Shown here one piece after another: positions 1 through 64,000 of a stretch of 64,000 bases of DNA; positions within the stretch are counted from its first letter, which is position 1; every line of letters begins with the position of its first letter. This stretch comes from Rhodospirillales bacterium (lineage in GTDB: Bacteria; Pseudomonadota; Alphaproteobacteria; Acetobacterales; Acetobacteraceae). The notes under the pieces were generated by a model, which saw nothing but the letters and a program-made list of their open reading frames with translations, had not been told where the DNA came from and made no database searches. Location of the stretch: contig JANYDF010000078.1 in assembly GCA_025359905.1 (NCBI GenBank), forward strand, positions 1 to 64,000, given 5' to 3'. Both the position numbers and the translations under genes were made by a program.

Positions 1-21
1 CCGGCCTTGTGCCGGGCGTTT
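1..21 (+). terminator. Partial hairpin at the window edge, possible terminator of an upstream gene
   Basis: Bases 1-5 (CCGGC) pair with 11-15 (GCCGG) around a five-base loop, followed by a T-containing stretch (GTTTCCGTTTG). The left arm is cut by the window edge, so the full stem cannot be judged. It would terminate a plus-strand gene lying outside the window. Confidence 0.3.
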
Positions 22-44
22 CCGTTTGTTGGCTCTGGGATAAA

Positions 45-67
45 GCGGGCGGCTAACCGCCGCCCGC
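45..67 (-). terminator. Hairpin overlapping the glnS stop codon
   Basis: A 9-bp perfect stem (45-53 with 59-67) has a TAACC loop. Read on the minus strand it starts inside the last glnS codons, spans the TAG stop and is followed by TTTA. It is a plausible intrinsic terminator or 3' stabilising hairpin for glnS. The T tract is short, so termination strength is uncertain. Confidence 0.4.
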
Positions 68-1735
68 CTGTACTTTGGCCCAGGTGTCGTTCAGGCCAAC
101 AGTGCGATTGAATATCAGCGCACCGGGGCGGCTGTTCAGGTCGGCGCAAAAATACCCTGTGCGCTCGAACTGCACCGCCTCGCCCACCGGCAAAGCCGCG
201 ACCGACGGTTCCACCAGCGCGCCGTGCAGAACTTCCAGCGACTGCGGATTGATGTCGTCAAGCACGTGGCCATTGGCTCCAGGATCGGGCCGGGTGAACA
301 ACGGATTGAACAAACGGATATCCGCCGGCACCGCATCGGCCGCCACCCAGTGAATGGTGCCTTTCACCTTGCGCCCGTCTGGCGCATTGCCGCCCCGCGT
401 GGCCGGGTCGTAGGTGCAATGCACCTCCACCACCACACCCGACTCGTCTTTCACCACGCCAGTGCAGGTCACCAGATAGGCATAGCGCAGCCGCACTTCC
501 GCACCCGGCGCCAGACGGTGGAACTTCTTGACCGGCACTTCCATGAAGTCGTCACGCTCGATGTAGATCTCGCGCCCGAACGTCACCTCGCGGGTGCCCG
601 CACCCGGGTCGTTCGGATGATTGATCGCCGTCAGCGTCTCGGTCTGACCTTGCGGGTAATTCTCGATCACCAGCTTCAATGGCCGCAGCACCGCCATGCG
701 GCGTTCGGCGGCGGTGTTCAAATGCTCGCGGATCGGCGCTTCGAACTGATCCAAACCGACGGTGCTGTAAGCCCGCGCCACGCCAATGCTGCGCACGAAG
801 GCGCGCAGCGCCGCCGCCGGCACGCCGCGCCGCCGCATCCCGGCGATGGTCGGCATCCGCGGATCGTCCCATCCGGTGACGTGCCCGTCTTCGACCAGCT
901 TGGTCAGAATGCGCTTGGACAGCACCGTGTAGGCCAGATTAAGCCGGGCGAACTCATATTGGCGCGGCCGCGCCGGGACCGGCAGGTTGTCGAGGAACCA
1001 GTCGTACAACGGCCGGTGATCCTCGAACTCCAGCGTGCAAAGCGAGTGGGTTACGTGTTCGATGGCATCGGACTGGCCGTGCGCGAAGTCGTAATTCGGG
1101 TAGATGCACCACGCATTGCCGGTGCGCGGATGCGCCGTGTGCAAGATACGGTACAGCACCGGGTCGCGCAGATTCATGTTGCCCGACGTCATATCGATCT
1201 TGGCGCGCAGCACGCGCGCTCCTTCGGGGAACTCCCCGGCCCGCATCCTGGCAAACAGATCGAGGTTTTCCTCGGCGCTGCGCTCGCGGAACGGGCTGTT
1301 CTGACCCGGCTTGTTCCAGTCGCCCTTCAGCGCCGACATCTCGTCCTTCGACAGATCATCGACGTAGGCATGGCCGGTCTTGATCAGATGCACCGCCCAA
1401 TCGTACAATTGCTCGAAATAATCCGAGGCATGATACAAATGCTCGCCCCAGTCGAAGCCGAGCCAGCGCACATCGCGCATGATGGCGTCGATGTACTCCT
1501 GCTCCTCCTTGGCCGGGTTGGTGTCGTCGAAGCGCAGATGGCAGCGCCCGCCGAATTCCTCGGCCACGCCGAAATTCAGGCAGATCGATTTGGCGTGCCC
1601 AAGATGCAGGTAGCCGTTCGGCTCCGGCGGGAACCGGGTGACCACGCCGGTGACCCGCCCCGCGCCCAGGTCGTCCTTGATGATGTCGCGGACAAAATTG
1701 TTCACCGTATCCGCAGTCGACGTCTCGCTTGCCAC
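53..1735 (-). CDS. glnS: Glutaminyl-tRNA synthetase
   Basis: Class I aminoacyl-tRNA synthetase that attaches glutamine to tRNA-Gln in the cytoplasm. The 560-residue length is normal for GlnRS. Seen in the sequence: the [17 protein letters not shown] block near residues 34-50 (the HIGH-type ATP motif HLGH), the nucleotide-binding fold with the CYFRDFD-equivalent LRFDDTNP, and a KMSKS-like VLSKR in the second half. The beta-barrel anticodon-binding half fills the C-terminus (about residues 340-550). The start codon is GTG (GTG GCA AGC). The alternative, glutamyl-tRNA synthetase, is disfavoured by the all-beta anticodon domain and the PPEPNG signature. The gene stands alone, with a hairpin over its stop codon. 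Confidence 0.97.
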
Positions 1736-1796
1736 GATGCCTCTCGATGATGGCGCAAAATGCGCCCCCGGTCAGAACGCCCTCAGGGCAGCGATG

Positions 1797-2423
1797 TCAA
1801 CCGGCGGCGGCCGTTATCATCGCCGCCACTGCCGCAACCTCGGGCGGCGAGACGATGTGCGCCCGGCCCGGATACAGTTGCAGGTCAACCCGCGCCCCAA
1901 CGGCAGCGAAATGCGCCGCCGTCTCGCGGGTGCGCGCTTCGGGGATGTAGGCGTCGCAATCGCTGCCGGTCACCAGCACCGGCACGCCCGCCAAACCCTC
2001 CGGCACCGCCCATTCGGTGCCGGGGGCCCCGATCAGCCCGCCGGTCCAGATCGCCACGCCACCGTAACTGCGTGGATGGCGGCGGACGAATTCGCTGGCG
2101 AGGCAGCCGCCTTGAGAGAAGCCCAGCACCACGATTCGCTCCGGTGGCATCCCCTGCCCGATCGCATCCGACACGATGGCCTCGACGATGGCAACCGCAT
2201 CCGCCAGCTTCGGATCGCCCGCCGCGCCCGGCGCCATGAAGCGCAGCGGATACCACACCCGGCCGGGTGCGGCGGGCACGACGCACCGCACGCCGGGCGC
2301 AAACAGCGCCTCTGCCTGCCCGCAAATATAGTCAGGCGACTGTCCGCGCCCGTGCAACAGCACAAGCAACACGCCGGCACCCGCCAAAGCCGGGCCGATG
2401 GTCAGATGCTCGGCGGCGGTCAT
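1797..2423 (-). CDS. Alpha/beta-hydrolase, MhqD-like carboxylesterase/phospholipase family
   Basis: A 208-residue serine hydrolase of the carboxylesterase/phospholipase (YpfH/MhqD) family. The start ATG at 2423 gives MTAAEHL and lies 12 bases after the stop of the preceding gene. Visible features: LLHGRGQ (oxyanion-hole region), the nucleophile elbow GFSQGG near residue 110, the acid in VTGSDCDAY, and the catalytic His in PGRAHIV. The substrate cannot be read from sequence. The tandem arrangement with a ring-cleaving dioxygenase-type VOC protein recalls the Bacillus mhqNOD quinone/hydroquinone detoxification genes. A role in hydrolysing a ring-opened product is therefore an inference from context. 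Confidence 0.85.
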   Translation of the reverse strand: MTAAEHLTIGPALAGAGVLLVLLHGRGQSPDYICGQAEALFAPGVRCVVPAAPGRVWYPLRFMAPGAAGDPKLADAVAIVEAIVSDAIGQGMPPERIVVLGFSQGGCLASEFVRRHPRSYGGVAIWTGGLIGAPGTEWAVPEGLAGVPVLVTGSDCDAYIPEARTRETAAHFAAVGARVDLQLYPGRAHIVSPPEVAAVAAMITAAAG

Positions 2424-2434
2424 CGAAACTGCCG

Positions 2435-3406
2435 TCAATGGTGTGCGGCGTACTGCGGCACCCGGATCGGCTCCAGCGGCGCCACAATCTCGGCCCGACG
2501 CGGCTCGAACCACGGCGGCAGCAGCAGCTTTTCGCCCAGATGCTCTTTCGGCTCGTCGATGGCGAAGCCGATGTCCGATGTCGCCACCTCCACCAGAATG
2601 CCGCCCGGCGAGCGGCAATAGATCGAGTGGAAGTAGTTGCGGTCCTTGATCTCGGACACGTCGGTGTAGCCGAGGCCTTCCAGATGCGCCTTGATCGCGG
2701 TCTGCTCGGTCTCGGTCGGCACTGCCAGCGCCACGTGATGCACAAGGCCCTGGGCGAAGCGCCACGACCCCTGCGCCATCTCCGGATGCTCGACGATATC
2801 CAGTTGCTTGGCCGCCCCGCCGCCCGCGATGCTGTAACGGGTCACAGCGCCGTCCGTGCCGACCTTTTCGAAGCCGAGGCCGTCGATCAGGAAGCGCCCC
2901 ATCTCCTCGCCCTCGCGCACCGCCATCGACACGCTATGAAAGCCGCGCGCGGCCACATCGGCGGTCACGTCGTTGGTCATCCACGGTTCACGCGTATCGT
3001 CTGCGTCTTCGATCACCTCGAAGCCCAGCCCGGCCGGATGATGGAACGTCAGCGCCTGCTGGCCGAACCGTTCGCCGGCCACGCCATCCGAAAATCCGAG
3101 CCGCTTGAACCGCTCGGCCCAGAATTTCGCGGCGCCCAGCGGCACCGAGAACGCGGTGTTCTGCACCTGCCCCGAGCCGCGTTTGCCGGTTAGGCCCGCC
3201 TGGCGGAACGGGAACGTGGTCATCACGCTGCCGATCTCGGCGTTCGCGTTGGCGTAGTACAGGTGGTAGATCGGCGCGGTGCCGTCGAACAGCACGGTCT
3301 GCTTGACCATGCGCAGCCCCACCGCCTGCGTGAAGAAGTCGATGTCCTCCTGCGCTCCGGCCGCGCCGCTGGTCACGTGATGGATGCCGGTGATCCCAAG
3401 ATTCAT
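2435..3406 (-). CDS. MhqO-like ring-cleaving dioxygenase / glyoxalase family protein
   Basis: A 323-residue protein with two vicinal-oxygen-chelate (VOC) repeats. The first begins with GIHHVTSGAAG (metal His near residue 9). The second begins at about residue 200 with GLVHHVALAV. A C-terminal EVATSDIGF supplies the usual metal-ligand Glu. This pattern and length match the MhqO/MhqA/YkcA group annotated as hydroquinone-specific extradiol dioxygenases; iron dependence and substrate are inferred from the family. GGGAGAGGG precedes the ATG at 3406. It is the first gene of a two-gene unit with the MhqD-like hydrolase. No MarR-type regulator, the usual partner in Bacillus, is nearby. The 78-base gap to the divergent deacetylase must hold both promoters. 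Confidence 0.87.
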   Translation of the reverse strand: MNLGITGIHHVTSGAAGAQEDIDFFTQAVGLRMVKQTVLFDGTAPIYHLYYANANAEIGSVMTTFPFRQAGLTGKRGSGQVQNTAFSVPLGAAKFWAERFKRLGFSDGVAGERFGQQALTFHHPAGLGFEVIEDADDTREPWMTNDVTADVAARGFHSVSMAVREGEEMGRFLIDGLGFEKVGTDGAVTRYSIAGGGAAKQLDIVEHPEMAQGSWRFAQGLVHHVALAVPTETEQTAIKAHLEGLGYTDVSEIKDRNYFHSIYCRSPGGILVEVATSDIGFAIDEPKEHLGEKLLLPPWFEPRRAEIVAPLEPIRVPQYAAHH

Positions 3407-3484
3407 AGTGCGCCCTCTCCCATCGGGGTCTGCCGCGCGCTATGCGCTTGCCCCATTTTGTCTCGATATGCGTAAGGTTCGACA

Positions 3485-4189
3485 ATGAACGAATTTGGAC
3501 CGGCTGGCCAACTTGTCAACGCCGAACAACGCCGCGTGACGCTGAGCTTCGACAACGGTCCAGAACGAGGCGTAACTGGAAACGTACTCGACATCCTACG
3601 CGATCACGCCGTGCGCGCCACGTTCTTCGTGATTGGCCGCAAGCTTGCCGCCCCTGGCGCGCGGGCGCTGGCGGAACGGGCGCGGGCAGAAGGGCATATT
3701 GTTGGGAATCACACGTTTACGCACGCCACCCCACTCGGCGAACTTGCCGCCGCCGAGTCGGTCGCCGAGATCACCGCCACGGATGCCTTGCTTGACGGCC
3801 TCGCGCCTGAGCGGCTGTTCCGTCCGTATGGCGTGCAAGGCCGCATCGGCCCGCATCTGCTCAGCCCGGCCGCGCGCGATCACCTGATCGCGCGCCAGGC
3901 CACCTGCGTCTTGTGGAATGCCCTGCCGCGCGACTGGCTGGAGCCGGACGCTTGGGCCAGCACCGCGCTGACCCAGTGCGCCGGCCTCGACTGGCCGCTG
4001 GTGGTGCTGCACGACATCCCAAGCGGCGCGATGCGGCATCTGCCGGCGTTTCTCGACCGCTTGCAGGCCAGCGGCGTCGAATTCACCCAGGAATTGCCGC
4101 CGGACTGCTTGCCGATCTGTGGCGGACAGGCCATGCCCGGACTTGATCGCTATGTCAGCGAGAGGGTGAGCGCCCGAGCCGATGGCTAA
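3485..4189 (+). CDS. Polysaccharide deacetylase (NodB-like) family protein
   Basis: A 234-residue NodB-homology protein. The first motif reads LSFDNGPERG, so the second Asp of the usual TFDDGP, normally a metal ligand, is Asn. The second motif is intact as HTFTH (His-x3-His zinc ligands, about residues 79-83). FRPYG corresponds to the RxPYG motif and VLHDIPSGA to the C-terminal Leu-His motif. No signal peptide is apparent, so it probably acts on a cytoplasmic or membrane-associated sugar precursor. It overlaps the following glycosyltransferase start by 8 bases, indicating translational coupling. The pair probably modifies and assembles an envelope or exopolysaccharide glycan. The Asn substitution leaves catalytic competence open. 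Confidence 0.87.
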   Translation: MNEFGPAGQLVNAEQRRVTLSFDNGPERGVTGNVLDILRDHAVRATFFVIGRKLAAPGARALAERARAEGHIVGNHTFTHATPLGELAAAESVAEITATDALLDGLAPERLFRPYGVQGRIGPHLLSPAARDHLIARQATCVLWNALPRDWLEPDAWASTALTQCAGLDWPLVVLHDIPSGAMRHLPAFLDRLQASGVEFTQELPPDCLPICGGQAMPGLDRYVSERVSARADG

Positions 4190-5279
4190 TATTCTCGTCT
4201 ACCGCGACGACCTGCTGCCGAAGTCCGAAATTGAGTTCATGCGGCGGCAGTACATGGCATTCGGCGCGCTGACGCCGTTGTGGGTCGGCCGCCGGGTGCG
4301 GCCATGGCTGGATACGGCAGCATTTCCAACCGGCGCGGTGTTCACCGGTGCGGCCGGACTACGGTTCAAACTCACCGGCCGCGTACCCGATTTGCCCGCC
4401 CTGCGGGCGCTGGCCCCGGCTGCGGTACATGCCCAATTTGGCCGGGGCGGCGCGCTGGCGTTGCCGCTCGCCGAAGCGCTCGGCGTGCCTCTGGTGGTCA
4501 CGTTCCACGGCGGCGATGTCCATAAGGCATCGCACTACCGCCGCTTCCCGATCCCGGCACTGTTTCGCTGGCGCATGGCGCGGCTGATGCAATACGGCGC
4601 GCTGTTCGTTTGCGTCTCCGAAGCCGTGCGCCGCCGGTTGGTCGAACGCGGCTTTCCGGCCGGCAAGACCACGGTCGTACACATCGGCACTGACCGCATT
4701 GCACCGGCGCCGCGAACCGATCCGGGCCAGGGGGTGCTGTTCGCCGGCCGCTTCGTGGAAATGAAGGGCGTTGAGGTGCTGGCCGCCGCCATCAAGCTGT
4801 TGCGCGCGCAAGGTGTGGCCGAGCCATTCACCCTGATCGGCCAAGGCCCGCGGCACGCCAGCATCGCAGCGTCGCTACAGGGCGTGCCCGGCATCGAAAT
4901 GCGCGGCTGGCAGACCCCAGATCACGTGCGCACGGCCATGCACGCCGCTCGCGCCGTGGTCATCCCCAGCATCGTCGCCCGCTCCGGCGAGGCCGAAGGC
5001 CTTCCTTCGGTGGCGGCCGAAGCGATGGGGCTCGGCACGCCGGTGATCGCCTCAACCGAGGCCGGGCTCGACGGGGTGATTCAGTCCGGGGTCAACGGCT
5101 TGCTGTTTCGCAGCCGCGACCCGGCAGGGCTGGCCACCCAAATCATGCAACTCGTATCGAACGCCCCCCGCGCGGTGGCGATGGGGGCCGCCGCGCGACT
5201 GACAATGGCACGGGACTTCGACGCCGCCCTGCAATCGGCACGACTGGAAGACTTGCTGCAACGGGTCATTGCCCTATAG
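4182..5279 (+). CDS. Glycosyltransferase family 4 protein
   Basis: A 365-residue GT-B glycosyltransferase. Seen: an N-terminal acceptor-binding half with VTFHGGDVHK, then the donor-binding half with VVHIGTD, LFAGRFVEMKGVEVL, and the family E-x7-E region EGLPSVAAEAMGLGTPVIAS near residue 280. These are characteristic of retaining GT4 enzymes that transfer a sugar from a nucleotide-activated donor, often in exopolysaccharide or LPS synthesis. Donor and acceptor are not predictable. The ATG overlaps the end of the deacetylase gene (4182-4189), so the two are co-translated. No other glycan genes flank it; an AT-richer gap follows. Confidence 0.9.
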   Translation: MANILVYRDDLLPKSEIEFMRRQYMAFGALTPLWVGRRVRPWLDTAAFPTGAVFTGAAGLRFKLTGRVPDLPALRALAPAAVHAQFGRGGALALPLAEALGVPLVVTFHGGDVHKASHYRRFPIPALFRWRMARLMQYGALFVCVSEAVRRRLVERGFPAGKTTVVHIGTDRIAPAPRTDPGQGVLFAGRFVEMKGVEVLAAAIKLLRAQGVAEPFTLIGQGPRHASIAASLQGVPGIEMRGWQTPDHVRTAMHAARAVVIPSIVARSGEAEGLPSVAAEAMGLGTPVIASTEAGLDGVIQSGVNGLLFRSRDPAGLATQIMQLVSNAPRAVAMGAAARLTMARDFDAALQSARLEDLLQRVIAL

Positions 5280-5657
5280 GATATTTTGATCTGCCATCCA
5301 AACGGCCTACACCGCATGGCCGCCACATTCTGCAAGACAAGCTGCCAGTCGATTTTGCAGACGCACCGGCCACCAGCCACTGCTGCAATTCGCCGCCGCC
5401 TGTTGCTGCCGGCTCCCAGTCGCTGCTTCGCAAGCAAGCCGGCAGCCGCATTGTTGATCTAGCCGTTTATTGCAACAAACTGCCCAGGTGTCGAATTTAC
5501 TTCAGAACAATCCGAATCGAGCGTCCGAGCGGCTGCAGCGCCATGCAGGGCTGCCATCTTCACGGCGCAGAATAAGGTAAACGCTGTACCGGGCTGCGCA
5601 TGGGTCTGAAATTCAATTCTTAGGCTAATCGCACCTATTCTTGCTATTTTTCAACAT

Positions 5658-5686
5658 TTGACAGAAACATTACCAATTTCTTTAAT
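5658..5686 (+). promoter_or_regulatory. Sigma70-type promoter, TTGACA - 17 bp - TTTAAT
   Basis: A perfect -35 TTGACA (5658-5663) is separated by exactly 17 bases from TTTAAT (5681-5686), five of six matches to TATAAT, in the most AT-rich part of the gap. Transcription would start near 5693. The next supported gene starts at 6071, leaving an unusually long leader of about 380 bases or an independent short RNA. Confidence 0.5.
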
Positions 5687-5834
5687 CATGAATCTATCCA
5701 GAAGAATGAGATGGGTAAATATCCACCATTCGCCGTGCAATAAATGCCCGCCGCATTCCACCGATGCCTGACAATTACAAAAAATATATGATTACTGGCG
5801 CGGCGATCCCCTTAGATATTTTTGCAGACTACCT

Positions 5835-6050
5835 ATGTATGCAGCCCAACCCCCGTTCTTTGCGACGCTTTCAGCGACCGGCGCCGCGCTGCGTCAGCAA
5901 ATCTGCACTTGGCAAGACGCGATCAAACATGTATCCAACGATTCGCGGTGCGGCTGTTTACTTCCGCCCTCCGTCCCGATCCCATGTGCCGCTGCCGAAT
6001 TGGTGAGGGCGCATGTCGGCCGGGCAATAGGCGCTAACGCGTACACCTGA
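5835..6050 (+). CDS. Possible small hypothetical protein
   Basis: A 71-codon frame starting ATG TAT GCA. It encodes an Ala- and Cys-containing protein ending in a short Arg/Ala-rich stretch. Codon use includes several codons rare in this genome (AGG, ATA, TTA), and no clear Shine-Dalgarno sequence precedes it. It lies downstream of the promoter at 5658-5686 and just before the coiled-coil gene. I recognise no family, and two other frames overlap it. It is listed only as the least unlikely small gene in the gap. Confidence 0.15.
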   Translation: MYAAQPPFFATLSATGAALRQQICTWQDAIKHVSNDSRCGCLLPPSVPIPCAAAELVRAHVGRAIGANAYT

Positions 6051-6070
6051 GCAATATCGGAACAAAACTA

Positions 6071-7048
6071 TTGACTGACAGACAGCAATCGCGCCGGGGC
6101 CAGGACCAGCAGTCCGACGCCTCCTCGCCGGACCTTGGGTCATTGCAGGACGCGGAACAGAAGATGCGGGAGGCACTCATGGGCCTTGGCAGCCGCCGTG
6201 ACGCCCCGACCCCTCGCCAGCAATCTGAGCCACAGCGCCAGTCCGGACATCGCGCAAGCGGTGACCGCAGCACCTCACAGGGCCACCGTCATCGCTTCGT
6301 GCAAGATGGTGAAGTCCCCGTGGTGATGGTCAGCAACAGCCCGGGTGGCCAGCAACCTGCCCTGCGCGCCAGCGAAACCCGCGCCCAGGCTGGCCGGGCT
6401 GCGGCGACCGCCGCCGATATCGGCGCTGAACGCGCGGCGCGCGATCGGGCGGAGCGCTTGCTGCAGCAGGCTCAGACGCACATTCGCGATTTGGAAACCA
6501 AGCTCGCGCATGCCGAATTGGCACGCACGGAAGCTGTTGCTGCGGTCAAGCACGAGAAAGCGGCACTGGCCACGTTGCGGCAGCAATCGGTCAATGAAGT
6601 GGCACGGCTGAATGGCCTGCTTGCCGACGAACGCGCCGCACGCGCCAAGGCTGACCAAAAGGCCGAACGCACTGCGGTTGCCGCCGCTACGGCAGTAATC
6701 CAGACCGGCGAAGTCCGCGTCAAGCGCGCCTACACCAAACGTAAGCGCTACCCGTTGGCCGATCTGTCCGATCTGACGCCGATGGCCTATCGCGCGGCTG
6801 ATCCGGCTCCGGCCGCAGCGGCGCCAGTGGCGGCAGCGGCCCCATTGACGGCGGCCCCGGTGACGGCTGCCATGGACATCGTGGCACCGCAGATCGTGGT
6901 GAGCGTGATTGCCGAAGACGCCGCGCCGGTGGTGTTGCGCCGCACGCGCGGTCCTGGCCTCGCCAAAGCGGAAAAGCCGCCGAAGGTGAAACGGGTCGCG
7001 GAACCGAAGCCGGTAAAATGGTGGGTGAAGCCACGGGCCGCGAAGTAA
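6071..7048 (+). CDS. Orphan coiled-coil protein with basic, Ala/Pro-rich C-terminus
   Basis: A 325-residue protein of unknown function with a TTG start (TTG ACT GAC) and only a weak ribosome site. The first 75 residues are polar and Gln/Arg/Ser-rich. Residues about 95-215 are Ala/Glu/Arg/Lys-rich with heptad-like spacing, predicting a long coiled coil (RAERLLQQAQTHIRDLETKL). Next comes a strongly basic patch (VKRAYTKRKR), an Ala/Pro-rich linker and a basic tail containing KPVKWWVKPR. There is no signal peptide or membrane segment. The basic patch and tail could bind nucleic acid or an acidic partner; this is inference. Its isolation after a 790-base gap suggests monocistronic expression. The true start could be an in-frame codon further downstream. 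Confidence 0.7.
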   Translation: MTDRQQSRRGQDQQSDASSPDLGSLQDAEQKMREALMGLGSRRDAPTPRQQSEPQRQSGHRASGDRSTSQGHRHRFVQDGEVPVVMVSNSPGGQQPALRASETRAQAGRAAATAADIGAERAARDRAERLLQQAQTHIRDLETKLAHAELARTEAVAAVKHEKAALATLRQQSVNEVARLNGLLADERAARAKADQKAERTAVAAATAVIQTGEVRVKRAYTKRKRYPLADLSDLTPMAYRAADPAPAAAAPVAAAAPLTAAPVTAAMDIVAPQIVVSVIAEDAAPVVLRRTRGPGLAKAEKPPKVKRVAEPKPVKWWVKPRAAK

Positions 7049-7106
7049 GGCAGCCGCATAGCAGTATCTCGCTGGCACGCAGCCGCAACGCTGGACTGGC
7101 CGTTTG

Positions 7107-7152
7107 TCCTTGCGCACCGTAAGGTCGGCGCAAGGACCGGCTTGTCAGCCGG
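7107..7152 (+). promoter_or_regulatory. Two adjacent hairpins just upstream of the aldolase-lut operon
   Basis: TCCTTGCGC (7107-7115) pairs perfectly with GCGCAAGGA (7128-7136), with a further ACC/GGT helix inside the loop. It is immediately followed by CCGGCT (7137-7142) pairing with AGCCGG (7147-7152). The second hairpin ends 21 bases before the ATG at 7174, next to its GGGGGA ribosome site. No T tract follows, so they look more like a structured 5' leader or mRNA-stabilising element than a terminator for the upstream gene. Confidence 0.4.
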
Positions 7153-7173
7153 CGGAATCGGCTGGGGGACGCG

Positions 7174-9270
7174 ATGAACACGGACGTGCTGCTGGACAAT
7201 AAGTGGGACGCGACGATCGCGGACCAGCTAACACCTGAACAATTGCTGCTCTACCGTTCGAATCTGCTCGGGTCCGACAAGCGCATCACCAACTATGGCG
7301 GCGGCAACACCTCCGCCAAGTTGGCGATGACGGATCCCCTCACCGGGCAATCCGTCAACGTGTTATGGGTCAAGGGCTCGGGCGGCGACCTCGGCAGCAT
7401 GAAGCTCGACGGCTTCGCGACGCTGTACATGGACAAGCTGATCGGCTTGCAGTCATTGTACCAAGGCGTGGCCCACGAAGATCCGATGGTGGCGCTGTTC
7501 CAGCACTGAACCTTCAATCTCAATCCACGCGCCCCCAGCATCGACACGCCGCTGCACGGGTTCGTGCCGTTCGCGCATGTCGATCACATGCATCCGGATG
7601 CGATCATTGCTATCGCGGCCTGCGCCGATAGCGAGGCGATCACCCGCGAGATTTACGGCGATGAAATCGGCTGGCTGCCGTGGAAACGGCCGGGATTCGA
7701 ACTCGGCCTCTGGCTGCAGAAATTCTGTGCCGAAAATCCGCAGGCCAAAGGCGTCATTTTGGACGCGCACGGCCTATTCACCTGGGCCGAAGAACAGCGC
7801 GCCTGTTACGATATCACGCTGAATATCATCGATCGCGCGGCGCAGTGGCTGGCGGCGCGGGAAATGGATGTGCCCGCGTTCGGCGGCGTCAAAACCCCAG
7901 CGCTGGACAGTGCCCAGCGGCGCGCAATTGCCGCCGGGTTGATGCCGGCCCTGCGCGGCCTCATCTCGGGCAGCCGCACAAAGGTTGGGCATTTCGACGA
8001 TAGCGAGGCGGTGTTGCAGTTCGTCTGCAGTGCCCGCTTGCAGGAACTGGCGGCGCTCGGCACATCTTGCCCCGACCATTTCCTGCGCACCAAAATCCGC
8101 CCGCTGGTGCTGGACTTCGATCCGGCCAAGGAAACCCTGGCCGACTTGTTGCCCCGGCTGGAACCGGCGATTGCCGATTATCGCGCCGGCTACGCCGCGT
8201 ATTACGAACGCTGCAAGCACCTGGACAGTCCAGCGATGCGCGACCCGAACGCGGTGGTGTATCTGATCCCTGGCGCCGGCATGATCACCTTCGCAGGCGA
8301 CAAAGCCACCGCACGCATATCGGCAGAATTCTATACCAACGCCATCAACGTCATGCGCGGCGCTTCGGCCGTTTCAACCTATCGCGGGCTCGACGAGCAG
8401 GAAGCCTTCAACATCGAATACTGGCTGCTCGAAGAAGCCAAGCTGGCGCGCCAGCCCAAGCCGCGCATGCTGGCGGGCAAAGTGGCGCTGATTACCGGCG
8501 GCGCTGGCGGCATCGGCACCGCGACGGCGCGGCGCCTGATGGACGACGGCGCCGTGGTGGTGATCTGCGACATCGACCGCGACGTGCTGGCCAGCGCCGA
8601 GGCGGACCTGCACAAAATCTACGGCGCTGATTCCGTTGCCGGAATTTGGGTGGACGTGACCAAGGAAGACGCCGTGCTGGCGCTGTTCCAAGGGGCGGCC
8701 CTGGCGTTCGGCGGCATTGATATCTGCGTCTCCAACGCAGGGATCGCCTCGGCGGCGGCGCTGGACGAAACCACGCTGGCGTTGTGGCAGCGCAATCAGG
8801 ACATCATGTCGACCGGCTATTTCCTGATCTGCCGCGAAGCCTTCCGCATGATGAAAACCCAGGGCGTCGGCGGCTCCATTGTTTTGGTCGCGTCGAAGAA
8901 TGCCATGGTCGCCTCGCCCGGCGCCGCCGCGTATTGCGTGGCCAAGGCCAGCGAAGTGCATCTGGCGCGCTGCCTCGCGCTGGAAGGCGCGCCGCACGGC
9001 ATCCGCGCCAACGTGGTGAACCCGGATGCGGTGCTGCGTGGCAGCCGGATTTGGCAAGGCGAATGGGGCGATCAGCGCGCCAGCAGCTACAAGACCGACC
9101 GCGACGGGCTGGAGGCTGTCTATCGCGAGCGGTCGCTGCTGAAGCGCAGCGTATATCCCGAGGATATCGCCGAAGGCATCGCCTTCTTCGCCGCCGAGGC
9201 GCGGTCGGCCAAGTCGACCGGCAATATCCTCAACGTCGATGCTGGCAACGCGGCGTCGTTCAGCCGATGA
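7174..9270 (+). pseudogene. Bifunctional rhamnulose-1-phosphate aldolase / short-chain dehydrogenase, interrupted by one in-frame TGA
   Basis: One continuous 699-codon frame broken only by TGA at codon 112 (7507-7509). The N-terminal class II aldolase part carries the NYGGGNTS motif near residue 41 and metal ligands in HVDHMHPDA just after the TGA. The C-terminal SDR domain (from about residue 435) has VTGGAGGIG-type binding (LITGGAGGIG) and YCVAK. In the family (for example Bacillus YuxG) the residue at this TGA is Cys in an HC pair, so one base change from TGC/TGT explains it. The enzyme would split L-rhamnulose-1-phosphate into DHAP and L-lactaldehyde, then oxidise the aldehyde to L-lactate. 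lutA starts inside its stop codon (ATGA), and GGGGGA precedes the start. It may be a nonsense allele, sequence error or recoded gene. A restart at the GTG at 7564 would lack the aldolase N-terminus. Confidence 0.85.
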
Positions 9271-10019
9271 CGCGGGTTGCGCTGTTCGTCACCTGTCTGG
9301 TGGACGCCATGCGTCCGCAGATCGGCTTTGCCGCCATCAGCCTGCTGGAGCAAGCAGGCTGCACGGTGGCGGTGCCGGACGCGCAAACCTGTTGCAGCCA
9401 ACCGGCGCTGAATGCCGGCGATGCCGATGGCGCGCGGACGATTGCGCGGCAGGTGATCGCGGCGTTCGAAGGATTCGACTTTGTGGTGGCGCCGTCCGGT
9501 TCTTGCGCCGCCACCATCAAAGTCCATTTTCCGGAAATGTTCGAAGCGGACGCCAAATGGCACGCCCGCGCCACGGCACTGGCGGCCAAGACGTTCGAAT
9601 TGCTGAGTTTTTTGACCGATGTCTGCCGTTGGCTGCCGCACGATGCGCGGCTGCCCGGCAGCTTCACCTATCACGATTCCTGCTCCGGCCTGCGCGAACT
9701 CGGCGTTATGGCGCAGCCGCGCAAGCTGTTGGCGCAGGTCGGCGGGCTGGAATTGCGCCCGCTGGACGGCAACACCGTATGCTGCGGCTTCGGCGGCACG
9801 TTTTGCGTGAAGTATCCGGCGATCTCCAACGCCATCGTCGAAGAAAAGGCCCGCGCCATCACCGCGACCGGGGCCGATTTGCTGCTCGGCGGCGACCTTG
9901 GCTGTCTGATGAACATGGCGGGCAAACTGCACCGCACTGGCTCACCCGTGCGAACCTTCCACGCCGCCGAAGTGCTGGCCGGCATGGCGGACGGCCCGGC
10001 CATCGGCGAGAGCGTCTGA
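9267..10019 (+). CDS. lutA: L-lactate utilization protein LutA, Fe-S oxidoreductase subunit
   Basis: A 250-residue subunit of the LutABC complex that oxidises L-lactate to pyruvate. Two cysteine-rich CCG domains are visible: CTVAVPDAQTCCSQPALNAG near residues 32-51 and DGNTVCCGFGGTFC near 170. HDSCSGLRELG lies between them. This domain is shared with glycolate oxidase GlcF and heterodisulfide reductase and probably holds a cubane cluster. The ATG at 9267 overlaps the stop of the aldolase/dehydrogenase (ATGA), so it is translated from the same message. The order lutA-lutB-lutC matches the known operon. Its fusion to a lactaldehyde-producing enzyme gives a direct supply of substrate. Confidence 0.93.
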   Translation: MTRVALFVTCLVDAMRPQIGFAAISLLEQAGCTVAVPDAQTCCSQPALNAGDADGARTIARQVIAAFEGFDFVVAPSGSCAATIKVHFPEMFEADAKWHARATALAAKTFELLSFLTDVCRWLPHDARLPGSFTYHDSCSGLRELGVMAQPRKLLAQVGGLELRPLDGNTVCCGFGGTFCVKYPAISNAIVEEKARAITATGADLLLGGDLGCLMNMAGKLHRTGSPVRTFHAAEVLAGMADGPAIGESV

Positions 10020-10021
10020 CC

Positions 10022-11434
10022 ATGCGCGCCAACCAGCCCAACTTCGCCGCCCGCGTCGATGCGGCGCTGGCCAGTCCGACGCTGAAGACCGCAATCGACC
10101 GCACCACCGGCACCGCCGAGCGCAACCGGGCCCGTGCGGTGGCGGCGTGGCCAGATTTCCAGGCGGCACGCGATCTGGGGCGGGATATTCGCGCGCATGT
10201 CGTAAATAATATAGACCATTATCTTGTCGAATTCGAACGAAATGCCCTGGCTACGGGGGCCAAAGTGCATTGGGCCAGCACGTCCGAGGACGCCTGCCGG
10301 ATCGTCGTCGAGATTTGCCGGGCGGCCGAGGCCAAGTCGGTCACCCGCTCCAAGTCGATGCTCGGCGAGGAGATCGGTCTGCCGCATGCGCTGGAGGCGG
10401 CAGGCATCACGCGGGTCGAGACCGATCTGGCCGAGCACATCATCCAACTGGCGGGCGACCCGCCGAGCCACATCGTTTGGCCCGCGCTGCACAAAACCCG
10501 CGAGCAGGTGAAGGAATTATTTGCCGCCAGCCATCGCGATCCGGGCGCGATGGAGGACGTGGAGTCGATGGTGCAGGCCGCCCGGCGCGAGTTGCGCGCC
10601 AAGTTCATGGCCGCCGACGTGGGAATTTCCGGCGCAAATTTCCTGGTGGCCGATACCGGCGCGGTGTGCACCGTCACCAATGAGGGCAACGCCGAACTGA
10701 CCACCACACCGCCGCGCGTGCATATCGTCACCGCCGGCATCGAAAAACTGGTGCCATCCACCACGCACGCCATGGCGCTGCTGCGTCTGCTGGTGCGCTC
10801 GGCAACCGGGGCGGAACTGACGCAGTACACGACGTTCCACACCGGGCCGAAGCAGCCGGGCGATCTGGACGGGCCGGACGAATTTCACATCGTATTAGTG
10901 GATAATGGCCGCACCAACATGCTCGCTGACGGCCTGGCCGAGATGCTACGCTGCATCCGCTGCGGCGCCTGCCTTAATCATTGCGTGGTCTATCGCAACA
11001 TTGGCGGCCACGCCTACGGCGGCACCTATCCCGGCCCAATGGGCTCAGTGCTGACCCCTGCGCTCGACGGCCTGCCCGCCGCGCGCGATCTGGCGCACGC
11101 CTGCACGCTGAACGGCTCATGCCAGGAAGTCTGCCCGGTGCGGATTCCACTGCCCACGCTGCTGCGCGGCTGGCGGGATCGCAGTTGGCGGGAGGGGCTG
11201 GAGCCATCCAGCGTGCGTACTGCGCTCGGCTTATGGAAATTCGTCGCGACAAGGCCGTGGCTGTACCGGCTGGCGACAGCAGCGGCCGTGCGCGGTATGC
11301 GGCTGTTCGCCAAGCGCGGCTGGATCGAGGCAATGCCGCTGGCTGGCGGCTGGACCCGCCATCGCGGCCTGCCCGCCCCGTCCGGTGGGACATTCATGCA
11401 GCAATATCAAGCGCAGAAGCGGAAAGCGCGATGA
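10022..11434 (+). CDS. lutB: L-lactate utilization protein LutB, ferredoxin-type subunit
   Basis: A 470-residue Fe-S protein of the LutABC lactate oxidase. The N-terminal 300 residues form the LUD domain (RSKSMLGEEIGL, GISGANFLVADTG). The C-terminal part has a ferredoxin-like segment: CIRCGACLNHC is a complete four-Cys motif. The second motif reads CTLNGSCQEVCP, in which the second of the four Cys is Asn, so the second cluster may be three-iron or use another ligand. The start ATG at 10022 is 2 bases after the lutA stop, and lutC starts within its stop (ATGA). Start choice is fixed by spacing and by the conserved LUD N-terminus. Confidence 0.93.
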   Translation: MRANQPNFAARVDAALASPTLKTAIDRTTGTAERNRARAVAAWPDFQAARDLGRDIRAHVVNNIDHYLVEFERNALATGAKVHWASTSEDACRIVVEICRAAEAKSVTRSKSMLGEEIGLPHALEAAGITRVETDLAEHIIQLAGDPPSHIVWPALHKTREQVKELFAASHRDPGAMEDVESMVQAARRELRAKFMAADVGISGANFLVADTGAVCTVTNEGNAELTTTPPRVHIVTAGIEKLVPSTTHAMALLRLLVRSATGAELTQYTTFHTGPKQPGDLDGPDEFHIVLVDNGRTNMLADGLAEMLRCIRCGACLNHCVVYRNIGGHAYGGTYPGPMGSVLTPALDGLPAARDLAHACTLNGSCQEVCPVRIPLPTLLRGWRDRSWREGLEPSSVRTALGLWKFVATRPWLYRLATAAAVRGMRLFAKRGWIEAMPLAGGWTRHRGLPAPSGGTFMQQYQAQKRKAR

Positions 11435-12084
11435 GCCGCGAGCGCATTCTGGCCGCCGCCCGCGCAGCCCTTGGCCGCTCCGGCAATCCCGACGCTGGCG
11501 CCATCCGCGCCGAAGCGGCCCGGCTGGTGGCCGGTGCTGATCGTGGCCGCCCGCCGCGTTCCGGCACCTTGACCGAGCGGTTCATCGAACGGCTGACCGA
11601 CCCGAAAGTCGGCGGCACCGTCGAGCAGGTCGCCAGCCTGTCCGGGCTGCCCGGTGCGGTGCGCGCCTATCTGTTCACCCATAACCTTCCCGCCAGCATC
11701 GCATTACCGCCCGACCCGGCGCTGACCGCGTTGGATTGGGCCGGGATCGCCACGCATCACCGCATCGCCACCGATGAGCCCGTTGCAGTCGGCTTGGCGG
11801 CCTGTGGCATCGCCGAGTCGGGCTCGCTGGTGTTCCACTCCGCCCCCACGGCACCCACGCTGCACAATTTCCTGCCGCTGCATCACATCGTGGCGCTGGA
11901 CACTGCCAAGCTGCTGGAATGGCTGGAGGATTACGCCACCGGCCCGGCGTGCGGCGGACGGGCGCAGCCGCGCAACGTCAACATCGTCACCGGGGCAAGC
12001 GGCACCACCGATATCGAGGGGCGGCTGGTGCGCGGGGCGCATGGACCAGGGTTTCTGCACGTGGTGCTGTTCGCCGGCGGGTAA
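11431..12084 (+). CDS. lutC: L-lactate utilization protein LutC
   Basis: A 217-residue LUD-domain protein, the third component of the LutABC L-lactate oxidation complex. The C-terminal half holds the family pattern CGIAESGSLVFHSAP, LPLHHIVAL and NVNIVTGASGTTDIEG, which is typical of LutC/YkgG. Its N-terminus is a short Ala/Arg-rich helix. The ATG at 11431 overlaps the lutB stop by four bases. It is the last gene of the aldolase-lutABC unit. The 85-base gap that follows contains the start region of an unrelated ABC exporter and no evident terminator. Confidence 0.92.
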   Translation: MSRERILAAARAALGRSGNPDAGAIRAEAARLVAGADRGRPPRSGTLTERFIERLTDPKVGGTVEQVASLSGLPGAVRAYLFTHNLPASIALPPDPALTALDWAGIATHHRIATDEPVAVGLAACGIAESGSLVFHSAPTAPTLHNFLPLHHIVALDTAKLLEWLEDYATGPACGGRAQPRNVNIVTGASGTTDIEGRLVRGAHGPGFLHVVLFAGG

Positions 12085-12169
12085 ATCCGCCGCCATTTGT
12101 CCGGGCCATCTGCTGGAAGCGCATCGGCGGTCTATCTGTCAGACTGTAGCTTTGCGCGGAGAGCCCCGA

Positions 12170-13939
12170 GTGACCCTGCCACCCAAGCCTGCCCGCGCCA
12201 AACTGACCTCGCTGCGCCTCGTGCTGCCCTATTTGCGCGCCTATGCGTGGCGGGTGGCGGGTGCCTCGGTCTCGCTGATCGTCGCGGCGGCGCTGGTGCT
12301 GGGCCTTGGCCAGGGGGTGCGGCGGCTGATCGATGACGGATTCGCCAGCGGTGGTGCCGCGCAACTCGACCGTGCGGCGCTGACCATGTTCGCAATTGTG
12401 GCCGCGTTAGCCTTCGCCACCTGCGCCCGCTACTTCCTGGTGTCGTGGCTGGGCGAGCGGGTGGCGGCGGATTTGCGGCGCGACGTGTTCAACCGGGTGA
12501 TCGCGCTATCGCCCGCCTATTTCGAAACCGCGCGCACCGGCGACATCCTGTCGCGGCTGACCGCCGATATCTCGGTGCTGCAAGCCTTGGTTGGCTCGGC
12601 GATCTCGCAGGGCGTACGCAATGCGCTGATGCTGGTTGGCGCGTTCGCCATGCTGGTGATCACCAGCGCCAAGCTGGCCGGCATCATCGCCATCGTGCTG
12701 CCAATTGTGATCGGCCCGCTGATCTGGTTCGGCCGCCGCGAAAAGCGCCAGTCGCGCGCGGCACAGGACCGGGTGGCCGATCTGGGCGCCTACGCCGAGG
12801 AAACCATCGCCGGGCTGCGCACCGTGCAGGCGTTCACCCATGAGCCGGTCGACCGGGCACAGTTCAGTGCGACGGTGGAGCGCTCGGTGGCGACCGCGCT
12901 GCAACGGGTCAAGACACGGGCATCGTTGATTCTGGTGGTGATTTTGCTCGGCTTCGGCGCGGTGACGTTCGCGCTGTGGGTCGGCGGGCGCGATGTGATC
13001 GGCGGGCGGATGACCGGCGGCGAGTTGTCGGCGTTCGTGCTGTATGCGGTGATCCTGGCCACCAACGGTGCCACCATGAGCGAGATTTGGGGCGACGTGC
13101 AGCGCGCCGCCGGGGCGGCCGAGCGGCTGCTGGAACTGCTATCGGAATCCCCAACCATCACCGCCCCGCCCGTCCCGGCCCGGCTTGCGCGGCCGGTGCG
13201 CGGGCGCATCTTCTTTGACAGTGTGACGTTCGAGTATCCGACCCGCCCCGGCCAAAACGCGCTGGATGATTTCTCACTCACCGTCGAACCCGGCGAGACG
13301 GTGGCGCTGGTTGGCCCGTCCGGCGCGGGCAAGACCACGGTGCTGGGCCTGCTGCTGCGCTTCTACGATCCGCAATCCGGCACGATCCGGCTGGACGGCA
13401 CCGATATCGCCACCCTCGACCCCGCCGCGCTGCGCGGCTGCCTGGGGCTGGTGCCGCAGGATCCGATGATCTTCAGCGCCAATGCCTGGGACAACATCCG
13501 CTTCGGCCGCCCAGACGCCAGCGACGCCGAGGTGCGGGCAGCCGCAGAGGCGGCAGCGGCGGCGGAATTTCTGGAAGAACTGCCCAACGGCTACGACACC
13601 TTCCTCGGCGCCAAGGGCGTTATGTTATCGGGCGGCCAGCGGCAGCGGGTGGCGATTGCGCGGGCCATCTTGCGCGATCCGAAGGTGCTGCTGCTCGACG
13701 AGGCGACGAGCGCGCTCGATGCCGAATCGGAACAGGCGGTCCAGCGCGCGCTGACTGTGCTGGCCAAGGGCCGCACTACGCTGGTGGTGGCGCACCGGCT
13801 CGCCACCGTGCGCCGCGCCGACCGCATTGTGGTGATGGATCGCGGCCGGATTGTTGCCAGCGGCACGCATGACGCACTAAGCCGCGAAGACGGGCTGTAT
13901 GCACGGCTGGCAGCGTTGCAGTTCGGCGCGCTGGTTTAG
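12170..13939 (+). CDS. ABC exporter, fused transmembrane and ATP-binding domains (half-transporter)
   Basis: A 589-residue type IV ABC exporter half-transporter of the MsbA/BmrA-like group, acting as a homodimer in the inner membrane. Residues about 20-310 hold six membrane helices. The nucleotide-binding domain has Walker A GPSGAGKTT, signature LSGGQRQRVAIARA, Walker B VLLLDEATSALD and switch VVAHRLAT, all intact. The likely start is the GTG at 12170, preceded by GGAGAG; an in-frame extension further upstream would run through lutC in another frame and is rejected. Substrate is unknown (lipid, peptide or drug). It ends convergently, overlapping the secreted-protein gene by four bases. Confidence 0.92.
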   Translation: MTLPPKPARAKLTSLRLVLPYLRAYAWRVAGASVSLIVAAALVLGLGQGVRRLIDDGFASGGAAQLDRAALTMFAIVAALAFATCARYFLVSWLGERVAADLRRDVFNRVIALSPAYFETARTGDILSRLTADISVLQALVGSAISQGVRNALMLVGAFAMLVITSAKLAGIIAIVLPIVIGPLIWFGRREKRQSRAAQDRVADLGAYAEETIAGLRTVQAFTHEPVDRAQFSATVERSVATALQRVKTRASLILVVILLGFGAVTFALWVGGRDVIGGRMTGGELSAFVLYAVILATNGATMSEIWGDVQRAAGAAERLLELLSESPTITAPPVPARLARPVRGRIFFDSVTFEYPTRPGQNALDDFSLTVEPGETVALVGPSGAGKTTVLGLLLRFYDPQSGTIRLDGTDIATLDPAALRGCLGLVPQDPMIFSANAWDNIRFGRPDASDAEVRAAAEAAAAAEFLEELPNGYDTFLGAKGVMLSGGQRQRVAIARAILRDPKVLLLDEATSALDAESEQAVQRALTVLAKGRTTLVVAHRLATVRRADRIVVMDRGRIVASGTHDALSREDGLYARLAALQFGALV

Positions 13940-14940
13940 GGGGCGTGAATCGTTCCCATCTTGACAACTTCGAAGTTAGACCCCTTCACACTGCCAAGTT
14001 CGGCGACCAGCCGGCTGTTGTTCCAGTGCGGATCGGGTGTGCCGGAGACGTACCAATTGCTGCCGATATCGGCGAGCAGCATCCCGTAGATCTTCATGGC
14101 TTGCAGGATGACACGCGCTTGGTTGCCGAAGGTGGCCGGGATGACGTAGCTGGCTTTCAGCCGCACGCGCATACCCATCGGCGGCAGATTGGCGCTGGTG
14201 TTGCTGCCGACCCAATGGTTCGCAGGGTCCACATAAGCCTTTCGCACGTTGCCGACGGTGAAGCGAAGTGCATGTGGAATGACCCCGGCCGACACCTCAT
14301 CGAAGCGCACCAATCCGGGAAAGATCGGCAGCCCGGCGGCGTCCGCACTGGTCCAACCAGGCTGCGCAGCCGGGCGGACGATGTTCGAGTCAAGGTGGAA
14401 CTCGGCGCCGGACGCCGCCTTCCAACTGTTGTCGGCCTGCTTGATCGCGGAATACAGCTCGAAGCTACGATTGGTGTCGCGGTCGATCACCAGCACGTGG
14501 CGGTCCCCGGCGGGCGGCAAGCCGTTGTTCTTCGAGCCTTCGACTGGAGCGGTTGGCGGCACCGGATACGGGCCCGGGTCGCTCTCGCTGCCATAGGCGG
14601 TGAACGTGATCGTCACCGGCGTCTGTGCCGAGGACACCACGACGTACGGGATGCCGATGATTTGGTGATTGTAAGTGCCGGCCCCGAAATCCGGGTGCAG
14701 CCCGGTGTTGAGTCCGATGGAGGCGATCAGCGCCGCCGAGTTCGGATCGACGGCTGCCGCGGCAATCTTGGTGTTCCAGGCATTGTTCGCCGGAAACGGC
14801 ACGGCTTTGTTCAGACTGGCCCCGTTGCCGAGGCTGGCGGTGGCCATGTTGCCATAGGTGAATACGGCTGGCGCCTGCGCCATGGCAGCCGTAGAGGCTG
14901 CGAACAAAACGGTGGCGGCCAGAGCGGCAATTGGGTGCAA
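13936..14940 (-). CDS. Secreted protein of unknown function, conserved family
   Basis: A 334-residue protein with a clear Sec signal peptide (MHPIAALAATVLFAASTAAMA, cleavage after AMA near residue 21). The mature part has recurrent stretches that I recall from a family of uncharacterised secreted proteins in actinobacteria and proteobacteria: NNAWNTKI, GSESDPGPYPVP, DRHVLVIDRD, TSADAAGLPIFPGLVRFDE, LPPMGMRVRLKASY and NWYVSGTPDPHW. No catalytic motif or lipobox is recognised, and only one or no Cys is present. It is probably periplasmic or exported. It is transcribed alone, and its start is supported by the signal peptide. Function is unknown. Confidence 0.85.
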   Translation of the reverse strand: MHPIAALAATVLFAASTAAMAQAPAVFTYGNMATASLGNGASLNKAVPFPANNAWNTKIAAAAVDPNSAALIASIGLNTGLHPDFGAGTYNHQIIGIPYVVVSSAQTPVTITFTAYGSESDPGPYPVPPTAPVEGSKNNGLPPAGDRHVLVIDRDTNRSFELYSAIKQADNSWKAASGAEFHLDSNIVRPAAQPGWTSADAAGLPIFPGLVRFDEVSAGVIPHALRFTVGNVRKAYVDPANHWVGSNTSANLPPMGMRVRLKASYVIPATFGNQARVILQAMKIYGMLLADIGSNWYVSGTPDPHWNNSRLVAELGSVKGSNFEVVKMGTIHAP

Positions 14941-15117
14941 GGTCGGTCTCCTCGGCGCGGCCCGGTTCGGGCGTCCAGTTATTATGTGATGATAAGTAGA
15001 CTATCCACCGGCGCGCCGCTTCTCGCTCGGCGCAGCGAAACATCGCATCGCGCGCAAGGCTGGCGGCGCTGCCGCAATGCCCTATGTGTGCGCCCTACCA
15101 CAGCCCCGGAGTAACCC

Positions 15118-16533
15118 GTGCCCCCGGCCCGCTTCGTCACCGGATCGACCATGCGCCACGTGATCGTGATGGCCAGCACCGGCGCGGTCGGGCTGATCGC
15201 GGTGTTCGCGGTCGATCTGATCAATCTGTTCTATATCTCGCTGCTCGGCGAAAAGCCGATTGCCGCCGCCGTCGGGTTTGCGGGCGTGGTGGGGTTTCTG
15301 CAATCGTCGATCGCCATCGGCATGATGATCGGCGTTGGGGCCACTGTGTCGCGCGAAATCGGCGCGGGCCGGATGACGGAGGCGCGGCGGATCGCCTCGG
15401 GCAGTTTGCTGGTGCTGGCGGCAATCATGGCGGCGATTGCCGCATTGACGCTGACCGAGTTGGAGCCATTGCTGGATGCGCTGGGCGCGCACGGCGAAAC
15501 CCGCACGCTGGCCATACAGTTTCTGACGATCGCGGTGCCGTCGGTGCCGCTGCTGTCGGCGGGCATGTGCGCCTCGGCGCTGCTTCGCTCGGTGGGCGAC
15601 GCGCGGCGGGCGATGAACGTGACGCTGTTCGCGGCACTGGCGACGGCCATTCTCGACCCGATCCTGATTTTCGGGTTGCACCTGAACCTGACCGGGGCGG
15701 CCATCAGCACCGTATTGTCGCGCTGCGTGCTGGCCTATGTGGGCTGGCGCGGCGTGAGCGATGTGCACGACCTGCTCGGCAAGCTTTCGCTGGCAGCACT
15801 GCCCGGCGACATGCGCCGGGTGTTCGCGGTGGCGGGGCCGGCCGTGCTGTCGAATCTGGCGACCCCGATTGGATCGGCGTTCGTGACCAGCAGCATGGCG
15901 GTGTTCGGCGCCGGCGCGGTGGCCGGACAGGCCACCATCGACCGGCTGTCGCCGGTGGCCTTCGGGATTATCTACGCGCTCAGCGGCTCGGTGGGCCCGA
16001 TCCTCGCACAGAACCTGGGCGCCGGGCGGCTCGACCGGGTGCGCTCGGCGCTGCGCGACGCGATGCTGTTCATGGTCGCCAGCGTGCTGACCGCGTGGCT
16101 GATCCTGGCCGTGGCGCAGTCCGGCATTGTGTGGGCATTCCATGCCGAAGCGGTCACTGCCGACCTGATCCGGCTGTTCTGTTCGTTGCTGGCGGGCGGC
16201 TTCCTGTTCAACGGCGCGCTGTTCGTCGGCAATGCGGTGTTCAACAATCTTGGCTTTCCGCTGCTGTCGACCGCATTCAACTGGGGCCGCGCCACGCTGG
16301 GCACGATACCGCTGGTGTATTGGGGCGCGCATTACGGCCCGCTCGGCGTGCTATGCGGTCAGGCGGCCGGCGCGGCGCTGTTCGGCGTCGCCGCCGCGAT
16401 CACGGCGTTCGCACTGGTGCGGCGGATGGATCTACAGGCCAAGGCGAGCCACGAAGGGGCTGTACCAGTGGTGGGCGGCTCGGGACAGGCGGCGATGGCG
16501 GTCGTGTTAGGCCGGCCAATTTCGCATCCCTAG
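15118..16533 (+). CDS. MATE family efflux transporter
   Basis: A 471-residue integral membrane protein with about twelve hydrophobic segments in two homologous halves, typical of MATE (NorM/DinF-like) Na+ or H+ antiporters that expel drugs and metabolites. Seen: GVGATVSREIGAGRMTEA in the first half and the counterpart GSVGPILAQNLGAGRLDRV in the second, the paired motifs of the family. The start is GTG at 15118 following a weak GGAG. Its last 134 bases overlap the 3' end of the convergent cbbR. The conserved MATE core ends before that overlap, so the C-terminal tail is the part shared with antisense coding. Confidence 0.9.
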   Translation: MPPARFVTGSTMRHVIVMASTGAVGLIAVFAVDLINLFYISLLGEKPIAAAVGFAGVVGFLQSSIAIGMMIGVGATVSREIGAGRMTEARRIASGSLLVLAAIMAAIAALTLTELEPLLDALGAHGETRTLAIQFLTIAVPSVPLLSAGMCASALLRSVGDARRAMNVTLFAALATAILDPILIFGLHLNLTGAAISTVLSRCVLAYVGWRGVSDVHDLLGKLSLAALPGDMRRVFAVAGPAVLSNLATPIGSAFVTSSMAVFGAGAVAGQATIDRLSPVAFGIIYALSGSVGPILAQNLGAGRLDRVRSALRDAMLFMVASVLTAWLILAVAQSGIVWAFHAEAVTADLIRLFCSLLAGGFLFNGALFVGNAVFNNLGFPLLSTAFNWGRATLGTIPLVYWGAHYGPLGVLCGQAAGAALFGVAAAITAFALVRRMDLQAKASHEGAVPVVGGSGQAAMAVVLGRPISHP

Positions 16534-17515
16534 CCGGGGGCGCGATTGCCGGGGCCGCGATTGCCGGGGCTGCCGCCACCGGGGCGAATGCGGCGTGGTA
16601 GCCTGCCTCCAGATCTTCGATCACGCGCTGGCCATTGTCGAGCAAGAAGCCGCGCAACCGTGCATGCACCGGCAACAACGGCATGGTGCGGCGGTGCGCG
16701 ACAAACCATGAGCGCATCAGCGGCAGGCCTTCCACCGGGACCACGCGCAACAACCCGAGCGCCAGTTCCAACCCAATGGTGTGGCGCGACAGCAACGCCA
16801 TGCCCATCCCGGCCATCACCGCCTGTTTGACAGTCTCGTTGCTGCTGCTGGTCATGGCGATGCGCAGCGGCACCCCGGAGTCGCGGAAAAACTGATCCAC
16901 CAACTGCCGTGTGCCGCTGCTTTCCTCGCGGACAATGAACCGCTCGCCCATCAGCGCCGACGGCAGATGCATCGTCTCGCCCACCAAGCGATGACCGGGC
17001 GGGGCAACCAGCACCGTGGGATGCGGCGCGAAGCTTTCTGCGGTGAGGTCAGTGCCGTCCGGCGGCCGGCCGGTGACGGCGAGTTCGATGTCGCCGCGTT
17101 CCAACGCCTCGACGATTTCCCCCCGGTTGCCGTCGCGCAAATGGATCGAGACGCCGGGATGCTCCGCCTGAAACCGCGCCAGGATGTGGGGCACAATGTA
17201 TTTGGCGGTGGAAATCAGCCCGATCACGATCCGCCCGCCGGTGACGCCGCGCAACGCGGTTAGCGACTGGTCGGCGTCCTGCAACGCCTGCAAGACCGTG
17301 CGCGCATAGCCGAGCAGTGCGGTGCCCGCATCGGACAGCACCACGGTGCGGCCAGTACGCTCGAACAGCGCAAAGCCGCTCATGCTCTCGATCTGTTTGA
17401 TTTGGAACGAGACGGCGGCAGGCGAAATGCGCAGCCGCTCGGCGGCGCGCGCGAAAGACTGGTCCTCGGCGGCTTCGACGAAGATTTGCAGTTGCCGGAA
17501 GGTGACGTTGCGCAT
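16400..17515 (-). CDS. cbbR: LysR-family RuBisCO operon regulator CbbR
   Basis: A 371-residue LysR-type transcriptional regulator divergent from cbbL. The start ATG at 17515 gives MRNVTFRQLQIF. Residues 1-60 form the winged helix-turn-helix (FARAAERLRISPAAVSFQI), and residues about 90-300 the periplasmic-binding-like effector domain (GLISTAKYIVPHIL, VREESSGTR, VKQAVMAGMGMALLS). In relatives it senses Calvin-cycle metabolites or redox state and activates cbb genes. It is about 60 residues longer than typical CbbR. The extra tail is Pro/Ala-rich, contains a small tandem repeat and is read antisense through the end of the MATE gene. Two inverted repeats in the intergenic region are its likely binding sites. 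Confidence 0.92.
   Translation of the reverse strand: MRNVTFRQLQIFVEAAEDQSFARAAERLRISPAAVSFQIKQIESMSGFALFERTGRTVVLSDAGTALLGYARTVLQALQDADQSLTALRGVTGGRIVIGLISTAKYIVPHILARFQAEHPGVSIHLRDGNRGEIVEALERGDIELAVTGRPPDGTDLTAESFAPHPTVLVAPPGHRLVGETMHLPSALMGERFIVREESSGTRQLVDQFFRDSGVPLRIAMTSSSNETVKQAVMAGMGMALLSRHTIGLELALGLLRVVPVEGLPLMRSWFVAHRRTMPLLPVHARLRGFLLDNGQRVIEDLEAGYHAAFAPVAAAPAIAAPAIAPPARDAKLAGLTRPPSPPVPSRPPLVQPLRGSPWPVDPSAAPVRTP
16542..16571. repeat. 15-bp tandem repeat in the cbbR tail
   Basis: GCGATTGCCGGGGCC (16542-16556) is repeated as GCGATTGCCGGGGCT (16557-16571). On the minus strand it encodes the repeated Ala-Pro-Ala-Ile unit of the CbbR C-terminal extension. It lies just outside the MATE stop codon. 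Confidence 0.7.
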
Positions 17516-17571
17516 GGCTGATATCCCAATTTTCGCCGCCACCGTGTGCCGTCATCGCCGGGGGCCATCTG

Positions 17572-17595
17572 ATCGACAAGGAATCCCTTGTCGAT
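17572..17595. promoter_or_regulatory. Perfect inverted repeat, probable CbbR operator
   Basis: ATCGACAAGG (17572-17581), four bases AATC, then CCTTGTCGAT (17586-17595) form a perfect 10-bp-arm palindrome between cbbR and cbbL. It is about 57 bases upstream of cbbR and 90 upstream of cbbL. LysR regulators bind such dyads as the high-affinity recognition site, here presumably also giving autoregulation. Confidence 0.65.
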
Positions 17596-17599
17596 TTCC

Positions 17600-17622
17600 C
17601 AAGAATAATTTGCTTTTTCTTG
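17600..17622. promoter_or_regulatory. Second inverted repeat in the cbb control region
   Basis: CAAGAA (17600-17605) and TTCTTG (17617-17622) flank an 11-base AT-rich spacer, directly downstream of the perfect palindrome and closer to cbbL. Its position fits the activation subsite of a LysR-regulated promoter, but the arms are short. Confidence 0.4.
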
Positions 17623-17639
17623 TCGTGTCCAGCCCATAG

Positions 17640-19148
<1,509 letters not shown>

Positions 19149-19162
19149 ACCGGAGCCGCGCC

Positions 19163-19576
19163 ATGAAAGTCACCCAAGGGCAATTCTCCTTCCTGCCGGA
19201 ACTGACCGACAAGGAAATCGCCAAGCAGATCGAATACGCGCTGAGCAACGGCTGGGCGGTGGCAGTCGAGTATGCCAGCGATCCGCACCCGCGCAACGTC
19301 TACTGGACGATGTGGGGCCATCCGATGTTCGACCTGAAGGACCCGGCGGGCGCCATGCTGGAAGTGACCGCCTGCCGCCGCGAACACGGCGACAAATACA
19401 TCCGTGTGCTGGCGTTCGACAGCAAGAAGGGCTGGGAGTCGATCCGCATGAGCTTCATCGTCAATCGCCCAGCCTATGAACCCGGCTTCGAATTGGTGCG
19501 CGCCGAAGGACCTGGCCGCACCGTGCGCTATACGCTGCGCAGCCACAGCACCTCGGCGTATCCGCCCGCACCGTAA
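19163..19576 (+). CDS. cbbS: RuBisCO small subunit
   Basis: A 137-residue small subunit that caps the L8S8 holoenzyme. Seen: [20 protein letters not shown], the [11 protein letters not shown] loop and [16 protein letters not shown]. The C-terminal extension ending [20 protein letters not shown] gives the beta-hairpin barrel typical of red-type small subunits. The ATG lies 14 bases after the cbbL stop, preceded by CCGGAG. It belongs with the form IC large subunit and is followed directly by cbbE rather than by cbbX. Confidence 0.97.
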
Positions 19577-19602
19577 CGCGACGTCACCGGAGAGGATCGA
19601 CC

Positions 19603-20358
19603 ATGAAGAAGTACCGGATCGCGCCGTCGATCCTTTCCGCCGACTTCGCCCGGCTGGGCGAGGAAGTAACCCGCGTGCTGGCCGATGGCGCGGATATTAT
19701 CCATTTCGACGTGATGGATAATCACTACGGGCCCAACCTGACCTTCGGCCCGATGATCCTGCAAGCCATTCGCGGCCTGGTAAAGGCGCCGATGGATGTG
19801 CATCTGATGGTCAAGCCCGTCGATGCGCTGGTGCCGATGTTCGCCAAAGCCGGCGCCGACATCATCACCTTCCATCCGGAAGCCTCCGAGCACGTCGACC
19901 GCACGCTTGCGCTGATCCGCGACAACGGTTGCCGCGCCGGTCTGGTGCTGAACCCGGCAACGCCCGAGCATGTGCTGGACCACGTGATGGACCGGCTGGA
20001 TATGATCCTGCTGATGAGTGTCAATCCCGGCTTTGGTGGGCAGACCTTCATTCCCGAAACGCTGCGCAAGGCGGCCTTGGTCCGGGAACGCATTGATGTG
20101 CATGTCGCCAGCAACGGCCGCCCGATCTGGCTCGAAATCGACGGCGGTGTGACGGCTGCCAATATCGCGGACATTGCCGCAGCCGGCGTGGATACCTTCG
20201 TGGCTGGATCGTCGATCTTCGGCAAACGTGATGCCGATGGCGGCTATGCCGGGGCGATCGGCGCGCTGCGCGATGGGCGCGATATCCCGGTGGACCGGGA
20301 GGCGTTGCAGACCATCGACGCCACCGATATCCGTGCCAGCCGCGTGTTCGCGCAGTAG
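19603..20358 (+). CDS. cbbE: Ribulose-phosphate 3-epimerase
   Basis: A 251-residue TIM-barrel enzyme interconverting ribulose-5-phosphate and xylulose-5-phosphate for Calvin-cycle regeneration and the pentose phosphate pathway. Family motifs are present: [16 protein letters not shown] at the N-terminus, [17 protein letters not shown] (metal ligands His and Asp), [26 protein letters not shown] and VAGSSIF. A tail of about 20 residues extends past the usual 220-230. GGAGAGG precedes the ATG. It is the third gene of the cbb operon. A housekeeping rpe copy may exist elsewhere. Confidence 0.95.
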
Positions 20359-20385
20359 TCTTACCGGCCACCGGGAGCGCCGCCG

Positions 20386-21423
20386 ATGCCGTACCGCCGC
20401 ACGACATTCAGCAAGTTCATCATCGAGAGCCTGCGCCGCACTGGGTCGGACCCGGATTTGGCGGCGCTGCTGAACGATGTCATGACGGCGAGCAAACTGG
20501 TCGCGGCCGCTGTCGCGCGCGGTACCAACGATGGCCGCGCCGAACCACGCTCGCTGGATCAGTTGGCCGGCGATATCGTGTTGGGCACTTGCGATTTTGG
20601 CGGCCAGCTCTGCGGCATTCTGTCCGAGGACATGGACCAGCCATACCCGATCCCGGACGGCTATCCACGCGGACGCTATTTGCTGGCGTTTGAGCCGCTG
20701 GACGGCGCGTCGAATATCGATGTGAATATGCCGGTCGGCACGATCTTCTCGATTCTGCGCGCGCCGGAGGGCATTACAGAGGCCAACGCAGCCGCGTTCC
20801 TGCAAGCGGGCACCAAGCAAGTCGCCGCCGGTTATGTGCTGTATGGCCCGAGCGCGATGCTCGTGATCACGCTCGGCGACGGCGTGCACGGCTTCCGGCT
20901 GGATCGTGAAGTGGGCGCCTACATGCTGACCCATCCGCATATGACGGTGGCCCCCACCACGCGGGAGTTTGCGGTCAATGCTTCCAACGCGCGGTTCTGG
21001 GAACCGCCGGTGCGGCGCTATGTCGAAGAAAGCGCCGAGGGCGCAGAAGGACCGCGCGGCGAGGAGGTTTCGACCCGCTGGAGCGCCTCGATGGTGGCCG
21101 AAGTGCATCGTATTCTGATCCGGGGCGGTCTGTATATGGACCCCCGTGATACGCGCGATACCTCGGTGCCCGGACGCGTGCGGCTGCTGACGGCGGCCAA
21201 TCCGATGGCGATGATTGTCGAACAGGCCGGTGGCGCGGCTTCGACCGGCAGGCAACGGTTACTGGGCATCCAGCCCGCTGCCATCGATCAAAGCGTGCCA
21301 GTGATTCTCGGCTCGAAGCGCGAGGTTGAGCGGGTAGAGGAATACCACGCCGCCTACGACCGGGGCGAGCCGATCAAGTTTTCCTCACCCTTATTCAACA
21401 CCCGCTCACTGTTCCGCAGTTAG
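20386..21423 (+). CDS. cbbF: Class I fructose-1,6-bisphosphatase
   Basis: A 345-residue class I FBPase (possibly also acting on sedoheptulose-1,7-bisphosphate) that removes the 1-phosphate in the regeneration phase of carbon fixation. The metal and phosphate site reads FEPLDGASNIDVNMPVGTIF, with Glu in place of the more common Asp before PLDG. Other family stretches are GTCDFGGQLCGILSEDM near residue 70, YVLYGPSAMLV and RLLTAANPMAMIVEQAGG. It is preceded by CGGGAGC and lies 27 bases after cbbE. The C-terminal HAAYDRGEPIKFSSPLFNTRSLF is normal, so the gene is complete. Confidence 0.95.
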   Translation: MPYRRTTFSKFIIESLRRTGSDPDLAALLNDVMTASKLVAAAVARGTNDGRAEPRSLDQLAGDIVLGTCDFGGQLCGILSEDMDQPYPIPDGYPRGRYLLAFEPLDGASNIDVNMPVGTIFSILRAPEGITEANAAAFLQAGTKQVAAGYVLYGPSAMLVITLGDGVHGFRLDREVGAYMLTHPHMTVAPTTREFAVNASNARFWEPPVRRYVEESAEGAEGPRGEEVSTRWSASMVAEVHRILIRGGLYMDPRDTRDTSVPGRVRLLTAANPMAMIVEQAGGAASTGRQRLLGIQPAAIDQSVPVILGSKREVERVEEYHAAYDRGEPIKFSSPLFNTRSLFRS

Positions 21424-21443
21424 CCAGATCGGGAGACACCAAC

Positions 21444-22319
21444 ATGTCCGCCAAGCACCCGATTATCGCCATCACCGGCAGTTCCGGCGCCGGCACCACG
21501 ACGGTGATGACCACATTCCAGCAGATCTTTCGCCGTGAGGGCGTCACGGCTGCCGTGGTGGAGGGCGACGCATTCCACCGCTACGACCGCGCCGAAATGC
21601 GCGTGCGAATGGCCGAAGAACAGGCCAAGGGCAATCAGCATTTCAGCCATTTTGGCCCGGACACCAATTTATTCGAGGATCTGGAAGCTCTGTTCCGCCA
21701 ATACGGCGAAAGCGGCACCGGGCGGACGCGGAAATATCTGCATGACGATCAGGAGGCCGCGCCGTACGGCCAGAAGCCCGGCACATTCACGCCGTGGGAA
21801 GATGTAACGCCGCGCACCGACCTGCTGTTCTACGAGGGCCTGCATGGCGGGGTGAAGACCGAAACAGTAAATGCGGCAAAGCACGTCGATCTGTTGATCG
21901 GCGTTGTACCTATCATCAATCTTGAATGGATTCAGAAGCTGCATCGCGACAAGCGCACGCGCGGCCATTCGCACGAGGCAGTGGTGGATACCATCCTGCG
22001 GCGGATGCCCGACTACGTGAATTACATCTGTCCACAATTCGCTGAGTCGCACGTCAACTTTCAGCGCGTGCCGACCGTGGACACCTCCAACCCGTTCATC
22101 GCCCGCGACATTCCCAGCCCGGACGAAAGCATGCTGGTGATCCGCTTCCGCAACCCCAAGGGCATCGACTTTCCCTATCTGCTGTCGATGCTGAGCGGAA
22201 GTTTCATGTCGCGCGCCAATACCATCGTCTGCGAGGGCGGCAAAATGGCGCTGGCGATGCAGTTGATCTTCACGCCGATGATCTGGCAGTTGATGGACCG
22301 CAAGAAGCGGGCTTTCTAG
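21444..22319 (+). CDS. cbbP: Phosphoribulokinase
   Basis: A 291-residue proteobacterial-type phosphoribulokinase making ribulose-1,5-bisphosphate from ribulose-5-phosphate and ATP, the step that commits carbon to RuBisCO. The N-terminal P-loop is [14 protein letters not shown]. Then come the substrate-binding [13 protein letters not shown], the Walker-B-like [12 protein letters not shown] and the Lys/Arg-rich [12 protein letters not shown]. Length matches the octameric bacterial class. It is preceded by GGGAGA and follows cbbF by 20 bases. Together with cbbLS it shows that the Calvin cycle's two unique enzymes are both encoded intact here. Confidence 0.97.
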
Positions 22320-22341
22320 ACCCACACAAGGAGATTCTGTT

Positions 22342-23141
22342 ATGGCCCTGGTCGCGATGCGGCAGTTGCTGGACCACGCGGCGGAGCATGGCTACGGCCT
22401 GCCCGCCTTCAACATCAATAATATGGAGCAGATCCAGGCGATCATGCAGGCGGCCGATGCAGCGGGCGCGCCGGTGATATTGCAGGGCTCCGCTGGTGCG
22501 CGCAAATACGCCGGTGAGCCGTTCCTGCGCCATATGGTGCAGGCCGCGGTGGAAATGTGGCCGCATATTCCGGTGGCGATGCATCAGGACCACGGCGCCA
22601 GCCCGGCGGTGTGCCTGCGCGCGATGCGCAGCGGCTTCACCAGCGTGATGATGGACGGCTCGCTGATGGAGGATATGAAAACCCCGTCCAGCTACGACTA
22701 CAATGTCGAGGTCACCCGCTCAGTCGTGGGCATGGCCCATGCCATCGGCGTCTCGGTGGAAGGTGAACTCGGCTGTCTCGGCTCGCTTGAAACCGGCGAG
22801 GCGGGCGAGGAAGATGGCTATGGCTGGCAACCATTCGCGAATATGGCGGCAGGATCAAGGAAACCTACGGCGTGCCGGTGGCGGAAATTCAGGAAGGCAT
22901 CCGCAACGGCGTGCGCAAGATCAACATCGACACCGATATCCGGCTGGCGATGACCGGGGCAATGCGCCGCGCCATGGGCAAGAACCCGGAAGAATTCGAC
23001 CCGCGCAAATTCCTCGCCGCCGCCACCAAGGCCGCCAAGGAACTTTGTCAGGAGCGGTTCGAGGCCTTTGGCTGCGCCGGGCAGGCGGCCAAGATCAAGC
23101 CGGTGCCGCTGGAGGCGATGGCGCTGCGCTACGCCGGATAG
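22342..23141 (+). pseudogene. cbbA: Class II fructose-bisphosphate aldolase, internal deletion and frameshift
   Basis: AAGGAG and ATG open a normal class II aldolase ([60 protein letters not shown]). At about 22820 the sequence jumps, one frame over, to [19 protein letters not shown] and continues normally to [10 protein letters not shown]. Compared with relatives about 80 codons are missing between EEDG and WLA. These would carry the GTSHGAYK and VMHGSSS segments with two metal-binding His residues. The intact upstream frame reads on to a stop at 22953 with a nonsense tail. The product would be inactive if the sequence is right. It is the last gene of the cbb operon. A short shared ATGGC at the junction is compatible with a microhomology deletion (inferred) or an assembly collapse. 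Confidence 0.88.
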
Positions 23142-23173
23142 TTTGGCCTGTTTGGCAGCAATCTTGTGAATAT

Positions 23174-23196
23174 CCCGCCGCACGGCTGGCGGCGGG
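23174..23196 (+). terminator. Hairpin downstream of the cbb operon
   Basis: CCCGCCGC (23174-23181) pairs perfectly with GCGGCGGG (23189-23196) around a seven-base loop, 33 bases after the cbbA stop. There is no T tract, so it is a candidate terminator or 3'-end stabiliser only. The rest of the gap to 23376 shows nothing recognisable. Confidence 0.45.
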
Positions 23197-23376
23197 ACTA
23201 CTCAGCTTTGTCACTGCACCCGGCACGATGAATGCTCGGTAACGTCTGATGTCGGCTCGGAGCACCCGCAGTCTCAGCCCTGCCCTTGCGGCACGGTCAC
23301 CCCAACTTTGGCCTCCACACGCAGCCCCGTTCGGATGTGATGGCGGCGCGCGCCCAGCGCGTGCCAAACTGGGCGG

Positions 23377-24567
23377 ATGACGCCCAAGCCATCGAGTTCC
23401 TTCGACACCATTATCCTCGGCGCCGGCGCCGCCGGGCTGATGTGCGCCATCGCCGCCGGGCAGCGCGGCAAGCGCGTGCTGCTGCTCGACCATGCCGATG
23501 CGGCGGGCAAGAAAATCCTGATATCCGGCGGCGGGCGCTGCAATTTTACCAATTTGCACATCGCGCCGGACCGCTTCATCTCCGCCAACCGGCATTTCTG
23601 CAAATCGGCGCTGGCGCGCTACACGCAGCAGGATTTCATCGCGCTGGTCCGCAAGCACGGTATCGCGTTCCACGAAAAGACGCTGGGGCAATTGTTCTGC
23701 GACGGCTCCGCCCGGCAGATCGTGGCGATGCTGCTGGCCGAGGCGGACGCGGCCGGCGTGGACATCAGGCTCGGCCACCGCATTACCGAGGTCAGCCATG
23801 CCGGCAGCTTCACGGTGGCGACCAGCTTCGGGCCTTTCGCCGCCCCTGCGCTGGTGCTGGCCACCGGCGGGCTGTCGATTCCCAAAATGGGCGCCACCAG
23901 CTTGGCGCACACCATCGCCACGCGCTTCGGCCTGCCACTCATCGAAACCCGCCCCGGTCTCGTGCCGCTCACCTTTACGGCGTCCGATCTGGCGTTGATG
24001 CTCCCGCTCAGCGGCGTGGCGTTGGATGCAGTGGCGCGGCTGGACAAGCGCCAGTTCCAGGAGGCGCTGCTATTCACCCATCGCGGCCTGTCCGGCCCCG
24101 CCATCCTGCAAGTCTCGTCGTATTGGCGCAGCGGCGAAGCTGTCACGCTCAACCTGCTGCCGGAAATGGACGCTGCCGCTTGGCTGCGCGACCGCAAGCG
24201 CGCCCGCCCGAAGGCCGAAGCAAAGACTGTGTTGGCAGAGCATTTGCCACAGCGCCTTGCCCAGGCACTCGCAGAGGTACACTTGCCGCCCGGCCCAATC
24301 GGCGATTTGCGCGATGCACCGCTCAATGCGCTCGGCGCGATGTTGAACGGCTGGCGCCTGACGCCGTCGGGCACCGAGGGCTATGCCAAGGCCGAGGTGA
24401 CGTTGGGCGGCATCGATACCGCAGCCCTGTCCTCACAGACCATGCAAGCCAACGCGGTGCCCGGATTGTTCGCCATCGGCGAAGCGGTGGACGTGACAGG
24501 ATGGCTCGGCGGCTATAACTTCCAATGGGCGTGGTCGAGCGGCTGGGTGGCTGGCCAAGCGGTCTGA
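23377..24567 (+). CDS. HI0933/YhiN-type FAD-dependent oxidoreductase
   Basis: A 396-residue flavoprotein of the HI0933/YhiN (TIGR00275-like) family. Seen: the Rossmann dinucleotide motif ILGAGAAGLMCAIAAGQRG, the family hallmark GKKILISGGGRCNFTN near residues 45-60, LATGGLSIPKMGATS, and the C-terminal FAD site LFAIGEAVDVTGWLGGYNFQWAWSSG. Physiological substrate is not known for the family. The start at 23377 directly precedes the conserved N-terminus. It is a free-standing gene after the cbb operon, with the RraA-like gene 23 bases behind; the two may be cotranscribed. Confidence 0.92.
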   Translation: MTPKPSSSFDTIILGAGAAGLMCAIAAGQRGKRVLLLDHADAAGKKILISGGGRCNFTNLHIAPDRFISANRHFCKSALARYTQQDFIALVRKHGIAFHEKTLGQLFCDGSARQIVAMLLAEADAAGVDIRLGHRITEVSHAGSFTVATSFGPFAAPALVLATGGLSIPKMGATSLAHTIATRFGLPLIETRPGLVPLTFTASDLALMLPLSGVALDAVARLDKRQFQEALLFTHRGLSGPAILQVSSYWRSGEAVTLNLLPEMDAAAWLRDRKRARPKAEAKTVLAEHLPQRLAQALAEVHLPPGPIGDLRDAPLNALGAMLNGWRLTPSGTEGYAKAEVTLGGIDTAALSSQTMQANAVPGLFAIGEAVDVTGWLGGYNFQWAWSSGWVAGQAV

Positions 24568-24590
24568 ACGCCAAAAGGGGGAACACCAAA

Positions 24591-25280
24591 ATGATCCATG
24601 ATGCACCGATTCTGCGCGTCCGCCGGGGCTTCTCCCGCCCTGCCCCGGAATTGCTGGCAAGATTCGCCGGCATTCCGGCCGGCTTCGTGGTGGATGCGAT
24701 GGGTGGCAGCGGCTGCCTGGACTACCGCATCAAGCCGCTGACCCCGCCTGACGCGCCAATCCTGGGTGTGGCGATCACCTGCCACGCGGGTCCGTCGGAT
24801 AACCTGGCCCTGTTCGCCGCGCTGGAAGCCGCCCAACCGGGCGACTTCATCATCGCCGCCACCGAAAACTTCATGGGTGCGGCAATCACCGGCGATCTGG
24901 TGTTGGGCATGGCGCGCAATCGCGGCGTCGTGGGCTTCGCCACCGACGGCGTGGTGCGCGACATCGTCGGCATCCTGAATGTCGGGCTGCCCTGCTACAG
25001 CATGGGTGTCACCGCCAACTCCCCGGCCCGCAACGGCCCCGGCACCGCCGGGCTGCCGGTGATCGTGGGCGGCGTGCATGTCTGTAGCGGCGACATCATC
25101 GTGGCCGATCGTGACGGCGTGGTGGTGGTACCGCTGGAGCTGGCCGAGCAGGTGCTGGCCGTCCTCGAAGATGTGAAAGCGGCGGAAGCCAGCATGGAGG
25201 CCAAGGTGAAGGGCGGGTTGCAAGTGCCCGACCATTACCGCGCGCTGCTGGCCTCCGGCCGGGTCGAGGAGCTGCCCTAA
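24591..25280 (+). CDS. RraA-like / 4-hydroxy-4-methyl-2-oxoglutarate aldolase family protein
   Basis: A 229-residue RraA-fold protein. The ATG at 24591 is preceded by AGGGGG. The motif FATDGVVRDI near residue 120 matches the G-x-x-x-D-G-x-x-R-D metal/substrate signature of HMG/CHA aldolases and RraA. The N-terminus PAGFVVDAMGGSG and GPSDNLALFAALEAAQPGDF are also family-typical. It could be a retro-aldol pyruvate-releasing enzyme or oxaloacetate decarboxylase. A role as RNase E inhibitor is less likely outside gamma-proteobacteria. The gene ends convergently with rpiB (four-base overlap). The neighbourhood of sugar enzymes favours a catabolic role. Confidence 0.85.
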   Translation: MIHDAPILRVRRGFSRPAPELLARFAGIPAGFVVDAMGGSGCLDYRIKPLTPPDAPILGVAITCHAGPSDNLALFAALEAAQPGDFIIAATENFMGAAITGDLVLGMARNRGVVGFATDGVVRDIVGILNVGLPCYSMGVTANSPARNGPGTAGLPVIVGGVHVCSGDIIVADRDGVVVVPLELAEQVLAVLEDVKAAEASMEAKVKGGLQVPDHYRALLASGRVEELP

Positions 25281-25729
25281 CCGGCGGGGCGGGCCTTCTC
25301 GTAGGCGGCGATCTTGTCGACCTTCGCTGCCGACCGTCCGCCCTCGTATTCCGACGCCAGCCACGCATTGATAATGCTGCGCGCCAGTTCCGGGCCAACC
25401 ACGCGGGCGCCAATAGTGATGATCTGCGCGTCGTTACTCTTGCGTGCCCGCTCGGCGGAATAGGTGTCGTGGGCTTGCGCGGCGCGCACGCCGGGGACTT
25501 TGTTGGCGCTGATCGCCATGCCGATGCCGGTGCCGCACAACAGCACGGCGCGATGATGCTTTCCTGCCGCGACATCCTCGGCCACCGCGAAGGCAATATC
25601 CGGATACAGCACCGGCTTGCCCTCATGCGTGCCGTAATCGGCAACCTCGTGGCCAAGCTCCATCAAATGCCGCTTGAGCGTTTCTTTGAGCTCGAACGCC
25701 GCCTCGTCACAGCCGATAGCAATGGCCAT
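25277..25729 (-). CDS. rpiB: RpiB/LacAB-family sugar-phosphate isomerase
   Basis: A 150-residue isomerase of the RpiB family. Seen: IGCDEAAFELKETL (substrate/phosphate region), VLLCGTGIGMAISANKVPGVRAA with the catalytic Cys, HDTYSAERARKSNDAQIITIGARVVG. It interconverts aldose and ketose phosphates, ribose/ribulose-5-P or the tetrose pair erythrose/erythrulose-4-P (EryI/DerI-type). The neighbouring erythritol-like genes make the tetrose role attractive, but the sequence alone does not decide it. A perfect 16-bp palindrome (25718-25733) overlaps its start codon. It is divergent from the dhaK-like gene. Confidence 0.9.
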   Translation of the reverse strand: MAIAIGCDEAAFELKETLKRHLMELGHEVADYGTHEGKPVLYPDIAFAVAEDVAAGKHHRAVLLCGTGIGMAISANKVPGVRAAQAHDTYSAERARKSNDAQIITIGARVVGPELARSIINAWLASEYEGGRSAAKVDKIAAYEKARPAG

Positions 25730-25841
25730 TGCTGTTCTCCCTAAACCGCCGCCATGTTAGATGGAACGCCCGCGCAGGCTTGACAAGACATTTCCAGACC
25801 GGGACTTTGCGCGTCAGCAGGGCGTCCAGAAAGGGTCTCAT

Positions 25842-26846
25842 ATGAACCGTATCATAAACAATCCTGACGAGGTCGTTGAAGATGCTCTGCGCGGCTATTT
25901 GCGCGCGCATCAGGATCTGCTGGCGTCTACCGACAATCCCCGCGTCATCCGTGAGCGCAGCGCGCCGCGCCAGGGCAAGGTAGGCATCGTCACCGGCGGC
26001 GGCTCGGGCCCCGAACCGGCGTTTCTGGGCTATATCGGCGAAAACATGATCGACGCAGTGGCCATCGGTGAGATTTTCTCGTCGCCGACCGCGAAAAGCT
26101 TTCATGACGCCTTTGTGGCGGCCGATGGCGGGTGCGGCGTGGCGTGCCTGTATGGCAACTACGCTGGCGACAATATGAACGTGAAGATGGCGATCCGCCA
26201 AGCCGCGGCGCACGGGCTGACGGTGAAAACCGTTGTCGCCAACGACGACGTGCCGAGTGCGCCGAAAGACGAACGGGCCAAACGGCGTGGCGTGGCGGGC
26301 GAGATTCTGATGTGGAAAGTCGGCGGCGCCAAAGCGGCCGAAGGTGCCGATCTCGATGCGGTGATCGCCACGGCGCAGAAGGCCATCGACAACACCCGCA
26401 GCATCGGCATCGGCCTGACACCCTGCACCATTCCCGCAGTTGGCAAGCCGAACTTCTCCATTGCCGACGGCATGATGGAAGTCGGCATCGGCCACCACGG
26501 CGAACCGGGCATCGAGGTAGGACCGATCCGTCCGGCGCGGGAACTGGCCGATCTGATGCTGGATGCCATCCTGCCGGATTTGCCCTTCGGAGAGGGTGAC
26601 AACGTCGCTGTGCTGGTCTCAGGCCTCGGCGCCACGCCGGTAATGGAACTCTACATCCTATACGATCACATCGCCGAAGTGCTGGCCTCGCACAACATCA
26701 CGGTGCGGCATCCCTTCGTCGGCAATTACTTTACCTCGCTGGAAATGATGGGCGTCACGCTGACGGTGATGAAGCTCGACGAGGAACTGGACCGGCTGGT
26801 CGGTATGCCGGCGCATTCCATCGGTCTGACCAAGGTTGCCCGATGA
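25842..26846 (+). CDS. DhaK-type kinase subunit (dihydroxyacetone or tetrulose kinase)
   Basis: A 334-residue DAK1-domain protein that binds a short ketose for phosphorylation. The loop usually GGGSGHEP reads GGGSGPEP (Pro57 by a CCC codon), replacing a conserved active-site His. The acid in NYAGDNMN and the covalently binding His in GIGHHGEPG are retained. The start is ATG at 25842. It overlaps the dhaL-type gene by four bases (ATGA), so the subunits are made together. No PTS phosphotransfer protein (DhaM) is adjacent, so an ATP-dependent enzyme is likely. Members of this family also phosphorylate L- or D-erythrulose (LerK/DerK). The altered loop and the polyol neighbourhood make a non-DHA substrate plausible. 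Confidence 0.87.
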   Translation: MNRIINNPDEVVEDALRGYLRAHQDLLASTDNPRVIRERSAPRQGKVGIVTGGGSGPEPAFLGYIGENMIDAVAIGEIFSSPTAKSFHDAFVAADGGCGVACLYGNYAGDNMNVKMAIRQAAAHGLTVKTVVANDDVPSAPKDERAKRRGVAGEILMWKVGGAKAAEGADLDAVIATAQKAIDNTRSIGIGLTPCTIPAVGKPNFSIADGMMEVGIGHHGEPGIEVGPIRPARELADLMLDAILPDLPFGEGDNVAVLVSGLGATPVMELYILYDHIAEVLASHNITVRHPFVGNYFTSLEMMGVTLTVMKLDEELDRLVGMPAHSIGLTKVAR

Positions 26847-27484
26847 GCCACGTTGTTCTGGCCACCGCCGGTGGCGTGGTGCTGGCCCTGGCCGACACCA
26901 TCAACGCCAATCGTGCGTGGCTGTCGGAGATCGACGGCGCAATCGGCGACGGCGACCACGGCATCAACATGAGCAAGGGCTTCAGCCTCGCCGCCGCGGC
27001 ACTGGGCAAGGCCGATGGCGGACTGTCTGCCGCATTCCAAACGCTTGGCGACACGCTGCTGTCCGGCATCGGCGGCTCGATGGGTCCACTGTACGGCTCG
27101 TTCTTTCTCGATCTGGCGGCAACGCTCGGCACGGCGGCCACGCTCGATGCACCGCTGCTGTCGCGCGGGCTGCACGCCGGGCTGGCCAGTCTGGAAGACC
27201 TCGGCAGCGCCAAGCTCGGCGACAAAACGCTGCTGGACACACTGATCCCAGCGTTGACGGCGCTGGACGCGGCAATTGCGGCCGGGGCGGATTTCGCCAC
27301 GGCGCTGGACGCGATGAGTGCGGCCGCCGAAGCCGGGCGTGATTCGACCAAGGATCTCGTGGCCAAAATCGGACGTGCCGCCCGCCTCGGCGAGCGTTCG
27401 CGCGGTGTGCTGGATGCAGGGGCGGCGTCGTGCTGCTTGATTCTGCAAACCTTGGCCGAAGCGCTGAAACAACGCCTCGCCTAA
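26843..27484 (+). CDS. DhaL-type ADP/ATP-binding kinase subunit
   Basis: A 213-residue DAK2 domain that carries the nucleotide and two Mg2+ ions. The Asp-rich signature IGDGDHGINMSKGF near residue 33 is intact, as are GSMGPLYGSFF and GRDSTKDLVAKIGRAARLGERSRGVLDAG. It pairs with the DhaK-type subunit, whose stop codon overlaps its start. Together they would phosphorylate dihydroxyacetone or a tetrulose produced by a polyol dehydrogenase. The gene is followed after 36 bases by an SDR that could supply that ketose. Confidence 0.9.
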   Translation: MSHVVLATAGGVVLALADTINANRAWLSEIDGAIGDGDHGINMSKGFSLAAAALGKADGGLSAAFQTLGDTLLSGIGGSMGPLYGSFFLDLAATLGTAATLDAPLLSRGLHAGLASLEDLGSAKLGDKTLLDTLIPALTALDAAIAAGADFATALDAMSAAAEAGRDSTKDLVAKIGRAARLGERSRGVLDAGAASCCLILQTLAEALKQRLA

Positions 27485-27520
27485 CTGCTCCGCAACTCCC
27501 TTCCGGTACGGTTTCAACGC

Positions 27521-28285
27521 ATGACAAGCTTCAGCTTCGACGCCGCCTTCAACCTGACCGGCAAAGTCGTGCTGGTGACCGGCGGCGGCGCCGGCATCGG
27601 CAACGCGGTGGCGCAAGTCTTCGCCGAGCGCGGCGCGCATTTAGCACTGGCCGATCTGGCCCCCAACATTGCCGACTTAGCCGCCGCGTTGCCCGGCACG
27701 GGCCACTTCGGCATCGCCAGCGACATTACCAAGCCCGGCGAACCCGAGCGCGTGGTGGCGGCGGCGCTGGAGAAATTCGGCCGCATCGATGTGCTGGTCA
27801 ACAACGCCGGTATCGCCATTCTGGAATCCGCCGAGGTCGTAACCGACCTGGCCTGGGACCGCACGATTGCGATCAATCTGACCGCGTCGTTCAAGATGGC
27901 GCGCGCCGCCTTCCCGGCCCTATCGAAAGCCGGGGCCGGGCGGATCGTCAACATCGCCTCGCAGGCGGCATTCATCGCGCTCGACCGCCACGTGGCCTAC
28001 ACCGCGAGCAAGGCGGGCATTTTGGGCATGACCAAGGTGTTGGCCGCCGAGTGGGCTGAATTCGGCATCACGGTCAACGCGATCTCGCCGACCGTGGTCG
28101 AGACCGAATTGGGCCGCAAGGCGTGGGCGGGCGACTTGGGCGTGCAGTTCAAGCGCAAGATCCCGGTCGGCCGGTTCGCCCAGCCGGAAGAAATCGCGCT
28201 GGCCGTGCTGTATCTCGCCAGCGGCGCCGCCGGAATGATTACCGGTGAGAACCTGGTGGTGGATGGCGGCTTCACTATCCAATAA
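27521..28285 (+). CDS. Short-chain dehydrogenase/reductase, probable polyol dehydrogenase
   Basis: A 254-residue classical SDR. Visible: NAD(P) motif VTGGGAGIGNAVA near residue 20, NNAG, catalytic Ser in NIASQAAF and YTASKAG (Tyr-x3-Lys), and the C-terminal GENLVVDGGFTIQ. An acidic residue after the second strand (ALADLAPN) favours NAD+. It lies 36 bases behind the DhaKL-type kinase genes, probably in the same transcript. A role oxidising a sugar alcohol (for example threitol, xylitol or glycerol) to the ketose that the kinase uses is inferred. It ends six bases from the convergent permease. Confidence 0.88.
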   Translation: MTSFSFDAAFNLTGKVVLVTGGGAGIGNAVAQVFAERGAHLALADLAPNIADLAAALPGTGHFGIASDITKPGEPERVVAAALEKFGRIDVLVNNAGIAILESAEVVTDLAWDRTIAINLTASFKMARAAFPALSKAGAGRIVNIASQAAFIALDRHVAYTASKAGILGMTKVLAAEWAEFGITVNAISPTVVETELGRKAWAGDLGVQFKRKIPVGRFAQPEEIALAVLYLASGAAGMITGENLVVDGGFTIQ

Positions 28286-28291
28286 CGGCCC

Positions 28292-29197
28292 CTACTTCCC
28301 GCCAGCGAATGCGTGCAAGCCGCTCAGCAATGAGCGATGAAACACCAGTGCGACAATCACCGGCGGCAGCGACAGCAACAGCCCGGCGGCGGCCATATGG
28401 CCGTACTCCGGGTTCATGCCGTTCGCCAAAAAGCCCGCCACCTGCACCGGGAAGGTGATGTTGGACGAGGTAACCACGAACGCAATAAAAAATTCGTTCC
28501 AGGTCAAAATCGTCACCAGCAACCCGGCCGCCGCAATCGAAGACTTGGTCATCGGCACCACGATGTACCAGAATGCTCCCCAGCGCGACGCGCCATCCAG
28601 CCGTGCCGCTTCCTCGGAATCCTCCGGCAGGGATCGCAGATAGGCCAGCATGATCCAGGTGGTCAGCGGCAAATTCACCGCGATGTATAGCAACGTCAGC
28701 CCAAACTCGGTGTTCAACAGCGAAGTGCGCAGCAGCAGGAAGTAGTACGGCATAATCAGCGCCGCCGGCGGCATCATGCGCGTTGAGATAATCCACGATT
28801 CAAGCTGACGGTTGGCGCGGGTGTGAAAGCGCGACAGCGCGTAGGCCATCATTGGTCCGAACACCAAGGCGATAGCGACCGAGATCGAGACCACGCGCAG
28901 GCTGCGGTACAGCGCCTCGTGGTCCAGATTGTCGTAAACCCACTCGAGATTATCCAGCGTGATCGGGTCCGGGAACCAGACCGGCGCTTCACTTTGGATC
29001 TGCGCCTTGTATTTGAACGTGGTGTTGATCAGCCAGTACAACGGCCCCATCCACACCACCAGCACCACGGCCAGCACCACGCCGCCCACAATGCGCCCAA
29101 GCAAGGCGCGGCGATTCAGGCGGCGCGCGGCGGCCCGGCCAGCCGCGCCGCTGCTCAGCGGTAGATCTGCGTGTCCCACTTTGCCACCTTCAACCAT
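28292..29197 (-). CDS. Sugar/polyol ABC transporter permease (MalG-like)
   Basis: A 301-residue inner-membrane permease with six hydrophobic segments and the MalG-type coupling motif EEAARLDGASRWGAFWYIVVPM near residue 200 that docks on the ATPase. Two starts are possible. The ATG at 29197 overlaps the upstream permease by 43 bases. The GTG at 29179, with GAAGGTGG five bases upstream, fits better as a ribosome site. It is the last gene of the binding protein-permease-permease unit transcribed from about 31600. No ATPase gene follows; the SDR is convergent. Confidence 0.9.
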   Translation of the reverse strand: MVEGGKVGHADLPLSSGAAGRAAARRLNRRALLGRIVGGVVLAVVLVVWMGPLYWLINTTFKYKAQIQSEAPVWFPDPITLDNLEWVYDNLDHEALYRSLRVVSISVAIALVFGPMMAYALSRFHTRANRQLESWIISTRMMPPAALIMPYYFLLLRTSLLNTEFGLTLLYIAVNLPLTTWIMLAYLRSLPEDSEEAARLDGASRWGAFWYIVVPMTKSSIAAAGLLVTILTWNEFFIAFVVTSSNITFPVQVAGFLANGMNPEYGHMAAAGLLLSLPPVIVALVFHRSLLSGLHAFAGGK

Positions 29198-30090
29198 ACC
29201 GCGGTGCTGATCAGGCCCAGGATCAGGGTAATCACACCGGCGGCAGCCGCCACCGACACCTGACCGGATTCGGAAATGCCAATCTTGTAGATAAACAGCG
29301 ACAGATCGACCGTCGCGTTGCCCGGCCCGCCATTGGTCAGCAGGTCGGTGGCCGCAAAGACTTGGCTGCACAGGATAAATTCGAAAATCCCGGTAACGGC
29401 GAGCAGCGGGCGCAGCAGCGGCAAATGCACATGCCAGATCATGCCCCAGAAGCTCGCGCCATCGATTTGCGCCGCTTCAACTGGCTCGCGCGGCAGGCTC
29501 TTGATGCCGCCAAGCAACAGGATCACCGCCAGCGGCGACCACTGCCACGTCTGCACGAACATCACGGTCAGTAGCGCCCCGGTGGCATTGCCGGTCGGCG
29601 CGATCAACTCCCCGGTCAGCATTTCGACAATTTGCGGGACCGGCCCGTACAGCGGATCGAGAATCAGGCTGAACACCAGCGCCATCGCCACCGGCGAGAC
29701 CGCCAGCGGCACCAGCACCAGCACCACGATCAGCCCGGCCAATCGCCCAGCGAACAGATGGATCAGATAGGCGATGACCAGTCCCATCACAACGGCGGCA
29801 AACGTCGAGCCAAACGAGATAATCAGCGAGATCATCAGCGCATGTAGGCCGTCTGCCGTGGTCAGTACCCGGGCATAGTTAGTCAACCAAACGAAACGCA
29901 CCGGCAACAGCGGCACGCTGACGTCGATATTGATAACCGACAAATACACCGAATACAGAAACGGCGGCAGCGTCAGGATCGCCAGCAACAGAAAGCCGGG
30001 CAGCGGCACCAGCCAGGGGCTGCGCCAAATGCTGCGCTTGACAGAGCGCCGGTTCGGCGTGGCCAAAGCCGTCGCGCCGGATGCGCTCAT
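29155..30090 (-). CDS. Sugar/polyol ABC transporter permease (MalF-like)
   Basis: A 311-residue membrane permease with six predicted helices. It has the EAA loop EPVEAAQIDGASFWGMIWHVHLPLL near residue 215 and the conserved FAATDLLTNGGPGNAT. It partners the MalG-like permease, whose start it overlaps, and the binding protein upstream. The N-terminal 25 residues are polar and cytoplasmic. The 81-base gap to the binding-protein gene contains a strong hairpin, an arrangement that lowers permease relative to binding-protein expression in related operons. Confidence 0.9.
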   Translation of the reverse strand: MSASGATALATPNRRSVKRSIWRSPWLVPLPGFLLLAILTLPPFLYSVYLSVINIDVSVPLLPVRFVWLTNYARVLTTADGLHALMISLIISFGSTFAAVVMGLVIAYLIHLFAGRLAGLIVVLVLVPLAVSPVAMALVFSLILDPLYGPVPQIVEMLTGELIAPTGNATGALLTVMFVQTWQWSPLAVILLLGGIKSLPREPVEAAQIDGASFWGMIWHVHLPLLRPLLAVTGIFEFILCSQVFAATDLLTNGGPGNATVDLSLFIYKIGISESGQVSVAAAAGVITLILGLISTAVWLKVAKWDTQIYR

Positions 30091-30129
30091 GGTGGAAATC
30101 CTCTCATCGCAGGCGCGGAAAACGGCAAC

Positions 30130-30151
30130 GGGGCAGCCGATTGGCTGCCCC
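30130..30151 (-). terminator. Intercistronic hairpin between binding-protein and permease genes
   Basis: A perfect 9-bp stem GGGGCAGCC / GGCTGCCCC (30130-30138 with 30143-30151) with a GATT loop lies 21 bases beyond the binding-protein stop and 40 bases before the permease start. There is no T tract on the minus strand, so partial attenuation or 3'-end protection of the binding-protein message is more likely than full termination. Confidence 0.6.
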
Positions 30152-30171
30152 GCACCGCTATCGGTCTAGGC

Positions 30172-31551
30172 TTAGTTGTCGGCAAACAACTCGGGGTAAG
30201 CGCGTGCCTTGCCGGCCACGCCTTGGGCCTTGAAGCGTTCTGCCGTTGCCGCCGCCGCCGCATCCAGCGCGTCCTTGGCCGACTTGCCGCCGGTGAACAC
30301 CGATTCGATCTGCTCGCCGATCAGGTCGCCCATTTCACGCCACTGCGGGATCATCGGGCGGTAGTCTTTCTTGGTGATCGCCTGACCGTCGGCAACCGCC
30401 TTGATGTAGCCCGCATCCAGCTTGCTCTTCAGCAGGTCGGACTGGTTGACCGACTTGCGGTCCTCGTTGCCGATGTCCTTCGCCGTGCGGGCGAATTCCA
30501 TCTGCTGCGAGGTCGCCCATTGCAGGAAGCTCGAAGCCGCATCGAGCGTCTTGGCGTCCGTCACGCTGGCGGCCACCGCGAGGCCGATGGAGTAGTTGGC
30601 CGGATAAGCGCCCTTCGGGCCAGCCGGCACGACAGCGTAGCCGATCTTGCCAACCACGTTGGACTGCTTCGGGTCGATAAAGGTCGGGTAGAACGCAGTG
30701 GATTCCACGATCATCGCCACGCGGCCAGCATTGAAGCTGGACGACACCTTATCCCAGCCCCAGGTGCCCGAGCCCGGCGGGCCGGACTTGCGGATCAGGT
30801 TCGAGTAGTGCTCGGTGCCCTCGATGGCGGCGGCCGAGTTGAACACCGGCTCCATGGTCGGGCTGAGGAAGTTGCCGCCGTAGCTGCGCAGCCACTCGGT
30901 CCACGGATAGACATTCATGCCCTCGCCGCGCAGGCCGCGCAGCGCGATGCCGTAGGTCTTTGGCGGCTGGGTAAGCTTGGCCGCAGCCGCTTCCAACTCG
31001 TCCAGCGTCTTGGGCACGGCGAGGCCAGCCGCTTCCAGCAGATCCTTGCGGTAGTACAGGATCGTTACTTCGGCGTAGATCGGCACACCGTACAGCTTGC
31101 CGTCCCACGAATAGGTGCCGCGCAGGCCGTCGAACACGTCGTCGAGCTTGTAGGCGGGCTTGATCGACGAATCGAGTTCATGCACCCAGCCGTTCGAGGC
31201 AAACAGCGGGATGTAGTTGTTGTCCAGGCAATACACCTGGAAGCCGGCGGCCTTGTTCGACGCGTCGGCAACGATGTGGCTGCGCAGGTCGTTTTCCGGA
31301 TAGTCGGTGAAGTTGATCTTCGCCCCGGTGTGCTGCTCGAATAGCGCCTGATGGCTCTGGATGAAATCCATCGCCGGCAGATGGCGGCAGGCAATGTTCA
31401 GCGTCACGCCCTTGAACGCGCCCGCAGGGGCGAAATCGGGCAGCGAGGACTTCACAGCGCCTTCGTAGTCCTGCGCGGCGGCAGGCATCGCAGTTATTGC
31501 CGGCGCAGCAAGCACGCCAGCGATGGCCAACGGAATCAGAGACCGCTTCAT
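30172..31551 (-). CDS. Extracellular solute-binding protein (family 1), sugar/polyol ABC importer
   Basis: A 459-residue periplasmic binding protein with a Sec signal peptide (MKRSLIPLAIAGVLAAPAITA, then AAAQD as probable cleavage near residue 27). The mature part has the cluster B features of maltose/polyol binding proteins: GKLYGVPIYAEVTILYYRKDLLEAAGL, GIALRG, FNAGRVAMIVESTAFYP. It delivers a carbohydrate to the two permeases downstream. GAGGAGG precedes the ATG at 31551. A near-consensus GlpR-type palindrome sits 40-60 bases upstream. No matching ATPase is in this unit; it may share one of the ATPases encoded at 35866-38057. Confidence 0.92.
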   Translation of the reverse strand: MKRSLIPLAIAGVLAAPAITAMPAAAQDYEGAVKSSLPDFAPAGAFKGVTLNIACRHLPAMDFIQSHQALFEQHTGAKINFTDYPENDLRSHIVADASNKAAGFQVYCLDNNYIPLFASNGWVHELDSSIKPAYKLDDVFDGLRGTYSWDGKLYGVPIYAEVTILYYRKDLLEAAGLAVPKTLDELEAAAAKLTQPPKTYGIALRGLRGEGMNVYPWTEWLRSYGGNFLSPTMEPVFNSAAAIEGTEHYSNLIRKSGPPGSGTWGWDKVSSSFNAGRVAMIVESTAFYPTFIDPKQSNVVGKIGYAVVPAGPKGAYPANYSIGLAVAASVTDAKTLDAASSFLQWATSQQMEFARTAKDIGNEDRKSVNQSDLLKSKLDAGYIKAVADGQAITKKDYRPMIPQWREMGDLIGEQIESVFTGGKSAKDALDAAAAATAERFKAQGVAGKARAYPELFADN

Positions 31552-31590
31552 CGTTCCTCCTCAGTGCCGCTGTACTGCGGCGTTTTAAAT

Positions 31591-31610
31591 TATGTTCGTG
31601 ATCGAACGTC
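31591..31610. promoter_or_regulatory. GlpR/DeoR-type operator palindrome
   Basis: GTTCG-TGAT-CGAAC (31594-31607) is perfectly symmetrical and extends to TATGTTCG on one side. It differs from the E. coli GlpR operator consensus (WATGTTCGWTAWCGAACATW) at only about three positions. It lies 40 bases upstream of the binding-protein ATG, close to a CATAAT -10-like element on the minus strand. This suggests repression by a DeoR-family sugar-phosphate sensor not encoded in the window. Confidence 0.6.
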
Positions 31611-31715
31611 TATTCCGGACACGTTCAACGCAGACCTACACTTATCCGGACGGCACGCAAAAGCATCGGGGCCCTTAGAACGATACAAGGGGGATCATGC
31701 AAGAATCGCCACGCC

Positions 31716-33215
31716 CTACGCTGATCGAATGGTTTCCATCCACGACGAGAACGCGGATTGTTCAGCAATTGTCATATGCAAATGGTGTTTGGTTCGCCGC
31801 GTCAGCACATCCTCGCCGGTGCGAGCCCATTCAGTACGGTGCAGGAACTCTGCCTCGCACTGATACAACCGTCCGCCGAAATGCCGCCCCAAATCGGCCA
31901 CTGACGCCGCACCGTCGAGCAAATCGTGCATTCTCGTGCCGTATTGCCGCGCGTAGTGCAGCGCCACGTCTGGCGGCAGAAACCCGTAGCGAATGGCAAC
32001 ATCCGCCGCGAAGAGCTCGAAATCCGCATGCGGCATATCGCCGCCCGGCAATGGCGTGCCGCGTGTCCAGTCGCCCTTCATCTGCGGATAAAACGGGGCA
32101 AGCTTTTGCAGCGCGTGCTCGGCAAGTTTGCGGAACGTGGTAAGTTTGCCGCCGAACACCGACAGCAGCGGGGCGCGGCCATCGCCGCCTTCAACATCGA
32201 ACACATAGTCGCGGGTCACGGCCGATGGATTGGCGGCGTTGTCATCGTACAGCGGCCGGACGCCGGAATACTCGTGCAAAATATCGGCAGGTTTAAGCTG
32301 CGTGCGCATGTAGCGATTAACCACGCGGCATAGATAGTCACGCTCGGCGGCATCCACCGCCACATTCTCGGCGCGGCCTTCATACGGAATGTCGGTTGTG
32401 CCAATCAGGCACAGATCGCCCTCGTACGGGTTCACGAAGATCACCCGCTTGTCATCGTTTTGGAGCAAATACGCCTGGGAGCCCTCCCAGAATTTGCGAA
32501 CGATGATGTGGCTGCCTTTGACCAAGCGGATTTTGCGGGTCGAGTTCGCCCCCAGCACGCCGGTAATAACCTGCTCCACCCACGGCCCCGCCGCGTTGGC
32601 CAATCCGCGCGCCTGAACCTCACGCTCGACGCCGTCAGTGCTGCGCAGCGTCACTCGCCACAGCGCCCCGTCCCGCCGTGCGCTCACCACACTGGTCCGT
32701 GTCAGGATTTCAGCGCCCAGGCGCTGCGCGTCCAGCAGGTTCAGCACCACCAGCCGCGCGTCTTCCACCCAGCAATCGGAGTATTCAAATGCGGTGCGAT
32801 AGGCGTCCTTGATCGCCTTGCCTTCGGGGTCGCGCCGCAAATTCAACCGCCGCGTCGCTGGCAGCTTATCGCGTCCGCCGAGGTGGTCGTACAGGAACAA
32901 GCCAAGCCGGATCAGCCAGGCCGGGCGCTGTTCGGCGCTGTGCGGCAGCACAAAGCGCATCGGCCAAACGATATGCGGTGCCGCGCGCAGCAGCACTTCG
33001 CGTTCAATCAGCGCTTCGCGCACCAGCCGGAATTCGTAATATTCCAAGTAGCGCAAGCCGCCGTGAATCAGCTTGCCGGAGCGCGATGACGTGCCTTCTG
33101 CCGGGTCGCCCTTTTCGGCCAGCAGCACACTCAGCCCGCGCCCGGCGGCGTCGCGGGCAATTCCGGCGCCGTTGATGCCGCCGCCGATCACCAGCAGGTC
33201 GAAAATATCGCTCAT
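31716..33215 (-). CDS. FAD-dependent glycerol-3-phosphate / erythritol-4-phosphate dehydrogenase (GlpD/EryB-like)
   Basis: A 499-residue flavoprotein of the GlpD family. Seen: FAD motif VIGGGINGAGIARDAAGRG near residue 9, TSSRSGKLIHGGLRYLEYYEFRLV, PAWLIRLGLFLYDHLGG, FEYSDCWVEDARLV, NAAGPWV, TTDIPYEG and FGGKLTTFRKLAEHAL. It oxidises a polyol phosphate and passes electrons to quinone at the inner membrane. Its place behind an EryA-like kinase and a SorC regulator, and resemblance to EryB as I recall it, favour erythritol-4-phosphate. GlpD itself cannot be excluded. It is the last gene of the polyol operon, seven bases after the hydroxyacid dehydrogenase. Confidence 0.88.
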   Translation of the reverse strand: MSDIFDLLVIGGGINGAGIARDAAGRGLSVLLAEKGDPAEGTSSRSGKLIHGGLRYLEYYEFRLVREALIEREVLLRAAPHIVWPMRFVLPHSAEQRPAWLIRLGLFLYDHLGGRDKLPATRRLNLRRDPEGKAIKDAYRTAFEYSDCWVEDARLVVLNLLDAQRLGAEILTRTSVVSARRDGALWRVTLRSTDGVEREVQARGLANAAGPWVEQVITGVLGANSTRKIRLVKGSHIIVRKFWEGSQAYLLQNDDKRVIFVNPYEGDLCLIGTTDIPYEGRAENVAVDAAERDYLCRVVNRYMRTQLKPADILHEYSGVRPLYDDNAANPSAVTRDYVFDVEGGDGRAPLLSVFGGKLTTFRKLAEHALQKLAPFYPQMKGDWTRGTPLPGGDMPHADFELFAADVAIRYGFLPPDVALHYARQYGTRMHDLLDGAASVADLGRHFGGRLYQCEAEFLHRTEWARTGEDVLTRRTKHHLHMTIAEQSAFSSWMETIRSA

Positions 33216-33222
33216 TGGCCGC

Positions 33223-34278
33223 TCAGCACGGGTTCAACGGCGGTTCGCCGGCGATGTGGCGGCGCACTTCCTCAGCGGCGCCCTCGGCGGCGATAGTGAT
33301 GGTCTTCACCGAGGCGCCGGCGATATGCGGCGTCAGCGTCACGTTGGGCAGCTGCAACAGCTTCCAGTCCGGCGGCGCCGGTTCGATGGCAAACGTCTCC
33401 AGCATCGCGCCGCCCAGATGCCCGCTGACCAGCGCGTCATACAGCGCGTCGTAGTCCACCATCGGGCCGCGCGCGGTATTGACGAATATAGTGCCCGGCT
33501 GCATCGCGGCGAATTGGGCGCGGCCGATGAAGCCTGTGGTTTCTTCGGTCACGCGCGCGTGCAGCGTGGTCACGTCGGCTTGCGCGAGCAGGTCATCGAG
33601 TTGCACGTGCGTCACGCCATCCGCCCGGTCGGTTGCCGAGAGCTGCACATAGGGGTCGGCCACCAGAATGCGACAGCCGAACGCCTTCAATAGTTTGACG
33701 ACGCGCGAGCCGATCTGGCCGTAGCCGATGACGCCGACGGTCATTTCCGACAGCTCGCGCCCAGTCCGGTCGGCGCGGTACAGATCGCCGCGCCATTCGC
33801 CAGCGCGCAATGCCTCATGGCCCACCCGGATCAACCGGGTTTCCGCCAGAATCGCGCCGATGGCGAATTCGGCCACGGCACTGGCATTGCGGCCCGGTGT
33901 GTTGACCACCCGCACGCCACGCGCCCGCGCCGCCGCCATGTCGATATTCACCGGTCCGCCGCGCGAGACCGCAACGAGCTTCAAGTTCGGCAGCCGCTCC
34001 AGCATTGCGGCCGATAGCGGCGCCAACTGGGTCACCAGCACTTCGGCGTCGCCGACGAATTGGCAAATTTCGTCCGGGTCGCCTTGATACTCCTTCAGCC
34101 CAGACATCCCCGGTGTGGCATAGCCATGCTCCATCGGCGCATCCGGCCACGGCAGCGTCATGCTGCGCAGGCTCACCCGCTCACCGCACAAGGCGCTGAT
34201 CGCATTGGCGAATTTTTCAGGCAGCATGAAATTGTCGCCGATGATGGCGATATCGCAGGCCGGGCGGTCAGACGACAT
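33223..34278 (-). CDS. D-isomer-specific 2-hydroxyacid dehydrogenase (phosphoglycerate dehydrogenase-like)
   Basis: A 351-residue NAD-dependent dehydrogenase. Features: VAVSRGGPVNIDMAAARARGV with the substrate-binding Arg-Gly region, VGVIGYGQIGSRVVKLLKAFG (Rossmann motif near residue 180) followed by VADPY, NTARGPMVDYDAL with the catalytic Arg, and LTPHIAGASVKT with the catalytic His. The native substrate might be a phosphorylated or free sugar acid, since the gene sits between the EryA-like kinase (11-base overlap with its end) and the GlpD/EryB-like gene. True serine-pathway SerA is less likely, because no regulatory ACT domain is present. Confidence 0.87.
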   Translation of the reverse strand: MSSDRPACDIAIIGDNFMLPEKFANAISALCGERVSLRSMTLPWPDAPMEHGYATPGMSGLKEYQGDPDEICQFVGDAEVLVTQLAPLSAAMLERLPNLKLVAVSRGGPVNIDMAAARARGVRVVNTPGRNASAVAEFAIGAILAETRLIRVGHEALRAGEWRGDLYRADRTGRELSEMTVGVIGYGQIGSRVVKLLKAFGCRILVADPYVQLSATDRADGVTHVQLDDLLAQADVTTLHARVTEETTGFIGRAQFAAMQPGTIFVNTARGPMVDYDALYDALVSGHLGGAMLETFAIEPAPPDWKLLQLPNVTLTPHIAGASVKTITIAAEGAAEEVRRHIAGEPPLNPC

Positions 34279-35869
34279 TCGGTGCTTCTCTCGCAGCGTG
34301 CAGGCGGCGCCATAGGTGGGGCAATGCGGCGTAGGTGTCGCGGTAAAGCGGAAACAGCCGGTCGTAAACGTCCACCAGCGCCGGGTCTGGCAACAGCGGC
34401 GCTTCTAGCCGGGGCGCCACCCACACGGCGGCACAGTCCGCCATGTTGGCGAATAATCCGTGGCACACCGCCGCCATCATCGCCACGCCAGCCGCCCCCG
34501 CCTCGACCTGGCCAGACACTCGCACGGGGCGGTTCAACGCCGCCGCCAGCAACGCGCGGATCGCCGGTGAGCGGGCAGCACCGCCGGTGACGCGAATATC
34601 GGCCGGCGCGCCGCCGATTGCCGCGTAGCAATCGCGGGACGCGAAGCACAGCCCGTCGAACACGGCGCGGGCGAGGTCTTTCAGCCCGACGCTCTGGTCC
34701 AGCCCGATCAACGAGGCGCGGGCAAACGCATCGGTGAACGGCCCGCGCTCGCCAGCCGAGGAAATGAACGGATGGAACAACGCCGCCCCCGGCCGCCCGG
34801 CCAACGCAAGCTCGCCCAGCGCGCGCAAAATCTCACCACGCCCGGCCGTCCCGCCGGTCAACGCTGCCGCGTCCGCTATAATATCGGCCAGCCAGTCGAT
34901 GTTCAGCGTGGCCGCCATGTTGGTCTGCGCCTGGATCGTGTGGCCCGGCACCGGGAACGGCATGCAGTAGCCGGTGCCCGCCGGGCTGGGCGCGACATCG
35001 GCCACATTGGCGACCAGCTTGATATGCATCCCGGTGCTGCCGATCACCGACACCCCAGCATCGGCGCCCGCGCCGTACACCCCGGCATCGGCGCCCGCGC
35101 CGTACAGCCCGGCGCCGAGTGCGGTGCACAGCACATCGACGTAGCCGAGCGACACCGGCAGCCCGGCCGGCAGCCCAATCCGCGCCGCCACCGCCGCCGA
35201 CAGCGGATGCGATTGCAGCGTGCCGTCGACGATTTCCGGCAGCAGATGGCGGCGATGCGACAGGCCGAGTGCGGCGATCACATCCGGTTGATAGGTGCGA
35301 GTGCGGTAGTCGCCGAAGGTGAAATTGCCCTCGCACGGCGACGTGGCGCGCGTGCCGGTGAAGCGGAAATACAGGTAGTCCTTCGGATGAAACGAGGTCG
35401 CCGCCCGGTTCAGCATCTCAGGCCGGTAGCGATCCATCCACAGCAATTGGCCGCCCTGCTGGCAGGCCGATAGCCCGGTGCCGGTATGGGCAAACACCGC
35501 CTGCGCCGCGCCGCTGGCGTTCAACTCCTCGACGATCGCGGCCGCCCGCGCGTCGAGCCACAGCCAGCCGCCGCCAAGCGGCTCGCCGTCCGCGTCGATC
35601 ACCCATGTTCCGTCGCCCTGCCCGGTGATGCCGAGCGCCACCACTTCGGCATTGGGAAACCGCGCCGCCAGATCGGCACTCAGTGCGGCCAGCACGTCGG
35701 CGGCGTCGTCGAAGGTGCGGCGCATGTCCTGCTCCGCACCGCCGCCCGGCAGCGCAGTCCACACATTCGGCCGGCTGCTGGTGGCCAGGATCGCGCCATC
35801 GGCGCTGAACGCCACGGCCTTCACGACCGAGGTGCCCGAGTCGAGCGCGACAATAACCGGCGCGCTCAT
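34268..35869 (-). CDS. eryA: FGGY-family kinase, erythritol kinase-like (EryA)
   Basis: A 533-residue carbohydrate kinase. The ATG at 35869 (MSAPVIVAL) overlaps the preceding ATPase stop. FGGY features: phosphate-1 motif ALDSGTSVVKAVAF at the N-terminus, GITGQGDGTWVID, WLWLDARAA, CQQGGQLLWMD, KDYLYFRFTGTRATSPCEGNFTFG and GYVDVLCTALGAG. These follow the erythritol kinase subgroup as I remember it; xylulose or glycerol kinase signatures fit less well. A 27-bp tandem duplication adds nine residues (YGAGADAGV twice) in the loop after GAGLYG, close to the nucleotide site, and may affect activity. It would convert erythritol to its 4-phosphate for the GlpD/EryB-like enzyme downstream. Confidence 0.83.
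   Translation of the reverse strand: MSAPVIVALDSGTSVVKAVAFSADGAILATSSRPNVWTALPGGGAEQDMRRTFDDAADVLAALSADLAARFPNAEVVALGITGQGDGTWVIDADGEPLGGGWLWLDARAAAIVEELNASGAAQAVFAHTGTGLSACQQGGQLLWMDRYRPEMLNRAATSFHPKDYLYFRFTGTRATSPCEGNFTFGDYRTRTYQPDVIAALGLSHRRHLLPEIVDGTLQSHPLSAAVAARIGLPAGLPVSLGYVDVLCTALGAGLYGAGADAGVYGAGADAGVSVIGSTGMHIKLVANVADVAPSPAGTGYCMPFPVPGHTIQAQTNMAATLNIDWLADIIADAAALTGGTAGRGEILRALGELALAGRPGAALFHPFISSAGERGPFTDAFARASLIGLDQSVGLKDLARAVFDGLCFASRDCYAAIGGAPADIRVTGGAARSPAIRALLAAALNRPVRVSGQVEAGAAGVAMMAAVCHGLFANMADCAAVWVAPRLEAPLLPDPALVDVYDRLFPLYRDTYAALPHLWRRLHAAREAPNVV
35051..35104. repeat. 27-bp tandem duplication inside the EryA-like kinase gene
   Basis: Bases 35051-35077 and 35078-35104 are identical except one position (CACCCCAGCATC versus CACCCCGGCATC). 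The frame is kept and the peptide YGAGADAGV appears twice in succession. A further partial copy (CAGCCCGGCGCC) follows. Confidence 0.85.
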
Positions 35870-36957
35870 GCCGATGCGGTTCCGTGTGCCAAAGCGCGGC
35901 CGCTCGCCGCGTCGAATAAATGCGCGTGTTCGGCGCCGAAGCCGAGCGGCACCGTCTCGCCGACGCGCACCGGCACCCGTTGATGCGCCACCGCGACCAC
36001 AATGCGGCTGCCAAGCGCCAGCACCACGTGCGCTTGATCGCCAAGCCATTGATTGGAAATCACTTGCCCGCGCCACACCCCAGCGCCGAGGTGCAACCGG
36101 TGCGGGCGAATGCCGAGCACCACCTTGCTGCCAACGGCGGGCAACGCAACGCCGGGCAGCGCCAGCGCGTCCTCGGCTACGTCGTCAATATGCAGGCCGT
36201 GCGGTTCCACCGTGGCGGGCAGCGCATTCATCGGCGGCTCACCGAGGAAGGTGGCCACCAGCAGATTGGCCGGCCGGTCGCGCAGTTCGGACGGCGCGCC
36301 ATATTGCTGCAACACACCGGCTTCCATCACCGCAATGCGGTCGGCCATCGCGTTGGCCTCGGTTTGGTCGTGCGTCACCAGTACCGCGGTCAGCCCGCGC
36401 GCCTTCAACGCCGCCTTCACCCGGCCGCGCAGAATGGCGCGCAACTGCGGTTCCAACTGGCCCATCGGCTCATCAAGCAAATGCAAATCCGCATCGCGCG
36501 CCAAGGCCCGCGCCAGACTGGCGCGCTGCTGCTGACCGCCGGACAGCCCGGCAGGGCGGCCCTTCAGAATCGGCCCGATCTCCAGCATGTCGGCCATCTC
36601 ACGCACGCGCTTGGCCGCCTCGTTACGGTCCAGGCCGCGCGCGGTCAGGCCGAAGCCGATGTTTTCCTCGATGGTGAGCGGTGGGTATAGCGCATAACCT
36701 TCGAACGCCATTGCAACCCGGCGGCGATCCGGGGTGAGCGTTTCGATCCGCCGCCCGGCCAGCGTGATGCCGCCATCGGTCACGCTCTCGAAGCCTGCGA
36801 TCATCCGCAACGTCGACGTCTTGCCGCAACCGGACGAACCGAGCAGTGCGACGATTTCACCCTTGTCCATTCTGAGATCGAGGCTGCGCACCGCCTGCAC
36901 CGAACTGCCGTGGCGGCCGGGGTAGGTCTTGCTGAGGCTGGTCAATGCGAGCGTCAC
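35866..36957 (-). CDS. ABC importer ATP-binding protein, first of a pair (MalK-like)
   Basis: A 363-residue ATPase with a C-terminal MalK-like regulatory OB domain. The start is the GTG at 36957, overlapping the second ATPase's stop (GTGA). Walker A GSSGCGKTS, signature LSGGQQQRASLARAL, Walker B plus catalytic Glu LHLLDEP and switch LVTHDQTEAN are intact. The Q-loop reads MAFEGYALYPP, with Glu replacing the usual Gln, and the D-loop is MGQLEPQ rather than SNLDA. It probably heterodimerises with the neighbouring ATPase to drive the two permeases upstream, an organisation I recall for the rhizobial mpt polyol transporter. It could also serve the ATPase-less importer at 28.3-31.5 kb. Confidence 0.9.
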   Translation of the reverse strand: MTLALTSLSKTYPGRHGSSVQAVRSLDLRMDKGEIVALLGSSGCGKTSTLRMIAGFESVTDGGITLAGRRIETLTPDRRRVAMAFEGYALYPPLTIEENIGFGLTARGLDRNEAAKRVREMADMLEIGPILKGRPAGLSGGQQQRASLARALARDADLHLLDEPMGQLEPQLRAILRGRVKAALKARGLTAVLVTHDQTEANAMADRIAVMEAGVLQQYGAPSELRDRPANLLVATFLGEPPMNALPATVEPHGLHIDDVAEDALALPGVALPAVGSKVVLGIRPHRLHLGAGVWRGQVISNQWLGDQAHVVLALGSRIVVAVAHQRVPVRVGETVPLGFGAEHAHLFDAASGRALAHGTASA

Positions 36958-38057
36958 GCGGCGTGCTCCACCATTTGGGCCACGGCCGGGATACGCGCCC
37001 CGCTTTCGGCGTCGAACAACAAGGCGTGCGTGGTATCGGCCATCAGCCACACCGCGCTGCCCGGCGGTGGCACCGCGCCGAGCACGCTGGCCACCACTTC
37101 CTCACCAGTCGCGGCGCGCAGCAGCACGACAAGGCGTTCATGCAGCGGCGTGGTGGCGATCAGTTGCGCGCGGGCGGCGCCCGGTTGCTCGGATTGCGAT
37201 AGCGCGATGGCTTCCGGGCGGATGCCGAGCAGACAGGAGCGCCCGGCTGCGCCGCGTTCCACCGCCAAATTGATCTGCCAGCCCGCCGCCGAAACGGCCA
37301 CGCCCCTAGGCCCGGCGACCGGACGGCAGGGCAACAGGTTGATCGGCGGATCGCCGAACAGCCGGGCGACTTTCACGGAATTCGGCGCGTCGTAGATTTC
37401 CTCGGGCGGCGCCAGTTGCGCGATGTGGCCGTCGAGCAAAATCGCCACCCGATCAGCCAGACCCATCGCCTCGCGATAGTCCTGCGAGACATAAATCGTC
37501 GCGGCCCCGGCGGCGCGCAGCAGGCGCGGCAGTTCCAGCCGCATTTCATAACGCAGCTTGGCGTCCACGTTGCGCAGCGGGTCGTCCAGCAGCAGCACTT
37601 TCGGCTTGCCGACCAGTGCCCGGGCCAATGCCGTGCGTTGCTTCTGCCCGTTGGACAATTCTTTCGGCGAATGCCCCAGCACATGCGTAATACGCAGCAA
37701 CGCCGCGACCTCGTTGACCCGCGTCTCGATGTCCGCTGGCGTCACGTTGCGCGCTTGCAGCGGGCTGGCGATGTTTTCGCGCGCCGTCATGTGCGGATAG
37801 AGCGCGAAATTCTGAAACGCCATGCCGAGGCCGCGCGATTCCGGGCCCAATGTGGACACATCGCGCCCGGCGATCCGCACATTGGCGCGCGCCGCCGGTT
37901 CCAGCCCGGCGATGGCGCGCAGCAGCACCGTCTTGCCACAACCGGACGGCCCGAACAGCACCAGGGTTTCGCCCGGCGCCACCGTGAGGTCGATGCCCTT
38001 CAGCAGTTCGTTGCGGCCAAACGCGACGCGCAGGCCGTGGATATCGAGGCCGTTCAT
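36954..38057 (-). CDS. ABC importer ATP-binding protein, second of a pair, with degenerate catalytic residues
   Basis: A 367-residue MalK-like ATPase. The start ATG at 38057 overlaps the permease stop. Walker A GPSGCGKTV, Q-loop MAFQNFALYPHMT and signature LSNGQKQRTALARAL are present. The Walker B segment is LLLDDPLRN, with Asp in place of the catalytic Glu, and the switch reads YVSQDYREAM, with Gln in place of the His. Both changes are verified from codons near 37581 and 37482. Its partner has both residues, so the pair would form an asymmetric dimer with one impaired hydrolysis site. The C-terminal regulatory domain is present. Confidence 0.9.
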   Translation of the reverse strand: MNGLDIHGLRVAFGRNELLKGIDLTVAPGETLVLFGPSGCGKTVLLRAIAGLEPAARANVRIAGRDVSTLGPESRGLGMAFQNFALYPHMTARENIASPLQARNVTPADIETRVNEVAALLRITHVLGHSPKELSNGQKQRTALARALVGKPKVLLLDDPLRNVDAKLRYEMRLELPRLLRAAGAATIYVSQDYREAMGLADRVAILLDGHIAQLAPPEEIYDAPNSVKVARLFGDPPINLLPCRPVAGPRGVAVSAAGWQINLAVERGAAGRSCLLGIRPEAIALSQSEQPGAARAQLIATTPLHERLVVLLRAATGEEVVASVLGAVPPPGSAVWLMADTTHALLFDAESGARIPAVAQMVEHAA

Positions 38058-38923
38058 CCTTTGACCGCTCCGAGGCTGAGGCCTTCGACCAGCCAGCGTT
38101 GCGCATACAGCGCCAGCGCCAGCGTGGGCATGATCGACAGCACAATGGCCGCCGCGATCTGGCCGTATTGAATGCCGGAGGCAGTCACGAACGCCAGCGC
38201 GCCCACCGTCACCGGTTGCTTGTCGGCCGATGCCAGGATCAGCGCAAAGACGAAGTTGTTCCAGGCAAAGATGAACGCCAGCAACCCGGCCGCCGCAATG
38301 CCCGGCCCGGCCAGCGGGATGGCGATGCGGGTGAAGGCCCGCCACCAGCTATGGCCATCGACGCGATAGGCGTATTCCACGTCCGGGCTGGCGTCCTCGA
38401 AATAGCCGCGCACGATCCACAGGATCAGCGGCAGGCAGATCAACTGATACACCCAGATCAGCCCGGTATAGGTGTTGGCCAGCCCCAGATCCTTGAAATA
38501 CAATGACAGCGGCAGCAGCACCAGCAACGGCGGGGCGAAGCGGAACGACAGCAGGGTGAAGGCAATATCCTCGCCCAGCCGGAAGCGGAACCGTGCGAAG
38601 GCGTAGGCGGCCGGCACGCCGAGTACCAGCGAGACCAGCACCGAGACCGACGACAGCAGCACCGAGTTGAACAGGTTGTGCATGAACGGCAGGTCGAGCG
38701 ATCCTGCCGCCGTTTGCAAATGTCCCGAGATCAACGAGGTGTAATTGATCAGCGTCGGCGTGAACGCCAGGCTGGGCGGGATTGCCAGGATCGTCTCGTT
38801 GGTCTGAAACGACATCAAGAAGATCCAAAGGATCGGAAACAGGAAGAACACCAGCACGACCACCAAGGCGATAGCGCGCAGGATGCGCGGAATGGGGCTT
38901 CCGGTACCGTCAATGCGCGCCAT
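38054..38923 (-). CDS. Polyol/sugar ABC transporter permease (MalG-like)
   Basis: A 289-residue inner-membrane permease with six hydrophobic stretches. The N-terminal segment (ALVVVLVFFLFPILWIFLMSF) is the first helix. The cytoplasmic EAA-like coupling loop is seen in VEYAYRVDGHSWWRAFTRIAIPLAGPG near residue 200. It starts inside the end of the partner permease gene (14-base overlap) and ends in the start codon of the second ATPase, so the importer is translated as a coupled unit. Confidence 0.92.
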   Translation of the reverse strand: MARIDGTGSPIPRILRAIALVVVLVFFLFPILWIFLMSFQTNETILAIPPSLAFTPTLINYTSLISGHLQTAAGSLDLPFMHNLFNSVLLSSVSVLVSLVLGVPAAYAFARFRFRLGEDIAFTLLSFRFAPPLLVLLPLSLYFKDLGLANTYTGLIWVYQLICLPLILWIVRGYFEDASPDVEYAYRVDGHSWWRAFTRIAIPLAGPGIAAAGLLAFIFAWNNFVFALILASADKQPVTVGALAFVTASGIQYGQIAAAIVLSIMPTLALALYAQRWLVEGLSLGAVKG

Positions 38924-39833
38924 GGGTGCGCTCCCGCAGTTTCAGCCATTGTTTGATGAACACATTCGACAATGCGTAGGTGATCGCCCACAGGATCATC
39001 ATCAGCGCCGCCGAGCGGCCGACATTGGTGTATTGGAAAAAGTCGAGATAGGCGCTGACCTGGAATAGCAGCAGGCTGTCGCCCGGCCCGCCCTGCGTCA
39101 TGGCATACACGATGTCGAATTGCTGGATGCTGTCGAGCAGCCGGAACAGCGTGGCCGTCACCATGTACGGCATCAGCATCGGCAGCGTGATGCGGAAGAA
39201 TACGAAATGGGCCGGCACGCCATCGAGCTTCGCCGCCTCGAACGGCTGCGTCGGCAGGCTGCGCAATCCGGCCAGCAGCAGGATCATGATGAAAGGCGTG
39301 TAGACCCACACATCGACCAGTACCACGGTGAACATCGCCGAGGATGGCGCTGACGCCCATTTGAAGTCGGTCACGCCGAACAGCGAGATCACCCAGCTCA
39401 GCACGCCGAAGCCAGGGTTGGTCATCAACTTCCACATCAGCGCGGCGATGGCCGGCGCCGTCATCAGCGGCAGCAGCAGCGCCACCGAGGCGGCGTTGTT
39501 CACCTTGCTGCGTTCGCGCAGTAGCAGCGCGATGCCGAGGCCGAGCAGCAACTCCACGCCGACCGTGGAGACGGTGTACAGCATGGAGACGTAGACGGTG
39601 TGCCAGAAGTCCGCGTCGTTGAAGAAGTTCCAGTACTGATCGAACCAGATAAAGCCGCGCCGCTGCGGCATCGACAGCTTGTAGCGCTGCAAGCTGTAGT
39701 ACGCGGCGGTGACGAACGGCACCAGAATGCCGACGCAGACCAGCAGCGCCGGCAGGCTCAGCAGATACGGCAGCAGCCGGGCACTGCGAGGGCCGGAAAC
39801 AGCGGCCGGGGTTGAATGCGTGGTGTCGGACAT
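38910..39833 (-). CDS. Polyol/sugar ABC transporter permease (MalF-like)
   Basis: A 307-residue permease with six predicted helices. It has the coupling motif QPFEAAKLDGVPAHFVFFRITLPMLMP near residue 205 and DIVYAMTQGGPGDSL, the MalF-type conserved loop. It is preceded on the same strand, after a 138-base gap with a strong palindrome, by the solute-binding protein gene. It overlaps the MalG-like partner. It forms the transmembrane channel with that partner for a substrate likely to be a polyol, given the EryA- and EryB-like genes downstream. Confidence 0.92.
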   Translation of the reverse strand: MSDTTHSTPAAVSGPRSARLLPYLLSLPALLVCVGILVPFVTAAYYSLQRYKLSMPQRRGFIWFDQYWNFFNDADFWHTVYVSMLYTVSTVGVELLLGLGIALLLRERSKVNNAASVALLLPLMTAPAIAALMWKLMTNPGFGVLSWVISLFGVTDFKWASAPSSAMFTVVLVDVWVYTPFIMILLLAGLRSLPTQPFEAAKLDGVPAHFVFFRITLPMLMPYMVTATLFRLLDSIQQFDIVYAMTQGGPGDSLLLFQVSAYLDFFQYTNVGRSAALMMILWAITYALSNVFIKQWLKLRERTHGAH

Positions 39834-39905
39834 CGGGGTGCGGGTGGTCCTTACGGATGGGTCGAAGTGACGGCGCGCCCCTCACCCCCTTCGCTGCGCT
39901 CCGAA

Positions 39906-39930
39906 CCCTCTCCCGCACGGCGGGAGAGGG
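39906..39930. repeat. Strong palindromic intergenic element (REP-like)
   Basis: An 11-bp perfect stem CCCTCTCCCGC / GCGGGAGAGGG (39906-39916 with 39920-39930) with an ACG loop is embedded in sequence typical of dispersed proteobacterial palindromes (CTTCGCTGCGCTCCGAACCC before, TGGCGCGCAGCGCCGGG after). It lies between binding-protein and permease genes, 41 bases past the former's stop, and could stabilise the upstream message. No second copy was noticed in the window. Confidence 0.65.
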
Positions 39931-39971
39931 TGGCGCGCAGCGCCGGGTTGGGGTCGCGCCGCCGGTACGCG

Positions 39972-41404
39972 TTAGCCCAGGCCGTTTTCCTTGAGTTGCT
40001 TGTCCAAGCTGGCCGCCAGCTTGTCGATCCCCTCGTCGACCGGGATTTCCTTGGCGACCATGCGCTGCAACGCGGCAGCCCATTCGGTCGTCAGGTCGAA
40101 GAACATCGGCTGCGGCGTGAAGTAAATCTGAGCCTTCGGCGCCGTTGCGGTGTACTGGTCGAGGTAGCCGGGGTACTTGTTGATCTTCTCCTTGAATTCC
40201 GGGTCCTGCCAAACCTTGGTGCGGATCGGGTTGACAAGGTCCATCTTACGCGCGCCGAACATGCAATGATCGGTGCCGGTCGCCCACTGGATCAGATCCC
40301 AGGCGGCGTCCTTGTTCTTGGAGAAGCTGGACATGGCCAGCGACCACACCCACACGTTCGCTGTGGGCTCGGTCGCCTTCGGGTTGGCGGCAAAGGCGGC
40401 GTAGCCGAGGTTGCCGCGTTCCTTGTTGTCGCCACCGTTCATGAAGTAGCCGAGAATGTCGGCGTCGAAGATCATGCCCGACGCGCCGGCGCCGAGGTCG
40501 GTGCCAACCTGATACCAGGTGTAGGTCGCCCAGTTCTTCGGCCCGCTGTCCTGGATCATTTTCACCCAAAGCTTGGTGAATTCCTTGGCTTGCGGCGAGT
40601 TCATCGCGGCCTTCAGCTTGCCGCCTTCCTGGGTGAAGTCGGTGGCACCGTAGTTGGCGTAACCCGACAGGAAGCCCGGGTGGATGGTCGCCCACGAGCG
40701 GCTGCCACGCACGCCGATGCCGTATGCCCCACCGGAGTCTTTGGTAATCTTGGCGGCGACTTCCATCATGTCCGGCAGGTTCTTCGGCACTTGCACGCCG
40801 ATCTTGTCGAACATCTTGCGGTTATAGCTGATGTTGTTGGCTTCGAAGCCCAACGGCACGCACCACTGCTTCGCACCGGGGCCACCCAGCGCGTCGCCCG
40901 GCTTGCCGGACCATGCGGTGGACGAACGCAGACCGGGCAGCACGCCTTCCCAGTCGTAGTTCGGCGCGGCCTTGCCGCCCTTGATGTACTCGTTCAGGTC
41001 GACCAGCCAGCCCGCCGGGCCGTAGGTCCAGGTCATGTACGCGCCGGTCATGAAGGCGTCGTATTCGGTCGAGCCAGACGACAGCGCGGCCGTCACTTTG
41101 TCGAAATACACGTCTTCCGGGAACACGTCCCAGGTGACGTTCATGCCGGTCATCTTCTTGAAGTTCTCGATGTCGGCGATCATCGCATCGGCGTACGGAT
41201 GCTTGTTGAGCAGCAGCTTCAGCGAGGTGCCCTTGTGCGCCATCGCGTTGTAGTCGGCTGCCAGCGCCTGGGTGGACAGGGCGTTGATCAGCGTGTTCGC
41301 GGCGGCAGCGGAAATGCGAAGGCGGCAGTGCGCTTGAACAATTCGCGGCGGCCCACTTGGCCGGCAGCGAAGGCGCGAAACAGGTCGTTCGCCTTCTCAT
41401 ACAT
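39972..41404 (-). pseudogene. Solute-binding protein of the polyol ABC importer, frameshifted in its leader
   Basis: The mature protein (about 420 residues from the ATG at 41243) is an intact family 1 binding protein (NKHPYADAMIADIENFKKMTG, FPEDVYFDKVTAALSSG, VPLGFEANNISYNRKMFDKIGV, GIGVRGSRSWATIHPGF). The true start is the ATG at 41404, with GGGAGAG ten bases upstream. It encodes a Tat-like leader with GRRELFKRTAAFA in a different frame, which stops at 41288. The matching continuation ISAAAANTLINALSTQALA lies one frame over, so a single base is missing near 41311-41320. Translation from 41243 has no ribosome site and would give a protein without an export signal. The lesion is either a real frameshift or a base-call error. 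It stands directly behind the SorC regulator. Confidence 0.85.
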
Positions 41405-41439
41405 GGTTGTTGTCTCTCCCTATTGTGGTCCGCGCGGCA

Positions 41440-42405
41440 TCAGTTTCGAACGGCAAGCCGGCGCGCAGTCGGCTCGTCGGTGATCAGGCCGGTCAGCAGA
41501 TGGCTCCGCAGCACGGCGTTGATGGCGTCGATTTTGTCCGCACCACCAGCCACCGCGACCACGCCGCGCAACGACGGCAGCGGCAGGGCGATCAGGCGGT
41601 CATGCAGTATTGTGGAAGCAAGGCTGCCGTCAGCGGCGAAATAGCGGCCGAGCATTTCACCGGCCGCCCCGGCGGCGCGCAATTCGCGCACCTCGCCGGC
41701 GGCAATCATGCCCGCCATCGGCAGAAACGCGGCCTCGGCCACCGCGCCGATGCCCACCACCATCAGCGTGGCTTCAGCCGCCAGCGCCAGGGTTTCGGCA
41801 ACACCACGCTGGGCGCGCAAAACATCGGAATCGGCAGGTGAATTGGCGAACATCGGCACCGGCAGCAAATAGGCGTCAGCCCCGGTTTTTTCGGCCAGCC
41901 GGTTAATGACATCGAACGGCCCGGTGCTCAAGCGGCGCGGCAGGCCGCCGAGCAACGACACCAGCCGGGTTTGCGGCGCGGGCACGCGCGGCATTAAATC
42001 CACCGCGTTGGACAGCGTGCGGCCGTGGCCGACGCCCACCACGCGATGCGTGCCTTGCTCGAACGTCTCACGCAGGAACAACGCGGCGGCGGTGGCGGTG
42101 GCGCGCAGGTTCGGCGCGGGGTGATCAAGCGCCGGCACCACGCGGCACACGGACAGCCCGTATTGCGCCGTCAGCGCTTCTTCCAGCGCGATACAGCCGC
42201 CAATCGGGCCTTCGACAAACACACGCACCAGCCCGGCCTGGGTAGCGCGGGCGATCAGGCGGTGGGCTTTGGCGGGAGCAATGCCGAGCTTGGCGGCGAC
42301 GTCGGCCTGGGTCAGCGCACCGGCATAGTACAGCCACGCCGCACGAGTGGCGAGCTCGGTATCCTCCACTGCAAGCGAAACGGTATCGAGCGCCGCCGAC
42401 GCCAT
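41440..42405 (-). CDS. SorC/EryD-family sugar-binding transcriptional regulator
   Basis: A 321-residue regulator of the SorC/DeoR sugar-binding class. The N-terminal helix-turn-helix covers about residues 20-62 (YYAGALTQADVAAKLGIAP and AKAHRLIARATQAGLV). The rest is the phosphosugar-binding domain (GVGHGRTLSNAVDLMP, VSLLGGL, MVVGIGAVAEAAFLPMAGMIAAGEV). Members such as EryD and SorC respond to a phosphorylated or free polyol. It is followed after 35 bases by the importer operon and presumably controls it. A near-perfect 13-bp-arm palindrome covers its own start region, indicating autoregulation. Confidence 0.9.
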   Translation of the reverse strand: MASAALDTVSLAVEDTELATRAAWLYYAGALTQADVAAKLGIAPAKAHRLIARATQAGLVRVFVEGPIGGCIALEEALTAQYGLSVCRVVPALDHPAPNLRATATAAALFLRETFEQGTHRVVGVGHGRTLSNAVDLMPRVPAPQTRLVSLLGGLPRRLSTGPFDVINRLAEKTGADAYLLPVPMFANSPADSDVLRAQRGVAETLALAAEATLMVVGIGAVAEAAFLPMAGMIAAGEVRELRAAGAAGEMLGRYFAADGSLASTILHDRLIALPLPSLRGVVAVAGGADKIDAINAVLRSHLLTGLITDEPTARRLAVRN

Positions 42406-42438
42406 GAAATTTTTTCCTTGGACGAGGAAAATTTTTCA
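42405..42438. promoter_or_regulatory. AT-rich near-palindrome at the SorC-type gene start, probable operator
   Basis: TGAAATTTTTTCC (42405-42417) and GGAAAATTTTTCA (42426-42438) match as inverted arms at 11 of 13 positions around an 8-base spacer. It touches the start codon at 42405. Such a site would let the SorC-type protein block its own and the importer's expression. Confidence 0.55.
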
Positions 42439-42470
42439 CAGCGCGGCCGCGCTGTCAAGCGTTTCGCGCG

Positions 42471-43298
42471 TTACTGCATTGCAGCAAAAGGTAGAATGTA
42501 GCGGTCAATCGCCAGCGCCCAGCCGTCGCTGTCGTTATCTTCGGTCAAAGCATGGGCATGTGCCTTCACCGCATCGGGCGCGTTGCCCATTGCGATGGCA
42601 AAGCCGCAGGCGGCGAACATCGGCAGGTCGTTCGGCATGTCGCCGAGGCACGCCACCTGCGCCATCGGCACGCCAAGGATTTCCGCCAACGCGACGGCAG
42701 CGGCACCCTTGTTGGCTTCGGGGTGGGTGACATCAAGGTAGTAGTCCTGCGAGCGGTGCACCGCCGCCGCACCGCCGACCGTGCCGCGCACGCCCGCTTC
42801 CATGCGGCCCATCAGCGCAAAATCGGTGCTGGTGCCCATCACCTTGTGCACCTGCGCCAGATGCGGCGCGAAATCGTCCACCACGCGCCACGGCATGCTG
42901 ATCGAAAGCTGCTCGCGCAGGATGTAGTGCGCCTGCGGGTTCTTCAGCAGCCACTCGCCACCGGCGAATACCCATACATCCGTGCCCGCCTGCTCCAGCA
43001 TCGCGACAGCGGCACGGCAGGCAGTTTCTGGAATGGTGCGCTGGCGCAGTAGCTTGTCCTGCATGTCGAGCACTTCGCCGCCGTTGAACCCGGCGCGCGG
43101 CGTGTCGATCCCCAGCGGGGCAAGCAGTACGTCCATACCGTGCGCCGGGCGGCTGCTGATCAGCGCGAATTTCACTCCGGCGGCGCGCAGCTTGTGCGCT
43201 GCTGCAATTGTCGAGGTGGCCAGCGTGCGGTCGTGCTTGACCAGCGTGCCATCGACGTCGCTGACCACGAGGCGGATTGGTTGTTGCGGAACTGTCAT
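42471..43298 (-). CDS. HAD-superfamily hydrolase, Cof/IIB type
   Basis: A 275-residue phosphatase of the HAD IIB (Cof/YidA) group, probably acting on sugar phosphates. Motif I is VVSDVDGTLVKHDR at residue 11, motif II LISSRP, the type-IIB cap occupies about residues 80-190, and motifs III and IV appear as EANKGAAAVALAEIL and CLGDMPNDLPMF. The ATG at 43298 starts the conserved core with only a short leader; upstream in-frame codons are unconvincing. It precedes the SorC-type regulator by 65 bases on the same strand, so it may respond to or be cotranscribed with the polyol genes. Confidence 0.9.
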   Translation of the reverse strand: MTVPQQPIRLVVSDVDGTLVKHDRTLATSTIAAAHKLRAAGVKFALISSRPAHGMDVLLAPLGIDTPRAGFNGGEVLDMQDKLLRQRTIPETACRAAVAMLEQAGTDVWVFAGGEWLLKNPQAHYILREQLSISMPWRVVDDFAPHLAQVHKVMGTSTDFALMGRMEAGVRGTVGGAAAVHRSQDYYLDVTHPEANKGAAAVALAEILGVPMAQVACLGDMPNDLPMFAACGFAIAMGNAPDAVKAHAHALTEDNDSDGWALAIDRYILPFAAMQ

Positions 43299-43437
43299 GG
43301 GGAATGCCCTGTTGCATCGTGGCGACGCACACCGCGCAGCCGGCGCGGCTCTAGCCGAATTGCCGTTGCGCTGACTAGCCGGTGTTCGGCACTGTATGTC
43401 CGCACAGGAAACGCACATCACCCACAGGGAGACGGCC

Positions 43438-44259
43438 ATGCCGCACGCAACCATTAACGGCGCCAGTATCTGGTACAAACTCACCGGAACCGGTGACCCG
43501 GTCATCCAAATTCACGGCTGCGGCTTCGGGCATTTCAATTTCGCCACGGCAACGCCGGTGCTGTCGCAGGATTTCTGTTGCGTCGATTTCGACATGCGCG
43601 GCTACGGCCAATCCGATCAGCCGATCCAACCGTACACGATGGAGACCTGGGCCGACGACATCGCCGGGCTGCTCGACCATCTCGGCCACGAGTCGGCGCA
43701 TATCCACGGCACTTCGATGGGCGGCATGGTCGCGCAGCAATTCGCCGCCAAATATCCGAATCGCACGCGCCGGCTGGTGATCAATTGCTCGGCCGCCAAG
43801 CTCGACTATGCGGGCGTGCTGACCTTCAAGAACTGGATCGACATCGGCGAGCGCCTCGGCACTGGTTCGCGCACGCTCGCCGAGCTGATCTCGTGGCAAG
43901 CGCTATCGCGCCGCTTCCTCGATGGCCCGAACGGCAAGGCGGCGGTGGATATGGTGCAGGACATTCTGGCCAAGTCGAACCGCGTGGAAGTGTTCAAGCG
44001 CGCCTGCCAGGCCATGATCGACATGGATCTGCGCCCGCTGCTGCCCACCATCACCGCGCCGACGCTGGTGATTGGCGGCGATGAGGACATCATGACCCCA
44101 TGGGAGCAGGGGCCGAGCGGCGCCGGGCAAAGCTACATCGCCGACCACATCCCCGGCGCGATCCGCTACATGATCAAGGGCTCGAACCACTCCAGCCTGT
44201 TCGACGGCACCGAGGAAAACTGCCGGGTGGTGCGCGCCTTCTTCAAGGGAGAGATGTAA
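43438..44259 (+). CDS. Alpha/beta-fold hydrolase
   Basis: A 273-residue alpha/beta hydrolase. The ATG at 43438 has GGGAGA seven bases upstream and is preferred to the in-frame ATG at 43396. Landmarks: IHGCGFGHF (oxyanion hole), VDFDMRGYGQSDQP, nucleophile elbow HGTSMGGMVAQ near residue 100, the acid in VIGGDEDIMTP and catalytic His in GSNHSSLFD. These match lactonase/esterase types such as 3-oxoadipate enol-lactonase relatives, but no substrate can be assigned. It is divergent from the HAD gene and monocistronic. Confidence 0.9.
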   Translation: MPHATINGASIWYKLTGTGDPVIQIHGCGFGHFNFATATPVLSQDFCCVDFDMRGYGQSDQPIQPYTMETWADDIAGLLDHLGHESAHIHGTSMGGMVAQQFAAKYPNRTRRLVINCSAAKLDYAGVLTFKNWIDIGERLGTGSRTLAELISWQALSRRFLDGPNGKAAVDMVQDILAKSNRVEVFKRACQAMIDMDLRPLLPTITAPTLVIGGDEDIMTPWEQGPSGAGQSYIADHIPGAIRYMIKGSNHSSLFDGTEENCRVVRAFFKGEM

Positions 44260-44406
44260 TCCCGCCCGCCATGTGAACGGGTTCTCACGTTTCTGCGGAA
44301 TGGCGGCGCGCTAGACTAGACGCGTCGCCGAACCCAGGAGCGCCGTCTGCCGATTTCGCCTGCCCCGACGCTGTTAGCCGCGACCGCCGGGCGGTTCGGT
44401 GCGCGT

Positions 44407-45606
44407 GTGCCGTTGGGTGTGCGCCGGCGTGGCATTGCCGGGCGTGTGAGCCGATGGCTGATCGCGGCGGCGTTGCTGCACGCGGTGGTGTTAACCCTGC
44501 TGATCCTGGAGATTCCGCCACCGCCGCAGGATGGCGGCGGCGCGGCGCAATCATTCGACATGATGCTGGAACCGGCGGCGCAAACGCTGCACGGTCCGCC
44601 GGACCGGCCGGCGCAACTGCCCGGCCCGCCCGAGGCAGCAACGGTGCCCGCGACCCAAGACGCCGCCGTTACGCCGCCGCCCGCCGCCAGTGCGCCGCCG
44701 CAACCCGAAGCAGCACCTTCCCCGGCCGTGCCGCCTGCCGTCAGTGCGCCACGGATCGCTGCTCCGCCCCCGCCGCCGGTTGCGGCACCAGCGCCACCGC
44801 CTGCCCCGCTGGCCAAACCGGCCGCCGCCACGCAGCCGCCAACCGCCGCCCCGCCACCACCGCCCGGCGCGGCCGTCATTCCGGTGCCCCCCGCCTTGGC
44901 GCCCCCCGCCTTAGTGGCCCCCGCCTTGGTGGCCCCCGCCTTGACGCCATTTCTACCGGCAGTCCCGGCGCCGGCCGCGCCATCGGTTGCCGCTGCCGTT
45001 CCGCCACGCGCCGTTGCCGTACCGCCGCCGCCGCCGCCCACCATTGCCCGCGCCGAGCCATCCGCGGCGCCGCCGCGCCCGCCCCAGCCTGCGGCGAAGC
45101 GCCCGCCCGTGCCCAAGCCCGAACCAGCCTTCCCGGCCCCGATGGACCTGTCCCTCGGACTAGCACCCGCGCTAGCGCCGAGCCGCCCAGCGTCCGCCGT
45201 GCGGGGCACCGGCGCGGCCGATCTCGCGCTCGGCAGCGCTGCGCGCGATGCAGCGGGACCGCCGCCGCCCGGCGCATCCAGCACCGACGGCAATATCCGG
45301 GTGCGCGGCGCGCAGGTTGGGAAAGACTGGATCGCGCAGTTGCATGAATGGTGGCTGCAACACTCGTACTATCCGAGGCAGGCGGCGCGTGACGGCGAGG
45401 ACGGCACCGTGGTCGTCCACGTCAAGGTCAATCGCGACGGCAAGGTGGAGATGGTGGACATCGAAAGCCGCTCCGGCTCGCAATGGCTGGATGCCGGGGC
45501 GCAGGCGGTGTTTCGCGGCGCCACGCTGCCGCCGTTCCCGCCAACCACGCCGGAAAATGAGGCCGATCTGGATATCACCATCGACTACATCCTGGTGCGC
45601 CGCTGA
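44407..45606 (+). CDS. TonB-family energy transducer
   Basis: A 399-residue protein with a short basic cytoplasmic N-terminus and a single membrane anchor (LIAAALLHAVVLTLLILEI, about residues 18-36). A very long Pro/Ala-rich periplasmic linker (residues about 40-300) follows, and then a C-terminal TonB domain (HSYYPRQAARDGEDGTVVVHVKVNRDGKV, DIESRSGS, FPPTTPENEADLDITIDYIL). It would couple the proton motive force to outer-membrane receptors. The start is a GTG at 44407; nearby GTG codons are alternatives. Neither exbBD nor a receptor gene is adjacent. The linker contains a 15-bp tandem repeat. It ends six bases from the convergent GntR gene. Confidence 0.87.
   Translation: MPLGVRRRGIAGRVSRWLIAAALLHAVVLTLLILEIPPPPQDGGGAAQSFDMMLEPAAQTLHGPPDRPAQLPGPPEAATVPATQDAAVTPPPAASAPPQPEAAPSPAVPPAVSAPRIAAPPPPPVAAPAPPPAPLAKPAAATQPPTAAPPPPPGAAVIPVPPALAPPALVAPALVAPALTPFLPAVPAPAAPSVAAAVPPRAVAVPPPPPPTIARAEPSAAPPRPPQPAAKRPPVPKPEPAFPAPMDLSLGLAPALAPSRPASAVRGTGAADLALGSAARDAAGPPPPGASSTDGNIRVRGAQVGKDWIAQLHEWWLQHSYYPRQAARDGEDGTVVVHVKVNRDGKVEMVDIESRSGSQWLDAGAQAVFRGATLPPFPPTTPENEADLDITIDYILVRR
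44893..44937. repeat. Three 15-bp tandem repeats in the TonB linker
   Basis: Units GCCTTGGCGCCCCCC, GCCTTAGTGGCCCCC and GCCTTGGTGGCCCCC run head to tail, with a partial fourth. They encode the repeated Ala-Leu-Val-Ala-Pro motif of the periplasmic linker. Slippage here would change linker length without breaking the frame. Confidence 0.8.
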
Positions 45607-45612
45607 GCTCGA

Positions 45613-46377
45613 TCAGCCCGCTTCAGCCGGCCGGCGCTGGATGGTCAGCGAGTAGACGAAGCGGTCCGCCGGCAGCGTGGTGACCGAGACCTCCATCAGC
45701 CGGTGCCCGGTGCCGAGATAGCGGCGAATGATCCGCAACGCGGGCGAACCTTTGGGTGCACTGAGCCGCTCGGCCTGCACGGCGTCGAGCACCGTCGCCT
45801 CGATTTCCTGGCGGATTTCCAAGATCGGCTCGCCCGCCGTCTGCTCCAGCAGCATGAACAGCGCGGTGCGGAACACGGCCTGCGTCGCTACCGGCCCGGC
45901 CAGCCGGTGGTCGACATAGACCTCGGCACAGCACAGCGGCCGCGATTCGCCGGGTGCGACCCGCCGCACGCTGAGTTTCAGCCAGCGCGCGCCGGGTCGG
46001 CAGCCGAGTTGCGCGGTCAGCCGCCCGCTGGCGGTGATCCATTCGCGGTCATCGACCAGCATTTCGGTGTCGGCCGCCAGATCGAGCAGATCGGCAACCG
46101 ACTGAAATCCGTAGCGAAAATGCCGCCCCGGCTCCGCCGCATCCACCCGTGTGCCGATACGTTTGCGCGCCGACAGCATGCCCCGGTCGCGCAACTGGCC
46201 GATGGCCTGGCGCACCGTCTGGCGGCTGACTCCGTAGCGCACGGCAAGCTGCACCTCGGTGGGCAACAGCGAGCCGACCGGGAATTCACCGGCATGGATC
46301 GCGTCGCGCAAGTGCTGCGCCACGCGCAAGTAGCGCGGCATGACCTCGCCGTCCTGATCCGCCACCCGATCGATCAC
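45613..46377 (-). CDS. GntR-family regulator with UTRA effector domain (HutC type)
   Basis: A 254-residue repressor-type regulator. The winged helix spans about residues 12-80 (LRDAIHAGEFPVGSLLPTEV, YGVSRQTVRQAIGQLRDRGM, ARKRIGTRV). The UTRA effector domain follows (CAEVYVDHRL, ALFMLLEQTAGEPILEIRQEIEATVLDA, LRIIRRYLGTGHRLMEVSVTTLPADRFVY). It is divergent from the nine-gene catabolic operon beginning at 46569 and is its likely repressor, released by the substrate or an intermediate. Two perfect palindromes lie in the shared 190-base control region. Confidence 0.92.
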   Translation of the reverse strand: MIDRVADQDGEVMPRYLRVAQHLRDAIHAGEFPVGSLLPTEVQLAVRYGVSRQTVRQAIGQLRDRGMLSARKRIGTRVDAAEPGRHFRYGFQSVADLLDLAADTEMLVDDREWITASGRLTAQLGCRPGARWLKLSVRRVAPGESRPLCCAEVYVDHRLAGPVATQAVFRTALFMLLEQTAGEPILEIRQEIEATVLDAVQAERLSAPKGSPALRIIRRYLGTGHRLMEVSVTTLPADRFVYSLTIQRRPAEAG

Positions 46378-46470
46378 ACCCTCCGTCGCCGCGCGAAGCC
46401 GCAGCGGGGCACCCCAGCCACAAACTTCTGACGCAATCGCGTTTCAGCGCAAGAAAATCTCGACAAGCCT

Positions 46471-46484
46471 TAAGTCCGTACTTA
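46471..46484. promoter_or_regulatory. GntR-type operator, TAAGT-CCGT-ACTTA
   Basis: A perfect inverted repeat with five-base arms and a four-base spacer lies between the GntR gene and the dehydrogenase gene. It resembles HutC-type operators. It is placed 85 bases before the dehydrogenase ATG and about 94 from the regulator's start, suitable for controlling both. Confidence 0.55.
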
Positions 46485-46488
46485 TCGT

Positions 46489-46498
46489 CCATGCATGG
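46489..46498. promoter_or_regulatory. Second palindrome CCATGCATGG in the same control region
   Basis: A perfect 10-bp palindrome four bases after the GntR-type dyad. It may extend the operator or be incidental; its shortness limits the inference. Confidence 0.3.
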
Positions 46499-46568
46499 CA
46501 GGACCGCGCCAATGAGGGAACCCCTCATCCGGTCTTGCATTGCCCGATAGGCACTCTGGGGAGGCCGC

Positions 46569-47606
46569 GTGAAAGCCATTGTTCTGCGCGAATACGGCGC
46601 ATTCGACACCCTGTTGTGGGAGGACGTATCCACCCCCGTGCCGGATTTCGGCGAGGTGGTTATCCGAGTCCGTGCCACTGGTCTGAACCACTGCGACACC
46701 GATTTGCGGCGCGGCCTGTTCGGGCTGGCGCAAACGTTTCCGCATGTGATGGGCGTCGATGCGGCCGGAACCATCGAAGCGGTGGGCCCCGGCGTGACCG
46801 AATATAAGCCCGGCGACCGGGTCGCCCCGCACTTCGTGCTGTCGTGCGGCACCTGCCGCAACTGTCTGCGCGGCCTGGAAAACATCTGCCTGAACGCCGG
46901 GTTGCTCGGCATCACCACCTGGGGCAGCTACGCGCAATTCGTCAAAGTGCGGCAGAACAACTTGATCCGGCTACCGGATGGTTTGCCGTTCGATGAAGCC
47001 GTGGCCGCACAAGTGCCGCTGGCCACTGCCTGGGAAGCGCTGATCGAAGTCGGCAAACTCCGCGCGGGCGAGACAGTGCTGGTGAATGCGGCAGGCAGCG
47101 GCGTCGGCTCGGCGGGCATCCAAATCGCCAAGCTGGCGGGAGCCCGGGTGATCGCCACCACCGGCCAGGACAGCAAGTTCGCCGCCGCCCGCGCGCTCGG
47201 CGCGGACGAGGTCATCAACTACAGCACCGCCAACGTACCGGATGCGGTGATGGCACTGACCGGCGGGCTAGGCGCCGACATCGTGCTCGACATGGTCGGC
47301 GGCGACCGGCTGAAAGATAGCATCGCCGCAGCAGCGCTCGGCGGACGCATCGTCAGCGTTGGCGCGCATGGCGGCGAGCACGTGGACATCGACATGATCG
47401 AGCTGTTCCGCAAACACATCAGCCTGCACGGCTGCGGCCGTTCGACGCGCGCCATGGTCGGCGAAGTGCTCGGGCTGGTCGCGGCGGGCAAACTCAAGGC
47501 GGTAATCCACAAGCATTTCCCGCTGTCGCAAGCGGCAGCAGCGCATGAGTTGATGGAAAGCCGCGCGTTTTTTGGTCGGATGGTGATGGACCCGTGGCAA
47601 GCATGA
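46569..47606 (+). CDS. Zinc-dependent medium-chain alcohol dehydrogenase
   Basis: A 345-residue MDR enzyme. Structural-zinc cysteines are complete (HFVLSCGTCRNCLRGLENIC, about residues 93-111), a catalytic-zinc Cys lies in LNHCDTD, and the NAD(P) motif is in NAAGSGVGSAGIQIAKLAGARVIAT. The gap around VGSAG and the quinone-reductase-like C-terminus leave NADPH:quinone reductase as the alternative; the zinc motif argues for an alcohol dehydrogenase. It is the first gene of the GntR-controlled operon, and its stop overlaps the next start (ATGA). The role in the pathway is probably oxidation of a hydroxy intermediate. Confidence 0.88.
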   Translation: MKAIVLREYGAFDTLLWEDVSTPVPDFGEVVIRVRATGLNHCDTDLRRGLFGLAQTFPHVMGVDAAGTIEAVGPGVTEYKPGDRVAPHFVLSCGTCRNCLRGLENICLNAGLLGITTWGSYAQFVKVRQNNLIRLPDGLPFDEAVAAQVPLATAWEALIEVGKLRAGETVLVNAAGSGVGSAGIQIAKLAGARVIATTGQDSKFAAARALGADEVINYSTANVPDAVMALTGGLGADIVLDMVGGDRLKDSIAAAALGGRIVSVGAHGGEHVDIDMIELFRKHISLHGCGRSTRAMVGEVLGLVAAGKLKAVIHKHFPLSQAAAAHELMESRAFFGRMVMDPWQA

Positions 47607-48505
47607 ACGCCCCGCTGTTGCTGCGCAGCCTGCTGTTCGCGCCCGCGAATGAGCCGCGCAAAACCAACAAGCTGTCGGCATCCGGGGCCGACGCCGTGGT
47701 GCTGGACCTGGAAGACGCCGTGGCGCGCGACCAGAAAATCGCCGCACGCCCGATCGCCCGCGCGGCGCTCGCCGGTATTTCGGGCCCGCTGCGCTGCATC
47801 CGCGTCAACGCGTTCGACACCGGGCTGACCGCAGGCGACGTGGCGGAAACCGTGTGCGCCGAACTGGATGTGATCGTACTGCCGAAGGCCGAGGCGGCGG
47901 TGGATTTGCGCCGTCTCGACATCATGCTCGACGAAGCCGAGGCCAAGGCCGGCCTGCCGCGCGGCCATGTGCGTGTGTTGCCGCTGGTGGAAACCTGCAT
48001 TGGCATTGCGGCAGGCGGCGAGATCGCTCGCGCTTCGACCCGCATTCTGGCTATCGCATTCGGTTCCGGGGATCTTGGCCGTGATCTGGCATTGCCGACC
48101 ATTCGCGGCGACCTGACGGCCGCTCTCGCCTACGGCCGCGGCAAGATCGTCTACGACGCGCGCGCCGCCGGATTGGGCGCGCCGCTCGATGGCCCGTATC
48201 TGAACGTACGCGATCAGGTGGGGCTGGAAAAGGATTGCCGCATCGCCGCAGCCCTCGGCCATGGCGGCAAGGTCTGCATCCATCCCGATCAGGTTGCCGT
48301 CGCCAACCGCGTGTTCGGCCCTGATCCGGACGAAGTGCAATTCGCGCACAAAGTCATCGCCGAATTCGCCGCCGCTGAAGCGCGCGGCTCGGCCGCCATC
48401 GCGGTGGACGGCGTGTTCATCGACTACCCTATCGTCATCAAGGCGCAAGCGATCATCGCGTTGGCTGCCGTGATCGCTGCCCGGCAGGAAAGGTCCGCCG
48501 CATGA
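47603..48505 (+). CDS. CitE/HpcH-family CoA-ester lyase
   Basis: A 300-residue TIM-barrel lyase of the CitE/malyl-CoA lyase family. Seen: RSLLFAPANEPRKTNKLSASGADAVVLDLEDAV (CoA and Mg site), IRVNAFDTG, VIVLPKAEAA, VLPLVETCIGI, and the late GKVCIHPDQV segment. It cleaves or condenses a beta-hydroxyacyl-CoA such as malyl- or citramalyl-CoA. The start ATG at 47603 overlaps the dehydrogenase stop. The following gene is a CoA transferase, which would provide its CoA-ester substrate; the two overlap by four bases. Confidence 0.9.
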   Translation: MNAPLLLRSLLFAPANEPRKTNKLSASGADAVVLDLEDAVARDQKIAARPIARAALAGISGPLRCIRVNAFDTGLTAGDVAETVCAELDVIVLPKAEAAVDLRRLDIMLDEAEAKAGLPRGHVRVLPLVETCIGIAAGGEIARASTRILAIAFGSGDLGRDLALPTIRGDLTAALAYGRGKIVYDARAAGLGAPLDGPYLNVRDQVGLEKDCRIAAALGHGGKVCIHPDQVAVANRVFGPDPDEVQFAHKVIAEFAAAEARGSAAIAVDGVFIDYPIVIKAQAIIALAAVIAARQERSAA

Positions 48506-49710
48506 CCCTCGGACTTGGCACCCCCATGCAGGGCGTCCGTGTGCTGGACTGCGCGACATTCATCGCGGGCCCGGCCTGCGCCACGTTCTTGGGCGAATTC
48601 GGCGCCGAAGTGATCAAGGTGGAATTGCCGAAAATCGGCTGTCCGCTGCGCAAATTCGGCACCGCGACCGATGGCGGCGACACGCTGCCGTGGATGTCGG
48701 AATCGCGGAACAAGAAGTCGCTGACGCTGGATTTGCGGACACCGGAAGGCGCGGCAATCCTGAAGGACCTCGTGCGCCAGTCCGACATTCTGGTGGAGAA
48801 CTTCCAGCCCAACACGATGGAGGAATGGGGCGTCGGCTGGGACGAATTGCGCGCGATCAATCCAAAACTGGTGATGGTGCGCATTTCCGCCTACGGCCAG
48901 ACCGGCCCCTATTCCGACCGCCCCGGCTTCGGCCGCATCGCCAACGCTTTCGGCGGCTTGTCGTATCTGGCTGGCTACCCTGACCGTCCGCCGGTGACGC
49001 CGGGCAGCGCCACACTGCCCGACTATATGTCCGGCATGTTCGGTGCGATGGGCGCGCTGTTCGCGCTGCGCGTGGCCGAACGCACCGGCGTCGGCCAAGT
49101 GGTTGATATTGGCTTGTATGAGTCGATCTTCCGCATTCTCGACGAGTTGGCCCCGGCCTTCGCCTATCGCGGCAAAATCCGCGAGCGGATGGGCCCCGGC
49201 ACCGTCAACGTGGTGCCGCACAGCCACTACCCGACTCAGGATGGCCGCTGGATCGCCATTGCCTGCACCAACGACAAGATCTTCGCCCGCTTTGCCGAGG
49301 TCGCGGGGCAACCCGAACTGGCGGGCACCGGCAAGTGGGGCACCACCAAGCAGCGCGAAGCCGAGCGCGAGGCGGTGGACGCCTGGGTTGGCGAGTGGAC
49401 CCTGCGGCACACGCTGGACGAGGCGCTGACACTGTGCGCCGATGGACAAGTGCCGTGCGGGCCGCTGCTGTCGATCGACCAGATTTTCCAAGACCCGCAT
49501 TACGCGGCGCGCGAGAACCTAAAAACGATCCAAGACCCGCGCGCCGGTGAAATCGTGGTGCCGAACGTCGTTCCACGCTTGACCGCGACCCCCGGCAACA
49601 TTGAACATCTGGGCCCGGCGCTAGGTTCAAGCACCGACGATATCTTGGGCAGCCTGCTGCATATGCAGGCCGCCCAGATTGTCGCGCTCCGCGAGAAAGG
49701 AGTGATTTGA
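48502..49710 (+). CDS. CaiB/BaiF-family (class III) CoA transferase
   Basis: A 402-residue class III CoA transferase that moves CoA from a donor thioester to a carboxylic acid through an aspartyl intermediate. Seen: VLDCATFIAGPACATFLGEFGAEVIKVE at the N-terminus, SRNKKSLTLDLRTPEG, DILVENFQPNTMEEWG, SAYGQTGPY, and the catalytic Asp in LPDYMSGMFGA near residue 175. It would activate the acid released by the hydrolases downstream so that the CitE-like lyase can cleave it. It is coupled on both sides by overlapping start/stop codons. Confidence 0.93.
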   Translation: MTLGLGTPMQGVRVLDCATFIAGPACATFLGEFGAEVIKVELPKIGCPLRKFGTATDGGDTLPWMSESRNKKSLTLDLRTPEGAAILKDLVRQSDILVENFQPNTMEEWGVGWDELRAINPKLVMVRISAYGQTGPYSDRPGFGRIANAFGGLSYLAGYPDRPPVTPGSATLPDYMSGMFGAMGALFALRVAERTGVGQVVDIGLYESIFRILDELAPAFAYRGKIRERMGPGTVNVVPHSHYPTQDGRWIAIACTNDKIFARFAEVAGQPELAGTGKWGTTKQREAEREAVDAWVGEWTLRHTLDEALTLCADGQVPCGPLLSIDQIFQDPHYAARENLKTIQDPRAGEIVVPNVVPRLTATPGNIEHLGPALGSSTDDILGSLLHMQAAQIVALREKGVI

Positions 49711-50450
49711 TGGCTGGTTGGGACCAAATGCTGACGGCAGCCGACCGCGAGGTGCTCTCGCGCGGCCGCTGGGGCCAGCGGGCCGGCGTCGGCACGCGCC
49801 CAGCACTGCTTATCATCGACGCGCAGAACTATATGACCGGCACACGCGGCGCCAATGACAATGCCGAGAAGTTCCCGCTGGCCTGCGGCGATGTTGGCTT
49901 TGCCGCCACGGACCAAATGCAGCGGTTGCTGCACGCGTCGCGCGCAGCTTGCATCCCGGTTTTCTTTACGCGCTTCATCGTCGATCCAATCAACGACGAC
50001 GTCGGCATGTTTCACCGCAAGATCGGTGCGGGCGTTGGGCGCGGCCCCAATCTGTATTTTCGGGGCAGCCACGGGGCTGAAATCGTCCCCGATCTCACAC
50101 CGCTGCCAACCGAAATCGTACTGGATAAGAAAAAGAAAAGCGCCTTCTTCGGCACGCCGTTGCTGTCGCTGCTGATCGACCGGCGGGTGGACACCTGCAT
50201 CATCGTCGGCGGCAGCACGTCGAACTGCGTGCGCGCCACGGTGATCGATTCCGAGCAGTACAATTTCTTCACCGTCATCCCAGAAGAAGCCGTGTTCGAC
50301 CGGCTGCCGCTGTCGCATGCGACCAGCCTGTTCGACATGGACCGCAGTTATGGCGACGTGATGAAGGTCGATGATGTGCTGGCCTACATCGCAAGCGTCG
50401 CGCAATCCCCGCAACCGGACGCCGCGCCTTCGGCGGCAGGAGTGCCGTGA
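49710..50450 (+). CDS. Isochorismatase-family amidohydrolase
   Basis: A 246-residue cysteine hydrolase of the isochorismatase/N-carbamoylsarcosine amidase superfamily. The catalytic triad is visible: Asp in LLIIDAQNYMTG (about residue 33), Lys in LDKKKKSAFFGT, and Cys in GGSTSNCVRATVIDS preceded by the cis-peptide region. Family activities include N-carbamoyl amidohydrolase, maleamate amidase and ureidoacrylate hydrolase, all releasing ammonia from a linear amide. Its ATG (49710) overlaps the CoA-transferase stop, and its own stop overlaps the next start. It is a good candidate for the half-amide or carbamoyl hydrolysis step. Confidence 0.9.
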   Translation: MAGWDQMLTAADREVLSRGRWGQRAGVGTRPALLIIDAQNYMTGTRGANDNAEKFPLACGDVGFAATDQMQRLLHASRAACIPVFFTRFIVDPINDDVGMFHRKIGAGVGRGPNLYFRGSHGAEIVPDLTPLPTEIVLDKKKKSAFFGTPLLSLLIDRRVDTCIIVGGSTSNCVRATVIDSEQYNFFTVIPEEAVFDRLPLSHATSLFDMDRSYGDVMKVDDVLAYIASVAQSPQPDAAPSAAGVP

Positions 50451-51388
50451 TGACCTACAAGCCATTCCAATTCATCGACGTTCCAGGCCCCAAGCGCGAC
50501 TTCGTCGGCTACGGCCGCCATGCCCCGCGCGTGCGCTGGCCGAACGGCGCCCGCGTGGCGATCAACATCGTCATCAACTACGAAGAAGGCTCGGAAAACT
50601 CGCATGGCGCAGGCGATGCCCGCAACGACGGGCTGACCGAAGTCATTTACAGCATGGACCCGGCGTACCGCGATCTGGCCGCCGAATCGGTGTTCGAATA
50701 CGGCTCGCGCGCCGGCATCTGGCGGCTGGAGCGGCTGCTCACCGAATACAAGATGCCTGCGACGTTCTACGCCTGCGCGGTCGCACTGGAACAAAACCCC
50801 GAGGTCGGCGCCTGGATCAAGGAAGCGGGGCACGAGCCATGCTGCCACGGCTACCGTTGGGAAGAAGTGTGGAAGCTGACCGACGCGGAGGAAGCCGAGC
50901 ATATCCAGCGCGCCATTGAATCCATCGAGCACACCTGCGGCGAACGCCCGCGCGGCTGGTATTGCCGCTATGGCGCGTCGGTTCGCACCCGCGACCTGTT
51001 GGTGAAGGAAGGCGGCTTCGTCTACGACTCCGACATCTACAACGACGATTTGCCGTACTATGTGCCGGTGCAGGGCAAGCAGCATCTCGTTGTGCCGTAC
51101 TCGTTCACCTATAACGACGGCAAATTCGGGCTGCTGCCCGGCTACGGCGGGCCAGAGGACTTTGTCGATAACCTCAAGCGCGGCTTCGACGAGTTGTGGC
51201 GCGAGGGAGATACGCATCCGAAGATGATGTCCATCGGCCTGCATCCGCGCCTGATCGGCCAAGCGAGCCGCATTCACGCGCTGCGCGAGTTCTTCGACTA
51301 CGCCTTGGGCAAAGGCAGCGTGTGGTTCACGCGCCGTTTGGACATTGCGAATTGGTGGAACGAACACCACGCCGAGTTCGCCCGTTGA
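50450..51388 (+). CDS. PuuE-type polysaccharide-deacetylase-fold hydrolase (allantoinase / cyclic imidase-like)
   Basis: A 312-residue NodB-fold protein of the PuuE subgroup. Seen: NIVINYEEGSENS in place of the usual Asp-Asp motif, ATFYACAVALEQNP, CCHGYRW (metal His) and RPRGWYCRYGASV. This subgroup includes metal-light allantoinase PuuE and the bacterial cyclic imide hydrolases, which open five-membered cyclic amides. No signal peptide is present, as expected for a cytoplasmic ring-opening enzyme. It sits between an isochorismatase-like hydrolase and an amidase in fully overlapping frames, consistent with sequential cleavage of a cyclic ureide or imide. The substrate is inferred from context only. 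Confidence 0.85.
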   Translation: MTYKPFQFIDVPGPKRDFVGYGRHAPRVRWPNGARVAINIVINYEEGSENSHGAGDARNDGLTEVIYSMDPAYRDLAAESVFEYGSRAGIWRLERLLTEYKMPATFYACAVALEQNPEVGAWIKEAGHEPCCHGYRWEEVWKLTDAEEAEHIQRAIESIEHTCGERPRGWYCRYGASVRTRDLLVKEGGFVYDSDIYNDDLPYYVPVQGKQHLVVPYSFTYNDGKFGLLPGYGGPEDFVDNLKRGFDELWREGDTHPKMMSIGLHPRLIGQASRIHALREFFDYALGKGSVWFTRRLDIANWWNEHHAEFAR

Positions 51389-52719
51389 CCGCGGTCCGCG
51401 CGCTGCAAGCGACCTACGATCGCATCGCAGCGGTCAACGATACTTACCGCGCCTATGTGACGCTCGACCCAGAAGGCGCTATGCGCAGCGCAGAGGCCGC
51501 CGACCGCGCCCGCAAAGACGGCCAATGGCTCGGCTTGCTGCATGGCATGCTGATCGCGGTGAAGGACAGCATCGACACCGCCGGCATCCGCACAGCCTGC
51601 GGCTCGCGCTTGTTTGCCGACCGGGTGCCTAACGAAGATGCACCGGTGGTACAGCGGTTGCGCAACGCCGGGGCTATCATTGTCGGCAAAGCATCGTTGA
51701 TGGAACTGTGCTTTGGTGTGCGCTCGACGGATATGATTGGCGGGCAAGTCCGCAACCCGTGGAATCCGGCACATGTGCCGGGCGGCTCCAGCGGCGGTTC
51801 CGCCGTCGCCGTGGCGCTCGGGTTGTGCGAAGGCGCGCTCGGTACCGACACTGGCGGTTCGGTGCGCATGCCTGCCACATTTTGCGGCATCACCGGCTTG
51901 CGTCCCACCCATGGCCGCGTCTCCAATCGCGGTGCGCTGCCGGTGAGCGCTTCGTTCGACACGATCGGCCCGATGGCGCGCAGCGTCGATGACGTGGCGC
52001 GGATGCTGGTGACGATGGCCGGCCACGACCCGCTCGACCCAACCTCGGCCGATATGCCGCTGGCAGCCGATATCCTGTCGTTGTCCGCCAGCGTCGGCGG
52101 CCTGCGCATCGGCGTGCCGCGGCATTTCTATTTCGACGATATCGACCCGGAGATTGCCCAAGCCGTGCGCAACCTTGCCCAAACTCTGGGCGAAGCCGGC
52201 GCAAAAATTGTAGCCGTCGACCTGCTGGGGGCGGAGGTGGCTCACCGCTACGCCACCACGATCATCTTGCCGGATGCCTGCGAAGTTCATGCGCGGGCGT
52301 TGGATGAGCGCGCCGATGACTTTTCCGTGCAGGTCCGGCAGCGAATGATCAAGGGCCGCGACCGCAGCGGCGTAGACTACGCCGCCGCCGAGCGATTCCG
52401 CGCCGAGTGGCGGCGGACACTGCGCGCGTTGTTCGGCGAAATCGATATTCTGTTGTACCCAGGCTCACCATTTGCCGCTCCCCCCATTGAGGACGGCGCC
52501 CATTTGGAAGATTCCACCCGTCACGCCACACGCTTTACTTATGGGGGTGCGCTGGCGGGGTTACCCGGGCTTTCGGTCCCGTGCGGCTTTACCTCGACGG
52601 GGCTGCCCATCGGTGCGTTGATGGAAGCCGCCTGGGGCAATGAGTCCGTGCTGCTGCGCGCTGGCCGCGCTTGGCAGTGCGCAACCGACTGGCATTTGCG
52701 ACGTCCGGCTGCTGCGTGA
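51385..52719 (+). CDS. Amidase signature-family hydrolase
   Basis: A 444-residue amidase with the Ser-cisSer-Lys triad. Lys lies in LIAVKDSIDTAG (about residue 60), cis-Ser and the Gly/Ser-rich signature in PGGSSGGSAVAVALG, and the nucleophile in GTDTGGSVRMPATFCG. A TTG start at 51385 (TTGA) overlaps the stop of the preceding hydrolase and gives the normal N-terminus TAVRALQATYDRI. Substrates of the family range from acylamides to half-amides, allophanate and Glu-tRNA. The absence of gatB/C and the operon position argue against GatA. It would hydrolyse a linear amide in the same pathway. A 106-base gap follows. Confidence 0.92.
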   Translation: MTAVRALQATYDRIAAVNDTYRAYVTLDPEGAMRSAEAADRARKDGQWLGLLHGMLIAVKDSIDTAGIRTACGSRLFADRVPNEDAPVVQRLRNAGAIIVGKASLMELCFGVRSTDMIGGQVRNPWNPAHVPGGSSGGSAVAVALGLCEGALGTDTGGSVRMPATFCGITGLRPTHGRVSNRGALPVSASFDTIGPMARSVDDVARMLVTMAGHDPLDPTSADMPLAADILSLSASVGGLRIGVPRHFYFDDIDPEIAQAVRNLAQTLGEAGAKIVAVDLLGAEVAHRYATTIILPDACEVHARALDERADDFSVQVRQRMIKGRDRSGVDYAAAERFRAEWRRTLRALFGEIDILLYPGSPFAAPPIEDGAHLEDSTRHATRFTYGGALAGLPGLSVPCGFTSTGLPIGALMEAAWGNESVLLRAGRAWQCATDWHLRRPAAA

Positions 52720-52825
52720 CCGCTTTGCGGTTCCCGTTGTGCCCGGCACAGCTTTTGCTGGGAGACGCCTACGCCTTACGGCCCGAGACCTCGGCGAACG
52801 CGCCGCAACACAGAGTGGGGTTCAC

Positions 52826-53938
52826 ATGATATCATACCGGACGATGCTGCTCTCGCTTGCTGGGGGCGCCGCTGCGCTGCTGGCCGCCAATACCGGCTAT
52901 GCCGCAACACCCGATATCGAGGGCGCCAAGGCGCTGATCGCAGCACACAGCGTGCTGCCCACATTCACGCCACCCGCTGAGCCGTTCGACGCAAAAAAAT
53001 GCATGAAGGGCAAGAAGCTCCTCACCATGCCGGTGTCGAGCGCCAACCCGTTCACCAAGAACATCGCGCTTGCTGAAATCGCCGTCGGCAAAGAACTCGG
53101 CTTCGAAGTGAAGGAATGGGAAAACCAGGCTCAGCCCACGCAGTGGGTGCAGGGCATGGAATTCGCCATCAACAATCATTACGACGCCGTCGATCTGATG
53201 GGCGGCGTCAATCCGCAGGTGCTCGGCCCGCAGATCGCCCAGGCCAAGAAGGCCGGCATCAAGATTTATACGTCGCATCTGTACGACACCATCCAAACCC
53301 CTGACCCCAGCGTCGATCTTTCGATGCAGGTCCCGTATCACGATGTCGGCACGCTGCTGGCGAGCTGGGTGACGGTGAAGACCGGCGGCAAGGTCAATGC
53401 GGTGATCGTCGGCTCCGACGAAATCATCCCGACCGCGCCGTTCGTCAAAGGCATCACCGACGGGCTGAAGAACATCTGCGGTGCGAACTGCAAGTTCACC
53501 TACATCAACGCGCCGGTGCCGGAGTGGTCGACAAAGATCAAGATCGGCGTGCAATCGGCACTGATCGCCGATCCGACGATCAACTACATCATCCCGATCT
53601 ATGACAGCATGTCGCAGTTCGTGGTGCCGGCGTTGACCATCACCGGCCGCAAGGACGTCAAGATCGCCACCTTCAACGGCACGCCGTTCGTGATCGACCT
53701 GATCCAGAAGGGCAACGTCGAGATGGACGTGGGCGAAAGCCTCGGCTGGATCGCGCGTTCGATCCTGGATGGCTACATGCGCGACATGTGCGGCCTGAAG
53801 ACCTACACCGCATTGTATGTGCCGTTCTATCTGTTCGACAGCAGCAATGCCAAGAACGCCGGCACCCCGGCCGACTACGATCGTGGCTACGGCGACCAGC
53901 ACGTCGCAGGCTACGACAAGCTGTGGATGGTGAAGTGA
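52826..53938 (+). CDS. Periplasmic sugar-binding-type (PBP1) solute-binding protein
   Basis: A 370-residue binding protein of the ribose/xylose (PBP1) type. The signal peptide is MISYRTMLLSLAGGAAALLA with cleavage near ANTGYAA (residue 26). The mature domain has VSSANPFTKNIALAEIAVGKELG, NNHYDAVDLMGGVNP and KIATFNGTPFVIDLIQKGNVEMDVGESLGWIAR. It feeds the RbsA/RbsC-like ATPase and permease immediately downstream (GTGA overlap). A CC pair (KNICGANC) might form a disulfide. The ligand is presumably the compound degraded by the upstream enzymes rather than a sugar. Confidence 0.9.
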   Translation: MISYRTMLLSLAGGAAALLAANTGYAATPDIEGAKALIAAHSVLPTFTPPAEPFDAKKCMKGKKLLTMPVSSANPFTKNIALAEIAVGKELGFEVKEWENQAQPTQWVQGMEFAINNHYDAVDLMGGVNPQVLGPQIAQAKKAGIKIYTSHLYDTIQTPDPSVDLSMQVPYHDVGTLLASWVTVKTGGKVNAVIVGSDEIIPTAPFVKGITDGLKNICGANCKFTYINAPVPEWSTKIKIGVQSALIADPTINYIIPIYDSMSQFVVPALTITGRKDVKIATFNGTPFVIDLIQKGNVEMDVGESLGWIARSILDGYMRDMCGLKTYTALYVPFYLFDSSNAKNAGTPADYDRGYGDQHVAGYDKLWMVK

Positions 53939-55545
53939 GCAACGCGCCTCCGAAGCGCAGCGTGCCGGGGGAAGCCCCGGCACTATCGCTGCGGCACTTC
54001 TCCAAGCGCTTCGGCGGCGCACTGGCTTTGAACGACGTGTCGCTCGACGTTATGCCGGGCGAAGTGCTGGGCTTGCTGGGGCAAAATGGCTCCGGCAAGT
54101 CCACGCTCATCAAGATCCTATCTGGCTATCACGTGCCGGAACCCGGCGGCGAACTGCTCATCCATGGCGAGGGCGTGCCGCTGCCGGTCCCAGCCGGGAC
54201 CACCGAGAAACTCGGACTTGCCTTTGTGCATCAGCATCTTGGCTTGGTGCCGTCGCTCACCGTGCTGGAAAACCTCCGCATGAACGCCATCGCCAGCGAG
54301 ACCCGCTGGTGGATGAACTGGCGGCGCGAACGTGACCGCGCCCGCGAGGTGTTCGCCCGCTTCGGCCTCGATATCGACCCGGCGGCGCGCATTGCCGATT
54401 TGCCGCAGGTCGAGCGCGCGCTGGTGGCCATCGTGCGCGCGTTTGAATCAGTGCAGGCGCAAGGCCGCGACCATGCGGGCATTCTGGTGCTCGACGAACC
54501 TACTCCATTCTTGCCGAAAACCGGCGTCGATCAATTGTTCAGCCTCGTGCGCGCCATCGTGCGCGAAGGTGCGGCGGTTATCTTCGTCTCGCATGACGTG
54601 GACGAGATCATGGACATCACCGACCGCGCCACCGTGCTGCGCGACGGCGTTCTGGCTGGCACCCTGGATAGCAAGGGCGCCACGCACGACGATTTCGTTG
54701 AGCTCATTGTCGGCCGCCGCGTCGATCTGTTCCACACCACACCCAAGGATATGTCGGGCCGCCCCGTGACAGTCGGTGTCCGCAATGTCACTGGCGGCTC
54801 GCTGCGCGATGTGTCGGTCGACATTCACCAGGGCGAAATCCTCGGCCTTGCCGGCTTGATCGGCTCGGGCTTCGACGACCTGCCGTATCAAATCTACGGC
54901 GCCCGCCCGGCCAGCAGCGGCACAATCCGTTTGCCGAGTGGGCAAGAAGCCCAGTTGCACCATATGTCGCCGCCTGCCGCACTGGATGCGGGCATTGCGC
55001 TGCTGCCGTCGGACCGGCTTGGGGCGGCCGGGGTTGGGGCGCTGTCGATTGCCGACAATGTTTCTCTGCCGGTGCTCGATGAATTCCGTCGCTTGCTGCT
55101 GGATTGGCCCGGCATCTTCAGCCGCGCGATGCAACTCGGCACCAATTATCAAGTACGGCCCAACAAGCCGGAAATGAAACTGGCCTCCCTGTCCGGCGGC
55201 AATCAGCAGAAAGTGCTGATGGCCAAGTGGCTGCAGACCGAGCCGAAGCTGCTGCTGCTCGATGAGCCAACGCAAGGGGTGGACGTCGGCGCGCGGCAGC
55301 ATCTGTACGGCGCGCTATCCGAGGCGGCCGGGCGGGGCATTTCCGTGCTGGTTGCGAGCACCGATTTCGAGCAGTTGGCGCAAATCTGCGACCGCGTGCT
55401 GATCTTCGCCCGCGGAGTAATTATCGCCGAGTTGCAAGGCAGCGCCATCACCAAGGGCAATATTGCCGAGCAATGCGTACGCGGCGCGAGCCAAACCACA
55501 GCCTCAGCCGATCACGCCAAACGACAGGGTGCCGCCACGTCATGA
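53935..55545 (+). CDS. RbsA-like dual-domain ABC ATPase with a degenerate first signature
   Basis: A 536-residue tandem ATPase starting at the GTG 53935 that overlaps the binding-protein stop. In the first domain, Walker A GQNGSGKSTLIKIL, Q-loop LAFVHQHLGL, Walker B ILVLDEPT and VSHDVDE are present, but the LSGGQ position reads DLPQVERALVAIVRA. The second domain has the usual degenerate Walker A (LAGLIGSGFDDL) and an intact LSGGNQQKVLMAKWL with LLLDEPTQGVDVG. Ribose-type ATPases keep one functional and one degenerate site. Here the first domain's signature is also non-canonical, so site pairing may be unusual. Confidence 0.9.
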   Translation: MSNAPPKRSVPGEAPALSLRHFSKRFGGALALNDVSLDVMPGEVLGLLGQNGSGKSTLIKILSGYHVPEPGGELLIHGEGVPLPVPAGTTEKLGLAFVHQHLGLVPSLTVLENLRMNAIASETRWWMNWRRERDRAREVFARFGLDIDPAARIADLPQVERALVAIVRAFESVQAQGRDHAGILVLDEPTPFLPKTGVDQLFSLVRAIVREGAAVIFVSHDVDEIMDITDRATVLRDGVLAGTLDSKGATHDDFVELIVGRRVDLFHTTPKDMSGRPVTVGVRNVTGGSLRDVSVDIHQGEILGLAGLIGSGFDDLPYQIYGARPASSGTIRLPSGQEAQLHHMSPPAALDAGIALLPSDRLGAAGVGALSIADNVSLPVLDEFRRLLLDWPGIFSRAMQLGTNYQVRPNKPEMKLASLSGGNQQKVLMAKWLQTEPKLLLLDEPTQGVDVGARQHLYGALSEAAGRGISVLVASTDFEQLAQICDRVLIFARGVIIAELQGSAITKGNIAEQCVRGASQTTASADHAKRQGAATS

Positions 55546-56546
55546 CGCAAGCCCCATCTGCCACAGCACCCGCCAGCACGGCCCGCAAGTTCAACTGGGT
55601 GCGCTTCCTCGAAGCTTACGCCTTGGTGTTCGCGCTCATTTTGCTCGGCGCAGTGTTCGGCGCGCTGCGCCCCGAATCGTTCCTGTCATGGGGCAACATC
55701 TCCACCATGCTCGGCTCGCAGGCCGTGCTGGTGGTGCTGACCATGGCGCTGATCATCCCGCTCACCGCAGGCGACTTCGACCTGTCGGTGGCCAGCATGC
55801 TGACGCTGTCGGCGATGATCATCGCCGTGCTGAATGCGCAGATGGGTGTGGAACTGTTGCCTTCGATCGGCGTGGCATTGCTGGCCGGTGCGATTCTGGG
55901 CGCGCTGAATGCGTGGTTCATCCTGTATTTCCGCATTCCCTCGCTCATCGTAACACTCGGAACCGGCACATTCGTCAACGGTTTGGTGTTGTGGATGAGC
56001 GGTTCGATGACCATCAGCGGTCTTGACGACGCTCTTGTCGAGTGGGTGGTCGTGCGGCGTGTGTTCGGCATCCCGCTGGCGTTTTACTATGCCGTGGCAC
56101 TCTGCGCGGTGATTTGGTACTTCTTCGGCTACACGACGGCTGGCCGCCGCCTGTTGTTCGTCGGGCGCGGCCGCGAAGTGGCGCGGCTGTCCGGCATCCG
56201 GGTCGACCGCGTGCGGATGTTCAGCCTGATCACCTCCGGCGTACTGTCCGCCGCATCCGGCGTCATGTATGCGGGCACCATCGGCGCGGCGGACCCGCTC
56301 TCGGGCCTGACGTTCATGCTGCCGGGCTTTGCCGCAGCGTTCTTGGGCGCCACCAGCGTTTCGCCGGGCCGCTTCAATCCCTGGGGCTCGTTGGTCGCGG
56401 TGTACTTCCTGGTCATCGGCATCACCGGCCTGACCATTCTGGGCATTCAAACCTTCGTGCAGAACCTGTTCTACGGCGGCGGCTTGGTGCTGGCCGTGGC
56501 GCTGTCGCAGTTGGTGCGCAACCGCGAGGCGCAGGACTTCACCTGA
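55542..56546 (+). CDS. RbsC-like ABC transporter permease
   Basis: A 334-residue permease of the ribose/branched-chain type with eight to ten hydrophobic segments. Conserved: IPLTAGDFDLSVASMLTLSAMI near residue 75 (the family Gly-x-x-Asp-Leu-Ser-Val motif), IPSLIVTLGTGTFVNGL, and the late FLGATSVSPGRFNPWGSLVAVYFL. The ATG overlaps the ATPase stop (ATGA). It completes a three-gene importer for the operon's presumed nitrogenous substrate and ends three bases from the convergent SDR gene. Confidence 0.92.
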   Translation: MTQAPSATAPASTARKFNWVRFLEAYALVFALILLGAVFGALRPESFLSWGNISTMLGSQAVLVVLTMALIIPLTAGDFDLSVASMLTLSAMIIAVLNAQMGVELLPSIGVALLAGAILGALNAWFILYFRIPSLIVTLGTGTFVNGLVLWMSGSMTISGLDDALVEWVVVRRVFGIPLAFYYAVALCAVIWYFFGYTTAGRRLLFVGRGREVARLSGIRVDRVRMFSLITSGVLSAASGVMYAGTIGAADPLSGLTFMLPGFAAAFLGATSVSPGRFNPWGSLVAVYFLVIGITGLTILGIQTFVQNLFYGGGLVLAVALSQLVRNREAQDFT

Positions 56547-56549
56547 TCG

Positions 56550-57266
56550 CTACACCATGCCGCCATTCACGCCGATCACTTGGCCGGTGACCCACCGGCC
56601 TTGATCGGAGGCGAGAAAAGCAACCGCGTCGGCAATGTCGGCCGGTTGCCCGACCCGCCCCAGTGGCGTGATGCTGGGCGCATGCTGGCGGGTGGCGTCG
56701 GACATCATATCCGTGTCGGTGGCGCCCGGTGCGACGGCATTGACCGTGATGCCGCGCCCGCCCACTTCGCGCGCCAGCACGCGGACAAACTGCTCCACCG
56801 CCGCCTTGCTGGCAGCGTACAGCCCGTAGCCGGGGAATACCTGCAGCGTCAAATTGGTGGAAATCGCCACGATCCGCCCGCCGTCGCGCACCCGCCGCGC
56901 CGCTTCGGCCAGCGTGAAGAAAGCGCCGCGCGTGTTGACAGAAAAGCAGGCGTCGAAGTCGGCGGCAGTGGCTTCGGCCAGCGTACCGCTGGTCAGCACC
57001 CCGGCGTTTGCCACCACGATACTGGGCGGCCCGAACGCGGTAGACGTTGCCGCGAATAAATGCCGCACATCGTCCTCGCGCGCCACGTCGGCGGCAATCG
57101 CCATCGCACGCCCACCCGCTGCGCGGATGGCGTCCACCACGCCCTGCGCCTCCGTAGCGCGCGTGGCATACGCCACCGCCACCGCAGCGCCATCTGCGGC
57201 CAGCCGCAGCGCGATGCCACGGCCGATGCCGCGCGAGCCGCCGGTGACGATGGCGACCGGGCTCAT
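56550..57266 (-). CDS. Short-chain dehydrogenase/reductase
   Basis: A 238-residue SDR, complete with VTGGSRGIGRGIALRL at the N-terminus, NAGVLTSGTLAEATAADF, the catalytic YGLYAASKAAVEQFV and the C-terminal VTGQVIGVNGGMV. An Arg after the second strand (ATRATEAQ) favours NADPH. It overlaps the end of the inositol-monophosphatase-like gene by four bases, and the two run opposite to the catabolic operon. The substrate is unknown. Close convergence with the permease suggests the two genes form a separate transcript. Confidence 0.9.
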   Translation of the reverse strand: MSPVAIVTGGSRGIGRGIALRLAADGAAVAVAYATRATEAQGVVDAIRAAGGRAMAIAADVAREDDVRHLFAATSTAFGPPSIVVANAGVLTSGTLAEATAADFDACFSVNTRGAFFTLAEAARRVRDGGRIVAISTNLTLQVFPGYGLYAASKAAVEQFVRVLAREVGGRGITVNAVAPGATDTDMMSDATRQHAPSITPLGRVGQPADIADAVAFLASDQGRWVTGQVIGVNGGMV

Positions 57267-58090
57267 GCGAACAACACGTCGCGCAGCGCGTGGAAGCTGG
57301 CTTCATCCGTCGTGCAGATCAGCCCGCCGCCGGTGCTGGTTGGACTGTAGGGCGAGCCATCGAAGCGTGCCGAATACCCGCCCGCTTCCTGGTGCAACAG
57401 CCAGCCCGGCGCATGGTCCCACGGCATCAGGCGGTAGAAGGTCAAGAAGTGGCACTGTCCGGCAGCGGCCAGGCGGTATTGATGCGCGGCGCAGCGAAAA
57501 TCCCAACTGGCCGCCACCTTGTGCAGATTGCCGCACACGGCGGCGCGCTGCGGTTGCGGCAAGTAGCGCCAGCCCACACAGCCGGTCATCAAGTCCGGCG
57601 CGGCCGGGGCCGCCACACGCAAGTCCTGCCGGTTGCCGTCGACCGTCTGCATCCAGGCGCCCTCGCCGCGCAGCGCGAAGGCGGTGTCATCGCCCATCGG
57701 GTCATGGATCGCCGCAGCGACGATCTCGCCGCGCACAATCGCCGCCGCCATCGTGCCGAACAGCGGCAGGCCCGAGGCATAGTTCGCGGTGCCGTCGATC
57801 GGATCGACCACGAACGACAAGTCCGCCCCGGCCAATGCCCCCAGCAATTCCGGATCGGCCGAGGCAGCTTCCTCGCCCACCACCACACAGCCAGGGAAAC
57901 GGCGCACTAACCCGGCGGTGATCACCCGCTCGGCGGCCTCATCGGCCTCGGTGACCAGATCGAGCGGGCCGCTTTTGGTGCGCACCTCCCCGTCCAGCAG
58001 GTTGCGGAATCGCGGCAATACTTCGGCACGAGCGGCGTCGCGCAGAATGGTTCCGAGATCGGCGAGGTCAGCAGCGGAAAATATCGTCAT
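57263..58090 (-). CDS. Inositol monophosphatase family protein
   Basis: A 275-residue Mg-dependent phosphatase of the IMPase superfamily. Metal-binding motifs are intact: VVGEEAA (Glu), FVVDPIDGTANYASGL (Asp-x-x-Asp-Gly-Thr), and MPWDHAPGWLLHQEAGG (Trp-Asp). The start ATG at 58090 begins close to the conserved core. Substrates could be inositol phosphate, histidinol phosphate or a nucleotide such as PAP. The downstream SDR overlaps its end, implying cotranscription. Nothing in the flanks points to a specific pathway. Confidence 0.92.
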   Translation of the reverse strand: MTIFSAADLADLGTILRDAARAEVLPRFRNLLDGEVRTKSGPLDLVTEADEAAERVITAGLVRRFPGCVVVGEEAASADPELLGALAGADLSFVVDPIDGTANYASGLPLFGTMAAAIVRGEIVAAAIHDPMGDDTAFALRGEGAWMQTVDGNRQDLRVAAPAAPDLMTGCVGWRYLPQPQRAAVCGNLHKVAASWDFRCAAHQYRLAAAGQCHFLTFYRLMPWDHAPGWLLHQEAGGYSARFDGSPYSPTSTGGGLICTTDEASFHALRDVLFA

Positions 58091-58171
58091 GCGGCGGATG
58101 GTGGCCGGGCGACGGCGCCTGGGCAAGCGATGGTTGTTGGTCCAGTCCGATGATCGCGCTATGTTCCGCGC

Positions 58172-58752
58172 ATGGTAGCCGCGCTGAGAATGCCGCCCCG
58201 TCACATGACCGTCCCCGAGTTCCTGGAATGGGACCCGGAGGATGGCAGCGGCCAGCTATGGCAGTTGCGCGACGGCGAGCCGGAGATGATGGCGCCAGCA
58301 TCGATCCGGCACGGCAGCATTCAGTCTCGGCTCAGCTACCTGCTCACCGGGCACCTCGACCGGCAAGCTGGGTCTTGCCGCGCCGTGATTGCCCCCGGCG
58401 TCGTGCCGCGAGTTCGAGCCGACACGAACATGTTGATCCCGGATATTGGAGTCACCTGCTCTGCAGAGACCGATGGCATTGCCCTCAGCAATCCGGTCGT
58501 GCTCATCGAGATTCTGTCGCCGTCCAACGAAGCGCAAACGCGCGCTAATATCTGGGCGTACTGCACAATCCCGTCGGTGATGGAAATTCTCGTGCTGCAT
58601 ACCAGCCGGATCGGCGCTGAACTGCTGCGGCGCGGTGCGGATGGCAATTGGCCGGCGCGACCGATACAACTGGGTCCGGACGACGGCATTCACTTGGAAA
58701 GCCTCGGCTTCGCTGCGCCGTTGCTTGCGGCGTACACCAACTCAGGGCTGGG

Positions 58753-58756
<4 letters not shown>
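58172..58756 (+). CDS. Uma2 (DUF820) family putative nuclease-like protein
   Basis: A 194-residue Uma2/DUF820 protein with a restriction-endonuclease-like (PD-(D/E)XK) fold. The motif PDIGVTC with acidic D and VVLIEILSPSN (E-x-x-S-P) are the hallmarks. The N-terminus RHMTVPEFLEW is also typical. Function is unknown for most of the family; many copies in one genome are common in cyanobacteria and less so here. It overlaps the hflX 3' end by four bases in convergent orientation. The start at 58172 (ATG GTA GCC) was chosen for its position before the conserved segment; an ATG at 58205 is possible. Confidence 0.87.
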
Positions 58757-60003
<1,247 letters not shown>

Positions 60004-60064
60004 CGCCGCTCGGGTTGGTGCAGCCGTGCCGCCCCCGCGCGTGCGCGGGGCGGCGGCCGTTCCG

Positions 60065-60364
60065 TTAGCTTCCGAGTGCAGCCGGAGTCTCCCGTGGGGT
60101 GATCGTCAGAGTGGTGGACGAGCCTTCCGGCTTCGCACCATCGAACAACTGAATGGGCGCGCCCGGCATCACTGTGCTGATGGCGTGCTTGTACACCAAC
60201 TGGGTATGACCATCGCGGCGCAGCAGCACCGAGAAATTATCAAACCAAGTGATAATGCCCTGTAGTTTCACGCCGTTCACCAAAAACACGGTGACCGGAG
60301 TTTTGTTCTTGCGCACATGATTCAGGAATACGTCCTGAACGTTCTGCGACTTCTCGTTCGCCAC
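60065..60364 (-). CDS. hfq: RNA chaperone Hfq
   Basis: A 99-residue Sm-like hexameric RNA-binding protein that pairs small RNAs with mRNAs. Sm1 and Sm2 are complete: [42 protein letters not shown] and [15 protein letters not shown] (the YKHA poly-U site). A C-terminal tail of about 30 residues is rich in Ser, Thr and Pro, longer than in many alphaproteobacteria. It is first of the hfq-hflX pair. The normal neighbours ntrYX are separated from it by two plus-strand genes. It is likely the sRNA hub for any RNA from the 5.3-6.1 kb gap. Confidence 0.97.
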
Positions 60365-60548
60365 GAGGTGATCCTTTTTCTTGCCTTTGATTCAGCGCGT
60401 CCGGAACGCCTCCTGTTGCTTGGCAACCAGGATTCCGCTCCAGCTTAGTCTCAAACCGTCCCTATGCAAGAACACGACATCGTGCCCCCAGGACGGCAGT
60501 TGAAAAGCAATGATACCACCACGTCGCGCTGCGTGCTGCCCCCAGTCT

Positions 60549-60573
60549 GCATGGCTGTGTGGCGTTGCCATGC
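60549..60573. promoter_or_regulatory. Inverted repeat GCATGGC ... GCCATGC in the hfq-DMT gap
   Basis: Seven-base perfect arms (60549-60555 and 60567-60573) surround an 11-base spacer, 40 bases before the DMT gene. A TATAAG at 60600-60605 might be its -10 element, with a nearly leaderless transcript. No regulator is recognised nearby. Confidence 0.3.
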
Positions 60574-60613
60574 CGTAACTGCGCGGCAGCATGGTCCTGT
60601 ATAAGCTTGTCCG

Positions 60614-61060
60614 ATGAATTGGTGGCCCGTCGCCTTCACACTGTTCGCCGCGTCGCTGCTGCCGGTGCAAGCCGCCTTCAACGGCGCCTTGAACCGCGCG
60701 TTCGGCAGCCCGTTACTGGTGGTGCTGATCAGCCTCAGCGGCAGTGCGGTGTTCATCGTCGCGGTTGGGCTGGCTTGCGGCCAACTGAGCCTGCCGGGAG
60801 CCGGACGGGCGGCGCTGGTGCCCTGGTGGGCGTGGCCGGCCGGGGTCTGCGGCGCGATCTATCTCAGCAGCCAACCGCTCGTCGCGCCCCGCTTGGGGGC
60901 GGCGACATACATGAGCCTCGCCGTGACCGGACAAATAACGGCGGCCCTGGCGCTCGACCATTTTGGCGCGCTGCACCTGCCGCAGCACAACGCCTCGCCG
61001 CTGCGCATTCTGGGCGTGCTGATTATGGCCGCCGGCGTCGTGCTGATCGCGCGGTTCTGA
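60614..61060 (+). CDS. DMT-family (YdcZ/DUF606-like) small membrane transporter
   Basis: A 148-residue membrane protein with four to five hydrophobic segments. The N-terminal WWPVAFTLFAASLLPVQAAFNGAL and the internal PLLVVLISLSGSAVFIVAV, PLVAPRLGAATYMSLAVTGQITAALALDHFG match the DUF606/YdcZ group of the drug/metabolite superfamily. Substrate is unknown. It overlaps the sulfotransferase-like gene (TGATG) and forms with it a two-gene plus-strand unit inserted between ntrX and hfq. Confidence 0.88.
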   Translation: MNWWPVAFTLFAASLLPVQAAFNGALNRAFGSPLLVVLISLSGSAVFIVAVGLACGQLSLPGAGRAALVPWWAWPAGVCGAIYLSSQPLVAPRLGAATYMSLAVTGQITAALALDHFGALHLPQHNASPLRILGVLIMAAGVVLIARF

Positions 61061-62151
61061 TGCCATACCGCATCATCCTGCACTGCGGCCTGCACAAAAC
61101 CGGCACCACGGCGCTTCAGCACTTTCTCACCGCCGCAACGGACGGCCTGCGCAGCGCGGGCGTTTTGGTGCCATCGGCCGGGCGGATCGAACGCTTCGGC
61201 GGCGGGCATCACAACATCGCCTGGGAGCTCGCCCGCGACCGCCGGTTCGACCGCTCGCTGGGCGGCGTGGCCGAATTGGCCGAGGAAATCGCCGCATTTT
61301 CCGGTGACGCCATCGTCAGCAGCGAGGATTTCGAGTCCTGCCTCGCCGCGCCAGCGCGCCTTGCACCGCTGCTGCACCACCCGAAGCTGCAGGACCGGCA
61401 GTTCATTGTCGTGCTGTATCTGCGCGACCAGATCACCTACGCCGAAGGCCTGTTCATCGAGAATCTCGGCCACGGCTGCGGTGAAGAAGCCGCCCTGGTG
61501 GCGCAACAGATCCTGACCCACGGCGAGCTTGCGGTGCGAGAGTGGCGGTTTCAATTCGACTATGACCAGATCCGGCGCAGCGCGTCCGCGCTCGCCCCGG
61601 CGCAACTGGCCCTGCGCGCTTACCCCGGCTCCGGCACCGGCGGCATCGTGGCCGATTTCATGGGCTGGCAGTTTGCGCACATCGCGCTGTCCGGCACGCC
61701 GGTCGCCCCGCCGGTCAACGAGCGCTGGAACGCATTTCAGTCGCTGATGATGTTCTACGGCAACCGCATCGCACGGCGGCCGGATGATCGCGAGCGGGCG
61801 GTGATCCATCTACTTGCCGAACAGGTTGCCACGGCCCCGCTGCTATTGCCGCCGAACCTGCGCCACGCGTTCGTTGCCCGCTTCATGCAAGGCAATCTGT
61901 TGCTGTGCCAAGCATCCGGGCTGGCGCTGGGCGCGTTCGATCTGGTGGCAAAAGGTGCTGCCACCGGGACCGATGCCGCTTGGATCGACCGGGTCTTCGC
62001 CTTCGAAACGCCCGTTGTCATCGCGGGCTTGGCCGCCATGCTGCCGGCCGATACGCCCCAGCATATTACCCTGGAAGCTGCGCCCGCTCCGGTTGCCGCC
62101 GTGGTGTTGGGCGTCGTCGCCGCGTGGCGCACCGAGCGGGCGCTGCTCTAG
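61060..62151 (+). CDS. Sulfotransferase-like P-loop protein
   Basis: A 363-residue protein whose N-terminus reads LHCGLHKTGTTALQHFL, the PAPS-binding phosphate loop of sulfotransferases. A matching later Ser in VSSEDFESC and the YLRDQITYAEGLF segment (Arg and Ser-like site for the 3'-phosphate) support this. The rest is divergent and Ala-rich, and no known subclass was recognised. It could transfer sulfate to an envelope glycan or lipid, or be a P-loop relative with another donor. It starts inside the DMT stop codon, suggesting the two products work together. Confidence 0.8.
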   Translation: MPYRIILHCGLHKTGTTALQHFLTAATDGLRSAGVLVPSAGRIERFGGGHHNIAWELARDRRFDRSLGGVAELAEEIAAFSGDAIVSSEDFESCLAAPARLAPLLHHPKLQDRQFIVVLYLRDQITYAEGLFIENLGHGCGEEAALVAQQILTHGELAVREWRFQFDYDQIRRSASALAPAQLALRAYPGSGTGGIVADFMGWQFAHIALSGTPVAPPVNERWNAFQSLMMFYGNRIARRPDDRERAVIHLLAEQVATAPLLLPPNLRHAFVARFMQGNLLLCQASGLALGAFDLVAKGAATGTDAAWIDRVFAFETPVVIAGLAAMLPADTPQHITLEAAPAPVAAVVLGVVAAWRTERALL

Positions 62152-62160
62152 CGTTGCATC

Positions 62161-63555
62161 TCAGGGGCCACGGTCGTCCGAGCCGACGCCGAGCTGCTTC
62201 AGCTTGCGGTGCAGCGCGCTGCGCTCCATGCCGACAAAGCCAGCGGTGCGGCTGATATTGCCGCCGAAGCGCAGCAATTGCGCCTGTAGATACTGGGTTT
62301 CGAACAAATCCCGCGCCTCACGCAGCGGCAGCGCCATGATGTCGGCGGACGGGTCGGCGTTGAACAGCGCCGGGGCGGCCGCACTGATTTCCGGCGGCAG
62401 CATATCGGCGCGGATCGGGTCGGCCGGGCTGCCCGGTGCCATGATCAGCAGCCAATCCATCAGGTTGCGCAGTTGCCGCACATTGCCCGGCCACTCGTAG
62501 GCTTGCAGCGCGGTTAGCGCATCGGTCGACAATTCGCGGCCTGGAATGCCGGCCGAGTCGGCTGAACGTTGCAAAAACTGCGAGGCGAGCGCGGGGATGT
62601 CCTCGCGCCGGTCGCGCAATGCGGGCACCCGCAGCGGCACCACGGCGAGGCGGTAGTATAAATCTTCGCGGAACCGCCCGGCGCCGATCTCGGACTGCAA
62701 ATCGCGATTGGTCGTGGACAGCACCCGCACATCCACCTTGACCCGCTGCGAGCCGCCGAGCCGCTCGAACGCCTGATCCTGCAACGCGCGGACAATTTTG
62801 CCCTGGGTTTCCAGCGGCATGTCGGACACTTCGTCCAGCAGCAGCGTGCCGCCATGCGCGCGTTCCAGCACGCCAGCGCGGCGCGGATGCGCTTGCGGGT
62901 CGCTGCCCGCCTCGACGCCGAATAATTCTTCCTCGAAGCGCGCCGGATTGAGCGTGGCGCAGTTCAGCGCCACGAACGGCCCTTCGGCACGGCGCGAGCG
63001 ATTGTGGATCAACCGCGCCACCACTTCCTTGCCGCACCCGGCTGGGCCATGGATCAGCACGCGCGATCCGGTCGGAGCGACTTTATCGACCATCGCCCGC
63101 AGCTGCGAAATCGCCGGCCCGGCGCCGGTCAGTTCGGTTTCCGCCCCGGCGCGCAGCCGCAACTCGGCGTTCTCGCGCTCCAACTGTGCCGCTTCCAGCG
63201 CCCGGCGCACCACCAGCAGCAGCCGGTCGGACTGGAAAGGTTTTTCGATGAAATCGTACGCGCCGTGCTGAATGGCGGTCACAGCGGTTTCGATGTTGCC
63301 ATGGCCAGAGATCATCACCGCAGGCACGCGCGGCGATTCCTGGCTGAGGGATTGCAGAATGCCCAGCCCGTCGAGCTTGGAGCCTTGCAGCCACACGTCG
63401 AGGATCACCAGCGACGGCCGCCGCAGCCGGAATGCCGCGATAGCCGCATCCGAGTCGCCTGCCTGCCGCGTCTCGTAGCCTTCGTCGCGGAGGATTCCCT
63501 CTACCAGCATCCGGATATCCGGCTCGTCGTCGACGATCAGAATCTCATGCGCCAT
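62161..63555 (-). CDS. ntrX: Nitrogen/redox response regulator NtrX
   Basis: A 464-residue response regulator. The receiver domain has the phospho-acceptor Asp in VILDVWLQG near residue 53 and Lys in EKPF. The central AAA+ domain has Walker A GPAGCGKEV, Walker B GGTLLLDEV and RFREDLYYRL. The C-terminal Fis-type HTH is ISRTAGFVGMERSALHRKL. The GAFTGA sigma54-contact loop is not present: the segment after EEELFG reads VEAGSDPQAHPRRAGVLERA. This suggests that it does not activate sigma54 promoters in the standard way, as in some other alphaproteobacterial NtrX. It is cotranscribed with ntrY (stop and start touching). Confidence 0.93.
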   Translation of the reverse strand: MAHEILIVDDEPDIRMLVEGILRDEGYETRQAGDSDAAIAAFRLRRPSLVILDVWLQGSKLDGLGILQSLSQESPRVPAVMISGHGNIETAVTAIQHGAYDFIEKPFQSDRLLLVVRRALEAAQLERENAELRLRAGAETELTGAGPAISQLRAMVDKVAPTGSRVLIHGPAGCGKEVVARLIHNRSRRAEGPFVALNCATLNPARFEEELFGVEAGSDPQAHPRRAGVLERAHGGTLLLDEVSDMPLETQGKIVRALQDQAFERLGGSQRVKVDVRVLSTTNRDLQSEIGAGRFREDLYYRLAVVPLRVPALRDRREDIPALASQFLQRSADSAGIPGRELSTDALTALQAYEWPGNVRQLRNLMDWLLIMAPGSPADPIRADMLPPEISAAAPALFNADPSADIMALPLREARDLFETQYLQAQLLRFGGNISRTAGFVGMERSALHRKLKQLGVGSDDRGP

Positions 63556-64000
63556 TACTGTATCCCTAGCGGCAGCACCAACGTCGCCACCGTTCCTGGC
63601 CCCTCACCCGCAAGTGAATCTGCGACTAACTCGGCCATGCTCGGCCGGCTGGTCCGGTCTTCCAGCACCACGCGGCCACCATGGTCCTCCATGATCTTCT
63701 TGACGATGGCAAGACCAAGGCCGGTACCCTTTGGCTTATGCGTCACGTACGGCTCGGTCAGCTTGGCGCGATCCTGCGCGGGCAAACCTATCCCGTCATC
63801 GCGCACCACGATCGCCACCTCGTCGGCGCCGACTTCCAGCGACACCTCGATGCGCCCGGCCCCCGGCCGCATCGCCACCGCATCGGCGGCGTTTTGCAGC
63901 AGATTGGTGAGCGCCTGGCCCAACAATCGCCGGTCGCACGGCGCGATTGGCCCACGATCCGGCAAGCTGGTCGTGTAGCCGATTTCCGGGTGCGCCGTGC
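63555..64000 (-). CDS. ntrY: Sensor histidine kinase NtrY, 3' part
   Basis: The catalytic C-terminal part of a histidine kinase; the gene runs off the window. Visible HATPase boxes: N box LTNLLQNAADAV, G1 VRDDGIGL, and G2 THKPKGTGLGLAIVKKIMEDHGG. The Asn-rich N box and position directly before ntrX identify NtrY. The dimerisation His, HAMP and membrane region lie outside the window. The last codon abuts the ntrX start, so both are made from one message. Confidence 0.9.
   Translation of the reverse strand, partial: TAHPEIGYTTSLPDRGPIAPCDRRLLGQALTNLLQNAADAVAMRPGAGRIEVSLEVGADEVAIVVRDDGIGLPAQDRAKLTEPYVTHKPKGTGLGLAIVKKIMEDHGGRVVLEDRTSRPSMAELVADSLAGEGPGTVATLVLPLGIQ

Follow-up and report, generated by a model that had tools for sequence, protein, structure and literature searches.

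What separates the twin-arginine leader of a solute-binding protein gene from the protein it should export, and does the separation exist in the living cell or only in the deposited sequence? This question is raised by the receptor gene of an ABC importer operon in the window, i.e., the whole stretch of 64,000 nucleotides that was analysed. We are highly confident that the gene encodes an unremarkable solute-binding protein of a polyol or carbohydrate ABC importer, that its leader is Tat-like, and that it carries one isolated, uncompensated deletion of one base, which is an accident and not a regulatory device. In all likelihood, the break does not represent a new mechanism and is due either to an ordinary mutation of recent date or to an error of the assembly.

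The Leader and the Mature Receptor Are Encoded in Different Frames

A leader ORF (41288..41404) with a twin-arginine (RR) motif begins on the minus strand at ATG 41404, which is preceded by the purine-rich stretch AGGGAG. The translation of the ORF is MYEKANDLFRAFAAGQVGRRELFKRTAAFAFPLPPRTR*, that is 38 amino acids followed by a TGA stop codon at 41290-41288. The translation agrees in coordinates and description with the RR leader that had been claimed in an earlier note on this DNA. A different frame of the same strand, open from 41396 to a stop ending at 39972 (474 codons), encodes the mature solute-binding protein, and the end of the signal region and the mature protein together occupy 39972..41312. 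The protein belongs to the SBP_bac_1 family (Pfam PF01547, 99.2 bits, gathering cut-off 26). The stretch from 41396 to 41288 is shared by both frames. In a Tat-type precursor the RR motif, the signal region and the mature protein share one frame; in the window they are distributed over two. TatC is encoded in the window's genome.

An alternative start in the mature frame was considered and rejected: from 41396 onward, no ATG, GTG or TTG codon was found ahead of the ATG at 41243 (41241..41243, minus strand), and the product that starts there has no signal region. The earlier note was therefore right in stating that this ATG lacks an export signal in its own frame.

The position of the break was determined in two ways. 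Alignment with a relative of the same genus (G001) revealed a one-base deficit within 41311..41321, and the exact base depended on the aligner (41321 or 41317). A codon-usage HMM that was trained on the window alone also changed the frame there, with a first segment at 41407-41318 and a second at 41306-39975. Together they place the deficit at about 41311-41321, in accordance with the proposed 41311-41320. It had also been suggested that a base was missing in a run. The missing base was confirmed, but the run fits only weakly, as the longest homopolymer of the leader region has a length of three.

The strand opposite the receptor gene contains an open frame of 555 amino acids (39816-41483, plus strand), which probably reflects nothing more than codon usage at high G+C.

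The Gene Is in One Frame in Relatives

A scan of genome contigs yielded 310 relatives, of which the best 80 were kept (L013-L092). The RR leader is in frame with the mature protein in every one of these best 80, and, therefore, the frame break in the window is not due to chance. This count was obtained with the strict version of the leader search, which demanded M or V as first residue. With a looser leader motif, an ATG or GTG was found at most 40 codons upstream in 72 of the 80; inspection of the tally showed that this motif sometimes matched something other than the leader first. The 80 relatives are not independent, because many are from Bradyrhizobium and some leaders are identical. The locus is, thus, an interrupted coding sequence, with intact orthologues and a frame that is broken here. 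The one-base frame break postulated before was borne out, with a single uncompensated gap against G001 and all 80 relatives, the best of 310, in frame.

Over 446 mature residues, the window and G001 have 94.8% protein identity, with a dN of 0.032 and a dS of 0.365. Judged from these sequence values, the mature part is strongly constrained. For the 28 leader residues that were compared, the identity was 78.6%, the dN 0.18 and the dS 0.70. In the region 33000-42500, which is partly covered by G001, the remaining coding gaps were compensated nearby or were multiples of three, according to a list that was read by eye. A net gap of six bases against G001 is located ahead of the leader ATG.

To one of the relatives, L013 (CAIPHQ010000014.1), which very probably corresponds to the G001 contig, the window has 23 residue differences. 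Polarisation with L014 and L015 assigned eight of them to the window branch and ten to the other branch, while five were unclear. With this split of eight to ten, relaxed constraint was not seen; therefore, the deletion is either very recent or absent from the organism.

The Break Is Isolated in the Compared Part of the Window and in the Sampled Part of the Genome

The comparison with G001 covered 43,178 of the 64,000 window bases and included 46 coding segments with 41,113 coding bases; of positions 1-13999, only the flanks of fetched loci were included. In two of the 46 segments the comparison indicated a net frame change. In both cases the gap was within about 35 nt of the 5' end of the segment, and they are read as edge effects of the start region. 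No internal uncompensated gap was seen within any of the 46 segments. The gap at 41317, which is situated between two segments, was assessed on its own.

The codon-usage HMM was also applied to 319,432 of the 4,630,981 bases of the genome and detected 119 close frame changes on the same strand. A start codon was present within 60 nt in all but one of the 119, and the exception was the receptor break. The first scan had listed three breaks without a start, and one was left once a start was accepted within the first 60 nt of the downstream segment; in the other two, the downstream frame has an M close to the junction, a pattern typical of overlapping genes. Five cases in the genome with a start and a long run-on of the upstream frame also came from the first scan, and, given these five, the number of start-less breaks may be too low. 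One of the five, a possible further frame change, lies within the window at 22824/22830 (region 22339-23135), where a start codon is present and the upstream frame runs on for 126 nt.

The HMM is crude, and its hits in comparison genomes, which were not checked singly, amounted to two start-less breaks in 200 kb for G063, six in 200 kb for G086 and 35 in 400 kb for G116. The last of these, a single contig (loci L113-L132), had been chosen as a clean control; as it turned out to be full of breaks, it was used as a positive control. Its G+C content is 0.695, compared with 0.644 for the sample of the window's genome. The 35 start-less frame changes call for caution when G116 is used as a reference, and they suggest that it is an uncorrected long-read assembly. 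For the window's genome, general decay of the assembly was rejected as an explanation, with one start-less break left in the 319,432 bases sampled.

The Importer Operon and Its Likely Substrate

The order of genes in the window is sugar-binding regulator, receptor, two permeases, two ATPases, FGGY kinase, 2-hydroxyacid dehydrogenase and GlpD, all on the minus strand. The regulator, which is LsrR/DeoR-like and lies upstream of the receptor gene (41440..42405), matches PF04198 with 210.8 bits, and its NCBIfam matches are below the cut-off. Both permeases (38910..39833 and 38054..38923) match PF00528, with 54.9 and 59.2 bits, respectively. The ORF of the first ATPase is listed as 36954..38345 and contains the PF00005 domain at residues 115-257; the portion ahead of this domain, which overlaps the second permease gene, is probably not real. 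The second ATPase (35866..37050) matches PF00005 with 102.4 bits, and its best NCBIfam match is UgpC, below the cut-off. The FGGY-family carbohydrate kinase (34268..35869; PF00370 and PF02782) is likely to start at the ATG at 35869, while the listed ORF begins at 36076. It is followed by the D-2-hydroxyacid dehydrogenase (33223..34278; PF02826, 185.3 bits) and the glycerol-3-phosphate dehydrogenase GlpD (31716..33215; NF009906, 809.5 bits, cut-off 352). The kinase gene contains a 27-bp tandem repeat with 2.4 copies at 35050-35113, by which nine residues are duplicated in frame; in the alignment with G001 the window has two insertions there, one of 26 bases and one of a single base.

Plasmid p2 of Gemmobacter fulvus and plasmid p1 of Shinella sp. 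H4-D48, the two that were inspected among 40 matching plasmid records, share the gene order of the window between the regulator and the 2-hydroxyacid dehydrogenase. In both operons the receptor gene is annotated as one piece. Both then carry a gene of the class II aldolase/adducin family, and that of Gemmobacter also one for a glycerol-3-phosphate dehydrogenase. The role of a polyol importer, as had been proposed, is plausible in view of a match of the receptor to the sorbitol-binding protein 4rya and of the FGGY kinase and GlpD genes downstream. On the basis of these sequences, a polyol, for instance glycerol, is plausible as the substrate.

Further genes are located nearby. The region 25839-26846 encodes a protein similar to the dihydroxyacetone kinase DhaK (340.7 bits, below the NCBIfam cut-off of 406.25). 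A second carbohydrate ABC receptor gene (30172-31551), which is 28% identical to the first and has two permease-like ORFs beside it, possesses an in-frame hydrophobic leader that looks Sec-like by eye. A second receptor copy as a stand-in for the interrupted one was considered and rejected, because the genome contains three other matches, which are only 28%, 25% and 25% identical; judged from this identity, they probably serve other ligands.

Assembly Error or Recent Mutation

The deletion separates the RR motif from the remainder of the signal peptide, and the effects on translation and transport that we infer from it are as follows. If the sequence is read literally, ribosomes would make the leader of 38 residues and then stop. 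A protein restarted at ATG 41243 would remain in the cytoplasm, and the importer would be without its receptor. If the deletion is real, the untranslated stretch might also lower the expression of the downstream genes.

The chances are about even that the missing base is an assembly or consensus error and that the gene is intact in the living cell. The rest of the gene and the operon are conserved and intact, as is the gene in 80 of 80 relatives (the best of 310). Such errors are known in deposited bacterial genomes and, according to one study, accounted for 28 of 73 resequenced cases in Mycobacterium smegmatis (PMC1852416). An error explains the data about as well as an importer that is blind in the cell. 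The lack of another start-less break in the sampled part of the genome (one in 119 frame changes) argues somewhat against a careless assembly.

The same isolation, a single start-less break in 319,432 sampled bases, speaks for a real, recent loss-of-function deletion that leaves the cell without an exported receptor, an explanation to which we assign a somewhat less than even chance. It is also in line with the position of the site outside long homopolymers, the longest run of the leader region being three, and with the 45 of 73 resequenced interrupted genes of M. smegmatis that, by subtraction from the numbers of the same study, were not errors (PMC1852416). No other damage to the gene or the operon was seen, however, and the window branch has no excess of changes, which means that a deletion would have to be recent and which fits an error equally well. 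Taken together, error and real mutation are nearly balanced, with a slight lean to error because the gene and the operon are otherwise undamaged.

It is quite unlikely that the split is real and that the population holds the importer off at the receptor with the operon intact, as an easily reversed loss of polyol uptake. Even less probable is an internal start at ATG 41243 that makes a functional cytoplasmic protein. A restart there is conceivable, as the codon is situated about 45 nt past the leader stop, but the RR leader is present in 80 of the 80 best relatives (of 310), and receptors of ABC importers work outside the inner membrane. Programmed frameshifting requires a slippery site, usually a stimulating structure, and conservation of the split among orthologues. 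The formation of the full pre-protein by a programmed -1 frameshift is the least probable of all: the overlap of the frames from 41396 to 41288 would in principle allow joining, but the leader frame contains neither an X XXY YYZ heptamer nor a homopolymer longer than three, the predicted fold of 41330-41200 is no better than that of shuffled sequences (z -0.09, 80 of 200 shuffles as good), and the split occurs in none of the best 80 of 310 relatives.

The main weight of the one-base accident lies in annotation. Automatic annotation may report a pseudogene or a receptor without a signal here, and such a call could suggest that the organism is unable to import the substrate, when the sequence may just miss a base. 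If the deletion is real, it adds another recent case of gene loss in a nutrient importer.

Comparison with Known Systems

The best match of the receptor to a solved structure, by sequence, is the sorbitol-binding protein 4rya (E 7.7e-24, residues 51-393). The match has only 87.6 bits, and, thus, the ligand is not transferable to the window receptor. By its gene set, with a receptor, two permeases, two ATPases, GlpD and an FGGY kinase, the operon resembles what we take to be the organisation of the glycerol ABC importer GlpSTPQV. In contrast to that system, the best NCBIfam match of the window kinase is xylulokinase, below the cut-off.

For alpha-proteobacteria, PMC3305326 mentions ABC binding proteins with Tat-like leaders. 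The window receptor shares the domain of SBP_bac_1 proteins with such leaders, but its own leader is out of frame. In the M. smegmatis study, the interrupted coding sequences have, like the window, a frame break in an otherwise conserved gene, and errors and real mutations were sorted by resequencing (PMC1852416). The break in the window was read from the assembly.

Follow-up and report, generated by a model that had tools for sequence, protein, structure and literature searches.

Nine open reading frames lie on the forward strand at positions 46569-56546 of the window (the whole 64,000-nucleotide stretch). Seven of their eight junctions are 4-nt stop/start overlaps (ATGA, GTGA or TTGA), a count that takes ATG 47603 as the start of the CitE gene, GTG 53935 as that of the ABC ATPase and ATG 55542 as that of the permease; the lone non-overlapping junction is a 106-bp gap between the amidase and solute-binding protein genes. 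This agrees with the original prediction of a nine-gene operon in which nearly every start overlaps the preceding stop. All nine products match named Pfam families with scores far above the Pfam cut-offs (in gene order, ADH_N/ADH_zinc_N, HpcH_HpaI (CitE), CoA_transf_3, Isochorismatase, Polysacc_deac_1 (PuuE-like), Amidase, Peripla_BP_4, ABC_tran and BPD_transp_2). The families first assigned to the genes therefore stand, except that the product called a dehydrogenase lacks catalytic zinc ligands.

Regulator and control site

A gene for a GntR/HutC-type repressor lies outside this interval, divergent from the operon on the reverse strand (45613..46377). Its product has the Pfam domains of the GntR/HutC family, a GntR helix-turn-helix (PF00392, 69 bits) and a UTRA ligand domain (PF07702, 62 bits). 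Orthologues adjoin the operon at loci L036 (80%), L039 (72%) and L037 (44%), and the protein is 40-47% identical to the GntR proteins of the Rut-type clusters L069 and L083. Upstream of the operon, the promoter-like hexamers TCGACA and TATCGT, 17 bp apart (46460..46488, forward strand) and recognised from their consensus match alone, enclose a near-palindrome, AAGTCCGTACTT (46472..46483, forward strand), which we regard as a putative GntR operator. An identical copy occurs in L036 and L039; L036 keeps the arrangement of hexamers and operator-like site, L039 keeps it with one change per hexamer, and L037 has AAGTTCGTACTT plus AAGTTCGTACAA. AAGTNCGNACTT occurs only once in the whole 4.63-Mb genome. 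Such a conserved operator-like site within the promoter spacer supports, at the sequence level, the predicted control by GntR.

Enzymes of the operon

The first gene (46569..47606) encodes a member of the MDR superfamily, with ADH_N and ADH_zinc_N domains. None of the three catalytic zinc ligands of zinc-dependent alcohol dehydrogenases is present; N40, V63 and V148 stand where these enzymes carry Cys, His and Cys (N40 and V63 align to the Cys and His of 5k1s and are kept in the orthologues). The structural cysteines (Cys93/96/99/107) are invariant across 10 orthologues. Since all three catalytic ligands have been lost, the supposed dehydrogenase is probably an NAD(P)H-dependent reductase of a conjugated double bond (ene-reductase), judging from its residues.

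The second gene (47603..48505, alternative start 47594) encodes a CitE/HpcH-type beta-hydroxyacyl-CoA lyase, placed in this C-C lyase superfamily by PF03328 (118.7 bits) and by invariant acidic metal-ligand positions (E133 and D160, conserved together with LDLEDAV among 10 relatives). Among solved structures, malyl-CoA lyase and the beta chain of an acyl-CoA lyase are its nearest relatives. It is followed by a full-length class III (CaiB-type) CoA-transferase (48502..49710; PF02515, 378 bits), which falls below all curated substrate-specific cut-offs (formyl-CoA transferase, 214 vs 442 bits; succinate-glutarate CoA-transferase, 236 vs 750 bits). This pairing of a CoA-transferase with a CitE-superfamily C-C lyase shares the logic of itaconate degradation (CoA-transferase plus citramalyl-CoA lyase RipC), but the lyase scores only 145 bits against the RipC model (NF038242, cut-off 375) and the operon contains no hydratase. 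We infer that the lyase acts in the operon's pathway; no enzyme that would add the beta-hydroxyl group of its substrate is evident. An AtzE/GatA-like amidase-signature hydrolase (51385..52719; PF01425, 376 bits) scores 303.7 bits against AtzE amidohydrolase (TIGR02715, cut-off 425.75).

The isochorismatase-type amidohydrolase (ICH; 49707..50450, PF00857) has N-carbamoylsarcosine amidohydrolase (26st, 1nba) as its closest solved relative. Aligned to 1nba, it has the same catalytic triad (Asp-Lys-Cys) as well as an Arg where 1nba has Arg202, and D38, K141, C174 and R199 are invariant in 14 relatives. In N-carbamoylsarcosine amidohydrolase, this Arg holds the carboxylate; it is also found in the maleamate-amidase-like 3ot4. 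The similarity is nevertheless distant (92-126 bits) and the operon context is a different one. Against RutB ureidoacrylate amidohydrolase (TIGR03614), ICH reaches 61 bits, below the cut-off of 377.95.

The predicted cyclic-amide ring opener (50447..51388) belongs over its full length to the PuuE allantoinase family (3cl6, 1.5e-83) and retains the motifs NYEEG and HG(Y/W)RW. However, it scores 331.5 bits against TIGR03212, below the cut-off of 424.6 (for comparison, Shinella PuuE scores 454), and the GWYTGR motif of PuuE structures (3cl6, 1z7a, 3s6o) is missing. In its place stands GWYCRYGAS, with GWYCRYG-type motifs in all orthologues, and in a tree that includes the G000 C47 paralogue the ring opener and its orthologues form their own clade outside the GWYTGR allantoinases. 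It scores 284 bits to PuuE vs 62 bits to 3QBU, the latter serving as the sole stand-in for the CIH/HxnM type. Of the label 'PuuE/cyclic-imidase-type' given to it originally, the PuuE (allantoinase) half thus holds, while the protein is not visibly of the 3QBU/HxnM type of described cyclic-imide hydrolases. The same genome encodes separate RutA genes (two above cut-off) and other PuuE genes with GWYTGR. Because of these, and because the ring opener is below cut-off and lacks GWYTGR, neither allantoin nor plain uracil is probably the substrate.

Conservation and importer neighbourhoods

The gene set, mostly with its order kept, recurs in Rhodospirillales, Rhodobacteraceae, Elioraea and Rokubacteria; the search for conserved synteny proposed with the original prediction therefore succeeded in four or more lineages. 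The full ten-gene arrangement (operon plus GntR) is found in L036 (80-93% identity), L037 and L039 (both within 44-87%), and most of it in L038, L040 and L041, which argues against a chance arrangement. Together with the gene layout, this synteny supports the predicted single co-transcribed unit. More distant ICH matches (L014-L025) are 37-41% identical, and a quick look at L033-L035 found neighbours that differ from those of the operon. Among 398 genomes drawn from across the phylum, none yielded a second ICH match at E 1e-55, indicating that the operon is rare.

Only the reductase, ICH and PuuE-type genes are invariant across all orthologous loci, while lyase, CoA-transferase, amidase and importer type vary. 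The lyase and CoA-transferase are missing in L028, L029 and L042, and CaiB in L038, so the CoA-activation/lyase end lies outside the invariant core. In Elioraea (L040, L041), TRAP-like genes replace the importer; TTT-type (L026) or LIV-type (L061) components occur in the cluster's more remote relatives.

This core of exactly a reductase, a ring opener and an amidohydrolase follows the same logic (reduce, open, decarbamoylate) as reductive pyrimidine breakdown. The operon might then be an analogue built from unrelated enzymes, with the MDR enzyme in place of dihydropyrimidine dehydrogenase (DPD), the PuuE-type enzyme in place of dihydropyrimidinase and ICH in place of beta-ureidopropionase, and RutA clusters have importers and GntR proteins of the same families. 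Yet its families are unlike the three classical enzymes, CitE and CaiB would be extra, having no place in the formation of beta-alanine, and two RutA genes above cut-off are already present in the genome. We also know of no MDR enzyme that reduces pyrimidines, and consider such an analogue improbable.

The last three genes encode a CUT2 (ribose-type) ABC importer, consisting of a periplasmic solute-binding protein with a ribose-binding fold (52826..53938; Peripla_BP_4, PF13407), an ATPase with two nucleotide-binding domains (53935..55545; PF00005 in two stretches) and a BPD_transp_2 permease (55542..56546; PF02653, 98 bits). Against the CUT2 sugar equivalogs (ribose, xylose, arabinose and others), the ATPase reaches 341 vs 689 bits at best and the permease 141 vs 396. 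The AlphaFold model of the binding protein (pLDDT 79) matches generic ribose/sugar-binding proteins best (Z about 28, 17-20% identity), a fold from which no ligand can be read, and a profile of its alignment matched none of the solved chains at E 1e-15.

Elsewhere, this importer family adjoins ring-opener genes (allantoinase, RutA or hydantoinase A/B) in 16/19 loci, where about 0.09 ring openers would be expected per 20 kb of this genome. The neighbours are PuuE and ureidoglycolate lyase (L067), allantoinase with a hydantoinase/carbamoylase amidase (L070, L082), RutA above cut-off (L069), a RutA homologue (L083), and hydantoinase A/B with isochorismatase (L079-L081), the last being a parallel cluster that also pairs PrpB-type lyase and PrpD-type genes. 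The other three loci (L064, L068, L084) have no ring opener, and some relatives occur in sugar-like contexts (L064). In Paenarthrobacter, a second PuuE-type gene has a citrate-lyase-family gene and the gene of an allantoin-permease-like NCS1 carrier as neighbours.

Sugar-like contexts of this kind, the sugar-type importer and the polysaccharide-deacetylase fold would suit a pathway that involves no ring at all, in which the PuuE-type protein would deacetylate carbohydrates or amides and an amide-bearing sugar or acid would be the compound used. However, PuuE proteins are by far the nearest relatives of the ring opener and the importer family keeps company with ring openers, which makes this very improbable. 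A variant allantoin/purine route seems quite unlikely, if less so: here the PuuE-type enzyme would open allantoin, ICH and the amidase would take allantoate to glyoxylate, the CitE-type enzyme would condense glyoxylate with acetyl-CoA to malyl-CoA, and CaiB would recover CoA. The L067 cluster shares the importer family, and the Paenarthrobacter PuuE-type gene, with the carrier and citrate-lyase-family genes beside it, also fits. Still, the operon has neither ureidoglycolate lyase nor allantoate amidohydrolase, the invariant reductase would be left without a role, and the score and motif of the ring opener, in a genome with other GWYTGR PuuE genes, speak against allantoin.

Substrate and proposed pathway

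On balance, we favour an inducible operon that would import a small cyclic ureide or imide (a -CO-NH-CO- ring) and use it by hydrolysis, the compound being probably neither allantoin nor uracil, because of the operator-like site, the importer neighbours and the kinship of the GntR protein to those of Rut-type clusters. The imide- or ureide-like substrate first proposed thus appears likely, the importer-family neighbourhoods being its main backing. Since the ring opener belongs to the PuuE type and not visibly to the 3QBU/HxnM type, ureide seems somewhat better supported than imide.

In the cyclic ureide or imide pathway, the GntR/UTRA repressor would sit on the site observed in the promoter spacer and be released by the substrate or an intermediate. 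The ribose-type importer would bring in the ring compound, as its family neighbourhoods suggest, and the zinc-less MDR enzyme would reduce a conjugated double bond in the ring or an intermediate. The PuuE-type enzyme, if it acts as its family does, would open the ring to yield a free carboxylate together with an amide or carbamoyl terminus, which ICH, with its triad and Arg in place, may remove as ammonia; the amidase could cleave a second amide bond, where present. Where the genes are present, CaiB would load CoA onto the dicarboxylate thus released, after which the CitE-type enzyme could split a beta-hydroxyacyl-CoA into acetyl-CoA (or an analogue) and a 2-oxo acid or glyoxylate.

Several observations count against this pathway. 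The TRAP-like genes and the TTT-type and LIV-type components would equally suit an organic anion, the modelled binding protein is structurally closest to sugar-binding proteins, three importer loci are without a ring opener, and some orthologous loci lack lyase and CoA-transferase.

A more specific version, which we hold only tentatively, is a further route for a pyrimidine- or hydantoin-like cyclic ureide through MDR reduction, opening by a PuuE relative, ICH deamidation, CoA transfer and retro-Claisen cleavage, sharing no step enzyme with Rut or Pyd and acting on a substrate without a described bacterial route. Some Rut-type clusters (RutA-F) do resemble the operon in their importer family, related GntR, amidases and isochorismatase, but the operon has no RutA or RutF, its ring opening would be hydrolytic and its ICH is far from RutB.

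Equally doubtful is a cyclic-imide route, in which the PuuE-type enzyme would turn a substituted succinimide, maleimide or glutarimide into a half-amide, ICH or the amidase would yield the dicarboxylate, and CaiB and CitE would cleave a hydroxy derivative. In Aspergillus nicotinate breakdown, a cyclic imidase with a polysaccharide-deacetylase fold (HxnM) is likewise followed by an amidase-family hydrolase (HxnN), and HxnM is nearest to 3QBU (HpPgdA) (PMC9304392). The carboxylate-binding Arg that ICH shares with 3ot4 and the lyase-bearing clusters L079-L081 would fit such a route. However, the ring opener is far closer to PuuE than to 3QBU, the fungal system has no CoA-transferase, lyase or importer of the operon's kind, and the importer's neighbours, RutA and allantoinase, speak for ureides. 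Among named substrates, uracil, allantoin, succinimide, citrazinate and maleimides were considered and none was adopted, as no gene singles one out.

Searches of the open-access literature (family combinations, cyclic-imide hydrolase, PuuE with isochorismatase, imide degradation) returned no matching operon, in line with the earlier statement that this exact set had not been described; 'new' here refers to what is described so far and not to a proven new route. Nucleobase decay, cofactors, pesticides and drugs give rise to cyclic ureides and imides, for which few bacterial routes are known. As parts of a conserved gene set that has an importer and a putative repressor site of its own, the binding protein, the regulator and the ring opener offer handles on an undescribed nutrient. 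The operon could also help to correct the labels 'allantoinase PuuE' and 'sugar ABC transporter' given to its proteins.

Operon architecture and conservation

Protein family matching places nine genes on the + strand at 46569-56546, encoding in order an MDR oxidoreductase (the reductase), an HpcH/CitE lyase (CitE), a class III CoA-transferase (CaiB), an isochorismatase-type amidohydrolase (ICH), a PuuE-type polysaccharide-deacetylase-fold protein (the ring opener), an amidase, and a ribose-type (CUT2) ABC importer made up of binding protein, double ATPase and permease. With the most likely start codons chosen, start and stop overlap by four bases (ATGA, GTGA or TTGA) at seven of the eight junctions; the sole non-overlapping junction is the 106 bp between the amidase and binding protein genes. 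This gap also holds a terminator-like stem followed by TTTT (52736-52752), which could separate expression of the enzymes from that of the importer; a scan gives nearly as many such stems in shuffled sequence. A GntR/UTRA gene (45613-46377) is divergent from the operon, and 3 bp separate the operon end from a convergent SDR gene (56550-57266).

An ICH scan of GTDB genomes gave seven loci (69-93% identity), and the window proteins were then mapped onto the loci found. The complete ten-gene set is present in L036 (80-93% identity), L039 (72-87%) and a Rhodobacteraceae reactor MAG, L037 (44-79%). Candidatus Rokubacteria (L038) has the reductase, CitE, ICH, PuuE and importer genes without the CoA-transferase and amidase, while two Elioraea loci (L040 and L041) have all six enzyme genes, with TRAP-transporter-looking genes ahead in place of the ABC importer. 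Lichenifustis (L042) has the reductase, ICH and PuuE genes, with the importer about 5 kb off; in L028 and L029, two more genomes of the same class, lyase and CoA-transferase are lacking and the genes for reductase, PuuE, amidase, importer and ICH are present. Being common to all orthologous loci while the other parts vary, the reductase, ICH and PuuE proteins are the invariant core. Among looser relatives, ICH, CitE and CaiB occur with an amidase (L026, a Variovorax plasmid), CitE, CaiB and PuuE with ICH (L061), or CitE with ICH and PuuE (L032). The operon is rare: among 398 genomes drawn from across the phylum, ICH had no second match at E 1e-55. Gene order, overlaps, the divergent GntR gene and conservation together confirm the nine-gene operon of the original prediction.

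Several neighbouring genes and related clusters were also observed. The SDR gene and an inositol-monophosphatase-like gene (56550-58204, - strand) lie just downstream of the operon, as both do in L036, and a very proline-rich protein with a TonB-like C-terminus (judged by eye only) is encoded upstream of the GntR gene (44407-45606). The Rhodobacteraceae version has an iron-containing alcohol dehydrogenase gene after the permease gene (L037 16816-17973). In three relatives a protein of about 270 aa adjoins the amidase (L028 4550-5383, L029 4348-5163, L041 11704-12522), in one case with weak similarity, below cut-off, to DehI haloacid dehalogenase. AtuA-family and DUF4387 proteins occur near ICH and PuuE in two different genomes (L042 6075-7763, by family match; L032 5277-6985, recognised by its sequence). 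An Acetobacteraceae-type cluster (L060 3708-15170) combines a Rieske oxygenase, a PdxA-like dehydrogenase, ICH, a PuuE-type protein, CaiB and TctC-type binding proteins, and is perhaps an aromatic imide route.

A putative operator

A near-palindromic 12-mer, AAGTCCGTACTT (46472-46483), lies between the TCGACA and TATCGT hexamers of a promoter-like match, the position that would be expected for a repressor. It is identical and same-placed in L036 and L039, and its L037 counterparts are AAGTTCGTACTT and AAGTTCGTACAA; the conservation rests on L039 and L037, as L036 is a close relative whose identity says little. The window site is the only match to the pattern AAGTNCGNACTT in the 4.63-Mb genome, and the one-mismatch pattern is expected 0.43 times in the window.

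Enzymes and importer

The ring opener scores 331.5 bits against TIGR03212 (allantoinase PuuE), below the 424.6 cut-off. The GWYTGR of the solved PuuE structures and of the Shinella allantoinase is replaced by GWYCRYG in this protein and in every orthologue, and a tree groups these sequences as a clade of their own with good support (98/95 for ten orthologues; 100/99 once Paenarthrobacter is included). Other PuuE genes of the window's genome do carry GWYTGR, and the genome also has two RutA genes above cut-off. Plain allantoin and uracil are therefore probably handled elsewhere. HxnM and a 64% identical Pseudomonas relative, described cyclic-imide hydrolases, are reported to be nearest to 3QBU (PMC8478523, PMC9304392), against which the ring opener scores only 62 bits.

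The nearest relative of the ICH is N-carbamoylsarcosine amidohydrolase, and 14 relatives of the ICH all retain D38, K141, C174 and R199. R199 aligns to Arg202 of 1nba, which holds the substrate's carboxylate in that enzyme; such an arginine fits a substrate whose carboxylate ring opening has just created. In the MDR protein none of the three catalytic zinc ligands is left, although the four structural cysteines are kept, a loss that suits reduction of a conjugated double bond over alcohol oxidation. CitE and CaiB keep family features, and neither matched a substrate-specific model. Membership of allantoinase PuuE, RutB, RipC, AtzE and zinc alcohol dehydrogenase was also considered; the operon proteins did not show the features tested.

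None of the CUT2 proteins reached a sugar-specific cut-off. The binding protein model has a ribose-binding fold (pLDDT 79, 17-20% identity to matches), which says nothing on the ligand; the neighbourhoods of importer relatives are more telling. In Salipiger these relatives adjoin PuuE and ureidoglycolate lyase; in Shinella their neighbours are a hydantoinase/carbamoylase-family amidase and an allantoinase that exceeds the curated cut-off. Palleronia and Rhizobium rhododendri have RutA beside them (above its cut-off in the Palleronia case), together with amidases and an isochorismatase. In three more genomes the neighbours come from a set of hydantoinase A/B, isochorismatase, PrpB-type lyase and PrpD-type protein that is not complete in every genome. 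A ring-opening gene lies within roughly 10 kb of the importer in 16 of the 19 loci seen (none at L064, L068 and L084), against about 0.09 per 20 kb in the window's genome (20 genes in 4.63 Mb: 7 PuuE-like matches, 11 hydantoinase A and 2 RutA). The binomial value of 7e-15 is an overstatement, because the loci are related, the background comes from one genome and the operon's own loci are counted; about five independent contexts are left.

Two of these arrangements were also seen as clusters. Hydantoinase A/B, isochorismatase and a PrpB-type lyase lie beside the importer in L079 (9685-19466), L080 (1-9257, with a PrpD-type gene) and L081 (7496-16281); the nearest models for these hydantoinase A/B proteins are caprolactamase, far below cut-off. 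RutA clusters L069 (2829-17667) and L083 (1567-14790) contain a ribose-type ABC importer, amidases and a GntR protein related to the window's, and are possibly a substituted-pyrimidine route; the L069 isochorismatase matches no RutB model. The GntR proteins of these two RutA clusters share 40 and 47% identity with that of the window.

Proposed pathway

The analysis shows how the genes are ordered and arranged as an operon, their conservation, the operator-like site, the intact catalytic residues of ICH and CitE, and the reductase's loss of zinc ligands. The substrate would release the GntR repressor and the importer would take up a cyclic ureide or imide, whose ring would be reduced and then opened. 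ICH would release ammonia, as would the amidase where a second amide bond exists, followed by CoA transfer and retro-Claisen cleavage of a hydroxy-dicarboxylyl-CoA. This last stage is the weakest part of the proposal, because some orthologous loci lack it and a gene to supply the hydroxyl group is not evident. The PrpB-type lyase of the parallel hydantoinase A/B clusters independently hints at terminal hydroxy-dicarboxylate cleavage.

The operon is similar in logic to allantoin use, the Rut route, reductive pyrimidine breakdown and the fungal HxnM/HxnN imide step, and we found no operon of such composition in the open-access literature. The originally predicted new catabolic route for a cyclic imide, ureide or similar compound is supported in part, as a GntR-controlled conserved operon, with the cyclic ureide (or imide) reading slightly sharpened and the lyase end missing from some orthologous loci. 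The substrate is probably a cyclic ureide (or imide), not allantoin or uracil, and the operon is real, conserved and testable.
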